DNA from: Sabellastarte sp. h YS-2021
Taxonomy: Eukaryota; Annelida; Polychaeta; Sabellida; Sabellidae
DNA: 64,000 bases
Assembly (NCBI GenBank): GCA_964017235.1
Contig: OZ024931.1
Span: 126,615,530-126,679,529 of the forward strand
Direction: 5' to 3'
Part shown: piece by piece, positions 1 to 64,000 of the stretch
Position numbering within the stretch: the first letter of the stretch is position 1
Layout of the letters: the number at the start of each line of letters is the position of its first letter
Translations under genes and position numbers: made by a program
Notes under the pieces: generated by a model
Told to the model about the DNA's origin: nothing
The model's database searches: none
Seen by the model: the letters and a program-made list of their open reading frames with translations, nothing else

Positions 1-1410
1 TTCGATCAGATCCCTCACAGAAATCTGACAAATCTTAATCTCCATGCAGGGCTCCTAGAGCCTCAGCAATCGAGGAGCAGGACTTGTCTGAGGCAGTGGC
101 AGCAAGAATTGAGGCTCCTCAAAGGGGGGTCAATCAGATCGGTCTATGAGGCAAATGGGTCATTTTTACCAAGTGATGTATCATTCATCAGGTGGATTTC
201 GGGCACCACCTGTAAAGTCAGTTGCTGACTTCCTTAGGTACCTGCTTCAGGACAGGAAGTTGCAGCCCAGTACCATTGATGGTTACAGGTCAGCCATTGC
301 TGATAGTCTGGAAAATTTGCCCATCAATGTTAGTAAGGATGAAAATCTCACTCGTCCCCTGGATAGCTTCCACTGAGACAGACCCAAAGGCCGGAGGGGA
401 ACCCCCTCCTGGAACCCCCTCCTGGAACCTCTCCCTGGTTTTTGCACCAGCTGACAAGGTTCATTTTGAACCAATTATAGGCCTTCTTGAAGCATTTGAC
501 CTTCAAGGCAGTTTTCCTCTTGGCCTTGGGGTCGGGCAAACGTAGAAGTGAGGCATATGCTTGGCAAACAGCCCAGCTCCATTGATGGTTATAGGTCACC
601 CATTGTTGATAAACTGGGAAATTCACCCTTCAACATCAGGAAGGACGGAAATTTCGCTCGTCTCCTGGATAGATTCCTCAGAGACAGACCCAAAGGCAGG
701 AGTGGCATACCCTCCTGGAACTTCTTACTGGCCGTGCACCAGCTAAGACTCCATTTGATCCAATTAAGGAGGCCCCCTTGAAGCATTTGACCTTCAAGAC
801 GGTATTCCTCTTGGCCCTTGGGTCGGGCAAGTGCAAAAGTGAGATTCATGCCTAGCAAAACTGATATATTGGACACCAATCCGATTGGTCAAAGGTGTCC
901 CTGTATCCATCACCCAGCTTTCTATCCTAGAATCAGCTGGCCATAGAGTGTCCAGTGTGGCCCCTGGGGTTATAACAGCCCTGGCCCAAACTCTGGATAG
1001 ATCCCTCAAGTCTGACAGGTCCCTCTGTCCGGTCAGAGCATTGTGCTACTATTTGGACAGGACCTCAGACATCAGGCAGAATAAGGAGGTGGTTTTTGTC
1101 TCCTTTAAGAACGGTTTCAACAAAGACAGCTCACCTGCCACTATCTCCTCTTGGATCAAGCAGACTGTGATCCTATGTTATGAGCTCTCTGACCAGGAGG
1201 CCCACTTTTAACATCAGGTTAAAGCCCATGATGTCAGGGCCTTTGCTGCTTCTAAGGTCTTCCAGTCGGGAGTCTCCTTAGATCCAATCTTGTCAGCCCG
1301 CCACTGAAGTCACAATACCTTCACACAGTTCTATTTGAAGGGCGGGGCTTGGGCTGATTCAGAGCTTTACCATTGGGCTAGGTAGTGGCTGCTCAGCAGA
1401 TCCACAAGTG
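1..1410 (+). pseudogene. Decayed end of RT/RNase H plus tyrosine recombinase of DIRS-1
   Basis: The first 90 bases match the 3' end of the RT/RNase H gene seen at 39200-39290 and 50880-50960. From about 90 the frames match the recombinase of the copy at 46304-52672. Recognisable pieces are the core-binding segment (QPSTIDGYRSAIAD), the box around the first catalytic Arg, where that Arg reads Cys (GKCKSEIHA), SLCPVRALCYYLDRT, and the HDVRAFAASKVF box with its His and Arg. Stops and frameshifts (for example near 376, 540 and 1209) break it. It cannot make a recombinase. The Cys at the first Arg fits CGC to TGC decay of a methylated CpG, which is an inference. Confidence 0.85.
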
Positions 1411-1535
1411 GCCCTTAGATTGAGGAGATTTGTATATGTACATAAGAATTAAGTGTGGCGTGCTTCCTTCGGGAGGTTTATTTGCATTCTGGCACTGAAC
1501 TCATCCCTCTCTTCCCCTACCTCAGAGCAGGTCTA

Positions 1536-1555
1536 CAAAAAAGGGGGGGGGGGGG
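1536..1555 (+). repeat. A6G13 polypurine run downstream of the recombinase
   Basis: A run of As followed by 13 Gs lies about 130 bases after the recombinase end. The same A(n)G(n) pattern sits at the corresponding place in DIRS-5 (24619-24654) and, shortened, in DIRS-6 (39631-39639). Confidence 0.7.
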
Positions 1556-1760
1556 CGACGGCGGTATAGCCCCGGGTAACCGGCTGCTGGCAACCGACCA
1601 TGGCCTTGCAGGGTTTCCTGACCTTAAAGTCAACCCAGGCCTGGACCTATAGGTCTCCTGACAAAGTCAGCCTAGACCGTAGGTTAAAATTTGCTATTAC
1701 TTGTGAGTTCACATAAGTCCCTAGTAACTTACCCGCCGACCAAGCGGTAGTTATTCAGCA

Positions 1761-1852
1761 ATTGTCCATTGGATAGGATGTATTAACGCAATAAAATTGC
1801 AAATTTAATAAGTAAATTAAATTTTTATAAGTTAATACCCTATCCAATGGAC
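1761..1852 (+). repeat. Internal complementary region (ICR) of DIRS-1
   Basis: This block is the reverse complement of the left terminus joined to the reverse complement of the right terminus: TCCATTGGATAGG, then GCAATAAAATTGCAAAT at the joint, then CCTATCCAATGGAC. In DIRS elements this region templates the terminal repeats through a circular intermediate (known from Dictyostelium DIRS-1). It shows that the free circle would read TTTGCAA/TTTTATTGCG. Confidence 0.88.
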
Positions 1853-1911
1853 ACACAAGACCCTCCCACCGACCCCGCTATCAGCTTACTAGGGGTCTAA
1901 GAGGTTTAGAC

Positions 1912-2127
1912 AACGAAAAAGATGCTATGACGTCAGGTTGTCTAGACAGGAAGGAAGTACGAGGCGCCATCTGGGGAGTGCACAGTACTACGGACCGGCC
2001 AGCCGGTGGCAACACAGGACGTCTTTTTCTGGCGTTTGGCGGGCCGGTCTGCGCCGACCGGATTAGCAATTGTCCATTGGATAGGGTATTAACTTATAAA
2101 AATTTAATTTACTTATTAAATTTGCAA
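1912..2127 (+). repeat. Right inverted terminal repeat of DIRS-1
   Basis: It is the inverted match of the left terminal repeat of DIRS-6 (34990-35190), apart from the outermost 35 to 40 bases, which differ between left and right ends as usual in DIRS elements. It contains a perfect TGACGTCA at 1928-1935 and the CTTTTTCTGGCGTTTGGC core shared in variant form by every DIRS family here. Confidence 0.85.
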
Positions 2128-3489
2128 TTTTCACTCTTAATCAGGTTTTTCTTGGTGGACACATGGTCACATGTCCCAAAAAGCGTCATTTTGTGATCTC
2201 ACATGTGTAGGGATTCTTATGTCTAGAAAGGACCAAACTCCGTCATATGGCTACAAATGTCATAAAGGGCCTCGGAACACATTTTTTGTCCCTATTAGGA
2301 CTATTTTTCCACTTATACTGCTACAAGTTTCTCCTCCTCAGTCATAGGGGAGTTATGAGTATTTTTTATGAGGTATGTTGTCCAGTTTTGAAGGATATAC
2401 AACTCCTTACATCTTAGGATAGTAAAAGGTTTTTCAACCATACTTTTTCATATAAATGATGGTGGCAAGAAGGAGTGCTTATCCATGTTTTTTAAAAAAA
2501 AAATTGTGGACATGTGTTTTGTTTATTTTGAGTAAAATTTATAAATGCGACACAACAGTATTGATAAAAGCTGTTTATGAAATGATTGACAAAAGGGCGA
2601 TAACACCAGTGAGATGGGGATATCGCTGCATTTTTACAGTTTATCGGATGTGATAAGCTGGGAAGAGATGGCTACCACTAATATTTGAGGTAAATAAACC
2701 TTTACATGTACTTTATTTTCACATTGTTGGGATTTTCACGATTTATTACTAGTAAGTGAATGGGTGTGTTAACTCGTTGCCTTACAGTTGCATTCTTTCG
2801 TAGCCCGTTTCACACAAATTTTTATCTTCACTTCAGTGTTGATGACAGATCATACCAGTTCACTGCCTGTTTACTATGTTAGTAGATGGTGAGACTTGTG
2901 GAGTTAAAAGAACGCATCACAATTTACCAGTATATAGACCATTTTATTGCCTTGCTCTTTGAAATGGTTTATTTTCGACTCTGCTGGCATCAAAGGATAG
3001 TGAACCTGATGGCTGTAGTAGAAGGCATTGGGCGTCACCACTTATATACATTTGGTACATGGGAAAAAAATTTAAAAAGGCTCATCTTGTCTAAAGCCAG
3101 GGTTGGAACATGATTTATTAGATTGAATTAAGTTCCAATCCCAGGGCCTTTAATTTGGATTGCAGATTCGATGTTATGGTTACCGTAGATCTTTTACTCA
3201 AAACACATTCTCCAGCTAATGGTTTCTAGGAAGCCATTTTTCTGGTTGGCATCATGGCTTCATAGGATAAGACAATGCCATTGGGTTGTTTGTTTATAAG
3301 GTGACCCCAAGGCTATCTGCTAGGGTTCCAGAGATATCTTGTGATATCCCAGTTTTCTGTTCTCAAGTTCTCAGTGCTTTTTCAACATCTCTTGGGATGA
3401 ACTGGACAGTTTGTTTGGTCCTGTGGCCTGGATTCTTCAGGTGATGCATTCATAGCCAAAATCATTTGGCTTTTGAGGGTCCTTTGGCT
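2128..3489. other. No recognisable gene
   Basis: AT-rich sequence with only short open frames (2456-2653 and 2886-3113) that resemble nothing I recognise. There is no repeat structure and there are no convincing exon boundaries. Confidence 0.5.
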
Positions 3490-3665
3490 ATTTCACCCTG
3501 TGCTCATTCTTGCTTTGAAACCTTCTTTAGTTCCTTTTTGGGTGCAAGATAAGTCTCTCTATCCAGTGAGATCCTTGAGATATTATCTTGATAAGACAAA
3601 AAATCTCGGGAAAGGCAAGAAACTTCTTTTTGTAGCTATAAAGGAGGGCTAATCAAAGATATAGG
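3490..3665 (+). pseudogene. Fragment of a DIRS-type tyrosine recombinase
   Basis: One frame reads DKSLYPVRSLRYYLDKTKN followed by GKGKKLLFVAIKEG, matching the middle of the recombinases at 24200-24290 and 51585-51680. A stop follows directly. It is an isolated scrap, more decayed than DIRS-1 and probably an older family B or C copy. Confidence 0.75.
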
Positions 3666-3699
3666 TGCAGAATCATCATGATTTCATCAGGGTGACTAG

Positions 3700-4146
3700 G
3701 GATGTCTTAGTTTTGGGATCTGGTGGATCTGTCCACAAAAGTTCTTTTTAAGGCTTCCCTTGTAGGTGTGTTCAATTAATCTGCCATTGGTATTGAATAA
3801 CTTGAATCATAAGCTTCCAATGTATGTGTCTCCTTTCCTAGACCGTGGGGCTTGGGGAACAGATGCATTACACATTTCTTGGGAGAGTCTGGACAGCTTT
3901 GTGTTTGTTCCAGTGGCTCTCATTCCCTCAGGTGATTCAAGATGATCACCTACAGGTGCAGAATCCTCATGATTGCACCAGGTTGGCCGTGGATTCTTCA
4001 GGTGTTTTTAAAGATGACCACCTTCAGGTGCAGTTTCATCATGAGTGCATCATGATGGTCATGGTGAATGTCTTGGTTTTGGGACCTGGTAGATCTATTC
4101 ACAACCTCCTGAGGCTTCCTTGTGGTGAACATCTCAGATTATACTT
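3700..4146 (+). pseudogene. Fragment of DIRS-type RT/RNase H C-terminus, rearranged
   Basis: From about 3800 one frame reads NHKLPMYVSPFLD, then AWGTDALHISWESLDSF. It continues in other frames with IAPGWP and MSWFWDLVDL. These match the C-terminal part of the RNase H ORF at 23205-23420 and 50590-50810. A second MS*FWDLVDLS copy at 3700-3740 and a local duplication of GATCACCT(A/T)CAGGTGCAG show small rearrangements. It is broken off at 4146 by the head of the next repeat element. Confidence 0.75.
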
Positions 4147-5583
4147 TTTACCCCACAGCCCTTAAGGGCTGTCGGGGTATTGTTTTCACCCATGGTGTCC
4201 GGATGGGCGTCCTGTCGGGCGGGCAGGTGGGTGGGCAAGCGGTGGGAAAAAGTTTGTCCAGGCTGTATCTCAGAAAACGTAAGGTGTAGGAAGTTGATAC
4301 TTGGTAGGGACATTGGTTAGGGGGTGTAGGTGTGCAAGGTCATGGTCTGACCTTGATTTGACCTTGCCGTAGTGACCTTGAGTTTGAAAATCTTGTCCGG
4401 GCTGTATCTCAGAAACTGTAAGGTGTAGGAAGTTGATACTTGGTAGGGATATTGGTTAGGGGGTGTAGGTGTGCAGTGTCATGGTATGACCTTGATTTGA
4501 CCTTGCCGTAGTGACCTTGACCTATAAATCTTGTCCGGGCTATATCTCGGAAACCGTAAGGTGTAGAAAGTTGATACTTGGTAGGGATATTGGTTAGGGG
4601 GTGTAGTTGTACAACGTCATGGTGTGACCTTGATTTGACCTTGCCGTAGTGACCTTGACCTATAAAATCTTGTCCGGACTATATCTCGGAAACTGTGACT
4701 TGTAGGAAGTTGATATTTGGTAGGGACATTGGTTAGGGGGTGTAGGTGTGCAGCATCATGGTCTGACCAGGATTTGACCTTTGACCTTGCCGTAGTGACC
4801 TTGACCTATAAAATCTTGTCCGGGCTATATCTCGAAAACCGTAAGGTGTAGGAAGTTGATACATGGTAGGGACATTGTTTAGGGGGTGTAGGCATGCAGC
4901 GTCATGATTGGACCTTGACTTGACCTTTGACCTTGCCATAGTGACCTTGACCTAAAAAATCTTATCTGGGCTATATCTCGGTATATCTTGGTAGGGACAT
5001 TGGTTAGGGGCTATAGGTGTGTATTATCATGGTGTGACCTTAATTTGACCTTTGACCTTGTTTTAGTGACCTTGACCTTTAAAATCTTGTTGCACCTTTG
5101 GGTCTATCTTTTGATGCAGATTAAGCACTGTTAATTCATATTAGAATTTATTAAGAATTTTACTTTCATAACTTGTCATTGTAAGAGATAGAATTTCATC
5201 AAGTGAGCCACAGATTTTGCTCCAACACCACACATAAGCATTCATTAAATGTATTTCCACTTCTGTATGCATGGTAATATTCAACATCGAAACCATAATT
5301 CGGCCATGCAGATGTAGATAAAGAGTGTTGAATTTTAGTTTACTGATTAATGCTGTCATCTTGTTATTGAATTATCTTGTTTTAATACTTCATCTTTACA
5401 TGTATTATCTTTCTTTTGCACATTATTTTCTCCATTTAAACATTGTTTGGAACTTTATATAACTGACAGTGCTCTGAAAGTATCCTGAACAGTACAGTAC
5501 TGGTACTGTACTTCTATATCTCATGGTGTTGAAAATATTTCCCTAGGCTGTGGGGTACAGGCATCTCTGATGCTATTTTCTAG
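4147..5583 (+). mobile_element. HINE-2a: Helentron-like non-autonomous element with tandem core
   Basis: The 5' head holds a large palindrome (AGCCCTTAAGGGCT at 4157-4170 inside CCCC...GGGG). A tandem core follows, then a unique tail ending in a small hairpin (GCATC-TCT-GATGC) and TATTTTCTAG. Head, core and tail recur in the copy at 42417-43108, and core and tail at 45541-46217, so this is a dispersed element and not a plain satellite. The 3' hairpin followed by CTAG is the Helitron/Helentron signature. No Rep/helicase gene is present, so it would be mobilised in trans. Confidence 0.7.
4240..5095 (+). repeat. About six tandem repeats of 138-145 bp
   Basis: The motif AAGGTGTAGGAAGTTGATAC recurs at roughly 4281, 4420, 4558, 4698 and 4843, and a degenerate last unit follows. 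Units contain the run GACCTTGATTTGACC. It is the core of HINE-2a. Confidence 0.9.
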
Positions 5584-5684
5584 ATGTAGCTATTTTCCTT
5601 AATCACTTCTTTAAGGAAAAGTATATTGAGCTATCTACTGTAACAGTTGCTGGTTCAGAATAACAGTTGCAGTAGGTTTAGCCT

Positions 5685-6350
5685 TTTGTCGCTGGTTTTG
5701 CTTGATCTCACCAAACAGCCTTTTGAGCCTTTGGGGAAGGTTTCTTGGAAGTTATTAACTTTCAAGACAGTCTTTCTTTTGACTTTGGCATCAGTCAAAG
5801 GAAGAAGTTATTAACTTTCAAGACAGTCTTTCTTTTGACTTTGGCATCAGCCAAAGGAAGAAGTGAAATTCATGTTGGATTTTCTTCCCTCGCTTAAGAG
5901 GAGAATTGGTCACAAGTAGCTATGGCCATTTTAACCAAGAACCAGTTAGCTTCGGATGGGCCCACTTCAGTTTTAGCTAGTGGTCAGGCTAGCTCTCAAT
6001 CATTGGGACAGCAGTTTTACTCCTCTCTTTGTCTGGTAAGGGTTTGGACATACCTTTTTACATAGGACAAAGGATTCAATGAGGAATTTCTATTTCTTGT
6101 CTGTAGCTATTTAGGAAGGCTTTACAGCAGATATTTTTAGGACAACTATCTCATCTTGCTTAAGGCAGACTATATTTTTGACTGAGGAGAAGTCAAATTC
6201 TGACTCTTAACAGTAGCGGGTCAAAGGAAGAATGAGTGCATCTTTAGCTTTTAGGATAGTGTTTCGGTACATGAATTTTAAGATGCATGTTACTGGAAAC
6301 CATAACATTTTTACCAATTTTCTGTCTCAAGTGCTTGGTTTGCTTGTGGT
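5685..6350 (+). pseudogene. Decayed tyrosine recombinase fragment
   Basis: Frames match the recombinases of DIRS-5 and DIRS-7: LTKQPFEPLGK, LLTFKTVFLLTLAS, KGRSEIHV (first catalytic Arg reads Gly), ILTKNQLASDGP, TISSCLRQTI, and finally the equivalent of the HWKAHNTFTNFYL box. Between 5751 and 5862 a 56-bp segment is duplicated in tandem. It ends close to the head of the next HINE. Confidence 0.75.
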
Positions 6351-6384
6351 CATACTGAAATTGGTTCCTACAGTCTGTTATTAG

Positions 6385-6401
6385 TCGAATCTTTGATTCG
6401 A
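6385..6401 (+). repeat. 5' hairpin of HINE-1
   Basis: TCGAATC, a TTT loop, then GATTCGA: a perfect 7-bp stem. It recurs in the second head copy at about 6634 with one mismatch. Confidence 0.75.
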
Positions 6402-7937
6402 GTTATGTACTGAGTTGCGGCCACGATTTTAAATTGGCCGTTTAAGCCCTTAAATATCAAATTCTGCATAATATTTCTTCACATATCTGTACATTAAGAT
6501 ATATATTATACACTTTGCCATTTTGAAGATTTTTAATGCCTTTATTAAGTTATATTTTATGAAGTAAAAAGCATGTCTAGCACTACGTCTGGCTTTCTGT
6601 AAAGTCCCGGATGTCCTAGAAACTATTGTTAGTCGAATCTTTGATTCAAGTTATGTACTGAGTTGCGGCCATGATTTTAAATTGGCCGTTTAAGCCCTTA
6701 AATATCAAATTCTGCATAATATTTCTTCACATATCTGTACATTAAGGTGTATATTATACACTCTGCCATTTTTAAGATTTTTAATGCCTTTATTAAGCTA
6801 TATTTTATGAAGTAAAAAGCATGTCTAGCACTACGTCTGGCTTTCTGTAAAGTCCCAGATGTCCTAGAAACTATTGTTTTTGCTATTGTGATGGTCTACT
6901 CGAACGAGTCTTTTTTAACGGTTTCGTCTGCTGGTTTCTACAGGTGAAACCCCAATTAATTTATTCGTCTGCAGGGTTTATCACGCAGTCACTGTTAATG
7001 TAAAATTGCTGTCTGCGCATCTACGTGTACTCAATTATTTGTCAAACAAATAAACCGCAAAGAAATTAATGAATGAAGTGACGTCACGGTAGTACTATAC
7101 ATTTTTCGTTTAGCCAATCAAAATCAAATATTCAAACTCCGTAGTTCTACATTCAACCACTCGAAGGCGCTTTTGCATGTCCTAGAGGTTATCACGTTTC
7201 ATTTTTCTGTCCATCAGTTTCTTATTTTGGAGGAAGTTGTCTTCCAAATTGTTTTACAGTATATTTACAAAATAAACCAGTTCGCTAATCTTATTTCCTG
7301 ACAATATATTTTATAAAATGGACGTTTCGACAAAAGATCAAATACTACAGAACTCCCGGCAATAACACCCAAGTCATTAATATTTATGAGAAGATATGAG
7401 GTCACGGATTTCCCCTGGTATTTCCTGACAATATTCTATAAAATGGACGTTTCGACAAAGATCAAATACTTTAAGCTACAGAACTCACGACAAAATACTT
7501 CATCGGTAAAATACAGCATAACCTCTGATCCCCGATTATCGTTCATTATGGCTGTCGTAATATTGTAGAAATAACACACGAATATTTTATTGAAATACTT
7601 ACAATTTGCTTCTTTGAAATACGTCTTCTCATTTCAAAATCAAATTTCAAACTGCGCCCCTAAAGAACTGCCGTGACTGCGCATATTTGCTTATTAATAT
7701 TAATGAGGAAAGTCCGTGGACAGGAAATATGCTGGTAGTTTTCATCTTAAACCAGCCTTGTAAAACTGCATATCTACAGACCCTTTATATTTGTAAACCT
7801 TTCACATCACGTCACTGCAAATAGCCATCTCGCTACACAAATCTGAAAGGAACTTCTTTGGAAGCGGTTTGCAAATGCGGGCGATAATACCAAGTTTACA
7901 GATTTCAACACCCACTGCTGTCCTAAGATTCGACTCT

Positions 7938-7970
7938 GTGGTTGGCAGAAAGCCAATCACTTCACCCTAG
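7938..7970 (+). repeat. 3' hairpin and CTAG end of HINE-1 unit 1
   Basis: GTGGTTGGC, loop AGAAA, GCCAATCAC forms a 9-bp stem with one G-T pair. CTTCACC and CTAG follow, the latter at 7967-7970. Unit 2 begins at the next base. Confidence 0.75.
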
Positions 7971-8387
7971 TTTTTGCTATTGTGATGGTCTACTCGAACG
8001 AGTTTTTTTTTAAAGGTTTCGTCTGCTGGTTTCTAGACGTGTAAACCCCAATTAATTTATTGGTCTGCTGGCATATCACGCAGTCACTGTTAATGTAAAA
8101 TTGTTGTCTGTGCATCTACAGCCTATTACTCATTTGTCAAACAAATAAACCGCAAAGAAATTAATGAATGAAGTGACGTCACGGTAGTACTACACATTTG
8201 TCGTTCAGCCAATCAGAATCGAGAACACCTCTGGCAGAGACAATGAAAATATTCAAACTCTGTAGTTCTACATTCAACCACTCGAAGGCGCTTTTGTATG
8301 TGATTTGTACGTGATTTTATTTTTCTGTCAATCCGTTTCTTATTTTGGAGGAAGTTGTCTTGCCAGTTCGCTAATCTTAAATTTCCT

Positions 8388-8745
8388 GACAATATTTTAT
8401 AAAATGGACGTTTCGACAAAGATCAAATACTTTAAGCTACAGAACTCACGGCGATAGCACCCAAGTCATTAATATTTATGAGAAGATATGAGGTCACGGA
8501 TTTCCCCTGGTATTTCCTGACAATATTCTATAAAATGGATGTTTCGACAAAGATCAAATACTTTAAGCTACAGAACTCACGGCCATAGCACCAAAGTCAT
8601 TAATATTTATGAGAAGATATTAGGTCACGGATTTCCACTGGTATTTCCTGACAATATTCTATAAAATGGACGCTTCGACAAAGATCAAATACTTTAAGCT
8701 ACAGAACTCACGGCCATAGCACCCAAGTCATTAATATTCCTCGAT
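8388..8745 (+). repeat. Three tandem repeats of about 130 bp in HINE-1 unit 2
   Basis: The segment with ATAAAATGGACGTTTCGAC and AGCTACAGAACTCACGGC occurs three times here and twice in unit 1 (from about 7303 and 7425), so copy number differs between the two units. Confidence 0.85.
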
Positions 8746-9250
8746 TCTGATTGGCTAAACGACAAAATACTTCATCAGTAAATCGAGCATAACCTCTGAT
8801 CCCCGATTATCGCTCATTATGGCTATCGTAATATTGTAGAAATAACACACGAATATTTTATTTAAATCCATATACAGTACCATATATCCACGCTTCAAAA
8901 TTGAAATACGTCTTCTCATTTCAAAATCAAATTTCAAACTGCGCATCTACAGTAGAATAGTCAGGAAACCCCCTAAAGAACTGCCGTGACTGCGCATATT
9001 TGCTCATTAATATTAATGAGGAAAGTCCGTGGACAGGAAATATGCTGGTGGTTTTCATCTTAAACCAGCCTTGTAAAACTGCGGATCTACAGACCCTTTA
9101 TATTTGTAAACCTTTCACATCACGTCACTACAAATACCCATCTCACTACACGAATCTGAAAACAACTTTCCTGGAAGCGGTTTGCAAATGTGGGCGATAA
9201 TACCGAGTTTACAGATTTCAACACCCAGTGCTGTCCTCAGATTCGACTCT

Positions 9251-9283
9251 GTGGTTGGGTGGAACCCAGCCACTTCACCCTAG
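9251..9283 (+). repeat. 3' hairpin and CTAG end of HINE-1 unit 2
   Basis: GTGGTTGGGT, loop GGA, ACCCAGCCAC: a 10-bp stem with one G-T pair. CTAG lies at 9280-9283. The stem sequence differs from that of unit 1 but pairing is kept. Confidence 0.75.
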
Positions 9284-9847
9284 TTTAAGTATATGTGTGA
9301 TACTTTTGTATGCATTTGCATATGTATGTCTGTCATACTGGCTGTATTTATATTAGGCAGCATTGTTGACTTCTTTCAGACTTGGAATGAATTACACAAT
9401 ATGCTGATAACACTTCGTAATGTTGCATCACATGTGTGGGTGTTGGATGTTTGTCTATATGCAACATTCAACAGTGGCACAATAAGTGTCAGCAATGTGC
9501 GAACTACAACTACATACTATGAGTTAACGGATTTGTATGGTATGTGGTGAATGTTGGAAGTTTATATGTTGTTGTAAGCATGTAAATTTCAAGGTAAACT
9601 TCTCATAATGTTTAAGTTGTAGGCTAGGTAGTGGGTCTCTGTAATGATTCCTTCCCTCCTACAACAACAACATCAGCAGGGCTATGTTGTTTTACAGTGC
9701 TTATCAGTTCCACTGCCTCATCTGGGAGATGAGTTTTGGGTCTGAAGGCTTGTAGGTTTGTGTTGTGTATGCTAACTGTGTAGAGTGGTGTACTGGGTCT
9801 TTAAATTCTAGTACTGCCCTCCTTCCATGAAGGCTGCATTCAGCTAT
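9284..9847. other. No recognisable gene
   Basis: Mostly AT-rich. The stretch from about 9640 may be the 3' untranslated part of DIRS-3, because GCATTCAGC precedes the next feature as a similar ATTCAGC motif does in the other families. The open frame at 9293-9550 shows no recognisable domain. Confidence 0.45.
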
Positions 9848-10207
9848 GGTCAGGAAATGCTAAGTGTATTTTTCGCAATAAAATTGAAAAATTTTGTGGT
9901 AAATTTTAATTTTTATTAGAGAAATACTTAACATTTCCTGACCAGGATAGTCCCCCCCCCCCTACCTCCCGGCAGATTCAGTACTAGGGGAGTATTTTCT
10001 GCAACAAAAATAATGAAGATTGTTTACTGGCATGGTCACATGACCACTAGGGGACATGCTAGTTCACACTCACTCACTGGCCTCTTACGGTACCTTAAAA
10101 CATTTCTCAACGTTGGCCAGTGAGTTAGATTGCACCAACATATATCTACGGTCAGGAAATGGTAGTATTTATCAAATAAAAATTAAAATTACAGCAAAAT
10201 TTTTCAA
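9848..10207 (+). mobile_element. DIRS-3: ICR and right terminal repeat of a fourth DIRS family (family D)
   Basis: An ICR at 9848-9942 runs from GGTCAGGAAATG through the joint CGCAATAAAATTG to CATTTCCTGACC. A right terminal repeat follows, ending GGTCAGGAAATGG...TTTTTCAA at 10207. The joint has the same TTTTATTGCG left end and CAA right end as the other families, and the repeat contains the ACGTTGGC core. No coding sequence remains, so this is a right-end remnant. Confidence 0.8.
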
Positions 10208-10600
10208 ATTTTAAGGGTTTAACACCTAGTTGCTATAGTCTTGAGCTATTAAAAGGTTCAGTATTGCAGACCAGTAAAAGACAGGAAAACCATGACTTGA
10301 TGTATGTAGCAAGCATACAGAAACTATGCCTGTCGAAATAAAATATAAAATATTTTAGAAGTTTAAGCACTATGTGCTACATTCTGGACCTGTTTAAAGG
10401 TTTAATGTAAGTGGAATGGAAATAATCCCTCAGTTACATCATTGTCATCTGGAAAGCAAGTGCTTGCAAAACAAGAGTGAAGAAGTCGGCAATGTCCCTG
10501 ATATTGCTAAACAATAAAAGTTGTCTTTTGTCAGTCAGCTGACATTATGGCATCAATCTGTAGTGCTGTGTTGGCATGCACAATTTCTCTTCCGAAAGTA
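10208..10600. other. No recognisable gene
   Basis: AT-rich sequence between DIRS-3 and the head of the 155-bp array. I see no coding or repeat structure. Confidence 0.45.
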
Positions 10601-11965
10601 CAAGGCCCAGGTACATGCTTTTTTAAAAAGACACCTTATCTATCTTGGATGAAAAATTGTTCAATTGATGCAGATCTGTTTGTTCATCTGTTCGCCAAAG
10701 CTATTACAAGCAAGGTACTCCCACCAAAAGTGTGAAAATTTACACTTTATCACAATTTTCTTATTGACTGTTGCTGGGATTTGTCTCTTATCATGCATAT
10801 ATAATTATATACTAAGCCAAAAGTAGATTCCCTTGTGTGAGTATTAGGCATCTTTCTTAATTATTTTTTCAGGAATTTTTAAAATAAGTCGTGAAATGTG
10901 CACTAAATCACTTATAACTTGAAAAGTGTTGCATTTAGAAAATTTTGTATAAATATGTTATTCAGCTACTTTTTCCATAGCTACAACAAGGCGAGTAACT
11001 TGGTTATCTATCCCAATAGCTAAGTGAGTAAAAGCTACTTTCTGACTTTTCAGTACTTTCCATATAGAGCAGAATCACTTGTAACTTGAAAACTATTGCA
11101 TTTAGAGAATTTTGTATAAATATATTATTCATCTACATTTGGGTCAGCTGTTACGTAGTGAAATTGCAGACCTGTATCACATTGTATAGCTGAGCAATAA
11201 CTACTTTGAGGTTATCATTGTTGAGGAAGTTGTTTGTAACTTCAAAACTTGCATTCAGAGAATTTTGTTTCAATATGTTATTTTATTAAGCTACTTTTTG
11301 ATTAGCTATACATGACAACATATTTTCAATTGCAGTCCTATAGCTGATTTCATACCTGAACAATAGCTACTTTCAGGTTATCACTGTTGAGTAAATAAGT
11401 TGTAACGTAATAACTATTGCATTTAGAGTATTTTCTTTAAATACGTTATCCAGCTACTTTTGGGTCAGCTATTATATAGTAAAATTGCTGATCATAGCTT
11501 GTGGCATAGATGAGCAGTAGCTACTTTGAGATTCTCACTGTTGCATAAATCACTTGTAACTTGAAAACTTGCATTTAGAGAACTTTGTTTCAATATGTTT
11601 ATTATGTTATTGATCTACTTTTGGGTCAACTATAACATAGTTAAATTGCAGACCTGTAGCTCATAACATACCTGAGCAATAGCTGCTTTCAGGTTATCAC
11701 TTTTGAGTAAATAAGTTGCAACTTAATAACTATTGCATTAGAATATTTTCTTGGACTATGTTGTTCATCTACTTTTGGATCAGTTATAAGATAGTGAAAT
11801 TGCAGACCTGTAGCTCATTGCTTAGCTGAGTAATAGCTATTTTTAGGTTACTACTTTTCAGGTTACTGTTGAGTAAATCTGTTATAAATTGAAACTATTG
11901 CTTTTACACTATTTTGTTTCAATAGTATTACGTTATTCACCTACTTTTGGGTTAGCTATAACATA
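10600..11965 (+). repeat. 155-bp tandem array 1 with its head
   Basis: The head (10600-10880) is similar to 17745-18030. Diverged monomers follow, with ACTTGAAAACTATTGCATTT and TATTCAGCTACTTTTGGG. The first monomer carries the variant TTTTTCCATAGCTACAAC, found also in the first monomer of the arrays at 18030 and 32700. DIRS-4 interrupts the array at 11966 and it resumes at 16086. The open frame at 10547-10735 only overlaps the head. Confidence 0.85.
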
Positions 11966-12300
11966 GTTCCATGTGGAACTGAATGCCATCTTGGGGGGCT
12001 GCAAGGCATCCAGCCTACGTCCAAGAAAAATAGAAGATTATTACTTCCTGGTGCCAACAGGAGGGTGAAATACCTCTTAATCCCCTTTCTTTCTTGTTGG
12101 CGGCATAACTAGGAAGTGTCTATTTTTGCTCCCTGATATATTGTTGAATTTCTCGGGATATAGTTATTGTTGGATGATATTATTTAGCCATTTTCTTTAT
12201 TGTCATGGTTCATTCTTTTCCGTTTTTGGAGTGACAGAATAAGTATTTCCCTTATTTTTAGCGTTGCAAGTTTCTTATTAGGCCCTGTTCGGACAAGCAA

Positions 12301-13850
12301 CATGTCTTCCCACTAAGCTAACACATACATACCCAGATCTTTGAAATTCCGTCATTTCTGCATAATTATTGTCCTTCCTGCAGAGAAGCAGGAAGTGAGA
12401 TGACTCTTGTGTCACAAATCAGAAGCAATGTCACTTGTGCAGTTCATTTTCAGAAGAGCAGCATTTGACAATTAGAAACCAAAGAAGATATGTTTGGAAA
12501 CAGAAATTAAATTCATCCTTCTTGGGGAAGAAGTGGAGGAAGCATTCTCAGGCTCTCATTAAGACCTTGAAAATGCTGCTGAACATTTATATTCCTCTCC
12601 TCCATACCCCTAGCAATTACATTTTGAAGCATTGTCTCTGAAAATCCCCCAAACTGTCCCACCCACACCAGACACAGCCCTTTCAAATAAAATTCAAAAT
12701 AAAAGCCTGGGTTCTCAGTTAAACATCCAACTCCAGCTGTATATGGGGTTTCCCAGGCTTCCATTATGGAAACACTGCAGTCTCTTAGAGATGAGATTAA
12801 GGCAGTCAAAAAAACAAATTCTAAAGTAGGGGTGGATCACATCTCTGCTTTGGATCCAAAGCCTGGTCCAAGCAAACAGCCAGAGGACTTGCCTATATCC
12901 CTGAACAATCAACCCAACTCTAATCAGCCAAACACTTGAACTTCAGATGAATCCATGGAGACAGACTTTTATGGGCCTCCTTTACCACCACAGTTTGGTT
13001 AGACTTGTCCGTCCGAGATTGAATCAGATCTGAACTCTGAACAATCTGAGTGTGTCCCTTTAGTTAAGCCAAAGAAAAACTTGGATAACAGGAAACATAA
13101 GGTTCAGGCCAAATATGCCACTTCATCTTATTCCTCAGAGGAATCTGTGGCCTCTGTGCAAGTGCAAAAAAGTCTTCTTATCCTAAAGGCTTCTTCTGAA
13201 CAAGACAAACAACAAACAGACCCAGATCCTGTTTTGTATAGGGAAGAAGATATGTCTGACTTGCCCTCACAATGTACAGAGGACAAAGAAACTTTTAGGC
13301 AGATTTTAAATCTCCTGACCCCAGCTAGGAACACTCCGCCTAGATCCTCTACCACAATATGGGTTCTGGATGATGCAAAAAGACAACAGGAGCTTAGGCA
13401 AAGGGGGCCTTTAGCTATGCTCCCACTCAGTCTTTATCTCAAAGATGCCTTTAAAAAATTTGAACAGGACTTTCAGGTCGCTAATTTACAGGAGGGTAAT
13501 TCTATAAAATCCACTTCTTCCACTTCTAAGAGGACAAATTATAGGAATTGAACACAGTTTGCTGGTGGGCAAGGTTCCCTTACAGGTAGTTAAAGAGTTT
13601 GAGCATCAGGCGAGGCAAAATCTATTCACTCAATTTTTCAGCTACTTTCACTAAGACTGTATCTGAATGCAATACCACATTCGAAAAATACCAGGACAGT
13701 AGCAAGGCTATTGTTAAAAGAATTAAATGCCAACTTCAAAAGCGTTCCAATCCTGAAAAAGCAGCCAAGCGTGAAAAAAATCTCCTCTCAATGACTCCCT
13801 TAAAGCCTCCCTCAGTCCACCATTAGGAGGTTGCCTCGGAGTCCGTTCTT
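12301..13850 (+). pseudogene. gag-like pseudogene of DIRS-4
   Basis: The sequence tracks the gag of DIRS-5 (19478-21634) with many frameshifts and stops. Matching parts are the Cys-rich N-terminus (CPSCREAG near 12370), a PPTPDTALSNKIQ stretch near 12660, the segment of 13081-13551 (for example DLPSQCTEDKETFRQIL, matching DIPSQYSEEVDTFRRIL) and QKRSNPEKAAKR near 13740. The longest open part is 156 codons. No function is expected. Confidence 0.85.
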
Positions 13851-15690
13851 TCAAAAGAGACTGGCAAAGAGAAAAATGCACAAACAACGTGTTAAACATT
13901 ATTACCAATAGTTACATTCTACCATTCATCACAAAACCCAAATTAGTTCCCTTGATTCACTCAGGATACAAGGCCCATCAAAAAGATCTAGCTCTGGCCT
14001 CTTGTATCCAGACTCTTCTGTCAAAGAGCGCAATAGAAAGGGTGGAAAATGTAAACTCTCTCGGGTTTTACAGTTGCCTGTTTCAAGTGAAAAGGCTCAG
14101 TACCTTCCTACTTGTAGAAAGGTTCAAAATGGAAACTTCAGAGTCAATCAGGGCCTCTCTGATTCCAGGGAAATGGGTGTCATCAATAGACTTGTCAGAC
14201 ACCTATCTTCACATTACCATCCACCAAAACTCAATCAAGTACCTACAGTTTTGCCAAAATTCACAGGTGTTCCTGTTCACTTCCTTCTTTTTTGGCCTAG
14301 CCACAGCCCCACGTCTTTACAATGATTATGAAGGAGTGAAACTGATGGCCCTCAAAAGGGGAGTCAGACTTCACCAATATCTGGACAACTGGCTTATCAG
14401 GGCCCCGTCTCAGAAAGAAGCACAAGTAAACACTCAGATGGTTGTAGACCTGACACATTCCTTAGGGTGGATAATAAATCAAGAAAAATCCGAACTCAAA
14501 CCTACTCATGACAAGTGTTTTCGTTTGTGGGCTACGAAAAACACGTAGATTCAGCCCTTGTAAAACCCACTCAAGAGAGATTGTTCAAACTTCAGGATTT
14601 GATCCTATGCGTAAAGTCAAAATATGTTTTGAGGGGGCCACGTTGGCAGAGTGGTAACACTCTGGCCTCCAACCTCTGAGATCGGGTTTGGTTCCTGACC
14701 TCAAGTGAGAAAGCTGGTAGTTGCCTGCTGTTGGTTGGCAGTTTACAGTACAGAACTTTGACCAACTGTATGTACAGGTTTCCTCTGCCCTCGCAACTGC
14801 CCGTCATGATATGACCTGTACAGTGTTGAAAGTGATGTAAAACCCCAAATAAATAAATAAAAAAAATGTTTTGACTGCAAGATGTTTGATGTCGCTAATT
14901 TGGTTGCTCACCTTATTAGAGAAGATGGTCCTAGCGGGATGCCTTCAGATGAGGCCCTTTCAGTTTCACCTCAAGGAGCACTGGAGCACTCAAGAGTCTC
15001 CTTCCTTGGTTACAGACCATTTCAGCTCACCTAGATTGGTGGCGAAATTCCGCAAATGTGATGAAGGGTGCAGACCTTCACCCCAAAGACCATAGTATCC
15101 AAATCTTTACAGGCACCTCAAACGAAGGTTGGGGTGCTCAGAGCAAGTCTCTGCAAAAGGTCTGTGGTCAGACAAGGAAAAAAGACTACACATAAATGTC
15201 CTAGAGTTGAATACAGTATCTCTGGTTCTGAAAACATTCAAGGACCAGTGCCAAAACCAAACAGTGGTTGGTTGCTATGGACAACTTAACAGTAGTAGTC
15301 CACATAAACAAACAAGGAGGAACCCACTCGGCGGAGATGTGTGCTCTCAGTGAAAAATCATGATCTGGTGCCATCATTACCAGGATACCTGAATGTGATG
15401 GCTGACATGTCCAGGTTAAACCAAGTCCAGTCAAGAGAATGGTCACTGCATCACTTGTCTGAACCACAAAGTGCCATTGTATGTATCTCCAGTCTCAGAC
15501 CAACATGCTTGGGACATAGATGCTCTGAAGATAAACTGGTCAAGTCTCGCTGCTTATGCTTACCCTCCCACTGCTCTCCTTCACAGGGTGATCCAAAAAC
15601 AGACCATCATCATTGTAATAGCCCCAGGCTGGCCAGGAATGCCCTGGTTTGAGACCTATTGCAGCTCTCAACAGACATCCCACTCCAGTT
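13850..15690 (+). pseudogene. RT/RNase H pseudogene of DIRS-4, split by a SINE
   Basis: From about 13889 the frame reads NVLNIITNSY and continues through the RT palm. The catalytic motif reads YLDNW at about 14380, where DIRS-5 has YLDDW, so the second Asp is lost. The 3' half after the SINE (14875 on) carries RNase H remnants in several frames. Frameshifts, the Asp loss and the insertion make it inactive. Confidence 0.87.
14633..14865 (+). mobile_element. tRNA-derived SINE inserted in DIRS-4 RT
   Basis: The 5' part holds a good RNA polymerase III A box (TGGCAGAGTGG) and a degenerate B box (GGTTTGGTTCC, one change from the canonical core). The middle is a conserved body, and the 3' end is an AAATAAATAAATAAAA tail. 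The duplicated target is ATGTTTTGA, just before the start and at 14866-14874. The uninterrupted target can be read in DIRS-5 at about 22497-22512. A relative lies on the minus strand at 31804-32005. Confidence 0.88.
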
Positions 15691-15749
15691 TCTAGTGTCA
15701 ACAACATTTCTCAAATAGTCCCACAAGCAAGTGTTTCACAGCAGTCCTC

Positions 15750-15890
15750 AACAGCTCAACCTCCACGCCTGGTGTCTAGGAGTGGACAGCTCAAAGAACA
15801 AGGTTTCTCTGTGGAAGTGGCAGAGAGAATTGCTGCCCCTCAAAGGTCATTAAGAACAACCATTTACAAATCAAAATGGGCCCAACGCAT
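15750..15890 (+). pseudogene. N-terminal stub of the DIRS-4 recombinase
   Basis: The frame reads EQGFSVEVAERIAAPQRS and then YKSKWA, matching the start of the recombinase domain in DIRS-5 and DIRS-7. It then jumps straight into the pre-ICR sequence (GCGGTTGGATTCAGC). About 1 kb with all catalytic residues is deleted. The Tyr codon here is TAC where DIRS-5 has TAA. Confidence 0.82.
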
Positions 15891-15912
15891 AGCGGTTGGA
15901 TTCAGCATTCAG

Positions 15913-16085
15913 TTCCACATGGTAAGCTATTGTAGCACAATGAGATTGAAAATTTTAATTACTTAAATGTAGTGTTTATAAGCTACAGGCTTACCATGTG
16001 GAGTGTCTATTTTTCTTGGACGTTGGCTGGATTCCTTGCGGCCTCCCGATATTATAGTATTCAGTTCCACATGGTAAGCCTGTAG
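15913..16085 (+). repeat. ICR and right terminal repeat of DIRS-4
   Basis: The ICR runs from TTCCACATGGTAAGC through the joint to GCTTACCATGTGG. A short right repeat with TTCTTGGACGTTGGCTGG follows, ending TTCCACATGGTAAGC. It is complementary to 11966-12030. Confidence 0.83.
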
Positions 16086-16227
16086 CTTATTTCATAGCCG
16101 AGTAATAGCTACTTTCAGGTTTTCACTGTTGAGTAAATCAGTTGTAACTCAAAAACTATTGCATTTAGATAATTTTGTTTAAATATATTATTCACCTACT
16201 TATGGCTCAAACTGTAGCCAGGACCAA
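16086..16227 (+). repeat. Continuation of the 155-bp array after DIRS-4
   Basis: About one monomer of the 155-bp repeat, from TAGCTTATTTCATAGCCGAG to TTATTCACCTAC. It is the right flank of the DIRS-4 insertion. Confidence 0.8.
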
Positions 16228-16228
16228 T

Positions 16229-16265
16229 TTTTACCCCACAGCCCCTAAGGGCTGTCGGGGTATTG
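16229..16265 (+). repeat. Isolated HINE-2 5' head palindrome
   Basis: TTTACCCCACAGCCCC, TAAG, then GGCTGTCGGGGTATTG: nearly identical to the head of HINE-2a at 4147-4182. No core or tail follows. Confidence 0.75.
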
Positions 16266-16913
16266 TGGTTTTTTTTCTTGCATTACATTTGGTCACTGAA
16301 TGCTTGTCTGTTTCTAGATTGTGGATGTATAAAGTCCTGAAGAAGACATGTAGGGTAAAGTGACCTTACACTCAACAAGATTAGAAAGTAATCTTGTTTG
16401 TTTGCTGTCCCAGAAAATGGCAGACAAATAAAGTAATTCCTTCTTTCCTCCATGAAGAGGGGGAGGCTGACACTTAGACAGGACCCATCTTGCACAATGC
16501 ATTAACTTGTATTGGTATATGACTAGCAGTTTTACAGTAGGTTACCAAAATGATACCTTTTTGAATTTCCTGCTGACATCTGGTGAAAATGTTTTGAGAA
16601 CTTTGTGTTTGCCTCTCTGTCTGCCTGTGTGCATTTGTCATATCCTGAACATTGGATCTACGTTATTTTTTTCAATGAGGTGGGGCCTCACCATGGCTTA
16701 ATCTTTCTGAAAGATGGTCTGGATCTGCAAAAATACTGCCAATCAGCCAAATATTTTGTCTATACAGCATAACTTTTGTCCTTTTGAATTTCATCTGCCT
16801 CAGTCTTTAACCAAAGCTCGTGACATGGTACAATTCTACTGAATTCTTGTCTTATAATATTTCATGTTTTGTATAAATTTGTATATTTTGGTGGGTATTC
16901 TTTATAAAGACAA
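16266..16913. other. No recognisable gene
   Basis: AT-rich with short open frames only. I see no domain, exon or repeat signal. Confidence 0.45.
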
Positions 16914-17286
16914 TAGTGCTGGTATTGCTTATCGATATTGAAATATTTATCAATTCACGCTAAGTTTGCCAATATCAATAATGTTGAATACAATATCAAT
17001 ATCGAAACGTACTGCTTAACAGGTAGAACTCTGGTGTTTTTCATTCAAATAAGGGACAACTTATTGGTTTTCATATTATTTTTGTCAACACTTACCACTA
17101 ATTTTATAATAAAAGCAGAAACGCCATATTTGTTTACATTTTGGGAACCTACTAAACCTCGCGAAAGAGTTTGGAAGGTCTCTCCCAGGAAAGCATCTCA
17201 TGCCCCGATATTTCAATATTGATCGATATGGAAGACAAAATATGGTTTAATATCGATATAAATATTTTTATTCTATACCAGCACTA
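16914..17286. mobile_element. hAT-type MITE, 373 bp
   Basis: The terminal inverted repeat TAGTGCTGGTAT at the left is matched by ATACCAGCACTA at the right. A perfect 8-bp duplication, AAAGACAA, flanks it (16906-16913 and 17287-17294). An 8-bp duplication and TAGTG ends are the hAT superfamily pattern. The interior is AT-rich with several ATCGATAT motifs, and no transposase is encoded. Confidence 0.88.
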
Positions 17287-17294
17287 AAAGACAA

Positions 17295-17740
17295 GGAATC
17301 TTTTTGACTGACCAATGCCTTAATGTAGTCTTATATTAGTATTCAGGCAATTATAGACCACCTGAATGCAGTAACGCCAAACAAACTTTTAGGAGTGTTA
17401 CTGTTGCAGACTGCTTTAAAAGTTTTGCATTTAAACCCTTGCTGCTCATCGTTGTGATTGTGAATCCAGCTCTTGGCAGCACAATTTTCTCTCATTCTAA
17501 TATTTTTTAAAAAACAAAACTTTGCAGTTCCGGCTACAGTTTCTAAGGCACAATAACTTAATAAGCCAAGGTCCAGAAAAATTGATAATGGAGTATATGA
17601 AAAGGGGATATAAAGAGGTCTTGTACTCACCTCAACTAAGGTTATATACCTTTTCACTTGTTTTTTATGTAATTTTTATGTCAGATGAGATTGTCATCAC
17701 TCTATGGCGTGAATGACTTCTCCTCCAAGACTAAAAGGGC
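17295..17740. other. No recognisable gene
   Basis: AT-rich sequence with short open frames on both strands and no recognisable features. Confidence 0.45.
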
Positions 17741-17744
17741 AAGA

Positions 17745-19085
17745 GGCATGCTGTTCTTTTTAAAAGATACCTTGTCTATCGAGGATGCAAAAATGTTCAA
17801 TGCATGCAGATCTGTTGGTTCATCTGTTAGCTAGAGCCATTACAATTAAGGTACCCCTACCCTGGGTGTGAAAATTTCAACACTTTATCATCATTTTTTG
17901 ATTCACTATTGCAGAGATTTCTCTCATATCTTGCACATACTCGGCTACAAGTAGATTCCCTTGTGTGAGTATCAGGTCTGGATCTTTCTTATTTTCTATG
18001 AATTTTTAAATAATTTTAATGCATTAAAGTCATGAAATCCTGCACTAAATCACTTTATAACTTGAAAAATATTGCATTTAGAGCATTTTGTTAAAATTTG
18101 TAATTCAGCTGCTATTTCCATAGGTACAACAGGATGAGTAACATGATCATCTATCCCAATAGCTAAGCAAGTAATAGCTAATTTTTGACTTTCCAGTAAC
18201 TTGAATAATGGGTAAAATCACTTGTAACTTGAAAACTACTGCATTTAGAGAATTTTGTACAGATATGTTTATCAGCTAATTTTGGGTCAACTATAACATA
18301 GTAAAATTGCAGACCTGTATCTTGTTGCATAGCTGAGTAATAGCTACTTTGAGGTTATCACTGTTGAGTACATCAGTTAGAACTTGAAAACTATTGCTTT
18401 CAGTGTATTTTCTTCAGATATGTTTTCACCTACTTTTGGATCAGCTATAACAAAGTATACTTGCAGACCTTGAGCTTATTTCATAGCTCAGCAATAGCTT
18501 TTTTGAGGGTACCATTGCTTAGTAAATCCGTTATAACTTGAAAACTATTGCATTTACAATATTTTCTTATATCTAATTGAAAACTATTGCATTTAGAGAA
18601 TTATGTATAAATATGTTATTCACCTACTTTTGGATCAGCTGTAGCATAGTAAACTTGCAGACCTGTAGCTTATTTCATGGTTGAGCAATAACTGTTTTGA
18701 GGTTCTCACTGTTGAGTAAATCAGTTGTTACTTGAAAACTATTGCATTTACAGTATGTTGCATAAATAAGTTATTCAGCTACTTTTGGGTCTGCTATAAC
18801 ATAGTAAAATTATAGACCTGTAGCTCATTGCATAGATGAGTAATAGCTACTTTGAGGTTATCACTGTTGAGTAAATCAGTTGTAACTTGAAAACTATTGC
18901 AGCTAAAGTATCTAGTTTTAACATATTATTCATCTACTTTTGGATCATTTGGAGCCATTAGAGACCTATTTACAGCTGAGCTATAACAGCAAAATTGCAG
19001 ACCTGTAGCTTATTTCATAGCTGAGCAATAGCTATTTTAAGGTTCTCACTGATAAGTAAATCACTTGTAACTTGTAAACTATTGC
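17745..19085 (+). repeat. 155-bp tandem array 2 with its head
   Basis: Head 17745-18030, then diverged 155-bp monomers. The first again carries the TTTCCATAGGTACAAC variant. The array stops at AACTATTGC (19085), where DIRS-5 is inserted, and a short remainder resumes at 25470. Confidence 0.87.
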
Positions 19086-19251
19086 TTTTATTACGCTACA
19101 ATAGCTTACCATGTGGGACTTGGTGCTGTTCTCGGGTTGCCACACCCGGGGCCAACGTCTTAGAAAAAAAGATCGTTCTTGTTAGCCACCGGATATACTG
19201 GTAGTTGTCATCACGTGATAACTTCTGACCAATCGCCCTACTTTCTCGTTG
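19086..19251 (+). repeat. Left inverted terminal repeat of DIRS-5
   Basis: Matches 25286-25469 in inverse, nearly base for base, from ACCATGTGGGACT inward to CCCTACTTTCTCGTTG. It presumably carries the promoter, since transcription has to start here to make gag; no TATA box stands out. Confidence 0.9.
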
Positions 19252-19477
19252 GCCACGATTGACTGGTAGCAGTTTGTAAATATACAGACATTTTCATTTA
19301 TTTCTCAGTATTCTCGTATTGTTGGAGGCTAATATTTGGATATTTCCTTAAATATATTTCATAGATTATACTGTAAAATTTTCAATTTCACAACTTAAGT
19401 ATTTTCCTTACAATCCGCGTGTTTTGAGTTTTCTCGGTTCAGGCAATTTCAATTGTACGTCTTTTTATTGCGTTAAA

Positions 19478-21634
19478 ATGTCGCTTCATCAAGCAAACAA
19501 AGACAAACCGAGAGCTCAGAAATGCCGCCATTTTTGCTTCAGTTTTGATAATCATAATTATTGCCCTACCTGTAGGGAGGCTGGCAAGGGAGATGACCCC
19601 TGTGTCACTTTTGAAGCACCCTGCCATATTTGCACGTCTCTCTCTGATGAACAATTGCAAAAAATTCAAAACAGGAAGCGGTACTTAAAAAAGCAAAAAG
19701 CGGAAACTAGTTCCAAAGATGAACTAGATCTCTTGGGTGAAGGCGATGGGGACTCTTTTACTGGTTCTAATGCAGACCTTGAGAGTGCTGCCGATAACCT
19801 CTTTACCTCACCCCCCCGTCCTCAACCTCTCGCCTTCAGTTCTTTATCACTAAAGACCCCAGCAAAAGCTGTCCCTCCCACCCCAGGTACTGCTCTGCAA
19901 AACAAAATTCAAAAAAATCTAGAGAAATCCCTGGGTGATTCCTTAAATATACATATCCAGCAGCAAATGGGTTCCTTCCAGGCATCCATGTTAGAAGCAT
20001 TTCAATCACTCCGAGAGGAGTTGGCAGTTAAAAAGCCTGCCGAGGTTGATCCCTCGCCTCATGCTTCAAAAGCTGGTCCATCCAGCAAGTCTGCTGCTCA
20101 TCTGGACCTACCCCCTCCGAGGTCAAGTACTAATGCACAGCCCGAGGCAATGGATGTGGACGTTGGTCCAGCACTCCCTCCTCGACTAGTACTTAACCAA
20201 ACTTCCTCGGATCAGTACGTTGCCCCTTCTGAAGCTATACCGAAGGATTCCTCGTACTCACACAAAAAACAAAGCCACAGGCAAACAGTAGCACCGAGCT
20301 CTGCCTCGGATCAACTGGATGAGGATTCCGACGAACCTCGGATCCATCCTAGACCTAAGCAACACTCTGACAAGAGCAAGCATAAATCTAGGTCCAGATA
20401 TGTGTCATCTTCAGAGCAAGATCACTCCCCTGTGGCCAGACACAGGTCTTCTAAGCCCTCTAGGGCTCAGCCCTCAGGAGTAGCTTCTGATCAAGACCTC
20501 CCACAACATGATCCAGACCCCCCTTATTATAGGGAAGTAGCTTTGTCTGACATTCCCTCACAATACTCTGAAGAAGTAGACACCTTCAGGCGTATTCTAG
20601 CTCTCCCTGACCCCAGGGAATCTATGCCCAGGTCGTCCACTTCAGTATTAGGTCTGGATGATGAAAAAGGCCGTCAAGAGCTCAGACCTAGAGGTCCTTC
20701 CTCTATCCTTCCACTTAGCTCAGTTATCAAGGACACCTTTGATAAATTCCAACATGACTTTAAGGCTGCCAATTTATCTGAGGGAAAATATGTCAAGCCT
20801 CCTCCTTCCACTTCAAAGTGGTACAAGGTGGGACAGCCAACTTTTCAGGACAAAATTCAGGAGTTGAATACGGACTTTACAAAGATCTGTATTACTCCTA
20901 GACCTCCTGGGGCACCAGTAGCCAAAGTCCCTCTGCCAGTCCTTAAGGAGCTGGAACATCAGGCTAGACAAAATATTTCTACCCTCAATTTCACCGCTGC
21001 CTTTGCCGAAACCTCTTCTTGCAATGCGTCCTTGGAAAAGTGCCAACATAGCATCAAGTCAACTGTCAAGAAGATAAAGTCTCAGATCCAGAAAGGTGCC
21101 AATCCTGAGAAAGCAGCAAAGCGCGGATATGAGGAAGTTGCTGAGTACTTAGATTTTTGGAACAAGACAGTTCTTGTTCAACATAGAGCTCTTACCTGTC
21201 TCAGCAAATCGCTAGCCCATATTCTCCAGAGGGAATTATATTCCATGGCTAATACCGGCTTGCTTAGGCGCGAAGCCGAAATGACTCTATTGCATCCCCA
21301 GCTAGGGGAAACGAGACGCCAAGAACTTAGGAAGTCGTCCTTCTGGGACTCCTCCTTGTTCGAGTCTCAACTTGTAAAGGAAGGTGAGGAATTCCTTCTC
21401 AAAAAAGGCACCTCAAAAGATTCTCAGGGTTTTGCACCCTATCAGAATAAGCCCTTTCGTGGCCCCCACAAGAAAAGAGGCTCCTACAGGAAACGCCCCT
21501 ATGGGGGCAATACCTCTCAAAGCAGTAACCAATCCTTTCCCTCGGGAAGAGGAAAATCCAACTTCAGAGGCTCCAGGGGTCGTTTTCGACCCCACAATAG
21601 GGGAAGGGGGCGTGGAAACCCCCCTTCCCAATGA
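19478..21634 (+). CDS. gag-like protein of DIRS-5
   Basis: Open frame of 718 codons from the ATG at 19478. An in-frame ATG at 19424 would add 18 residues, but the later start heads the segment conserved with DIRS-7. The N-terminus holds a Cys/His cluster (CRHF, H..YCPTCREAG, DDPC, CHIC) whose spacing is shared with the DIRS-7 gag, so it is a likely zinc-binding module. The middle is Ser/Pro-rich and low in complexity. A conserved region (DIPSQYSEEVDTFRRIL to ANPEKAAKRGYEEV) follows, and the C-terminus is Arg/Gly-rich (RGSRGRFRPHNRGRGRG), suited to RNA binding. Its role as the nucleocapsid-like structural protein is inferred from position. It ends with TGA followed by C, and the same frame continues open beyond it. 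Confidence 0.88.
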   Translation: MSLHQANKDKPRAQKCRHFCFSFDNHNYCPTCREAGKGDDPCVTFEAPCHICTSLSDEQLQKIQNRKRYLKKQKAETSSKDELDLLGEGDGDSFTGSNADLESAADNLFTSPPRPQPLAFSSLSLKTPAKAVPPTPGTALQNKIQKNLEKSLGDSLNIHIQQQMGSFQASMLEAFQSLREELAVKKPAEVDPSPHASKAGPSSKSAAHLDLPPPRSSTNAQPEAMDVDVGPALPPRLVLNQTSSDQYVAPSEAIPKDSSYSHKKQSHRQTVAPSSASDQLDEDSDEPRIHPRPKQHSDKSKHKSRSRYVSSSEQDHSPVARHRSSKPSRAQPSGVASDQDLPQHDPDPPYYREVALSDIPSQYSEEVDTFRRILALPDPRESMPRSSTSVLGLDDEKGRQELRPRGPSSILPLSSVIKDTFDKFQHDFKAANLSEGKYVKPPPSTSKWYKVGQPTFQDKIQELNTDFTKICITPRPPGAPVAKVPLPVLKELEHQARQNISTLNFTAAFAETSSCNASLEKCQHSIKSTVKKIKSQIQKGANPEKAAKRGYEEVAEYLDFWNKTVLVQHRALTCLSKSLAHILQRELYSMANTGLLRREAEMTLLHPQLGETRRQELRKSSFWDSSLFESQLVKEGEEFLLKKGTSKDSQGFAPYQNKPFRGPHKKRGSYRKRPYGGNTSQSSNQSFPSGRGKSNFRGSRGRFRPHNRGRGRGNPPSQ

Positions 21635-23690
21635 CTCCTCCAAAGCCTCACTCAGTCCACCAGTAGGAAGTCGCCTCCGTTCTTTCAAGAGAGACTGGCT
21701 AATAAACAAATGTTCTCAAAACGTGTTAAACATTATCACCAATGGCTACGTTCTGCCATTCCGTTCAAAGCCAAACTTGATCAGATTTCCTCTGATTCTA
21801 TCAGAGTACAAGGCCCAACCAAAAGACCAAGCCTTGGCCACTTGTATCCAGTCTCTCTTGTCAAAGAACGCCATCGAAAGGGTGGAAAACGTAAAATCTC
21901 TCGGGTTTTACAGTCGCCTGTTCCTAGTACCCAAGCCTCACCAAAGGTGGAGGCCAGTCATAGACTTAAGCAGGCTCAACACTTTTCTACATGTAGAAAA
22001 GTTCAAAATGGAAACCCCGGAGTCCATCAGGACTTCCCTGGTCCCAGGGGAGTGGGTATCGTCGATAGACCTGTCGGAGGCATACCTTCACATCCCCATC
22101 CATCCAAACTCAAGGAAGTACCTAAGGTTTTGCTACAAGGCCCAGGTGTTCCAGTTCACCTCCCTACCTTTCGGACTGGCCACAGCCCCCCAGGTCTTTA
22201 CGATGATCGTAAAGGAAGTGAAACTAATGGCCCTCTCAAGAGGACTCAGAATTCACCAATACCTGGACGACTGGCTGATCAGGTCCCAGTCCCAGGAGGA
22301 ATCTCAAAGGGACACACAGGCAGTGGTAGACCTAACCCAATCCTTGGGTTGGATAATCAACCAGGAAAAATCAGAACTGAAACCCACTCAGGTGTTTTCG
22401 TTCGTGGGCTACGAATACCACCTAGATTCAGCCCTTGTAAGACCCACTCACAAGAGATGGCTCAAACTTCAGGATTTGATCCTACGACTCAAGTCAAAAT
22501 GTGTCTTGACTGCAAGATGTTTGATATCTCTAATTGGGTTGCTAGCCTCAATGGAGAAAATGGTCCCGGAGGGACTCCTTCACATGAGGCCCTTTCAGTT
22601 TCATCTCAAGGAGCACTGGAGATATCCTCAGTTGCTGGACAACCTCCTTCCTTGGACAGAAGCCATTGTAGCCCACCTAGATTGGTGGCAAAACCCCACA
22701 AATGTGATGAAAGGCGCAGACCTTCATCCCAAGGACCACAGTATCCAACTCTTTACCGACGCCTCAAACGAAGGTTGGGGCGCTCACTTAGATCAAAATT
22801 CTACAAAAGGGCTGTGGTCAGAGCGGGAAAAAAGGCTACACATAAATGTCCTAGAATTGAAGGCGGTCTCCCTGGCCCTTCGAGACTTCAAGGACCAGTG
22901 CCAGAATCAAACAGTGTTAGTTGCGACGGACAACTCAACAGTGGTAGCCTACATCAACAAGCAAGGGGGAACTCACTCAGCAGAGATGTGCGCTCTCCTG
23001 TGGAAAATCATGACCTGGTGCCATCACTACCATATAACATTGAAAGCCAGGCACATTCCAGGGTGTCTGAATGTGATGGCCGACCTCCTATCCAGGTCCA
23101 ACCAAGTGCAGTCAACAGAATGGTCTCTGCACCCTCAGGTCTTCAAGCAAATCTGCCGGAAGTGGTTCACCCCTCATGTAGACTTATTCGCCACTCACCT
23201 GAATCACAAACTCCCTCTATATGTGTCTCCTATCCCAGACCCAAGGGCCTGGAACATAGATGCTCTGAACATAAACTGGACCAACCTCACGGCCTACGCC
23301 TACCCTCCTACGGCTCTCCTTCACAAGGTGATCCAAAAGATCAAGCAATGCCATTGCCTGATCATCGTGATAGCCCCAGGCTGGCCAGGGATGCCCTGGT
23401 TTTGGGACCTAGTGCAGCTCTCAACAGAGATCCCACTACAACTCCCAGTGTCAAGGACCCTACTCAAAAAGTCCCACAACTATGTGTTCCACAACAATCC
23501 ACAACAGCTGAACCTCCACGCCTGGTGTCTAGGAGCGGACAACTCCAAGAAGAAGGCTTCTCTGTGGAGGTGGCAGAGAGAATTGCTGCCCCTCAGCGGT
23601 CATCAACAAGGACCATCTAAAAGTCAAAGTGGGCCCTATTTGAAAAATGGTGCAGAGAAAATTCGGTGGATTTCTCCACTCCATCTGTGA
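21384..23690 (+). CDS. Reverse transcriptase / RNase H polyprotein of DIRS-5
   Basis: Open frame of 768 codons in the +1 frame relative to gag, overlapping gag by about 250 bases. The conserved part starts near 21690. Visible motifs: LVPKPHQRWRPVIDLSRLN, VSSIDLSEAYLHIPI (first catalytic Asp), LPFGLATAPQVF, and YLDDW at 22260 (residue 293). RNase H follows with FTDASNEGWGAHL, ELKAVSLAL, ATDNSTVVAYINK and ARHIPGCLNVMADLLSR, giving its Asp, Glu, Asp and late Asp. The C-terminal segment NHKLPLYVSP...APGWPGMPWFWDL is shared with the other DIRS copies. All catalytic residues are present. The true start is unclear; it may be reached by frameshift from gag. Confidence 0.93.
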   Translation: MRNSFSKKAPQKILRVLHPIRISPFVAPTRKEAPTGNAPMGAIPLKAVTNPFPREEENPTSEAPGVVFDPTIGEGGVETPLPNDSSKASLSPPVGSRLRSFKRDWLINKCSQNVLNIITNGYVLPFRSKPNLIRFPLILSEYKAQPKDQALATCIQSLLSKNAIERVENVKSLGFYSRLFLVPKPHQRWRPVIDLSRLNTFLHVEKFKMETPESIRTSLVPGEWVSSIDLSEAYLHIPIHPNSRKYLRFCYKAQVFQFTSLPFGLATAPQVFTMIVKEVKLMALSRGLRIHQYLDDWLIRSQSQEESQRDTQAVVDLTQSLGWIINQEKSELKPTQVFSFVGYEYHLDSALVRPTHKRWLKLQDLILRLKSKCVLTARCLISLIGLLASMEKMVPEGLLHMRPFQFHLKEHWRYPQLLDNLLPWTEAIVAHLDWWQNPTNVMKGADLHPKDHSIQLFTDASNEGWGAHLDQNSTKGLWSEREKRLHINVLELKAVSLALRDFKDQCQNQTVLVATDNSTVVAYINKQGGTHSAEMCALLWKIMTWCHHYHITLKARHIPGCLNVMADLLSRSNQVQSTEWSLHPQVFKQICRKWFTPHVDLFATHLNHKLPLYVSPIPDPRAWNIDALNINWTNLTAYAYPPTALLHKVIQKIKQCHCLIIVIAPGWPGMPWFWDLVQLSTEIPLQLPVSRTLLKKSHNYVFHNNPQQLNLHAWCLGADNSKKKASLWRWQRELLPLSGHQQGPSKSQSGPYLKNGAEKIRWISPLHL
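21635..23617 (+). CDS. Open frame antiphase to RT/RNase H, leading into the recombinase (possible dual-coding extension)
   Basis: The gag/recombinase frame is open without a stop from just after the gag TGA to the stop at 23618, about 660 codons across the whole RT/RNase H core. First ATG is at 21710. The product would be Pro, Ser and Arg-rich without a known domain until the last 40 residues, which read EEGFSVEVAERIAAPQRS and are the genuine start of the recombinase domain. DIRS-7 has the same arrangement. Overlap of RT and recombinase frames is known for DIRS1-like elements, but whether the upstream part is translated is inference. It could be open only because of codon bias in RT. Confidence 0.45.
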
Positions 23691-24700
23691 AACAAATCTC
23701 AGATTTTTTCATGTACCTGTACCAAGACTTAAACAGGCGCCCCTCGACCATTGATGGCTACAGGACTGCTATCGTTGACACTTTGGGCCCAACGGCCCAA
23801 CACATTGCGCACAATGCAGACCTTCATAGGTTACTCTCCAGTTTTCACAGGGATCGTCCTAAAAGTTCCAGAAATTTACCCAAGTGGAACCTTTCTGTTG
23901 TCCTTAACGAGCTCACCAAAGCACCATTTGAGCCCATGAAAGACACAGACCTCAAACATCTTACTCTAAAAACTGCTTTCTTGCTAGCCTTGGCCTCCGG
24001 CAAGCGCCGCAGCGAAATCCATGCCTGGGTCGCTAACAAAGTAGCTAATTTAGGCCAATGGGAAAAGGTCGCCTTGTTCCCTTCTTCTGATTTCATAGCC
24101 AAAAACCAACTAGCAAGAGAAGGTTCTCAAAGTGTGTCACCAGTGACTATCCCTGCTTTGACTACCATTGTAGATAGACAGTTTAAGGAAGACAGGACCC
24201 TGTGTCCCGTGCGGGCCCTGAGGTTCTATCTGGACCGAACTAAAGACCTGAGAGGGTCTCGTTCTCTCCTTTTCATCTCCTTTAAGAAAGGACATACCTC
24301 AGACATCAGACCCGCTACACTCTCCTCATGGTTGAAACAAACCATTCTACTTTGTTACAAACAAGCAGATCAACAAGCCTTGGACTTGGTCCAAGTCAAA
24401 GCGCATGACATCCGGGCCTTCGCGGCCTCTAAGGCCTTTTACGGTGGAGTATCGGTGGACCAAATCATGCAAGCCTGTCACTGGAAAGCTCACAACACAT
24501 TCACAAATTTTTACCTAAAAGACCTTACTTGGTCGGACACCGACAACAATATGTATCTGGGACCCGTAGTGGCGGCACAACAAGTCCTAGATCCTTCCCC
24601 TCAGACCAGTTGTCCTCGGAAAGAAAAAAGGGGGGGGGGGGGGGGGGGGGGGGGCACATCCGCTACTACCAAGTCTTCAGGAGTCTCTCCCAGGATCTAG
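23621..24700 (+). pseudogene. Tyrosine recombinase of DIRS-5, cut by one nonsense codon
   Basis: The stop TAA at 23618-23620 replaces a Tyr codon. The same site is TAC in DIRS-4 and TAT in DIRS-7, within the conserved (I/V)YKSKWA. From the next ATG at 23666 the frame runs 344 codons and overlaps RT by 25 bases. The catalytic set is complete: Arg in SGKRRSEIHAW (about 24000), His and Arg in AHDIRAFAASKAF (about 24405), the HWKAHNTF box, and the nucleophile Tyr in NFYLKD (about 24510). An internal start would lose part of the N-terminal core-binding domain. The C-terminus runs into a Gly-rich tail encoded by the run of G at 24630-24654. Confidence 0.9.
24619..24654 (+). repeat. Polypurine run ending in 25 G
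   Basis: GGAAAGAAAAAAG followed by G to 24654. It lies inside the last codons of the recombinase frame here, but after the recombinase stop in the DIRS-1 copy. Length is likely unstable and may also be misread in assembly. Confidence 0.8.
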
Positions 24701-25128
24701 GTATTCCTTTACCTTCAAGATGTTACGGGTAAGGTCATTTTATTTTTTAATTACCAGGTAATTTCTATTAAGGACTTAGTCAGTTGTCGTTAATCTCATC
24801 TGTCAAGTTAAAAATTTCTTGAGATGCCCAACCACTGGGTTGGTCAGTCACACGTGAAGGTCCACTAGGGACCCTTAGACCTCGAAGTGAGCACCGCTGC
24901 ACTTCCGTCCTACTACCAAACATCTGGACAGTTTTAGCACTGTCCCTCTTTACTTAGGTTTTTGGCTCGTTACAGGCCCGATCTTCGGGATCGGGGCGCT
25001 GTAAAAGGGACTCAGACTGGCATTTCTGGCACTATTCTGTATATATTAATTCAAAATCTTAGAAAAAAATGACATATCTTCCAGTCTCAGCTGTAATCCC
25101 ACCACCGGGCGGTTGAATTCAGCACCAA

Positions 25129-25222
25129 GTCCCACATGGTAAGCTATTGTAGCGTAATAAAATTGAAAATTTTAATTACTTAAATGTAGCTTTTATAAGC
25201 TACAAGCTTACCATGTGGGACT
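25129..25222 (+). repeat. ICR of DIRS-5
   Basis: TCCCACATGGTAAGC, the joint GTAATAAAATTGAAAATTTT, then GCTTACCATGTGGGA. It equals the reverse complement of the left end followed by that of the right end, so it records the circle junction TTTTCAA/TTTTATTACG. GAATTCAGC stands just before it. Confidence 0.92.
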
Positions 25223-25285
25223 TAGGAGAGTCCCACCCTGCCTCCCCGCTGTTTACAGCTGAGGGGTAGGTTTAATAAAAAATTT

Positions 25286-25469
25286 CAACGAGAAAGTAGG
25301 GCGATTGGTCAGAAGTTATCACGTGACGACAACTACCAGTATATCCGGTGGCTAACAAGAACGATCTTTTTTTCTAAGACGTTGGCCCCGGGTGTGGCAA
25401 CCCGAGAACAGTCCCACATGGTAAGCTTGTAGCTTATAAAAGCTACATTTAAGTAATTAAAATTTTCAA
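25286..25469 (+). repeat. Right inverted terminal repeat of DIRS-5
   Basis: Inverse of 19086-19251 except for the outermost bases (CTTATAAAAGCTACATTTAA...TTTTCAA), which are specific to the right end. Confidence 0.92.
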
Positions 25470-26116
25470 ATTTGCAGTATTTTCTTTAGATATGTTTTTA
25501 ACCTACTTTTTACACCTTAACAGTTAACTTTGTACTTTAATTCTGAATACCACTTGCAGGACATAACTTTTGTATCCTTTTCTTCTTTAACTTCTAATCT
25601 GAAACTCAAAACACACAGTCAGCTGACACAGAGACCGTTCATGGGCACTGATTGCTTGTTTGTATTTATTTTTGAAAATATGACACTTTAAGTTATATTG
25701 TGATTTCACGAATCTTGTACATCCAGACATGGGGAAAGCCTCGCACACAGAGGAAGATGAGTATGTTATAGTAACAAGGAGAACTAGACATTGCGTCTCG
25801 ACGCAGTGTATCCCCGGACGGGACATAGTTGAGGCGTGAATGTGTCGGGCTTGAGCCTGTTTTCCTCGGGCAGTAACTGCTTGTCTGAGATGGCCACTTG
25901 GACCCTTGAATGGCTTTTGCTGGTCTGTATGCCAGTCCCGTGGTCCTGGCCAGTATCAGGGTCTAACCGGCTATAGGTGAAGCAATCCTGTGTAACCAGT
26001 TCCTGCAATCCTCTGTAACCGGTTCCTGGTGGCTCCACAGTTCTGCGAAAACTCATAGGAACTGGCAGGACTGGGCGAATTAGACTACATCTCAGTAGGG
26101 GTAGGCTTATATAAAA
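25470..26116. other. Short remainder of the 155-bp array, then no recognisable gene
   Basis: ATTTGCAGTATTTTCTTTAG and the following 30 bases continue the satellite monomer split by DIRS-5. The rest has no repeat or coding signal that I can name. Confidence 0.55.
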
Positions 26117-29100
26117 CAAGATGACTCATAGAGCGCTGACCTCCGCCAAGGGAGCTCAGTTTCTGGACTATCATCAAAATCCACCCTAAAATTATCCGGC
26201 TATAAGATCCTTCAAAAAAAAAAGCCTGGATCCAGATGATCCAGACAGTGATCCAGATTAATCCCAAAAGCTAATAACTTGTTCTTTGTCCTATTTAGGG
26301 CATTTCCTGAAAATTTCATCAAAATCCATCCATAAGTTTTTGAGCTATTTGTCTTTAAAAATTACATTTCATGGATCCAGATGACCCAGATAGTGGTCCA
26401 GATCACTCGTAAAATTGAATCATTTCTTCCTTTTTACCATTTCTAACATATCTTAAAAATATCATCAAAATCCATCCTAAAATTATGTGGCAGCCTGGAT
26501 CCAGATGCTCCAGATTACTCCCAAAATCTAATCACTTGTTCCTTGTCCCATTTAGGCCATTTGCTGAAAATGCCATCAAAATCCATCCATAACTTTTTGA
26601 GGTATCAGTCTTTAAAAAAACATTTCATGGGTCCAGAAGATCCATATAGTGATTCGGATCACTTCCAATATTCAATCATTTCAGCTTTTTACCTTTTCAG
26701 ACATATCCTGAAAATTTCATCAAAATCTGTCCATAAGTTTTTGAGTTATCTTGTACACAAACACATCTGGCAGCCTGGATCCAGATGATCCAGATCACTC
26801 CCAAATCTAATCACTTGTTCCTTGTACCATTTAGGCCATTTGCTGAAAATGTCATCAAAATCCATGTATAATTGTTTGAGGTATCTGTCTTTAAAAATTA
26901 CATTTCATGGATCCAAAAGATCCATATAGTGATCCGGATCACTTCCAAAATTCAATCGTTTCATATTTTACCGTTTCAGACATGTCCTGAAAATTTCATC
27001 AAAATCTATCCATAAGTTTTTGAGTTATCTTGTACACAAACACATCTGGAAGCCTGGATCCAGATGATCCAGATCACCCCCAAAATCTAACCACTTGTTT
27101 CTTGTACCATTTAGGCCATTTGCTGAAAATGCCATCAAATCCATCCATAACTTTTTGAGGTATCTGTCTTTAAAAATAAAATTACATTTCATGGATCCAT
27201 ATAGTGATCTGGATCACTTACAAAACTCAATCATTTCATCCTTTTACCTTTTTCAGACATATCCTAAAAATTTCATCAAAATCCGTCCATAAGTTTTTGA
27301 CTTATCTTGTACACAAACCCATCTGGCAGCCTGGATCCAGATGATCCAGATCACCCCCAAAATCTAACCACTTGTTTCTTGTACCATTTAGGCCATTTGC
27401 TGAAAATGCCATCAAAATGCATCTATAACTTTTTGAGGTATCTGTCTTTAAAAATTATATTTCATGGATCCAGAAGAATCATATAGTGATCCGGATCACT
27501 TCCAAAACTCAATCATTTCATCCTTTCACCTTTTCAGACATATCCTGAAAATTTCATCAAAATCTGTCCATAAGTTTTGAGTTATCTTGTGCACAAACAC
27601 ATCTGGCAGCCTGGATCCAGATGATCCAGACAGTGTTCCAGATCACCCCCAAAATCTAATCACTCGTTCCATGTTCCATTTAGGCCATTTATTGAAAATG
27701 ACATCAAAATCCATCCATAACTTTTTGAGGTATCTCTCTTTAAAAATTACATTTCATAGATCCAGAAGATCCATATAGTGATCTGGATGACTTCCAAAAC
27801 TCAGTCATTTCATCCTTTCACCTTTTCAGACATATCCTGAAAATTTCATCAAAATCCGTCTACAAGTTTTGAGTTATCTTGTGCACAAACACATCTGGCA
27901 GCCTGGATCCAGATGATCCAAACAGTGTTCCAGATCACCCCTCAAATCTAACCACTTGTTCCTTGTACCATTTAGGCCATTTGCTGAAAATGTCATCAAA
28001 ATCCATCCATAACTTTTTGAGGTATCTCTCTTTAAAAATTACATTTCATGGATCCAGAAGATCCATATAGTGATCTGGATCACTTCCAAAACTCAGTCAT
28101 TTCATCCTTTCACCTTTTCAGACATATCCTGAAAATTTCATCAAAATCCGTCTACAAGTTTTGAGTTATCTTGTGCACAAACACATCTGGCAGCCTGGAT
28201 CCAGATGATCCAAACAGTGTTCCAGATCACCCCTCAAATCTAACCACTTGTTCCTTGTACCATTTAGGCCATTTGCTGAAAATGTCATCAAAATCCATCC
28301 ATAACTTTTTGAGGTATCTGTCTTTAAAAATTACATTTCATGGATCCGGAAGATCCATATAGTGATCTGGATCACTTCCAAAACTCAGTCATTTCATCCT
28401 TTCACCTTTTCAGACATATCCAGAAAATTTCATTAAAGTTATCCAGATGAAAATTTCATCAAAATCCGTCCACAAATTTTGAGTGATCCAGATTACTCCC
28501 AAAAGCTAATAACTTGTTCGTTGTCCTATTTAGGGCATTTCCTGAAAATTTCATCAAAATCCATCCATAACTTTTTGAGGTATCTGTCTTGAAAAATTAC
28601 ATTTCACGGATCCAGAAGATCCATATAGTGATCCGGATCACTTCCAAAACTCAATCATTTCATCTTTTACCTTTTCAGACATATCCTGAAAATTTCATCA
28701 AATCCATCCATAAGTTTTTGAGTTATCTTGTACACAAACACATCTGGCAGCCTGGATCCAGATGATCCTGACAGTGATCCAGATCACCCCCAAAATCTAA
28801 CCACTTGTTCCTTGTACCACTTAGGCCATTTGCTGAAAATGTCATCAAAATCCATCCATAACTTTTTGAGGTATCTGTCTTTAAAAATTAAATTTCATGG
28901 ATCCAGAAGATCCAGACAGTGATCCGGATCACTCCCAAACTTTAATCATTCTTCCTTTTACCATTTCGAACATATCCTGAAAATTTCATCAAAATCTGTA
29001 AGTTTTTGAGTTATCTTGTTCACAAACAAACAGAGGGCCAAAAATGACCCATGGTCAGGTACTTTGGCGGTCATTGGATGACTTTCAATGAAGATCTGTA

Positions 29101-29588
29101 ACTGGTAAGCCTGGATGCTGGTACTCCATCATATACTCAACTTCCAAAGACATTATCAATAGTTTCCATGCAGTATAGTCAGCATTAAGTGTGAAAATAT
29201 CTCCAAAAAGGCCAAAAATGACCCTCGGTCAGGTACTTTGGCGGTCAGTAGATGAGCTTCAAGGTCAAATTTCTGCATGCTTACAGAGGACATATATATG
29301 TATTATATATACCAGCCATAGGCTGATCCAACTGTCTGTATATGAGTACTGGGCCAAAATGTGAAAAAATGGCGAAAATCTGACCTTTAAGTGGCCACCA
29401 GTGACCTTGAAATTGAAGGTCAAGGTCACAAAACAATAGTGTTTGTGGCATTGCCCATATATACCCACATACCAAATTTGAAAGGTCTTACTAAAATATT
29501 TTTTAAGTTATCGTGTCCAGAAGGAAATCTCTGCGGCGGCGTGACCATACTGAATCCTAAGTATCCCCGACTTTCATCCGGGGATACA
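26117..29588 (-). mobile_element. HINE-3: Helentron-like element with 292-bp dimeric core (minus orientation)
   Basis: The 5' head at the right edge has the stem GTATCCCC/GGGGATAC (29561-29587) next to a CGCAGAGATTT motif. The same head starts the element at 32516. The 3' side, read on the minus strand, ends with CTTGGCGGAGGTCAGCGCTC near 26120. Between them lie a tandem array and a non-repeated part with two copies of TCAGGTACTTTGGCGGTCA. It encodes no protein. It lies 146 bases upstream of exon A of the candidate host gene. Confidence 0.65.
26160..29030 (-). repeat. Higher-order tandem array, 292-bp unit made of two related halves
   Basis: GCAGCCTGGATCCAGATGAT recurs, with exact 292-bp spacing at 27601, 27893 and 28185 and near that elsewhere, about ten units in all. 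Each unit has two half-units of about 146 bp that share TCATCAAAATCC(A/G)TC and CATAA(C/G)TTTTTGAG but differ in their linkers. The 63-codon frames starting MCTNTSGSLDP are by-products of the repeat. Confidence 0.92.
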
Positions 29589-29734
29589 ACTAAGTGGATG
29601 TTCTAAGTGAAAAGAAAATATATGGTCTTTTAGAGGAGCCATTAGAGACCTGTTTACTGTTAAATGGACTTATTTTCAAGTCATTTAGTATTTTTTTCAT
29701 GTTTCTTTAGAGATGTGTTGTTTGTTTTTAACAG

Positions 29735-29773
29735 GCTGAACCATCAGCAGTATCAATGATAGAACTAGAAGAT
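29735..29773 (+). CDS. Candidate host gene, exon A (39 nt, internal)
   Basis: A pyrimidine-rich tract and AACAG precede it, and GTAAGT follows directly. The 13 codons read AEPSAVSMIELED, acidic and without stop, and both ends are in phase 0. Upstream exons, including the start codon, are not identified; they may lie left of HINE-3 or outside the window. The assignment rests on splice consensus and on phase agreement with the next three exons, not on a recognised family. Confidence 0.5.
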
Positions 29774-30886
29774 GTAAGTTCCACCTCTTCTGTAAACATT
29801 GTCACAGACAGGTGCCAAATTTCAATACAATTTGTTCACACTCTGACTGTATGAGTGAACTTTCTCAAAAATATCTTTGGTGTATTACTCTGTTAATGTT
29901 TATACAGCAGCCTACATGTCACATACCAAAAATAAGTAAAAATGACATGAAAAGCAAACTTTGAGGTTCTGCGAAATCCAGAAATATTCTAAAAATATTT
30001 GTGGTTTTGTAAAATAGGAAATTTTTCGGAATGACACACGCAAAAAAATGTATCTGAAATGAAGATGACCATATTATATGAGTATCATGTACTGGTATTC
30101 AGATGCTGACCACCTTAATACTGCAAACCCAGACATAGAAAGAGGAGTGTATTTGTTGCAGATTGCTTCATAAGTTTTACATTTATGGACAATCTGTACT
30201 AAATAGTTTTAATAAATGGTTCACCAAAGTATGAAAATAAGATCATCTTGATGTTTATATCCAGAATAGCAAAAAAAATAAGGGGTCACTGATAAAACTT
30301 TTTTTCTTATTGAAGCAAAATATTGATACATACTTCCTTAGATTTAGTGTAATTTACATATCTGAAATAAATGAGGAGTATAAATAAGATTTTGTAATTT
30401 GTTCTGTTTTTTATACAATAAATATATATTTTTGTAATACATGTATCATATTTCACATCAAGCTAGCAAAAAATAGACAAATAATCGAAGTACACTACAA
30501 ATGAGCATAGTTCTCGCCCAAGGAAAGCTATGAACTCTACTAATTGGACTTAATATCCAACTAAAATTCACTTAATTTAAGACACACAAAAATGTTTTTT
30601 CTAAAAATACTACCAAAAAGAATTTTGTAATATTTATTATTGTTAATACAATATCAATAAAGTAAATAATAAAAATTTGGGGCCGCCACACAAAATGTTG
30701 AGAAATCTGTGAATCAAATTTAGATGTGCTGTGAAAATTTAAGAAATGCTGACTCAGCAAATTTTCAGTGTAAAGTTGGAGTCTCCATTGCTTTTATAAA
30801 CATTAAAGTCTTTGTCTGCAAAACAGCTGAAAAGTTTTGGTGGAAGGTTTGTTCAAGTATGCATGATGTATTCTATTCTTTTACAG

Positions 30887-30920
30887 ATTAGCCTTGACAG
30901 TTCTGGCTCCTCGTCTCCAC
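30887..30920 (+). CDS. Candidate host gene, exon B (34 nt)
   Basis: The acceptor is a T-rich tract ending TTTTACAG and the donor is GTGAGT. In the frame set by exon A it reads ISLDSSGSSSP plus one base, so it ends in phase 1. Together with exon A it gives an acidic, Ser-rich stretch. The TA-flanked transposon at 30950 begins only 29 bases after this donor. Confidence 0.55.
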
Positions 30921-31803
30921 GTGAGTATTGTCAACTCTCTTGTTTGCTAGAAGAAAGAATCAATTATGATCCTATTTTTTGACACTTTTTGAAATTTAAA
31001 CCTCCATATCTTGACTTTTGCTGAACATATTTTAACATGTAATAGCTCATTAGATAGGTGTGCATCTTAGCTATTATGTGCTAAAGTTTTATCCGAATCA
31101 TTTTGTTGAAAATGTATGAAAATAATAATTTTATCATGAGAAGTGGTGCAATACCTGTGAATCAATTAATGAGCCTAATTTGCACTGTGTGAACCTTGGC
31201 TGTGCTGTGCGAGTTTTTAATAGTAAAATCAAGTGGGGTTTGATTTCTTAATGTGTGAACACTTGTTCAAGTGCCTTTGTAAAGAAAACAATGTATGCTG
31301 TCACATTTAATTGACCAATATTAAAAATATAGTATTTGATATAAGTTATAAATCAAGTAGTTACAGTCATAAACACAAGGATTACTTTTATACCAATGAA
31401 AATATTTAATAGTAATAAAGTAATTTTTTAAAAAAATATTGAATTCAAACAAAATTATGTTGAACTTATATTAAAAGCATTTGCAAAAAATCCTTTAACT
31501 TATGTGAAATATAGTTTTGGGCTATTTTCAGCTAATTATTGTTCATTTTAGGTGACAAGATATTTAGTGTATTTTATTATTCCTACATACATCATGTACA
31601 TCTTATCTCGCCGGCAAAAGTATTTTTAAGATTTTAGTTGGTAACATACTGACATTTAAGACATTTTCCAAGACTATTTTTCTGACTGAACAAGAATATA
31701 CCATGGCATGGATTACAATGTACGATAATACAAATATGTGGTTTTCCAGGACAATAATTCATTATCACATTGACATGTATACCTTTTATTAAGTAATCTT
31801 GTT

Positions 31804-32005
31804 TTATTTATTTATTTGTTGTTTTACGTCGTGTTCAACAGCCAGGGTCATATTGCGACGGGTAGATTACAGGTGGAGGAAACCAGTGCATACTGCACTG
31901 TAAACCACCAGGCATCGGCAAGTAACTACCAACTTTCCAACATGAAGCGCCCGGCCCAAGATTCAAACCGGCGGCCTCAGAGGTTGGAGGCAAGAGCCTC
32001 CCCCC
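31804..32005 (-). mobile_element. tRNA-derived SINE, minus strand
   Basis: Same family as the SINE at 14633-14865 (shared GCCTCCAACCTCTGAG and body), here with a better B box (GGTTTGAATC) but lacking the A-box part of the head. Tail TAAATAAATAAA. The 15-bp target duplication TTAAGTAATCTTGTT is perfect (31789-31803 and 32006-32020). Confidence 0.9.
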
Positions 32006-32729
32006 TTAAGTAATCTTGTTGCAGTGTCCCTAAACCAAGTTGGGAATGCAGATCTACCACTGTTGGTAACAAATTTGGCAAAAGAAACTAGCTGGGCCTA
32101 ATCTCTCTTGGGCCTGAAGGGCCTGGTCTGCTATTGTGGGCTTGGGCCTCGAAATGTCGTTTAAAAGTGTCCTTTGATATTCCCATTGATTCAGCAGCTC
32201 AATATACTGATGTTCCTTGCCATACAATTCTTTTGGCCTTTTCTATGGCTGCTGTAGTATATTTCTTCTTCTATTTACCCATATTTATTCCTGATCTAAA
32301 CAGTCTTTCCTTTACAGTACACTTCAAACTAATAAATCAGTTTTAGAGATATATGTATGTGTGTGAACCAATATTATGACAAATATGTCCCCCACATATT
32401 ACAATACTAAATCTACTCAGGTTTCCATATAAAGTGTTAATGTAAAGTGTGAAAGTTCATTAAAACTCGCATAGCACAGCCAAGGTTCACATAGTGTAAA
32501 TTAGGCTCATTAATTGTATCCCTGACGCGAAGCGGGGATACTATTGATTCATCATCGTCCGCGTCCGCAGAGATTTCTTGTTAGCGACCTACAGTCCACA
32601 TTTCTTTCCAGATTTCTTTCATATTTGGCAGGTGGCTTGATATAGTAGAGGACTCGCCACCCTATCTTTTTGGTAGGCTTTATGTATAAATTAGGCCTGT
32701 GGTAGACAAAAATGTCTAAAATGCATTAA

Positions 32730-34010
32730 AATTCGTGAAATCATGCACTAAATCACTTATAACTTGAAAAGTGTTGCATTTAGAGCATTTTGTTAAAATA
32801 TGTTATTCAGCTACTTTTTCCATAGCTACAACATGGTGAGTAACTTGGGTGTCTATCTCAATAGCTAAATGAGTAATAGCTGCTTTTGGATTTTTCAGTA
32901 ACTTCCATCATGAGTAAAATCACTTGTAACTTGAAAATATTGCATTTAGAGAATTTTGTATAAATATGTTATTCAGCTACTTTTGGTTTATTTTTTTTAT
33001 AACATAGTAAAATTTCAGACCTGTAGCTCATGGCATAGCTGAGTAATAGCTACTTTTGGGTTATCACTGTTGAGTAAATTACTTATAATTTGAAAAGTAT
33101 TGCATTTAGAGTATTTTGTTTCAATATGTTATTCACCTATTTCGGAGTCAGCTATAACATAGTGAAGTTCAAGACCTGTGGCTCATTGCATAGCTGAGTA
33201 ATAGCTACTTTGAAGTTCACACTGTTGAGTAAATCAGTTGTAACTTGAAAACTATTGCATTTACAGAATTTTGTATAAATATGTTATTCAGCTACTTTTG
33301 GGTCAGCTATAACATAGTAAAATTTCAGACCTGTAGCTCATGGCATAGCCGAGTAATAGCTACTTTTAGGTTATCACTGTTGAGTAAATCAGTTGTAACT
33401 TGAAAACTATTGCAGTTACAGTATTTTGCTTAAATATGTTGTTCACCTACTTTTGGGTCAGCTATAACATAGTGAAATTACAGACCTGTAGCTCATAGCA
33501 CAACTGAGCAATAGCTATTTTCAGGTACTGACTGTTGAGTAAATCACTTGTAACTTGAAAAATATTGCATTTGGAGTATTTTGTTAAAATATGTTGTTCA
33601 CCTACTTTTGGGTCAGCTATAACATCGTGAAATTACAGACCTATAACTCATGGCATAGCTAAGCAATAGCTATTTTGAGGTTCTCACTATTAAGTAAATC
33701 AGTTGTAACTTGAAAACTATTGCATTTACAGTATTTTGCTTAAATATGTTGTTCACCTACTTTTGGGTCAGCTATAACATAGTAAAAATTCAGACATGTA
33801 GCTCATTGCATAGCTGAGTAATAGCTACTTTGAGTTTCTCACTGTTGAGTAAATCAGTTATAACATGAAAACTATTACATTTACAGTATTTTGTTTGAAT
33901 ATGTTATTCACATAATTTGTGATCAGCTATAACAGAGTGAAATTGCAGACCTCTATATCATGGCATAGCTGACTAATATCTACTTTCGGGTTCTCACTGT
34001 TGAGTAAATC
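32730..34010 (+). repeat. 155-bp tandem array 3 (core of HINE-4)
   Basis: TAACTTGAAAA recurs at 33241, 33396, 33551 and 33706, exactly 155 apart. Monomers contain GGTCAGCTATAACATAGT and TAGCTCATTGCATAGCTGAG. The first monomer again carries the TTTTTCCATAGCTACAAC variant of arrays 1 and 2. Confidence 0.93.
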
Positions 34011-34179
34011 ATTGTATCAACTGGATAGCCGCAGTGTGTAGAGAGATTTCACCATTACCGCTCTAACGAAAAAAATAATATAGCTAACCTTCTCAAGTTT
34101 GCAAGGTATATTACAGGGTGCACCACAGTATTCTATTTGTAGGCTTTATGTCTAAATTAGGCCTGTGGCTAAATTACTT

Positions 34180-34989
34180 GCCTACTAAAATGAGTAATTT
34201 TGAATTTTCTCTAAAAGTATTGCAGATAGCAAATTTTTCTAAAATAACTCATTCACCTACTTTTTGGAGAGCTTTCACATGCTGAAGTTTCAGACCTAAT
34301 TACTCACCTACTCAAAATGAGTAAATGCTAATTTTCTCTAAAAGTACTGCAGATACCCAATTTTTATCAAATAACTCATTCACCTACTTTTGGGAGAGCT
34401 TTCACTTGGTGAAGTTTCAGACCCGTAGCTAATTATTCACCTACTCAAAATGAGTAAATGCAAATTATCTCTAAAAGTATTGCAGATAGCCAAGTTTTGT
34501 CAAATAACTCATTCACCTACTTTTGGGAGAGCTTTCACTTGGTGAACTTTCAGACCCATAGCTAATTATTCACCTACTCAAAATGAGTAAATGCTAATTT
34601 TCTCTAAAAGTATTGCAGATACCCAATTTTTATCAAATAACTCATTCATCTACTTTTGTGAGAGCTTTCACTTGGTGAAGTTTCAGACCTGTAGCTAATT
34701 ACTCACCTACTCAAAATGAGTAAATGCAAATTTTCTCTAAAACTATTGCAGATAGCCAATTTCTCTCAAATAACTCCTTCACCTACTTTTGGGAGAGCTT
34801 TCACTTGCTGAAGTTTCAGACCCGTAGCAAATTACTCACCTACTCAAAATGAGTAAATGAAAATTATCTCTAAAAGTATTGCAGATTTTTGTCAAATAAC
34901 TCCTTCACCTACTTTTGGGAGAGCTTTCACTTGGTGAACTTTCAGACCCATAGCTAATTATTCACCTACTCAAAATGAGTAAATGCTAA
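34180..34989 (+). repeat. About 140-bp tandem array, left part
   Basis: Monomers share TTTGGGAGAGCTTTCACTTG, CACCTACTCAAAATGAGTAA and AAAGTATTGCAGATAGCC. The array is cut at AAATGCTAA (34989) by DIRS-6 and resumes at 39920 with TTTTCTCAAAAAGTATTG. It is preceded at 34140 by TAGGCTTTATGTCTAAATTA, also found before array 3 at 32675, so a second head may begin here. Confidence 0.9.
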
Positions 34990-35190
34990 TTTTATTGCGT
35001 TAATACATCCTATCCAATGGACAATAGCTTATCCGGTCGGCGCAGACCGGCCCGCCAAACGTCAGAAAAAGACGTCGCCACCGGCCGGCTGGTCCCTAGT
35101 ACTGTGCACTCCCCAGATGGCGCCTCGTACTTCCTTCCTGTCTAGACAACCTGACGTCATAGCATCTTTTTCGTTTGGCGCGTGTGCTGT
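34990..35190 (+). repeat. Left inverted terminal repeat of DIRS-6
   Basis: Inverse of the DIRS-1 right repeat (1912-2127): ATCCTATCCAATGGACAAT, GCCAAACGTCAGAAAAAGACG, TGACGTCA at 35152-35159. The outer bases are of the left type (TTTTATTGCGTTAATACATC). Confidence 0.88.
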
Positions 35191-36480
35191 GCAGACATGT
35201 TTTTTCAACATCTCCAGATGTTTTAAGGAAAAGTGTGCATTATGACAGATTTTCAACCTTATATGTGGATATATTCAGTGTAGAAGTATTTACTACTGAT
35301 CAAGCACGGATTTACATTTAGAAATCTGCTGGAAACGCTCCCTAGTTGACTCAATTTAGTGTTGATGATAGGGCAGTAATCAACAAGAAATATAAAGACA
35401 GCCATTTTTTTCTAGTTTCCTCCCATTCAACCATTGTGTTGTTGGGGGCAGATCGACAATATTGAGGAATTATGAACACTATTTACAGGTATTTTTATCC
35501 GTGTCTTTTGTTTTGAATGAAATTCTGTAACCTTCCAGCTACAGTCACCATAGTAACGTCTTTCTAGTACTAAAATGGAAATCACGGAAAACTTCCGTCT
35601 ACGTAGTTTTGAACCTTGCAAGGAATTCCCCTTTGGAAGGTGCATTCTCTTCATCAGAGCGCACTGGTACAGACTTCTCTGCTGTAAAGCATCAGTCACA
35701 CCAGCCTAGCTCGAGTATTTTTCATCAGAAGCAAGATGAATTCTTCAGATTTCTTCAGAGTGCACTGGTCTAGACATCTTTGCTGTAAAGCATTAGTCGG
35801 CCGGTAAGCTTATATATATGTACATCTACATAGAAGGAATTCCATCAGAAGAACATGAAGTTTGAACTCACGTCTACTGTGATATCAGTCCCTCCCTTGC
35901 GGACCCGGCTTTGTTGTCGGTAGTGAGGGTTGTGGATGGCCAGTTCACTGGCTTTATCACGAAAGGAAGAAGGAATTTCATCTACAAGCATCAGCCGGCC
36001 GGCCAGCTTAAAGAATGCGACCTCTGACGTCATATCCAGTCAGCCAATCGCGTCCTTCCTTCCAACTCACGAACCTGGTCACGTGATTCCGAACAGGTCA
36101 CGAAGCTGGTCACGTGTTTTCATGGAACAGGAAGGTCGGAAGTGCGTTCTTCAGAATTCACGTCTACTGTGATTCCAGTCCCTGCTTTGCAGACCCGCCC
36201 TTGTTGTTGGTAGTGGGGTTCTGTGGACTGTAAAGTTGCCGGTGAAGCATCACACAAAGAACGCGACCTCTGACGTCATCTCCAGTCAGCCAATCGCGTG
36301 TCCTTCCGAACAGCAAGCTGATCACGTGACACACCGAACGACAAGTGCTTCTAAATATAGCTCACAAGGGCTTTCCCAGCAACTGTCAAATCTACGAATA
36401 AGACATACTTTTTAAAAGAAATACTTTATTAATGGAGGAAACCTACAGCCAGCTGAATTCAACACAAAAGATAGTTGTAA
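35191..36480 (+). other. DIRS-6 leader with an imperfect duplication and CRE palindromes
   Basis: There is no gene. A segment starting GAA(C/T)TCACGTCTACTGTGAT occurs at about 35864 and again at 36156, and each copy leads to ACCTCTGACGTCAT (TGACGTCA at 36025-36032 and 36271-36278). A smaller pair, CTGCTGTAAAGCAT and TTGCTGTAAAGCAT, lies at 35680-35800. The sequence is more GC-rich than its surroundings. Confidence 0.6.
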
Positions 36481-36494
36481 AATTGCTTTAGCAC

Positions 36495-36930
36495 AGAGTG
36501 TACCGACCGGTACCGGCTACACAGCCTTGTATACTTGCTTCAACAACTGGTTTCAGAGTGTACCGACCGGTACCTACTACACAACCCTGTACACTTGCTT
36601 CAACAACTGGTTTCAGAGTGGACCGACCGGTACCGGCTACATAGCCTTGTACAATTGCTTCAACAACTGGATACAGAGTGTACCGACCGGTACCGGCTAC
36701 ACAGCCTTGTATACTTGCTTCAACAACTGGTTTCAGAGTGTACCGACCGGTACCTGCTACACAACCCTGTACACTTGCTTCAACAACTGGTTTCAGAGTG
36801 TACTGACTGCTACCGGCTACACAGCCCTGTACACTTGCTTCAACAAGTGTCTTCAGAGTGTACCGACCGGTACCGGCTATACAGCCTTGTACACTTGCCT
36901 TGGCAACTGGCTACATATGGCTTCAAAGTA
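36495..36930 (+). repeat. 60-bp tandem repeat, about 7.5 copies
   Basis: GAGTGTACCGACCGG, TACCGGCTACACAGCC and ACTTGCTTCAACAACTGG recur every 60 bases exactly. Most units contain the palindrome CCGGTACCGG. Because 60 is a multiple of 3, two frames stay open (36527-37015 and 36535-37020), giving a 20-residue repeat of the type CFNNWFQSVPTGTGYTALYT. Conservation fits recent amplification; there is no evidence of a protein. Confidence 0.93.
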
Positions 36931-37019
36931 CCGGTTACAAACTACAAAGTCTACCGACCGGGTGCTGGCTACACAGTCCTTACTGTACAGTGCCTCACCC
37001 CAACTATTTGGCTAATATA

Positions 37020-37480
37020 GACCAGTAGCTAGTGTCTATGGGTGACTCCAGCCTACCAGTTTTTTGCCGGTTACAGAGAATTACTGTTCACAGTAAATTA
37101 CCGGTTATGGAGACAGAGTTGCCTAACACAAGATTAATTTGGTCACAGAGAGTTCTTAGACCACTCAGTGGTCCTGGTGATATGACAAGTGTCCTAAGCT
37201 ACTACCGGGCACGTTCTTCATCATGTCCGGCCAGGGGTCAGCCATCTAACAAATGACAATTGCTGTGTAAATGCTTCACCTTGCAGGATGCGGGCCTGGG
37301 GCAAGAGTCGGTTAAATGTTAAAGGTTGTGTGAGCCCCACCGGACTGGACCACAACAAGAACAGAGATACTGTTTACTTGGATCATTGTCATCAGACAGG
37401 ACCAGTGTCCGGAAGGACAGAAAATTTTCCCAAATGTCCCAAATGTGGTATGCATCTGCCTATAGGGTCTAGACTAAATC
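37020..37480 (+). pseudogene. Probable gag remnant of DIRS-6
   Basis: ACCGGTTA-rich sequence, with TTGCCGGTTACAGAG and TTACCGGTTATGG, resembling the base composition and the repeated CCGGT of the DIRS-7 gag (47100-47460). No clear protein alignment can be made by eye, so this rests on position and composition. Confidence 0.35.
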
Positions 37481-39290
37481 CGTTCGGGAACTTAGGAAGC
37501 CTTGGGGGCTGGACCCTAGGTAGTACAAATGTTGAAGGAAGGGTACACTATCCCTTTCCAGTCAAGACCAGGCTTGACAATGTCACCAAAAATTATCAAT
37601 TGCTATGTGCATCCGCACAGGGACCTAGTTTTGGTTAGAGACTTTAATACATCAGCTTATGGACAAGGTGCAGTGGAGCCAGTTCAAAATCTCTGGGCTT
37701 CTTCAACTTTTCTTGGTATCAAAACCACACACCGTTGGAGACCTATTCTAGGTTTGAGCAAACCTTTGGGAGACCATCAGGACCACCTCCAACAATGGGA
37801 GTAGTTTACCTCAATAGATTTCAAGGATGCCTACTTCCATATACCAATGGAGGAATAGCCCAGGACATATCAGATTTCATGTCCAGGGTCAAATGTACCA
37901 GTTCAAAGCACTGTCTTTCGGTCGGTCCACTTCACCCTTGAAGCTCACTGTAGTAGCAAAGGTTTTGAAACTGATGGCCATACATAAGGGTATAATAATT
38001 GGCCAGTACCTAGACGACTGGTTGATGAAAGCCACATCCCACCAGATTTGTCTCCAGCATACATAAGAGTGAGTAAAAATATGCCAAGTATTAGGTTGGC
38101 TGGTGAATTTAAAAAAATCGGAACTGGAACCAAGAGCAGGTCTTTGACCTTGTAGGTTACCAGTTCAACCTCAGGGCCGATCGGGTCCGACCTAAAACGG
38201 ACCTTTGGCAGAACCTTCAGGACAAAATACTAGAAATACTGTCAATACTGGCTTGTCCAGTCCAGCAGTTCATGTCTGATAGGTTTACTAACAGCCACAG
38301 GAAAGCAATTTCACCTAGGCCCACTTCATAAGAGACCCATACAGTGGCATCTCTCAAACATCTGGAGGGTACCAGAGTTTCTAGAAATGGTGATTCCAAT
38401 ACCAAGGTCATTGCACCCACATTTACAATGATGGCTGCAAGAGGATAATGTCCTTGCAGGCCCATCCTTACACCCAAGTAAAACATCTGCAAATGTTAAC
38501 AGATGCATCAAAAGAAGAGTGGGGCGCTCACTTAAACGAACGCACTGCAAGAGGCACCTGGTCCCCTCCGGAAAGCAAGTTGCATATCAGTTACCTAGAA
38601 CTCAAGGCAGCCTGTCTAGCCTTAAAAGAGTTAAATGCCTCTGCATACACAAGATAGTACTTGTAGGAACAGACAACACCACAGTGGTGTCAAACATAAA
38701 CAAGGAAGGAGGCATGAGGTCGGGCCCACCTTGTGCTTTACTATGGAGAATCTTGATCTGGTGCACCAGCAATCAAGTAACTCAAAGCCTGACACATTCC
38801 AGGCTGGCTGAGTGTGGTAGCAGACAGGGTACCCAGGCTAGGCCAGACCACCCTCATAAAGTGGTCTCTCCTTCAGGAGGTCTTTCAAGCATTATGCAAC
38901 AGGTAGCACTGGCCTTAAATAGACCTATTTGCCACTTGATTCTACAAGTTGCCTTTATTTGGGTCACCGGTGCCAGATCCCCTGGCCACAGCAGTGGATG
39001 CACTCAGTCTGTCGTGGCAGGATCAGGAGGCATACACCTTCCCTCTTTCAGCCATATTGGGCAAATGGTGATGTTGCAGGACTCCCCATGCAAGAGAATC
39101 ATTGTGATTGCTCCGGGGTGGCCCAACATGCCTTGGTTTTGGGGTCCAGGTGGCCATGTCCAACCAAATCCCACTGAGCTTGCCCAGCCTGTTGACACAA
39201 CCATTCCATCAGATCCTCACAGAAATCTGACAAATCCTAATCTCCATGCATGGCTTCTGGAGCCTCAGCAGTCGAGGGCTTCTCTGAGGC
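37480..39290 (+). pseudogene. RT/RNase H pseudogene of DIRS-6
   Basis: Pieces in different frames match the DIRS-7 enzyme: VHYPFPVKTRL near 37550, RWRPILGLSKPLG near 37735, FQVYQFKAL-like and LSFGRST near 37890, then GQYLDDWLMKA near 38005 with the catalytic YLDD kept. RNase H parts follow: LTDASKEEWGAHL (38480-38530), YLELKAACLALKEL, GTDNTTVVSNINKEGG (38660-38710) and VIAPGWPNMPWFWG (39100-39140). Several frameshifts separate them. Confidence 0.87.
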
Positions 39291-39620
39291 AGTGACAGCA
39301 AGAATTGAGGCCCCTCAATGGGGATCAACCAGATCAGTCTATGAGGCAAGTGGACCATTTGTTACAAATGGTGCATCACTAATCAAGTGAGCCTCAGGGC
39401 ACCCCCTGTAAAGTCAGTGGCTGACTTCCTTATGAAGACAGGAAGCTACAGCCCAGCACTATTGATGGTTACAGTTCAGCCATTGCTAAAAAACTGGGAA
39501 GTTGACCCTTTCAACATCAGCAAGTACAAAATCTCGCTCGTCTCCTGGATAGTTTCCACAGAGACAGACCCAAAAGCAGGAAGGGCATACCCTCCTAGAG
39601 CCTCTCACTGGTCTCAGAGT
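39290..39620 (+). pseudogene. N-terminal stub of the DIRS-6 recombinase
   Basis: The start of the recombinase (ARIEAPQ, VYEASGPF, PPVKSVADF, PALLMVTVQPLL in shifting frames) matches DIRS-1 at 100-400. It ends in the equivalent of PSWNLSL and then jumps to the sequence after the recombinase stop (GAGTAGGTCTG...GGGGCGACG, near 39620). About 0.85 kb, including every catalytic residue, is deleted. Confidence 0.8.
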
Positions 39621-39838
39621 AGGTCTGTTTAAAAAGGGGCGACGTCGGCATAGCCCCGGGGAACCGGCTGCTAGCAACCCACCATGGCCTAACAGGGTTT
39701 ACTGACCTTAAGGTCAACCCAGGCCTGGGCCTATAGGTCTCCTGACGAAGTCAGCCTAGACCGTAGGTTAAAATTTGCTATTACTTATGAGTTCACATAA
39801 GTCCCTAGTAACTTACCCGCCGACCAAGCGGTAGTTAT

Positions 39839-39919
39839 TCAGCTATTGTCCATTGGATAGGATATATTAACGCAATAAAATTAACTTATAAAAATTTAAT
39901 TTACTTATTAAATTTGCAA
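39839..39919 (+). repeat. Truncated ICR fused to the right terminus of DIRS-6
   Basis: ATTGTCCATTGGATAGGAT to CGCAATAAAAT is the first half of the ICR. It continues directly with TAACTTATAAAAATTTAATT and TTTGCAA, the extreme right end. The second ICR half and the body of the right ITR are missing. Confidence 0.82.
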
Positions 39920-40429
39920 TTTTCTCAAAAAGTATTGTAGATAGCCAATTTTTGGCAAATAACTCCTTCACCTACTTTTGGGAGAGCTTTCACTTGGTGA
40001 AGTTTCAGACCCGTAGCTGATTATTCACCTAGTAGACTCAAAATGAGTAAATGCGAATTATCTCGAAAAGTATTGCAGATAGCCAGTATTTCTCAAATAA
40101 CTCATTAAAATGAAAACAACTTATAGGAAGTCATGGGCTGCGAATCTTTTGATGTGGTCAGATTTGACCTTGGGCACCTCCTGCTTATTATTGGTCCTAG
40201 AGGTTTGCAATGTGAAAACGACTTATAGGAGATCATGGGCTGCGAATCTTTTGATGTAGTCAGACTTCACCTTGGGCCCCTGCTACAGGGTCAAATAAGG
40301 GTAGCCAAACTTAAAAGTGCTTTCAGCTTGCTTATTAACGAAAAATGCTGATTATCTTCTAAACTGTGTTAGTTGGCATTCGTCGGTGGATACATCCTGC
40401 ATCTGGCCACAGATGCGGCCTTGGTCTAG
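39920..40429 (+). repeat. Rest of the 140-bp array and 3' tail of HINE-4
   Basis: 1.3 monomers to about 40105, then a tail with two copies of ATCATGGGCTGCGAATCTTT or a close match (about 40131 and 40231), then the terminal hairpin and CTAG. Confidence 0.8.
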
Positions 40430-40646
40430 TTGATTCACAGGTATTAGACTATTTCTCATGATAAAATTGTGATTTTCATATATTTTCAACATAATGATTC
40501 GGATAAAACTTTAGCTCATAATAGCTAAGATACACACCTATCTAATGAGCTATAACACATTACAATATCTTGAGCAAAAGTCAAGATATAGAGGTTTAAA
40601 GTTCAAAAAGTGTAAAAAAAATAGGATCATAATTGATTCTTTCTTC

Positions 40647-41460
40647 TACCTTTCAATGAATGATCAAATGCTTTGAAAAATCACAGGCCAGATTTGTCAA
40701 TTATGGTCTCAAAAATCTCGATTTGTATTCACACACTTAGGTTATTGTTCTTAATGGCCATTTGTTAAAGATAGTAAACTGGATGTTACCTCTGATAATT
40801 ACTTTGCCCAAAATCTTAACTATGGAACAATCTATCTTCAAAATTGCATTTTACTCTAGCAGACATTTTTTTGAAAAAAAAAGAGAATTAGGAACTTCCT
40901 CTTTCACATAGATCAGAGTAAATTTTTAAAAATACTCAATCACATTACAGGCAATATTTCCTATGTGGGCATCAAAAACCCCTGAAAATTGTGAAGGCAG
41001 AATTTTTTAACTTTTCAAAACCTAAGCTTGTATTGACAAGTGAAACATCAGAAGTTGGGGTTTCTCCAGTTCATACACAGGAATGGGGTGTGTAAACAAA
41101 ATGACTATAAACATAGGCAATACCGCCTGTAGTGTGACTGAGGTTATTAGTAAATTCTGTATTCGGAGAGCCCAAATAACCCATGAAATTTGCATTATAA
41201 AACATGTTATTATCTTCACCATGAGTTAAAAACTGTGGGTCTGTTGTATTTATTTGTGTTTACTCTAAAAATAATGATTAGAATAAATTTTAGCAAAGGA
41301 ACGTGATTAAAATTTAGAAAGACCTGAGTAATATTAAGTGAAACTTGTACAACAGCATCTACATGAACAAGAATGCACTGTGGCTCAATCAACATAAACA
41401 CATTTCAGGTTAGCCTATGTATATGCTTCATCTGTGATTGTTCTTGTGCTTTTATAGCAG
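40647..41460 (+). other. Intron sequence before exon C
   Basis: AT-rich, without repeats or open frames that I can interpret. It ends in a pyrimidine-rich acceptor. Confidence 0.45.
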
Positions 41461-41592
41461 TTACCCCACCACCAGCAGGCAGGACCCGCCAATCTCCACC
41501 AAGGAGCCCGCGTAAGCGGGAGAATGAGCTCCTTGGTGGTGAGGTCCTGCCTGAAGGGGCAAAGAGGAAAAGGGCCAGTGCTGTCACATACA
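41461..41592 (+). CDS. Candidate host gene, exon C (132 nt)
   Basis: The acceptor tract ends TTTTATAGCAG, a tandem NAGNAG site. The donor is GTGAGT after ACATACA. In the phase left by exon B the frame is open throughout: TPPPAGRTRQSPPRSPRKRE, then NELLGGEVLPEGAKRKRASA, VTY. It is Pro/Ser/Arg-rich with basic clusters (RSPRKRE, AKRKR) typical of nuclear localisation signals. The exon has higher GC than its surroundings, unlike the AT-rich intron. It ends in phase 1. Confidence 0.62.
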
Positions 41593-42243
41593 GTGAGTTA
41601 TAACTAACCTCTACGATCTCCTTAGGGTCATATAAAGAAAAATTCTAAATAAGAGAAAACTTGGCAGAAAATAAAGTTTCTTGTGACTGTGGCAGATGTT
41701 TTAAAATTACAGTGTGACTGCTGTTCACATATCTTTGCACTGGTTCTACAACCAGTTTGAGCATTTTGCCTTAATTGATATGTCTTTTTGCCATAAATAT
41801 GTCGACTAAGAAATAAATTATATTTTAGGACAAAATAGTATTTTTACAAATACCAAAACATTTTCATGTCTTCTCAACAGTGTCTTTCTACTTGCTGTCT
41901 TTGTAACCATCCAGTACTTTGGCAAAAGAAACCTTTCTGGAAACATATCAGTAACGGTGCATACTGCAAGTGTAGACAAAAATCCATTAAATTCTGCAGT
42001 TTTTATAGTCAATGCTTGGTGTGCATAAATTCCACCTTGGAAACCAGTTGGAACCAGATATCACTCTATATATTTTTGGTTTTAACATATCAGTAAAAAA
42101 TTTCAAAGACCTCTTGGTATTGAACATGTTCATTTTTTATTGTAAATGGCTTCACCCTTTAGGTGAATGAATGATGTCCTATGAAAGCTGACATCAGCTG
42201 ATTATAACCAAGTTGAAATAAATACCCTGTGTATTTTTGTTAG
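41593..42243 (+). other. Intron sequence between exons C and D
   Basis: A 651-base intron, GT to AG, AT-rich, with no repeat features that I recognise. Confidence 0.5.
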
Positions 42244-42389
42244 ATGTCCCACCAGAAAAACGAAAGAGGAGGCACACTAAATGTGCCTCACAAAAAGACC
42301 TCCTTACCCTAGAAGATAGGGTAAGGAGGCAGGAACAGAGCCTTGCTGTGTTCAAGGCAGAGGTGAGGAGCACCTACAGGCGTCTATAA
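42244..42389 (+). CDS. Candidate host gene, exon D (terminal, with stop)
   Basis: The acceptor is TTTTTGTTAG. In the phase set by exon C it reads VPPEKRKRRHTKCASQKDLL, then TLEDRVRRQEQSLAVFKAEV, RSTYRRL and TAA. A strongly basic cluster is followed by a charged helix with a Leu/Val heptad pattern, probably a short coiled coil. I do not recognise the family. The basic, nuclear-looking C-terminus would suit a DNA-binding or chromatin-associated protein, but that is inference. The HINE-2b element starts 28 bases after the stop, so the 3' untranslated region, if real, runs into it. Confidence 0.62.
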
Positions 42390-42416
42390 GTCTGTGAGTC
42401 TTTAACTATCTTTTTT

Positions 42417-43108
42417 TTTACCCACTGCCTTTAGGGGCTGTGTGGTTATTGTTTTTACCCAAGTTGTTCAGATGGGTTAAGGTGGTGGGAGTCAGGAAAA
42501 AGTTTGTATGGGCTTTATCTCAGAAATACATGCGTTATGGTGTGACCTTGATTTGACCTTTTACCTTGTACCAGTGACCTTAAGTTTGAAAATATTTTCC
42601 GGCCTATATCTCAGAAACCATAGGGTGTAGAAAGTTGATACTTGGTGGAGACATTGGTGAGTGGGGTATTGGCTTGCAACGTCATGGTGTGACCTTGATT
42701 TAATCTTTGCAAATTGTGTTTACCATACAATATTTAAGACATATGCGTCTGAGCAAAAAGATACATGGATTGCTGTAAATTATTGCTCTTATATACCTTT
42801 ACTTAATTGTGCAGTGACAGCTATACTTTAATTAATAAATTTTACAGCTTCATATTTTTTTAGTTTACTGGTTAATGCTGTTTTCTTGCTATTGAATCGT
42901 CTTGTTTTAATACTTTATTTTTCCATACACTTTTTGTCTCTTTGACATTATTTTCTTTACTTAAACATTATTTGGATCTCAAAAAACTGACACTATTTGC
43001 TCTGAAAGTCTCCTGATCTTTTCTGTTTCACTTCTTCTATACCTCATGTTGTCAAAAATTGCTTCCCTGGGATGTCTGGTATGGGCATCTCCGATGCTAT
43101 TTTATTAG
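42417..43108 (+). mobile_element. HINE-2b: short copy of the HINE-2 family
   Basis: Degenerate head palindrome (TTTACCCACTGCC, TTTAGGGGCTGTG), about two core monomers with TGTGACCTTGATTTGACC, and the tail ending GGGCATCTCCGATGCTATTT. It aligns with both ends of HINE-2a (4147-5583). Confidence 0.7.
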
Positions 43109-43715
43109 GACATTCATAAAAAGACCAGATAACAGTTGTTCTGATGGAAATGCTCCTCAAAACACTCCATTTCTACTGTAACTTCAAAGAATTAAGTCAT
43201 GATCAGACTTCCACTGCATTATATAGTGACGAAATCTAATAGTTGGTCAATAGAAGTTAATTGAAACAGTTAAGGTTCTATTTAATCTCATTTACAGCAA
43301 ATCTTTAGTCATATATTGAGCTCGATAATCAGTGTGAAACATACTGAAACTATAACATAGTGGCTTTCAGTAGCTCCAGAACTCTTGTTTTGTGGAAGTA
43401 TTAGGTTAATTTTTGTGTGTTCATAATGACTTCAAAACTAATGCACAGATCTTCCTGAAACTGTATTGGGTAGGGCCTGCACAAAGGAAGAAGTGATTAA
43501 AATTCTGGGGTGATCAGTGCTGTATAAGTGGGATTCTAATTGTGTTAATGATGCTTTATAAGTGACTTGATTAAGTAGAATAAGAATAATAAGAACAGAT
43601 GGCTGTAAGTCTCTACCGTGAATAAACAGCAACTCTGTTGTTTCAAATCTTACATTAGCCATTTTTGTTAAACACCTAATTTCTAAAAAGACAATCATGA
43701 CTATCTCCTGCTGAT
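43109..43715. other. No recognisable gene
   Basis: AT-rich. The open frame on the minus strand at 43438-43698 has no recognisable domain. Confidence 0.4.
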
Positions 43716-45540
43716 TTTTTTTTTTTTTTTATTCACAACAAAGTGTTACATACAGTTATAATGTACAACATTAACGTACATTTACAATGTACTACATTTA
43801 CACACATATATATATATATATATATAGTTTCACTAGATCAACACAAATTAAATCAATACATTAAACAACTATTTATATATTTTGAGTGTCAACTAAAGTT
43901 TGTACCAAACCATTCCACTGTTCCCATTTTCTGTCAAAATTATTGTGATTTAAATTTATTCGGAACAAAGTCTTTTGCTCTATAAAAACTCATTCATTTC
44001 TTTGCAAGAACACCAATATATATATTTTTTTGTTATTAAAGTAACAAAATTTAATGGCCAAAAATTTTGATTAGTTTTATAATAACCCAATATTTTTTCA
44101 TCATTTGTTAATTCTAGTTGAAATCCTATTTTCCTTGCAATCCATTGAGATACATTGTGCCAAAGTTCTTGTACAACCCCACATTCACAAAACAAATGCA
44201 TAATTGTTTCAGGAAATATGTGGTAAAAGGCACAAGTGTTGTGATCAGACAATTTTATCTTATGAAGGTAATCTCTGGCTGGTAAAATGTTAAAAACAAT
44301 ATTTTATACTGAAACCAAACAACTGAAGTATCCAGTATTGATTTAAAACAAACTCTGAATATAATTTTCCAAAGTTTGTCATTTACAGAGGTGAAATTCT
44401 GCCATTTACATTTGTAAACGGGCAAATGATTTATTTGGCTTTCATTCATAAACATTTTGTAGAATTTTGGACATCCTTGTTTGGAAGAAATCAATGTTTT
44501 CAGTTGTAGTGACTAAGTTGATTGTATAAAATTAAAATAATCTTGTTGCTTATATGTCTACAAAACGATTTAGTAAAATTTTTAATCTATAGTTATACAA
44601 AAATGTATTGACTCTTAGATCATATGTATTTTCTGTTTCTGTCAAATTCATTACTTCTCCACATGGTTTCAATAAATCACCAACATAGAAAATCCCTTTC
44701 TTTACCCAAGTACGGTTTAGTAAAGAGGTTCTGAAGAAATTTGTGCATTGTACCACAAACATGACTGAAGTATATCACTGTTTGAATTTATTAGATGGTT
44801 CTTGCAGAGAATTTTCCAATAACTAAAAACATTCTGCCAGACGTCATTCAATTTATGGTCTACTACACTGACATATTCACCACCATATTTGTAAAGATTA
44901 CTTAGATTTAAGTTTCCAATAATCTCTGAAATTAATATGGTCCATTGTGATTTAGATTGGAAGAGTAAACGTTTGATCCAATTGACTTTGAGGGATTTTC
45001 AAAAGAAAAGATGTTCAACATTTTCAGGCCACTCTCAAAATAGTCTTGGCAAACTGTTTTTCGTTTGATCTTATCTGGCTTATTATCCCAGAGAAACGAA
45101 AATGTTATTAATATTTGTCAAAACTTTTTCTGGTGCTGGGAGAGATGTTAAAATATGAATAATCTTTGACAGTATATTTGTTTTTGTTAAGCTTATTTTT
45201 CCAATTGGTGTAAGCTTCCTAGCTTTCCAAGTTTTAATTTCTTTGAGCATTTTGGTAATTGTCTTTGAGTAATTCAGTACAAGCATTTTGGATAAATCTA
45301 CAGAGAAATTTAACCCTAGCAGCGTAAATTCCGTGTCACCCCAGTCTAGTTTAACTGATACTTTTAATTTATCTTTAGAAAATTATTTCCGGCCAATCCA
45401 TATTATCTTTGTTTTCTTTTTGTCCATTTTTAGTCCGAATAATTGCCATATGTTTCCAGTGTGTTAAGTGCAGCCTGTGTAGAGAAGAATTTGTTAAATC
45501 CAGAAAAAGTGATTTCATCTTCATTTCATCAAACTCTAAA
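43716..45540 (-). pseudogene. 5'-truncated L1-like LINE, 3' half of the reverse transcriptase ORF
   Basis: Read on the minus strand it ends in a run of 18 A (T at 43716-43733). Frames carry the end of an L1/Tx1-type reverse transcriptase: KIIWIGRK near 45400, DWGDTEFTLLGLNFSVDLSK near 45300, then LTPIGKISLTKTNILSKIIH near 45200, and a C-terminal Cys/His motif HLFCECGVVQELWHNVSQW near 44190. Stops and frameshifts break it into pieces (45083-45286, 44550-44762, 44255-44494, 43980-44252). The catalytic core lies outside the truncated copy. A clear target duplication was not found. Confidence 0.82.
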
Positions 45541-46217
45541 TGCGGGAAAAAATTTGTCCATGCTGTATCTCAGAAACCGTAAGCTGTATATCTTGGAAAC
45601 TGTAAAGTGTAGGAAGTTGATGCTTGGTAAAGACATTGGTTAGGGGGTGTAGTTGTGCAGCATCATGATGTGACCTTGATTTGACCTTTTACCTTGCCAT
45701 AGTGTCCTTGACCTTTAAAATCTTGTTGCACCTTTCAGTCTGTCTTTTGATGCAGATTAACCACTGTTAAAAATCATATTAGAATTCATTAAGAATTTTA
45801 CTTTGGCAACTTCCCATTGTAACAGATGGAAATTCATCAAGTGAGCTACAGGCTGTGCTCCAACACCACACATAAGCATTCATTGAATGTGTTGCTACTT
45901 CTGTATGCATGGTAATATTCAAAACATCCAAACCATATTTCGTCCATACCAGATGTTAATAAAGATGGTCGTAATGTTTAGTTTACTGATTAATGCTGTC
46001 ATCTTGTTATTGTATTGTCTTGTTTTGATACTTCATCCTTACATTCATTATCTTTCTCTTAGACCTTATTTTCTATTTAAACATTGTTCGGACCTTTATG
46101 TAACTGACAGTGCTCTGAAGTATCCTGAACTTTGTACTAATGCAGTACGTACTTCTATATCTGATGGTGTAAAAATATTTTCCTAGGCTGTCAGGTACGG
46201 GCAGCTCTGATGCTATT
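45541..46217 (+). mobile_element. HINE-2c: 5'-truncated copy of the HINE-2 family
   Basis: Begins in the core (GGAAAAAATTTGTCCATGCT), has one and a half monomers, then the tail matching 5095-5580 (CTTGTTGCACCTTT to CTGATGCTATTTCTGG). It joins the LINE directly on its left. Confidence 0.75.
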
Positions 46218-46303
46218 TCTGGATATTTATCAGACATTTACTCAGTTTAGTACCTTATAAGGCTGTAAGTGACTTAGCTATAGCAGTACACCTTAAAATG
46301 AGC

Positions 46304-46505
46304 TTTTATTGCGTTAATACACCTTACCTAGTGGACAGATGCATTTGTCCGGCGTCCTGCCGGTCACGCCAAACATTAGAAAAAAACGTCCTGAGCTGGG
46401 CTCTGGCCGGGACCGGTAGCATCCCCCCTCACTCGCCAGGTGGCTGTGTAGCCTGCCTTCCGGTGTACTGCGCATGCTCGCGCATGCGCTCTTCCTCTTT
46501 TTGTT
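46304..46505 (+). repeat. Left inverted terminal repeat of DIRS-7
   Basis: Inverse of 52460-52672: ACCTTACCTAGTGGACAGAT, GCCAAACATTAGAAAAAAACG, GCGCATGCGCTCTTCCTC. A GCGCATGCGC palindrome, which is CpG-rich, lies near its inner end. Confidence 0.9.
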
Positions 46506-46619
46506 TGGCGCGTCTTCAGTTCAACGCTTGGATTTTAAGAGAAAAAACTTTGTTTAAATTTGGATATTCATACGTGGTGTTTACTTATATTGTTTGTGTA
46601 ATTGTGTTATACATCTACC

Positions 46620-48738
46620 ATGGCATCTCCGGGAGAGTTTAAAGGTCAGAGGAAGGGATCGTGTGGCCATATTATGGCAGCCTTTGACAATCATGATAAA
46701 TGTGCAAGGTGTCGCGAAAAGAAAGTAGGTCAGGATCCGTGTGTTCTGGGCAATGCTTGTGTGATTTGTGATGGTTTTTTCGACATCCAGAAAGAGCAGC
46801 TGGCCACCCCTTCCTATAAAATTAGAAAGGAACGCAAAGCAGGGTTACTTGTCTCCCCTAAATAGGTGACAGTCATTGGTAGTGTAGACGCGGAGGAAGA
46901 GTCTTTGGAGCCGTCTGCGCATGCTTCTACTTCCGCACCCCCGCTTCTTCTCAGCCTCAAGCTTTTGTTACTGCACAGCAATTTGAAGCAACGAACGATA
47001 AATGGACTGAGCAGTTTGCTCGTTATGAGGCTTTACTCTCTAGGGGCAACGTCTTTACTACGCCTAGATCTGCTGTTACAACTCTTCCATCTCAAGCCAT
47101 GATGTCATCTCAGCCTTTTGTCAACCCCTCTGCCCACCATACCGGTCCGGTAGTGGTTCCGGCATATAAGGGTACTGGCGCGACATTTGAGTCACAGTAT
47201 CAACCTAGAGTTCAAAACCCATCATGTCCGCCAAAGCTGTGTCTGATTCTGGTCCGCAGTTGTCTCATACCGGTTCCCCTGTCCTCATTCCTGGTCCGGG
47301 AGATGAGTCACAGGAGCCCTTTTTCCAACCGGTTCATCTTGATTCTTCTGCTAAACAGAAGCCTCCTTCCACGGATCCAACTCCTCTGCTCAAGAGTCAG
47401 AAGCTTACCGGTCAGGACACTACATCTACCGGTCATACCGGCTCTGCCCCCTATCCACCGGCACCGGCAGCAGGTGCTTCTTTGGTTATGTCTGATCAAA
47501 GCTACAGAGACTTGCCTCCACAAAAGTTGTATGAGGAACTGTCTGGTGATGAGGAGGAGTCTAATCTTGAAGAAGGTGAAGCATCCTCAAAAGTAGTTGA
47601 CCGGCAAGATCAGACGGAAGACATGACTTATCGAGAAACTGTGAGATCAGTCAGATCTTTTATGGGCTGGTCGCATATTCCGGTGTACGAGAGTGATTTG
47701 TCAGAGCCGGATAAATCCAACAACCCTTGGAAGGGCAAGAATCCAAAGAAGCCAGCCAGATTGTCTGTAGCTATGCCACCCGATGACTGGCTTTGCCAGA
47801 AGCTGGAGAGGTTAAATACAACAGTGGCCGAGGGATACCCTTCCAGGGCACAGGATTCCACAGGTCTGAAAAAGGACCAATTTGTAAAAATTCCTCATAG
47901 CCAAAGTAGATGGTACCAGATGCACACTTTGCGTCCTGATGGCCCTCACCGCCCGGGCAAGAGCCTTTTCAGTTGGAGTGACCAAGAGGCAAAGGTTAAT
48001 TCCCAGTTTCCTCGGTTGATCAAGGCATCTGCTTACTCTCCTTCAGGTCCTCCTTCCAGGCCAATATCTCAGGATTATTTGTGTCATTGGGAGAGGTGTG
48101 CTCGTGAGGGGAGCTATGTTGTCAACAGTGCTGCAGGTTTTAACAGGTGCTCCTCTGAATTGCATGAAAGGATCTCCTCGGGTGTTAGTTTTCTGCAGTC
48201 CAAGGTTAACAAGGGTAAGGCCCCTAAGGACTTCACAGACACTCTTAAGGATGTCAGGGATTATGTCGCCTTTCAGCAAAGTGTTTCAGTCGCCATGGGG
48301 ACAGCCCTCCAACATTTGGCGGACAGTTTGTTTGTGCACCTCTCCAACATCATCCTCCTGCGTAGGGATTCTTACCTCGAACATGTCAAGCCTGGTATTA
48401 AGCCTGACACATTAAACAACCTCAGGAATGGTCCCTTGTTTGGTCACGGTTTATTCCCAGACTCTGTGTTGGCCACTGCAGAGCAGGATATTGCAAGACA
48501 TGAGTCTGCTGGAGTCGCTCCAGGGCCTGGTCCGGGCGCCTCGCAGCGATCCAGCTGGAGGGGTAGTGCCAGGTATCGCCCCTATGACCATCAAGATAAC
48601 CGTCAGAGCTCGACCCAAGGAGATCAGGGTCAGCAGCCATGGAGGCAATTCTCAAGGAACAGGAACAGAGGTCGTGGCCGAGGTAGAGGTGGCAATCCTC
48701 GTTTCTCTAAGTCACGAGGCAACAAATCCTTCAAATGA
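46620..48738 (+). pseudogene. gag-like gene of DIRS-7, broken
   Basis: The start ACCATGGCATC at 46620 has a good Kozak context. The first 81 codons carry the same Cys/His cluster as the DIRS-5 gag (CGHI, H.KCARCREKK, QDPC, CVIC). A TAG at 46863 interrupts it, and the frame then shifts near 46945 and again near 47215. From 47224 one frame of 504 codons is open to the TGA at 48736-48738 and contains MPPDDWLCQKLERL and an RG-rich C-terminus (RNRNRGRGRGRGGNPRFSK). A product from an internal start is possible, but would lack the zinc-binding N-terminus. Confidence 0.85.
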
Positions 48739-49015
48739 CAGTTACTGTATAATTCAAAATCAGTCGGTCAGTCAGTTAAGTCAGTTGGACCGACAGGTAA
48801 AGCAGACTTTAGTCAAGGACACTTTGTTGGTAAATTCCAAGGACTTGAGTCACCAAAAGGTTGTTTGTTGTCAAAATGCTGTGAATCTTGTTCCTTCTGC
48901 AATTTTACTCGGGCAGCCTCAAAAGAAGGGCATAGGTCCCGCTCTGTAGATGAACAAAATAAAAGTTTCAAAGGTGCTCATTGTGTAAATCCATTGTCTT
49001 CTGCCCCTTCTGTTC

Positions 49016-50881
49016 ATGATGTCCCACCTGTTGTCACAGAAGTTTCTGTGGGGGGGAAGACTTCAGAGCTTCTGGCAGGTTTGGCAAGAGTTGGGTTCAA
49101 ATCCCAGAGTGGTTTCAATCTTTAGGGACGGGTACAGTCTCCCTTTCAGGGAAAGGCCACATCTCAGCCGCTTTCCCTTGATTGTGAGCAAATATGCAAA
49201 TCCCGTCAAGAGCAAGGCTCTCTTAGAAGCTCTGGCCTCCCTCCTACTCAAAAAGGCCGTGGAAAAGGTGGTTGTAAAGTCTTCCCTGGCTTTCTACAAC
49301 CGTCTGTTTCTCGTTCCCAAACCCAACAACAAATGGCGGCCAATCTTGGATTTGAGCGCTCTAAACCTTTTCCTGGAGAACAAAACTTTCAAGATGGAGA
49401 CCCCAGAGACCATCCGTCTCTCTCTTCAGCAAGGGGAGTGGGTAACCTCGCTGGATTTCAGCGACCCTTATTTCCACATTCCCATAGCTCAGAGGTCCAG
49501 GAAGTACCTCAGGTTTCACCTCAAGGTCACTTATCAGTTCAAAGCTCTTCCCTTTGGTTTAGCGACGGCCCCGTTGGAATTCACCAAAGTGGTCAAAGAG
49601 GTGAAATTGATGGCTCAGGCACGGGGTATCCGGATCCACCAGTACCTAGACGACTGGTTGTTGAGAGCCCGGTGCCCGGCAACCTGCCTACAACATACCC
49701 AGACCCTCTTGGACCTTTGTCAAGAGTTGGGTTGGATGGTAAACATGAAGAAGTCACAGTTAGTTCCGCAACAGGTCTTCAACTTCGTCGGTTACCGGTT
49801 CGAACCGAGGACCGGTCGGGTCCTTCCGACCCAGGACTGGTGGTCTGCTCTCAAGGAGAAATTACTGTTCCTAAGGAACCGGAAATCTTGTTCAGTCCGC
49901 CAGTTCATGTCTCTGATCGGCCTTCTGACGGCGACAGAGAAGCAGGTTTGGTTGGGTCGCCTCCACATGAGGCCTATCCAGAGGCACCTGAAGAGACACT
50001 GGCATGTACCGGAAAGTCTGGAGAAGATCATTCCACAACCTCTATCACTCCACCCTCATCTGGATTGGTGGTTGCTCGAGAGCAATGTGCTGCGGGGACA
50101 AAGCTTGCACCCCCTTCAGCATGCTCTACAAATTTTTACAGACGCCTCAAACGTAGGTCGGGGTGCTCACTTAGGAGACTCCACAGCAAGAGGCGTTTGG
50201 TCAGAGTCGGAAAGTCGCTTGCATATAAACTTCCTAGAGCTCAAAGCTGTGCTTCTGGCCCTGAAGAGCTTCGAGCCCCTTTGCACAGTCCAAATTGTTC
50301 TGATTGCAACAGACAATACGACTGTGGTTTCTTACATCAACAAGGAGGGCGGTATGAGATCAGGCTCTCTTTGTGCCCTCCTTTGGAGACTTCTTTCATG
50401 GTGCCATCCCAGGCGAATAGTGCTCCGGGCAAGGCACATTCCGGGCCGCTTGAATGTGATAGCGGACAAGTTGTCTCGACACAATCAGATCATACAGACA
50501 GAGTGGTCCCTGTCTCAGGAGGTGTTCAGTCGGTTGTGCTGTCAGTGGGGCCAGCCCCAGGTAGACCTGTTTGCGACCCGGTTCAACCACAAACTTCTGA
50601 AGTTTGTGTCTCCGGTTCCAGATCCAACATCTTGGGCAGTGGATGCTCTGAGCCTTCCATGGGAGAATCTGGATGCGTACGCCTTCCCTCCAGTCTCTCT
50701 TCTCAACCAAGTACTCTCGAAAGTTCTCGATCAAGGATGCCACAGGATGATTCTGATGGCTCCGGGGTGGCCAAACATGCCTTGGTTTTGGGATCTGGTA
50801 GATCTGTCAGTGCAGATTCCCTTTTGCCTTCCTCTTCGAGAGGATCTGGTCACCCAGCCGTTCAACGGGATGGTGCACTGA
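49016..50881 (+). CDS. Reverse transcriptase / RNase H of DIRS-7
   Basis: Open frame of 621 codons, +1 relative to gag and recombinase. Motifs: LVPKPNNKWRPILDLSALN, VTSLDFSDPYFHIPI, LPFGLATAPLEF, YLDDW at 49643 (residue 210), then RNase H with FTDASNVGRGAHL, ELKAVLLAL, ATDNTTVVSYINKEGG and ARHIPGRLNVIADKLSR, and the C-terminal VSPVPDPTSWAVDAL and MAPGWPNMPWFWDLVDL. Catalytic Asp and Glu residues are all present. The usual Trp of GWGA is Arg here. The first ATG precedes the conserved part by about 40 codons; as in DIRS-5, the real start could depend on frameshifting. Confidence 0.93.
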   Translation: MMSHLLSQKFLWGGRLQSFWQVWQELGSNPRVVSIFRDGYSLPFRERPHLSRFPLIVSKYANPVKSKALLEALASLLLKKAVEKVVVKSSLAFYNRLFLVPKPNNKWRPILDLSALNLFLENKTFKMETPETIRLSLQQGEWVTSLDFSDPYFHIPIAQRSRKYLRFHLKVTYQFKALPFGLATAPLEFTKVVKEVKLMAQARGIRIHQYLDDWLLRARCPATCLQHTQTLLDLCQELGWMVNMKKSQLVPQQVFNFVGYRFEPRTGRVLPTQDWWSALKEKLLFLRNRKSCSVRQFMSLIGLLTATEKQVWLGRLHMRPIQRHLKRHWHVPESLEKIIPQPLSLHPHLDWWLLESNVLRGQSLHPLQHALQIFTDASNVGRGAHLGDSTARGVWSESESRLHINFLELKAVLLALKSFEPLCTVQIVLIATDNTTVVSYINKEGGMRSGSLCALLWRLLSWCHPRRIVLRARHIPGRLNVIADKLSRHNQIIQTEWSLSQEVFSRLCCQWGQPQVDLFATRFNHKLLKFVSPVPDPTSWAVDALSLPWENLDAYAFPPVSLLNQVLSKVLDQGCHRMILMAPGWPNMPWFWDLVDLSVQIPFCLPLREDLVTQPFNGMVH

Positions 50882-51984
50882 AATCTCAGCAACCTGAATC
50901 TCCATGCTTGGCTCCTAGAGCCTCAGCCATTCAGAGGCAAGGATTCTCTGATGACGTGGCAGCAAGAATTGAAGCTCCACAAAGGAGTTCAACCAGAGCA
51001 GTCTATAAATCAAAGTGGGCCATTTTTGTCAGATGGTGTGACTCACATCAGGTGGACTTCCGGTCGCCATCTGTGAATCAGATAGCAGATTTTCTGTTAT
51101 ATCTGTTTAAAGAAAAACATCTGCAGCCCAGCACTAGTGAGGGCTATAGAACGGCTATTGCTGATATGGTCGTAAATCAGGAAGTCAGTATCAGTAGGGA
51201 TGAAAATTTGACCAGCCTTTTAGACAGTTTCTATAGGGACAAACCCAAGGGCAGGCGAGGGGTTCCTTCCTGGAACCTCTCCTTGGTCCTGCACCAGTTG
51301 ACTAAGGCTCCCTTCGAACCCATGCGGAAGGCCTCTCTTAAACATCTGACCTTTAAGACAGTCTTCCTTTTGGCTTTGGGTTCAGGCAAGAAGCGTAGCA
51401 AGATTCATGCCTGGCTTTTCAGGAACATCAGACATCAGGAGAATTGGCGACAGGTGTCGTTCTACCCTTCTCCTAGCTTTCTTTCCAAGAATCAGTTGGC
51501 TCGGGATGGTCCTTCGGCAGTCTCTCCGGTAGTCATCCCTGCTTTGGCTCCTTCTTTGGACATATCCCTTCAGGAGGATAAATCCCTTTGTCCAGTTAGA
51601 GCTTTGCGTTATTACTTGGACAGAACCAAGGATCTGCGCAAGGGCAAGGAGTTGGTCTTTGTCTCCTTCCGGAAGAGCTTTGAGAAGGATATCGTGCCTG
51701 CCACCATCTCTTCTTGGATCAAACAGACTGTCCTCTTATGTTACCAACTGTCTGATGAGGAGGCTCAGAACTTACATCAGGTTAGAGCTCATGATGTCAG
51801 AGCCTTTGTGGCTTCCAAGGTGTTTCAAGGAGGAGTTTCCTTAGATCAGATCCTCTCAGCCTGCCATTGGAAAGCTCACAATACTTTTACCCAGTTTTAT
51901 CTAAAGGATTTAGCCTGGGCAGACTCGGACCTGTACCACTTGGGCCCTGTGGTAGCTGCCCAACAGGTCCATTCTGATCACTGA
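49126..51984 (+). CDS. Tyrosine recombinase of DIRS-7 with a long RT-overlapping N-terminal extension
   Basis: Without any stop this frame runs from 49126 to 51984; the first ATG is at 49333 (883 codons). The recombinase proper begins near 50935 (RQGFSDDVAARIEAPQRSST, then YKSKWAIFVRWC), after the end of RT. Core-binding domain about 51000-51300, catalytic domain about 51330-51930. Key residues: His and Arg in AHDVRAFVASKVF (about 51790), ACHWKAHNTF, Tyr in QFYLKD. At the first Arg box it reads GSGKKRSKIHAW, with Lys where DIRS-5 has Arg and Lys for the conserved Glu, so activity is doubtful. The 1.8-kb extension overlapping RT is Ser/Pro/Arg-rich, and whether it is translated is unknown. Confidence 0.8.
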   Translation, partial: GRVQSPFQGKATSQPLSLDCEQICKSRQEQGSLRSSGLPPTQKGRGKGGCKVFPGFLQPSVSRSQTQQQMAANLGFERSKPFPGEQNFQDGDPRDHPSLSSARGVGNLAGFQRPLFPHSHSSEVQEVPQVSPQGHLSVQSSSLWFSDGPVGIHQSGQRGEIDGSGTGYPDPPVPRRLVVESPVPGNLPTTYPDPLGPLSRVGLDGKHEEVTVSSATGLQLRRLPVRTEDRSGPSDPGLVVCSQGEITVPKEPEILFSPPVHVSDRPSDGDREAGLVGSPPHEAYPEAPEETLACTGKSGEDHSTTSITPPSSGLVVAREQCAAGTKLAPPSACSTNFYRRLKRRSGCSLRRLHSKRRLVRVGKSLAYKLPRAQSCASGPEELRAPLHSPNCSDCNRQYDCGFLHQQGGRYEIRLSLCPPLETSFMVPSQANSAPGKAHSGPLECDSGQVVSTQSDHTDRVVPVSGGVQSVVLSVGPAPGRPVCDPVQPQTSEVCVSGSRSNILGSGCSEPSMGESGCVRLPSSLSSQPSTLESSRSRMPQDDSDGSGVAKHALVLGSGRSVSADSLLPSSSRGSGHPAVQRDGALKSQQPESPCLAPRASAIQRQGFSDDVAARIEAPQRSSTRAVYKSKWAIFVRWCDSHQVDFRSPSVNQIADFLLYLFKEKHLQPSTSEGYRTAIADMVVNQEVSISRDENLTSLLDSFYRDKPKGRRGVPSWNLSLVLHQLTKAPFEPMRKASLKHLTFKTVFLLALGSGKKRSKIHAWLFRNIRHQENWRQVSFYPSPSFLSKNQLARDGPSAVSPVVIPALAPSLDISLQEDKSLCPVRALRYYLDRTKDLRKGKELVFVSFRKSFEKDIVPATISSWIKQTVLLCYQLSDEEAQNLHQVRAHDVRAFVASKVFQGGVSLDQILSACHWKAHNTFTQFYLKDLAWADSDLYHLGPVVAAQQVHSDH

Positions 51985-52304
51985 AAATTTCATTCCTCCT
52001 TTGAGCTATTCTATGATGTATATAGTGTATAAAAAAAAAAAAACATATTTTCTGCTCTGGATCACCATGATCCCAAGTGGTTCCAGAGAATTGCTAGATC
52101 TTCTATTTCCCCCTTCTTCCTCGGGATGAACTCCTTCCCTCTCTGTCTTAGGTGCATTCCTATCGAGTGCTTGCATAGACAAAAGGGGTGGGGGTATGCA
52201 AGAGGTGTCCGGTACCCTGGTCCTATCCATTGCCGGCTCCTCCTTGCCTTATTACATATCAGGGTCTCCCCTTTGGCTACCCTCCATCCACTGGGTAGTT
52301 ATTC

Positions 52305-52400
52305 TGCATCTGTCCACTAGGTAAGGTGTATTAACGCAATAAAATGGAAAATTTAATAGTAAATTAAATTTTTATAAGTTAATACCTTACCTAGTGGACA
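52305..52400 (+). repeat. ICR of DIRS-7
   Basis: CTGTCCACTAGGTAAGGTG, joint GCAATAAAATGGAAAATTT, then ACCTTACCTAGTGGACAG. ATTCTGCA stands just before it, the counterpart of the ATTCAGC of other families. Confidence 0.9.
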
Positions 52401-52459
52401 GGGGGAGTCCCACCCTACCTTCCCCGCTATTCTAGGCCAAGGGGACTTTCTAGGTAGGC

Positions 52460-52672
52460 AACAAAAAGAGGAAGAGCGCATGCGCAGTACACCGGCAGGC
52501 AGGCTACACAGCCACCTGGCGAATGAGGGGGACGCTACCGGTCCCGGCCAGAGCCCAGCTCAGGACGTTTTTTTCTAACGTTTGGCGTGACCGGCAGGGC
52601 GCCGGACAAATGCATCTGTCCACTAGGTAAGGTATTAACTTATAAAAATTTAATTTACTATTAAATTTTCCA
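52460..52672 (+). repeat. Right inverted terminal repeat of DIRS-7
   Basis: Inverse of 46304-46505, with right-type outer bases (TATTAACTTATAAAAATTTA to TTTTCCA). Contains TTTTTTTCTAACGTTTGGC, the core shared by all families. Confidence 0.9.
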
Positions 52673-52684
52673 ATTTTTTGGTTA

Positions 52685-52790
52685 GATCAAAGAAAGGACA
52701 TAATTTTAACATTGCTCCAAATGCAAGTTTTTCAAATTAGAAGTGATTTACTCTACAATGATAATTTAAAAGTAGCTATTGCTCAGCCAA
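52685..52790 (-). repeat. Partial 155-bp monomer, minus orientation
   Basis: The reverse complement reads GCTGAGCAATAGCTACTTTT and GTAGAGTAAATCACTTCTAA, matching the monomers at 33180-33400. Confidence 0.7.
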
Positions 52791-53149
52791 AGTGCAGTAC
52801 TGTGAAAATATTTGACATTTACTGATATTAGACATTTACTCTTCCTACTTAGTGCAATAAAGTTCGTCAGTATATACCATGTTGTAGATATGAAGAATTA
52901 TGTGAATGTGCAGTAGTATATTAGAGAAATTTGCGTAACACATTGATTGATGCTTGCACGCACACCATATAAATGTGATTAAAAACATAGCCATTCAGGC
53001 ATTTATTGGATAAGTAATGGTACATTTAACCATTGCTTTGCAGCTGTAAAGCTTTTATGGTTTCCATGTTCTCTTTGCATTCATTAATTTAACTACTTGT
53101 ATACTTTTAGCATACTTTTAGTATATATTTATTCAATAAACTACTTGTA
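52791..53149. other. No recognisable gene
   Basis: AT-rich, no features. Confidence 0.4.
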
Positions 53150-53570
53150 TACTTTCAGCCTCCTGCCTGGTCCAACTGCTGCCACTGGAACAGACCACCA
53201 AGGACAGTGACGCCCATTAATCTTTAATTTAGTGAAAAGAGATTCTTATTGGTGTTTACCCCTTCTTTTACGACAACAAACACCGTCACTGCTGTCGTAT
53301 TTTCTAAGATGAATATCTTAATATAAGGCCTTTCAAAACAATTTTTGGCAGTTATTATTTTTAGCCTTTGGACAATTTTGTGACAGGTTCAAATTTGGCA
53401 TTTGACCTTTATCCCGGTCATATGTCCATCACTGCCACTGCTTTAAGTTGAATATCTTCAGAAACATAAAGCCTGTCAAAATGATTTTGGGCAGTTACAA
53501 TTTATAGGTGTGCGAAAACCAATTACTAATTAACGCTTCACCTTTATCAAGGTCACATGTTCAAAAATCC
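53150..53570 (+). repeat. About 300-bp tandem repeat, left part
   Basis: Contains CCACCAAGGACA, TTCTTATTGGTGTTTACC and TTGGCAGTTATTATTT. Matching units occur at 58571-59170, so DIRS-8 lies within this array. The short frame at 53160-53227 after a TTTCAG looks like an exon but is part of the repeat. Confidence 0.65.
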
Positions 53571-53607
53571 CTGTTAAGCTTGTAGTGGGTTGGGAGGGCT
53601 TCTCTTG

Positions 53608-53700
53608 TCCATTAGATAAGGTATTAACGTATGAAAACTTAAATTACTTATTAAATTTGCAATTTTATTGCGTTAATACATCTTACAAATGGAAATTCCT
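53608..53700 (-). repeat. ICR of DIRS-8
   Basis: TTGTCCATTAGATAAGGTAT, AAATTTGCAATTTTATTGCG, TTAATACATC: complement of the DIRS-1 ICR at 1761-1852. Confidence 0.82.
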
Positions 53701-54049
53701 GCTGAAATAACTACCGCTTGGAAGGTGGGTAGCTTACTAGGGACAGTCACTTAAGATTGAGCTCCAAGACATTAGTAGTCTTCGAGGGACATCAAGTGGT
53801 CTCATTGGTCGGTTGCCAGTAACAAGTTACTGGAACCAACCAATCCTGCTCCCCCCCATTTAACAGACCTCTGAGGTGGGGGAAGAGAGTGGTGAGTTCA
53901 GTCCCTGCAGAGGCCCTCTTCTGAAGGAAGATGAGTCTAGCTGGTAGAATTGGCCAGGTCCTGCCACCTTAGACACAGCTTAGTCAAGGTGAAAGGTTGC
54001 TTAATTTATATGGGTTAGTGGTGAATTCGCTGAGCAGCCACCACCAGGC

Positions 54050-54790
54050 CCAAGTAAAAGAGCTTTGAATCAGCCTAGGCCACATCCTTCAAGTAAAACT
54101 ATGTGAAGGTGTTGAGGGATAGCTACTGACAAGCTGATAATAACTGCTCTAAGGAAACTTCCAACTGGAAAGCCTTAGAAGCAGCAAAGATCCTACCATC
54201 ATGGGCTTTAACCTGATGTAGGGTAAGGGATTCTTGATCAGAAAGCTCATAGCATAGGATTACAGTCTGCATGATTCATGATGAGATTGTCAAAACCTTT
54301 TCTTGAAGGAGACAAAGACCAGTTTTTTCTTCTGCCTGAAGTCTGAGGTCCTGTCCAGATAGTAGCACCAGGCCCTAACTGGACATACTGACTCAACCAG
54401 CTGATTCTTAGAAAGTTGGGTGAGGGGTAGAGAGACACCTTGGACCAATGTGTCTGGTGTCTGATGTTTTTAAGAGCCAAGCATGGTTCACTCCTGTGTT
54501 TATCAGAGCCCAGAGCTAAGAGGAAGACAGTCTTGAAGGTCATGTTCAATGCATCCTCAAGGGGTTCAAAAGGAGTCTTGTGACCTGGTGGAGTACGAGA
54601 AAGATTGCATGAGAGGATGCCTGTGACCCTTTGGTCTGTCTCAGTGGAAACTATTCAGGATACAAGTGAGGGTTTTGTCCTTGCTAACATTGATTGGAGA
54701 ATTTTCCAGTTTGTCTGCTATGGCTGATCTGTAGCCAGCAGGTTTGGTAGGCACAGAAGGATCTGACTTGATGTGGCTACCAGAGCCAGG
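54050..54790 (-). pseudogene. Tyrosine recombinase pseudogene of DIRS-8
   Basis: Minus-strand frames give KAHDGRIFAASKAFQ (54175-54235; His and Arg box, with the spacing enlarged by one residue), a TLCPVR-like block, LALGSDKHRSEP (first Arg reads His) and MTFKTVFLLALGS (54490-54545). Frameshifts separate them. Confidence 0.82.
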
Positions 54791-56210
54791 GGATGTTGGG
54801 CCACCCTGGAGCAATCATTGATAGTCCCTTAGTTTTGCAACAACCTTGCCCAGAATGGCTACTGGTGAAAACGCATATGGGTCCAGGTCCTACAAAGGCA
54901 GACTGAGTGCATACAATGCCCAGGCTAGAGAACTCACATGAAATGAGGTAACTCGTTGAATCTCATTGAAAAATGTGTCGATTTCAGGCTGATGCCACCT
55001 GGTGCACATCAGCCTGAAAGCAGAGACCACTCTGGATAATCTGGCCTAGCCTGGATAGCTTGTCTGCTACAACATTAAGCCGGCCTGGAATGTCTCGGGC
55101 CTTGAGGCTCACCTGATTTCTGCAGCATCAGGTCAGAATTTGCCACAGTAGGGTACACAGTAGGCCCGATCTCATGCCTCCCTCCTTGTTTATGTAGGCA
55201 ACAACTTTGGGGTTGTCTGTTGCTTGAACAGAAGTCTTGGAAGTCTTTTAGAGATCTTTGTGTTTTCAGGTGCCATTGGATTGGCCTCATGTGGAGGTAA
55301 CCTAGGTAGACTTGCTTTTCTGTAGCTGTTAATATGCCTAGGAGTGACATGAGCTGCCTGACCTGACAGTAAGGGTCGGTAAGAAGCTTTGAATTTTTAA
55401 GTTTAAGGTCTGCCAACATCTGTAAGTGGGTCTGACCTTGCCCTCGCTGAGGTTGTATTGGTAACCTACGAAGTCAAAGACCTGCTTGGCTTCCAGTTCT
55501 CGTTTCTCCATGTTTACTGTTGAACCTAACTCCTGACAATATAGCCACCAAGGTCGGAGTATGATGGGGGACAAGTTTGGTGGAATGTGGCACCATCTAG
55601 TTACTGTTGGATTCTAGTTCTAGTAGTGATGGAGCAGTGGACAGACCAAATAGTAGAGCTCTGAATTAGTACGATTGACCCTGGACGTGAAAATGCAGGT
55701 ACTTCGTGGAGTGTGTGTTTATTGGGATATGGAAGTACATGTCCTTGAAATCTATGGATGTTACCCATTCATTTTCTGTAAGGAAGTCCATATGCCCATA
55801 TTGAATTATTTCTCTAATTTCAGATATTTATTCAGGGAGCTAAGATCTAGGAAAGGACTCCATTTATTTTGGGGTTTTGGGACCAAGAAAAGTCTTTTTA
55901 AGAAGCCAGAGATGTCTGATGTTGGACCTATTGTGCTGCATTCTTTTGAATAAGTGTAGGTAATGCCTCAATCAGGTAGCTGTTCCTGAGGGGATGTACA
56001 TTGCCACTTATTATTATTGGACACCTGGTGAAAGTTGACCGGCCCCAGAAGGGTAGTGTGTAGCCTTTCTTGAAGATTTTATGACCTTCGAACTTGCCCC
56101 ATAGGGCAGCCCATGTTTCCGAAAACTGTTTTTGTACCCTACAGGCAGATTTTGAGCAACAATGTGGACATTGGTGACAGGTTAGGTAGACAACAACTAA
56201 TCTACACACA
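54790..56210 (-). pseudogene. RT/RNase H pseudogene of DIRS-8
   Basis: Minus-strand pieces: QELGSTVNMEKRELEAKQVF followed by DFVGYQYNL (55450-55540), YCQVRQLMSLLGILTATEKQ followed by VYLGYLHMRPIQWHLK (55260-55380), and KGYTLPFWGRSTFTRCPIII (56000-56075). These match the thumb and N-terminal parts of the DIRS-7 RT. The YLDD region is eroded. Confidence 0.82.
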
Positions 56211-56399
56211 AAACACCTTCACATATTTTATTTGATTTACAATGGGTCTTACGCCTTTCTTTTGTGGTAACCTCACATGATTGGCAGCCATACAATCTAC
56301 ATTTAAAGTCTGACAAAGTACAGGACTGGTCACAAGGGTCTCTGTCCTTCTGAGCTGACCCACAAAGCCCCTCTGGGCTACACAGTTATTGTCATTTGT

Positions 56400-58250
56400 T
56401 TAAACTTTGTCTCTTGGCTTGTAATTGGAATTGAAGGCCTTGCCTTGACCTCATCTGTACTGACCATGAGAGCTCAGTTGTTTTCAGGATGGTGGTCTGG
56501 CTTTCTTACTAGCTTCCTATGTTTGCTTGACATTAGGATATGGATGGTACCGGTCAGACTTTTTGTGAGGTCCACCAGAGTAGCACTTGTTGACCTGGTG
56601 GACAATTTCCTTCTCCACCTTTGAGATAACACTATCTGGGAACAGAGAGGTCATATGAAGAAGTGAGATTCACAAAGCTGCCACTGTGTCAAAATTAACC
56701 CCTTGTTTGAACAAGTCAAGGTAGCTGTCAAGTCTGAGCATGGTGATGTTTACCATGTTAATGAATACAAAGCCTGACAGGTCCTGCATGGTTCTGGCCT
56801 TAGCTGGTGTGATACTCTGATTAAAAGTCATTAAGTATGCAAGTTCATCAACTGCTTCCTTTGCTTTTGTGGTTGACTTCCCTATAGCTTTCTCGTTCTG
56901 AATAACCTTAAGTGGCCAAGTTGTCCTGAACCTTAGTGAAACAACAGCTAAAACCTGCTGCCCAGTTGCAAATCAAGGTTGAGTCTCTAGCCAACCTCTG
57001 TCATTTCCTCAAGGTTTCCTGTGCTATGGGCTGGGAAACCGGTGACCAGAGATTGTCTAGCAATTCTGATGAATACACTTTTGATCTTGAAAATTCTTTC
57101 TTGTCTGAGTACACATCATACCACTTCTGAGTGTGATAGACCTTTACAAACAGGTCCTTAGACAGTCCATTTGTATCAGTACTTCACGTAGGGTAGCCTT
57201 CTGTCAATGTCAATTTCAATTTCTACAATTTCCTGCATAGCCAGTCATCTGGAGGCAGTTTGACAAAGATTTTACAAGTTGATTGGCTTCTGGGACCGGC
57301 AAACAGGTTATCATCATGTGAGGAGGCTGAGCTTTCACATTCAGGTACCTGGTGAAAGCCAATAAAGGATCTGACCCCTCTCATAGTTTTCCAGTTGTTC
57401 TGCTTCTCTGATATGACTTGATCATGGTGTCCAACTTTCTGGTCAGACACTTCACCCTCTTCCTGAAGGGATCGCCTAGCAGAAGTGGTGTTGATTCCTT
57501 GTTCAAAGTCAGAGTCTGGATTCTGAGAGGTAGCACCAGCAAAGTGGTAGGTGGTGTCTTAAATTGTCACTGATACCAGTCGTCTGTGTGGCAGTAATTT
57601 GGTTGGATTGTCCCAACAGGAACCGGCTACAGAGTGTTGATGAACATCAACAGTCACTGATGTAGGTAGACCCTTGTTACTGGTACCCCCGGCAGGGGGC
57701 TGGCTTGCAGTAAACTGACTGACCAGTCCAGTGGGTTTAGCGAGCTGCATCTCACTGGCACTGGTAAAGGACTGGCTTATAGAGGTCTGACTGTCTGGTC
57801 CAGGCTGAATAAATGATCTGTCTGAAGTGAGTATCCGACCAGTGACTGTTTCTTTTGTGATACTGGCATTGAGAGCTGTTGAAAGGTCAGCTGACCAGTG
57901 GCTGGAACTCTTTGTCTGGACGACCTGTCCAACCATTTAGCATCCAATTTCTTGTGGTTTCATCAGTACAAGAAGATCTTGACGACTTAGACGACTTTGT
58001 TTTAGTAGATTCTTTTACTGGGGCCGCTTCCTCTTATCAGAGGTAATTTTGTTAGTGTCAGCACTTTTGGTATGTACCTGTCCTAGGATATTAACAGATC
58101 TTGGATCAACAATCAAGGAAGGATGTGAACTGGCTGTCTTCTCTTTACGGTTTTTTATAAGTGTGGGAAGCATGGGACTTCTGATCAGAAGCCAAAGAGT
58201 TACCCTTCTCACGACACATCACACACGTGTAGATCAAATATAGCCATCAC
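56400..58250 (-). pseudogene. gag pseudogene of DIRS-8
   Basis: Minus-strand pieces match the DIRS-7 gag: RGVRSFIGFHQVPECESSAS and VKLPPDDWLCRKL (57223-57370) against VRSFMGWSHIPVYESD and MPPDDWLCQKL. Upstream there is a Ser/Thr/Gln-rich part (57559-57936). The order is collinear with DIRS-7. Confidence 0.8.
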
Positions 58251-58379
58251 ATGTCAAATACTCCCGTCACTTTTTATAAAAGATTTTTTAAAATAAAATG
58301 TCTTTACAGTAACTTTTACAAAAATTCTTTCAACTTTCAAAAAGCGTCTGAATTCACATGTGCCAAACAAACAAAGATA

Positions 58380-58570
58380 CTATGATGTCATATTGTCTAG
58401 ACAGGAAGTAGGGTGCGCCACCTAGCGAATGCACCTCTCAACTGGTCCTGCCTGTGCAGGCAAAGGATGTTTTTTCTGGCGTTTGGTTGGATCAGTTGGC
58501 GCCGACTGGTATTGCAAATTGTGCATTAGCTAAGGTACTATAGAAATGTAATTCACTTATTAAATTTGCA
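58380..58570 (-). repeat. Terminal repeat of DIRS-8
   Basis: Shares the body of the family B repeats. Its outermost bases (TTCACTTATTAAATTTGCA at 58552-58570) are of the right-end type, although it lies at the gag side of the element, where the left-type end is expected. Confidence 0.78.
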
Positions 58571-59170
58571 GTTCTCTTATCCATCCACTACTTGGCCAGA
58601 GTGTAAATCTCCCACTGAGGAAACACCACCAACATCACTACGTCCAGTGACACAAGTAAATTTTTCATCAAGTCTCCCTTAAAATGGAAATTCTTATTGG
58701 TTTTACCGCCACCCCGTTTTCATATGGCCATCGCTGCCACCACTGCAGTATATTTTAAATTAAATATCTCCATTAATACAAAGCCTAGCAAAATGAATTT
58801 TGCCAGTTATAATCTACAGGTGTGGGAAAATTATTTGACAGGAATCAATTAGGCATTTTACCCCTTCATAAAGGTCACATTATCAAATGGAATTTTTCTC
58901 TTTTCCTGCCACTACTCAGTGTACACCTCCCACCAAGGACACTTATTAAGCATCCCAAACAAGGGGATCCTTATTGGTTTTGCCCCCTGTTTTCAGAAGG
59001 CAAGCACCGCCACAGTATATTCTGAATTTAATTTCTTCCCAATCGTAAAGTTTATGTAATGAGCTTTTGGCAGTTATAAGCAATAGGCATGGGAAAATTA
59101 TTTGAAAGGTCTGAAGCTAGCGTTTGACCTTTATCAAGATCACATGATCAAAATTTAAATTTCTCTTGTA
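58571..59170 (+). repeat. About 300-bp tandem repeat, right part
   Basis: Two diverged units with TTCTTATTGGTTTTACCGCC or TCCTTATTGGTTTTGCCCCC, GCCAGTTATAA or GGCAGTTATAA, and TTATTTGACAGG or TTATTTGAAAGG, continuing the array of 53150-53570. Confidence 0.7.
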
Positions 59171-60180
59171 CTTCCCTTTCACCAGATTTTCTTAGAAAGT
59201 ACAGCATGTACATCAACACAATTTGGCTTGCACTTTTCTCCCCTCAAAATCTAGGCATCACTTGAATTTGAAAAAAAGAAAAAAAAAAGATGTTGAAATT
59301 GATCCTGGGGTCACAAAGTGAATATCTTGTATATTATAGTATATCCACAAAGTTATTGCATGAAGTCCTATAGAAATTAATTAAATCTTCAGGACTATTC
59401 AGACCTGGTGATATGGCTTATGTCTCCTTCTTGCCTGTAAAGGTCAATTCTATGACCATAAGTGGATAACATTTTCACTTATTGCAATGAACAAATATTG
59501 TTGAGAGAAGAAACAAACCTTACCAAATTTCATTTAACCAGTGTTTTCAATTGAAATCTTAAATGTCAAGGAAAACAATTATTCAGGTTCACCATATCAT
59601 TCATTATCTTCACAAATATCGATGTGTAAAGGATATTTGTTCAATCACTTGAATTTTCAGGAGATTATTGTGGGGCTCCACAACATAAACATATGCCTTG
59701 TTATAATAAAAAAAGATCAAGTGATATGTACATTTGTTTAGGATGTAAATTTATGCAATGGACATATTAATGTTCAGAAAAAAATCCTAATCAAATATCA
59801 TTTAATTAGTCTTTTTAATATGAAACATTAAATATCAAGAAAAAGATTTTTTTTTCAAGGTTTATCGTATTATATATATATTTAGTTTTATTTTTGTATA
59901 ATAACACTTAAATTACATGAAATCACTTAACGTACCATTTTTGGCATATTTTTAAGTACTTTATGTCATGATAGCTAATTCCAATGAATCTAGGCTTTTA
60001 TCTTTATATGTTTTCTTTAAGGGATACTAAACTTCATGATCGTTTGATGCTGATTCAAAGCTTAGTACATTACCAATTGACCAAAAATATCTATGGCTTG
60101 TAATACCCTTAATTTCCAACATTTCATAACCGTTTAGCATGTGGATGGTATGCTCGTGTTTTTACTAAATATCAGTGACT
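59171..60180. other. No recognisable gene
   Basis: AT-rich with a short (AT)n run near 59870. No coding or repeat structure is visible. Confidence 0.45.
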
Positions 60181-61440
60181 AGTGAATTGTTTGAAGCTTT
60201 GATTTTCCGACAGGTACCCAACCTGCCTATCACCATTCTGGTTTCCAAACTGTAACTCGACAATGCCGATCAATTTGAAATTTGACAGAGTGGTAGGACA
60301 CTACCTGGGCCACCTTGCTTTTGAATTTGGTACCAGTTGGCATGTGCATTTCTCCGTGCATCTGTGTATATTAATGGAATAATTTAATTTTGAGGACACT
60401 TTGTGAAAACTACAAGTGTCAGTAGAAGATATATAATGTAAATTTAATATAGTTAGCCACAGTTCTAGAATTTAATATCCTGTCACCTGTCAGATTTTCA
60501 CACATTTCAAAATTCTAACAAATTGCCCCCTCATCCATGTATTCTAATCATTTCTGCCTGTTTTTGAACCTTTTTGCCCCGTGTTCCACTGGGTAGTCAA
60601 AGGCTGCAGTATACTGGTGTCACTAGGCAACCATCTCAGCTCTGTTGATAATGTTTCCCATCATGTGCACTGGGATACTGTATGCTGAACACTACACAGG
60701 AGGATTCTCATGTTTTGGCCTTTTTTCTGTGATTTCTAATTCACGTGTGTGGTCTGTGACTGTGGGTGACGGTTATCAGTGAACAGTTAACTAGTACATG
60801 TATTCCAACTTCCGTTTTGAAATCCATAAAGAATATTCAGATATAGGCCATTGAAAATGTCATTATTTTCGCATTTTACTGGTTAATATTTAGCCAAAAC
60901 ATTAAAAAATTGGAGGAAATATCGCATATTTTGTGGCAGCTTGCTACTGACCAATCTGCCCATTAGGTTGATGTCTCTGATGAGAGTCTGTCTGTTTGTC
61001 TATCACTATTCTGGTTCTAAACTGCAACTTGACATTTCTGTCGATCGATTTGAAATCTGTCTCGTATCTGTCTATCTGAAACATTTGCTTTCCGGAATCT
61101 AAATCGAAGATGCTTCCGCAATCAATTTGACAGGGTGATACTACACCACCTGGGCTATGGTGCCTTTAAAATTGGTGTGTCTTTCTATCCATACATCTAT
61201 CTACATTTTGGTTTAACTTGATGTTTCCGCCAGTAAAATTTAAAACAGGGTAGTAGGAAACCATCAGGGCTAGGTTGCTTTCAAAATTGGTTCCATTTGA
61301 GAGAAAAAAACATCTTAAAATTCTGTTTTTGACTCTAACTCGCTCTAACTAAGATGCTGCCACTTATGGATTTCAATTTTAAAGAGTGGCAGGACATTAC
61401 TCAGGCAACGTTGCTTTCATAAACTTGAAAATTTGTTGCC
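60181..61440 (+). repeat. Highly diverged tandem repeat
   Basis: The theme 'TCACTATTCTGGTT..AAACTG.AACTTGACA', then 'GATCAATTTGAAAT', then 'GGTAGGACACTACCTGGGC', then 'TTGCTTT.GAATTTGG' recurs at about 60230, 61000, 61110, 61230 and 61370 with many changes. Period irregular, near 150-200 bp. Confidence 0.6.
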
Positions 61441-61705
61441 AAACCTTTAAATGATACCGATTGCGCAACCCGCCTTTTTGGGGTCTATAACCCCGCTTTT
61501 TTAACACTTCAGGTATAATATACGGAATATACTGACAGTAATCCCAAAAGTAAAGATTACAAAAATATTTAAATTGACTTTAAATTTACTTTGATGTGTG
61601 GGAACTTTTGGTTGAATGTCAAATTTGTAGCTAACCCTGTGACTAATTCAATAAAAACTTGTTTTATAAAAAGAAATTTACAATTAACTACTCTATGTAT
61701 AAAAC

Positions 61706-61817
61706 ATTAGCATACACTGAAGCCAAAATAAATTATATCTAAATGAAATCTGCCTGAAAATATTAGCATACACTGAAGCTAAAATAAATTATATCCAAAT
61801 GAAATCTGCCTGAAAAT
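61706..61817 (+). repeat. Two tandem 56-bp copies
   Basis: ATTAGCATACACTGAAGC recurs at 61706 and 61762, with only two differences seen across the unit. Confidence 0.92.
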
Positions 61818-61904
61818 AGTCACATTTTCAGAATATATGATAGCTCTGAAGTGCCTTTTGAAGTTGCTAAGTTGCATCTTACAGGTTACTAGTCCTAAGG
61901 TTTT

Positions 61905-62090
61905 ACCCTACTAACCATGTTTTTAAGACTTATTAACCCTACTAACTATTTTTTAAGGTTTTCTTATACTACTAATCATGTTTTTAATACTCCCTAACCC
62001 TACTAACCATATTGTTAAGACATGCTAACCCTACTAACCATGTTGTTAAGAAATGCTAACTGTACTAACCATGTTTTGAGTTATTTAAAC
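61905..62090 (+). repeat. 31-bp minisatellite, about six copies
   Basis: CCCTACTAACCATGTTTTTA and its variants recur every 30-31 bases. Confidence 0.88.
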
Positions 62091-63530
62091 CTGTAGATAC
62101 AACTTAGTAAAATAAAATGTCAGAGCTTCAGGAATGTGTATATTCATAGCTTTCATTCCAAATTTTATATGAAATTGAATTGATTTCTTCTTCATTTTGA
62201 CCATAAATACTTCAGGTAGAATAAATGACATATTAATGTCCATATCAAGGCCAGTACCAAGTAAGTAAACAAATTATATGCAACTATAGTTACCTATTTA
62301 ATACTATTGGAGGAGTACCCATAAACTATTGGACTGGTGCTTTGAAAAAAAAAACACGAAAAACTTTACCAAAATCAGACAAGTGAGGAAGTTGTGGTCA
62401 TTAAATTTGCACGGCATTAATAATTGAAGTGTTAAAAACTACCACGATTGTTTTTAAGCATATAGATCTGTTAAAGTTTCAGATTCTTTACGATTTGACT
62501 CGGGAGGTTTAGGGATGGCTGTAAGGGGAGGTTGGAGGCCATAGACTGTTTCCCTGCAAGTTCTGCACCTGGGAAACAAGTCGTACGTTTTTTTTTCTGA
62601 AACTTTCGCTTTACACTTTGCTCAGTGCCCTCTTCAAAACTGTTACTGTGAAATCGCTCGTTTCGATAGTCTGTATCTCTTCATACTTGTTCCTTCAGTC
62701 TAGTTTATGCTATATAGAATGGCAGCAAGCAAATTTCATTGCATTGAAATCGTACCACAAAAATGCAATGTAAATTAGCCAACACTGAGGTTTATGTGAC
62801 AAAGCCATTTTCTATGGTAAATTTCTATAACCGACAGTATCAATGTTATGAAAATGATCATATCAAGTATAACACAGAAGAAATGAGATGTGCGCTTCAA
62901 AAGCATAGATAGCAACCTGTCTGTTGATCGCTCTGGTCGATGCTTTAAATATTACCATAAAAACAGTTTAACATGTAAAAATATTACAATATTGTGAATA
63001 AATTTCACCACATTTTTCATAGAATCCACATGTTAAAAATGGCTGTAAATAGCATCTTTTGTGCCATGTTGGTGATTTCTTAAAACTGTGTAGGAGTCAA
63101 TTTCAGACCTTTCAACTAAAGTATTTTGCATTCAGGACAGTCATCAAGTGAACGGTCAGACTTCTACCAACATTGCCACTGTAATATTGATGCTGTTTCA
63201 TGATATACTGATTTATTCTAAAGAAATCTTATATCCTCAGAATTCAGAATGTTGCAAGAACGTTTACACCATTTTAAAATTGATCCATTGAAACCTTTTT
63301 GTTCCAATAGCCATTTAACCAGACACCAGTACATAATATGTCACTGTTACTTTCACCTGTTGAAAAATGTAATTAGTAATATGATATTGGAAATAGTACT
63401 TTTTAAAGGTCGTTCAATTTAGAAATTAAGCACATTGAACTTCCCAAGAGATCAAAGGTAGTTGATATTGGGACTGTTATTCAGCATCAAATTAAGCCAT
63501 TTATTTTTATTGCCTGTAAAATCTGTTTTA
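62091..63530. other. No recognisable gene
   Basis: AT-rich sequence without coding or repeat signals that I can name. Confidence 0.45.
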
Positions 63531-63533
63531 ACC

Positions 63534-63674
63534 ACCTTATTTTCATTAGCTTTTCAAAATTGGAAGTAATTATCATTTTTAAGTCCCCCCCCCCCCACCT
63601 TATTTTCATTAGCTTTTCAAACTTGGAAGTAATTATCATTTTTAAGTCCCCCCCCCCCCCCCCCCCCCCCCCCA
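63534..63674 (+). repeat. Tandem pair with long poly-C runs
   Basis: ACCTTATTTTCATTAGCTTT to TCATTTTTAAGT occurs twice, 62 bases apart, each followed by a C run (about 13 and about 25). The minus-strand frame with a Gly run is a by-product. Confidence 0.9.
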
Positions 63675-64000
63675 CTTAACTGGTTAGCCTAACAAATGTT
63701 AGTATACATATTTTCTCTGTATTTTCATCCCATACAAAGTTCAAGAAAATTTTACTTAATTAATTTAAAATTGCCACAGAGGTTGGTATAGCCATGAATC
63801 AATTTGTAATTTAAGTTTTCCACTTTATTGTGTTACAGTATCTTAGCATCTGTGACTTAATGCCATACTCAGAATGCTGCTTCTGGTTCAGCCAACTGTG
63901 AAGAGTTCAGTGGTTCAGGCAGATTGCGGATGCATGGTTCCTCCTTCCAATTGATATTTTATCCTAACCACTCGGCAATCATTTTAGTGGGGAGAAAGGG
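63675..64000. other. No recognisable gene
   Basis: Unique-looking AT-rich sequence up to the window end. Confidence 0.45.

Follow-up and report, generated by a model that had tools for sequence, protein, structure and literature searches.

A recombinase frame kept open across the RT gene in DIRS elements of Sabellastarte points to probable readthrough of the gag UGA

DIRS1-like retrotransposons are known for long overlaps between pol and the gene for the tyrosine recombinase (YR). As the preliminary description of the present locus stated, such overlap is on record: of 28 DIRS1-like elements, half were reported to have it, and the catalytic part of the YR lies in the 3' end, outside the overlap (PMC3266345). 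Overlaps, mainly between ORF2 and ORF3, are likewise described for Xenopus families (PMC9210276) and for Dictyostelium DIRS-1 (PMC5633606). The elements described here share with the DIRS1-like elements of that first report the presence of Gag, RT/RNase H and YR, the ITRs, the overlapping ICRs and the long pol/YR overlap; they differ in that the earlier report describes the overlap (PMC3266345), and the present analysis also measures how selection acts on it, how it continues from gag, the lone UGA and the motif for readthrough. None of the open-access papers listed in our searches concerns readthrough in the expression of DIRS elements, judging by titles and the openings of abstracts, together with passages of PMC12440569 (on read-through transcripts), PMC3266345, PMC6681497 and PMC8547959. 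The overlap itself is thus known, and we have not found its expression mechanism or its pattern of selection described.

Tca2 of Candida albicans is an LTR element. Like the elements described here, it is a retrotransposon with a UGA after gag and further coding sequence beyond; in Tca2, however, it is pol and not a YR that lies past the stop, and there is a potential pseudoknot 3' of it (PMC2194720). In type I readthrough, as in tobamoviruses, pomoviruses and benyviruses, CAR-YYA stands directly after the stop codon and the frame stays open beyond it (PMC3542737). Both features recur in the e2-like families described below, but the stop is UGA rather than the usual UAG, the host of the motif is a cellular retrotransposon and the extension is overlapped by an essential gene. 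Readthrough at either UGA or UAG can be promoted by the CARYYA hexamer (PMC3542737); with CARYYA behind them, both stops gave similar readthrough, about 15%, in an OPRL1 reporter (PMC4132726). Gammaretroviruses make Gag-Pol by reading through the Gag stop, and a Gag-enzyme fusion would be the shared outcome; gammaretroviruses use UAG with a pseudoknot, whereas in the present elements the enzyme reached by readthrough would be the recombinase, the RT being in another frame (PMC3542737).

The window, by which we mean the whole 64,000-nt stretch analysed (Sabellastarte sp. h YS-2021, GCA_964017235.1, contig OZ024931.1, 126,615,530-126,679,529), contains two DIRS elements, e1 and e2, whose features all lie on the forward strand and are numbered from the first letter of the window. 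The first, e1, occupies 19086-25473 from its left terminus through the end of the right ITR. Its ITR arms (19121-19251 and 25286-25416) are 98% complementary, its terminus 19086-19128 pairs with the ICR 25120-25162, and its right ICR 25159-25222 pairs with the terminus 25410-25473; the two ICRs overlap by four bases (25159-25162), so that e1 has the ITRs and the ICR junction of a DIRS1-like element. The gag-like ORF (19478-21634, first ATG at 19478) had no match in a Pfam scan and ends with the TGA 21632-21634, which is followed by CTCCTC. In frame +1 relative to gag, as the preliminary description had proposed, lies the RT/RNase H ORF (21378-23690), with Pfam matches to RVT_1 (E 5e-19) and to RNase H models (RT_RNaseH, 1.1e-5); these give e1 the RT/RNase H of DIRS1-like elements, kinship to Ty3/gypsy aside. 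For the MT domain that follows RNase H in DIRS1-like elements, no MT/DAM model matched the ORF at E<=1. The gag/YR frame of e1 has stops at TGA 21632, TAA 23618 and TAG 24698. We could thus confirm the roughly 1.98 kb without a stop that had been noted: the 661 codons at 21635-23617, an extension spanning the RT core, are open back to the gag TGA, and the third frame holds 57 stops across the same stretch. Within this extension stops are banned and residues look nearly free over most of its length, up to the N-terminus of the YR domain at about 23540-23617. That boundary was set by alignment and its conservation was measured on the e2-like families; the gag/YR frame is strongly conserved there and the tail of the RT is a passenger. 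The putative body of the YR follows in the gag frame (23621-24700), assigned by alignment with the e2-like YR and by a Phage_integrase match at E 0.0065, below cut-off.

The preliminary description gave the recombinase an extension of about 600 residues. This does not hold for the copy in the window, which is broken: the TAA at 23618-23620 unlinks the extension from the recombinase. It does hold for most of the copies read, as the TAA is private to the window copy among the eight copies read, being absent from all seven others (L002-L008), and six of these seven are uninterrupted from the gag TGA to the end of the YR (1006-1028 aa). In those six the gag UGA (21632-21634 in the window copy), our proposed point of readthrough, is the sole stop between gag and YR; the seventh, L008, has two other stops in the gag/YR frame. 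The genome contains more than seven further copies of e1, 40 of 7759 candidates having been scored and L002-L008 read together with the window copy.

The second element, e2, occupies about 46.9-52.0 kb of the window. Its gag-like ORF runs from stop to stop over 47209-48738 and closes with the TGA 48736-48738; its RT/RNase H ORF (48989-50881) is again in frame +1 relative to gag. A gag/YR-frame ORF of 952 aa (49126-51984), starting just downstream of a TAG at 49123 in the window copy, is unbroken over the RT and through the YR, which lies at 50884-51984 and has a conserved N-terminus. When the e2 extension was used as a protein query against its own genome it returned at least 72 match rows; 41 of the matches listed had no internal stop, and many of them lay in frames of 1000-1160 codons. 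Because most e2-like loci were taken as the best-scored matches to the extension itself, they are biased towards open copies. The sample comprises e1 and about eight e2-like families, mostly 66-82% identical to one another over the stretch compared, all from one genome, and the gag/YR frame is kept open in e2 and in about eight related families.

Gag and YR form one frame split by a single TGA in all 37 loci that were located by frame and gag tail (eight e1 copies including that of the window, and 29 e2-like). The gag stop could be placed in 45 of the 46 loci (all but L031) and is TGA in all 45, a count that includes eight loci added by a fuzzy motif search and not independent of it. In e2 the stop is followed by the readthrough hexamer (TGA CAG TTA, 48736-48744), and CAATTA, CAATCA or CAGTTA, that is CARYYA, follows in 27 of the 29 e2-like loci placed by frame and gag tail; in the other two a G comes immediately after the stop. 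The flanks of the motif are poorly conserved across 37 e2-like loci, a set that takes in the eight from the motif search. In the RT frame the motif reads ND[N/S][Y/H], and this coding could add to its conservation. The e2-like families thus carry both the hexamer and the selection-maintained open in-frame extension of type I readthrough. In e1 the context is TGA CTC CTC in all eight copies read, the window copy included; without CARYYA after the stop, e1 is not assigned to type I. Downstream of the gag stop, a search for strong structure gave nothing convincing in either element (z +0.86 in e1, -1.29 in e2).

The openness of the gag/YR frame across the RT is far from what the RT sequence alone would give. 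When the RT codons of e1 were permuted synonymously, the other frame was closed in every one of 5000 shuffles, by 22.1 stops on average and by at least 10; with the codon usage of gag and YR the mean rose to 41.0 (minimum 23). For shuffles left open in e2 the result was again 0 of 5000 (mean 26.1, minimum 12; mean 36.7 with gag and YR usage). Across 25 loci the recombinase frame had between zero and four stops each, 12 in total, where permutation gave locus means of 24-36. The RT frame itself had seven stops in the same loci, a similar number, so both frames decay alike. These 25 are the loci, out of 46, that could be aligned without a frameshift; left aside were the window copy (L001), the near-identical e1 copies L003, L004, L006 and L008, and 16 frameshifted, decayed or unaligned loci (L011, L012, L014-L016, L024, L025, L031, L033-L035, L039-L042, L044). 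Synonymous shuffling and scattered stops in relatives had been named beforehand as the two checks by which the idea could fall, and it survives both. Since the shuffles never open and the relatives are without scattered stops, the gag/YR frame across the RT is held open by selection, and its translation within the recombinase product is very probable.

That the frame is open by chance or through base composition has next to no probability. Stops are indeed rarer on a C-rich, T-poor strand, but permuting an element's own codons preserves its composition and never opened the frame. Moreover, a stop in the recombinase frame requires an RT codon with a final T before AA, AG or GA, and the avoidance of T is confined to those sites: T stands at 3 of 389 stop-making RT third positions, against 28-67% before every other dinucleotide (eight representatives pooled). 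In the single-coding YR, used as a control, T was found at 129 of 281 comparable sites and 469 of 860 others. Among four independent close pairs, RT-silent changes creating a recombinase-frame stop amounted to 1.5 of 154 (0.010), against 250.5 of 1733 for other changes in that frame. The own-codon permutation and the stop-specific avoidance of T led us to reject this explanation. The usual annotation offers another, in which the YR is a separate ORF3 begun at an internal AUG within the RT and the openness elsewhere is incidental. It draws on the ATG-only ORF finding applied to the Xenopus families (PMC9210276), and AUGs in the recombinase frame do exist in some families; e1 has one 25 codons past the UGA (P of no stop 0.24), and e1 taken alone may be entered by AUG. 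Between the UGA and the first Met, however, ten loci (not all independent) have one stop in the gag/YR frame against 64.8 expected, so AUG entry fails to explain the openness. Five of the ten are uninformative, with a Met within 25-38 codons (e1, and L038, L022, L017 and L030, where it comes at codon 30-38, P 0.10-0.36). The other five (L010, L037, L045, L046 and L009) run 91-245 codons to the first Met, with 6-15 stops expected and one found, in L009; neither Met nor stop occurs for 194, 223 and 245 codons in L010, L037 and L045, where 11-15 stops were expected. Several families thus lack a usable AUG. In addition, within the RT core no column with a recombinase-frame ATG is common to more than five of the eight representatives, and a count from the e1 gag start to position 21710 gives 26 ATGs. 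We regard internal AUG entry as highly improbable for these families as a whole. Initiation at or just after the UGA, whether non-AUG, IRES-like or by reinitiation after gag, would give the YR frame without readthrough and would likewise require a Met-free frame that is open from the UGA on; the conservation of CARYYA is by itself compatible with another role of the sequence. Yet the conserved hexamer matches a motif known to act in readthrough, the frame of the YR is that of gag itself and the fold 3' of the stop is not notable, so that this route, too, seems unlikely to us.

If the frame is translated, the whole extension of 600 residues could be a functional protein under amino-acid selection. 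The preliminary description spoke of a possible dual-coding region, a term that stands in so far as stops are purged over the whole RT and fails in so far as the residues of the extension are nearly unconstrained over most of the RT core. Some observations do favour such selection. Against a stop-free permutation null, 21 e2-like pairs had about 2% extra identity and a BLOSUM excess (z 0.8-3.4), with local similarity excess at RT-alignment columns 180-240, 360-390 and 420-450 and negative values in other stretches. In deep pairs the RT dS was about half that of the YR (for example 0.79 vs 1.43 in L022-L037), while among five usable close pairs the two were equal in three (L043-L045, L022-L017, L022-L013) and the RT value was lower in two (L010-L038, 0.197 vs 0.397; L005-L002, 0.013 vs 0.036); this comparison left aside pairs with a frameshifted YR (those with L020, L030 and L023) and several gag values. 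The YR tail of L010 diverges, and the pair L005-L002 has few changes. Matched C/T contrasts were drawn for every pairing of seven e2-like representatives. Differences that were Leu-silent in the extension (123/358), Leu/Phe (160/442) and Pro/Ser (512/1528) were equally frequent and stop-making ones rare (8/559); His/Tyr (87/392), Arg/Trp (20/80) and Arg/Cys (63/347) were lower. His/Tyr and Arg/Cys differences were rarer in deep pairs, but Arg/Cys was the highest class in close pairs (17/106). In the four independent close pairs, changes silent in RT and altering the extension occurred at 0.145 per opportunity, against 0.130 for those silent in both frames, a small class (9.5/73). The seven pairs of e1 with e2-like elements gave no excess similarity under the stop-free null (z -0.9 to 0.2), and the extensions scanned matched no Pfam family. 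Constrained permutation, class rates and matched contrasts thus yielded weak or local signals only, and amino-acid selection across the whole extension was rejected as improbable. Stops are forbidden, but the residues of the extension look nearly unconstrained over most of the RT core, and there may be weak or local amino-acid constraint within the overlap.

Clear protein constraint in the gag/YR frame, as judged from substitution patterns, is located at the two ends of the overlap: in a Cys-rich module of the e2-like families and at the N-terminus of the YR, where strong conservation starts in the last 50 or so overlap codons. The codon-phase profile of substitutions passes from gag-frame constraint up to the UGA to gag/YR-frame constraint at +102 to +252, then to RT-frame constraint in the RT core and back to gag/YR-frame constraint in the YR. 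At +102 to +252 past the UGA it is the third positions of gag/YR codons that change fastest, and this interval falls within a module of 66 residues; of its alignment columns, 27 are invariant across 12 sequences from about six families, and 12 of the 27 are Cys. The copy of e2 in the window retains a damaged remnant (about 48856-48984), the module being present in relatives such as L010, L022 and L046; in e1 there is none after the UGA. Changes in the module that were silent in gag/YR and altered RT had a rate of 0.150 in close pairs, against 0.058 for the converse; where the RT core begins, the order is the opposite (0.048 vs 0.170). The contrast in the module is weaker in deep pairs (0.405 vs 0.298), and in one block of 15 codons (alignment columns 75-90) RT third positions change fastest. 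Three module sequences scanned had no Pfam match above cut-off, and a PDB profile search found no relative at E<=1. Such gag/YR-frame constraint past the UGA is an independent sign of translation there.

The putative YR has Pfam matches to Phage_integrase and SAM-like models, all below cut-off. The e1 copy L005 aligns with the e2-like YR and H-x-x-R is invariant, a motif that may be read as catalytic; a PDB profile search gave no relative at E<=0.1, and an AlphaFold model was too poor for use (mean pLDDT 35.8). For the RT, no relatives were confirmed in IMG/VR. Its frame is open through the last 198 nt of gag in all eight families tested, an unremarkable openness that gives no signal of entry in the gag 3' end, as permutation expects 1.2 stops in total (p 0.115). 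An RT-frame AUG at the Pro-Tyr motif of gag (all eight representatives, 11 of 12 loci) and a GGT CCG GG stretch from the search of the gag 3' end (11 of 12 loci) are leads as candidate entry points.

We therefore propose, as a model, that ribosomes terminating at the gag UGA would produce Gag, while a fraction would pass it, at UGA-CARYYA in the e2-like families, and stay in the gag frame. These ribosomes would cross the Cys-rich module (in the e2-like families only), continue for about 600 codons over the RT core and end in the YR, and the product would be a Gag-extension-YR fusion made at a low ratio, resembling retroviral Gag-Pol. RT/RNase H would be delivered from frame +1 by a separate route. 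As the extension would be read by ribosomes on their way to the YR, stops would be forbidden across the RT, and as YR production would need the extension open, the overlap would reach exactly back to the gag stop; selection would then bar stops in the gag/YR frame over the whole RT and be nearly blind to most of the residues encoded. We consider it likely that UGA readthrough yields such a fusion in these DIRS elements, the readthrough itself, its rate and an incorporation of the fusion into Gag particles being what we infer from the pattern. For e1, with its UGA-CTC-CTC, readthrough is suggested by the shared architecture and openness. With less confidence, we lean towards the fuller reading that the integration enzyme would be made only as a Gag readthrough fusion, that the 600-codon stretch over the RT would be a translated spacer selected merely to be stop-free, with protein constraint only in the Cys-rich module and the YR, and that the Gag-to-recombinase ratio would be fixed by a single weak UGA.

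The RT/YR overlaps of DIRS elements have been catalogued, and readthrough at UGA-CARYYA offers a concrete and testable answer to how the YR is translated; it would also explain why the overlap exists. These elements may provide an uncommon natural example: an overlap translated over a very great length and selected for being open rather than for its protein sequence, which would serve as a useful warning for the detection of overlapping genes.

Two sequence features upstream of the UGA that ends gag could bear on entry into the RT frame, which lies +1 to gag. An RT-frame ATG coincides with a gag Pro-Tyr motif, whose Tyr codon is TAT, in all eight representative DIRS loci and, in another comparison, in 11 of 12 loci (the exception being L038); in e1, the element at 19086..25473, it occupies 21501-21503, and in loci of families related to e2, the window's second DIRS element, it lies ~150 nt 5′ of the gag TGA. 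This ATG is a possible RT start. The motif GGT CCG GG, encoding gag Gly-Pro-Gly, is present in 11/12 e2-like loci, ~200 nt 5′ of the gag TGA. In L010, L041, L043 and L045 it comes immediately after the final RT-frame stop on the upstream side, and it is a possible +1 frameshift signal.

Downstream of the gag UGA, e2-like families carry a 66-residue Cys-rich module (L010 oriented 1222-1419, reference L010:3451-3648, minus strand; also in L010 relatives), whereas the Cys/His-rich sequence of e1, read off the translation at about 19520-19650, is close to the gag N-terminus. Three module sequences scanned gave no accepted Pfam match, and a profile search found no PDB relative at E<=1. The e2 copy itself shows damage in the interval that separates its gag TGA from the RT core (48739-49125): a TAG stands at 49123, the RT frame is interrupted by two stops, and part of the interval reads as RT-like sequence in the gag/recombinase frame.

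Translation also revealed a decayed, e2-similar RT-like fragment at 38432-39295 and repeats of ~20 codons (60 nt) each at 36416-37020, the latter open in two plus-strand frames and one minus-strand frame. An e1-like DIRS family is also represented by a decayed fragment at 13003-14548, whose TGA CTC CCT at 13792 suggests that e1-like families have the UGA-CTC context in common.
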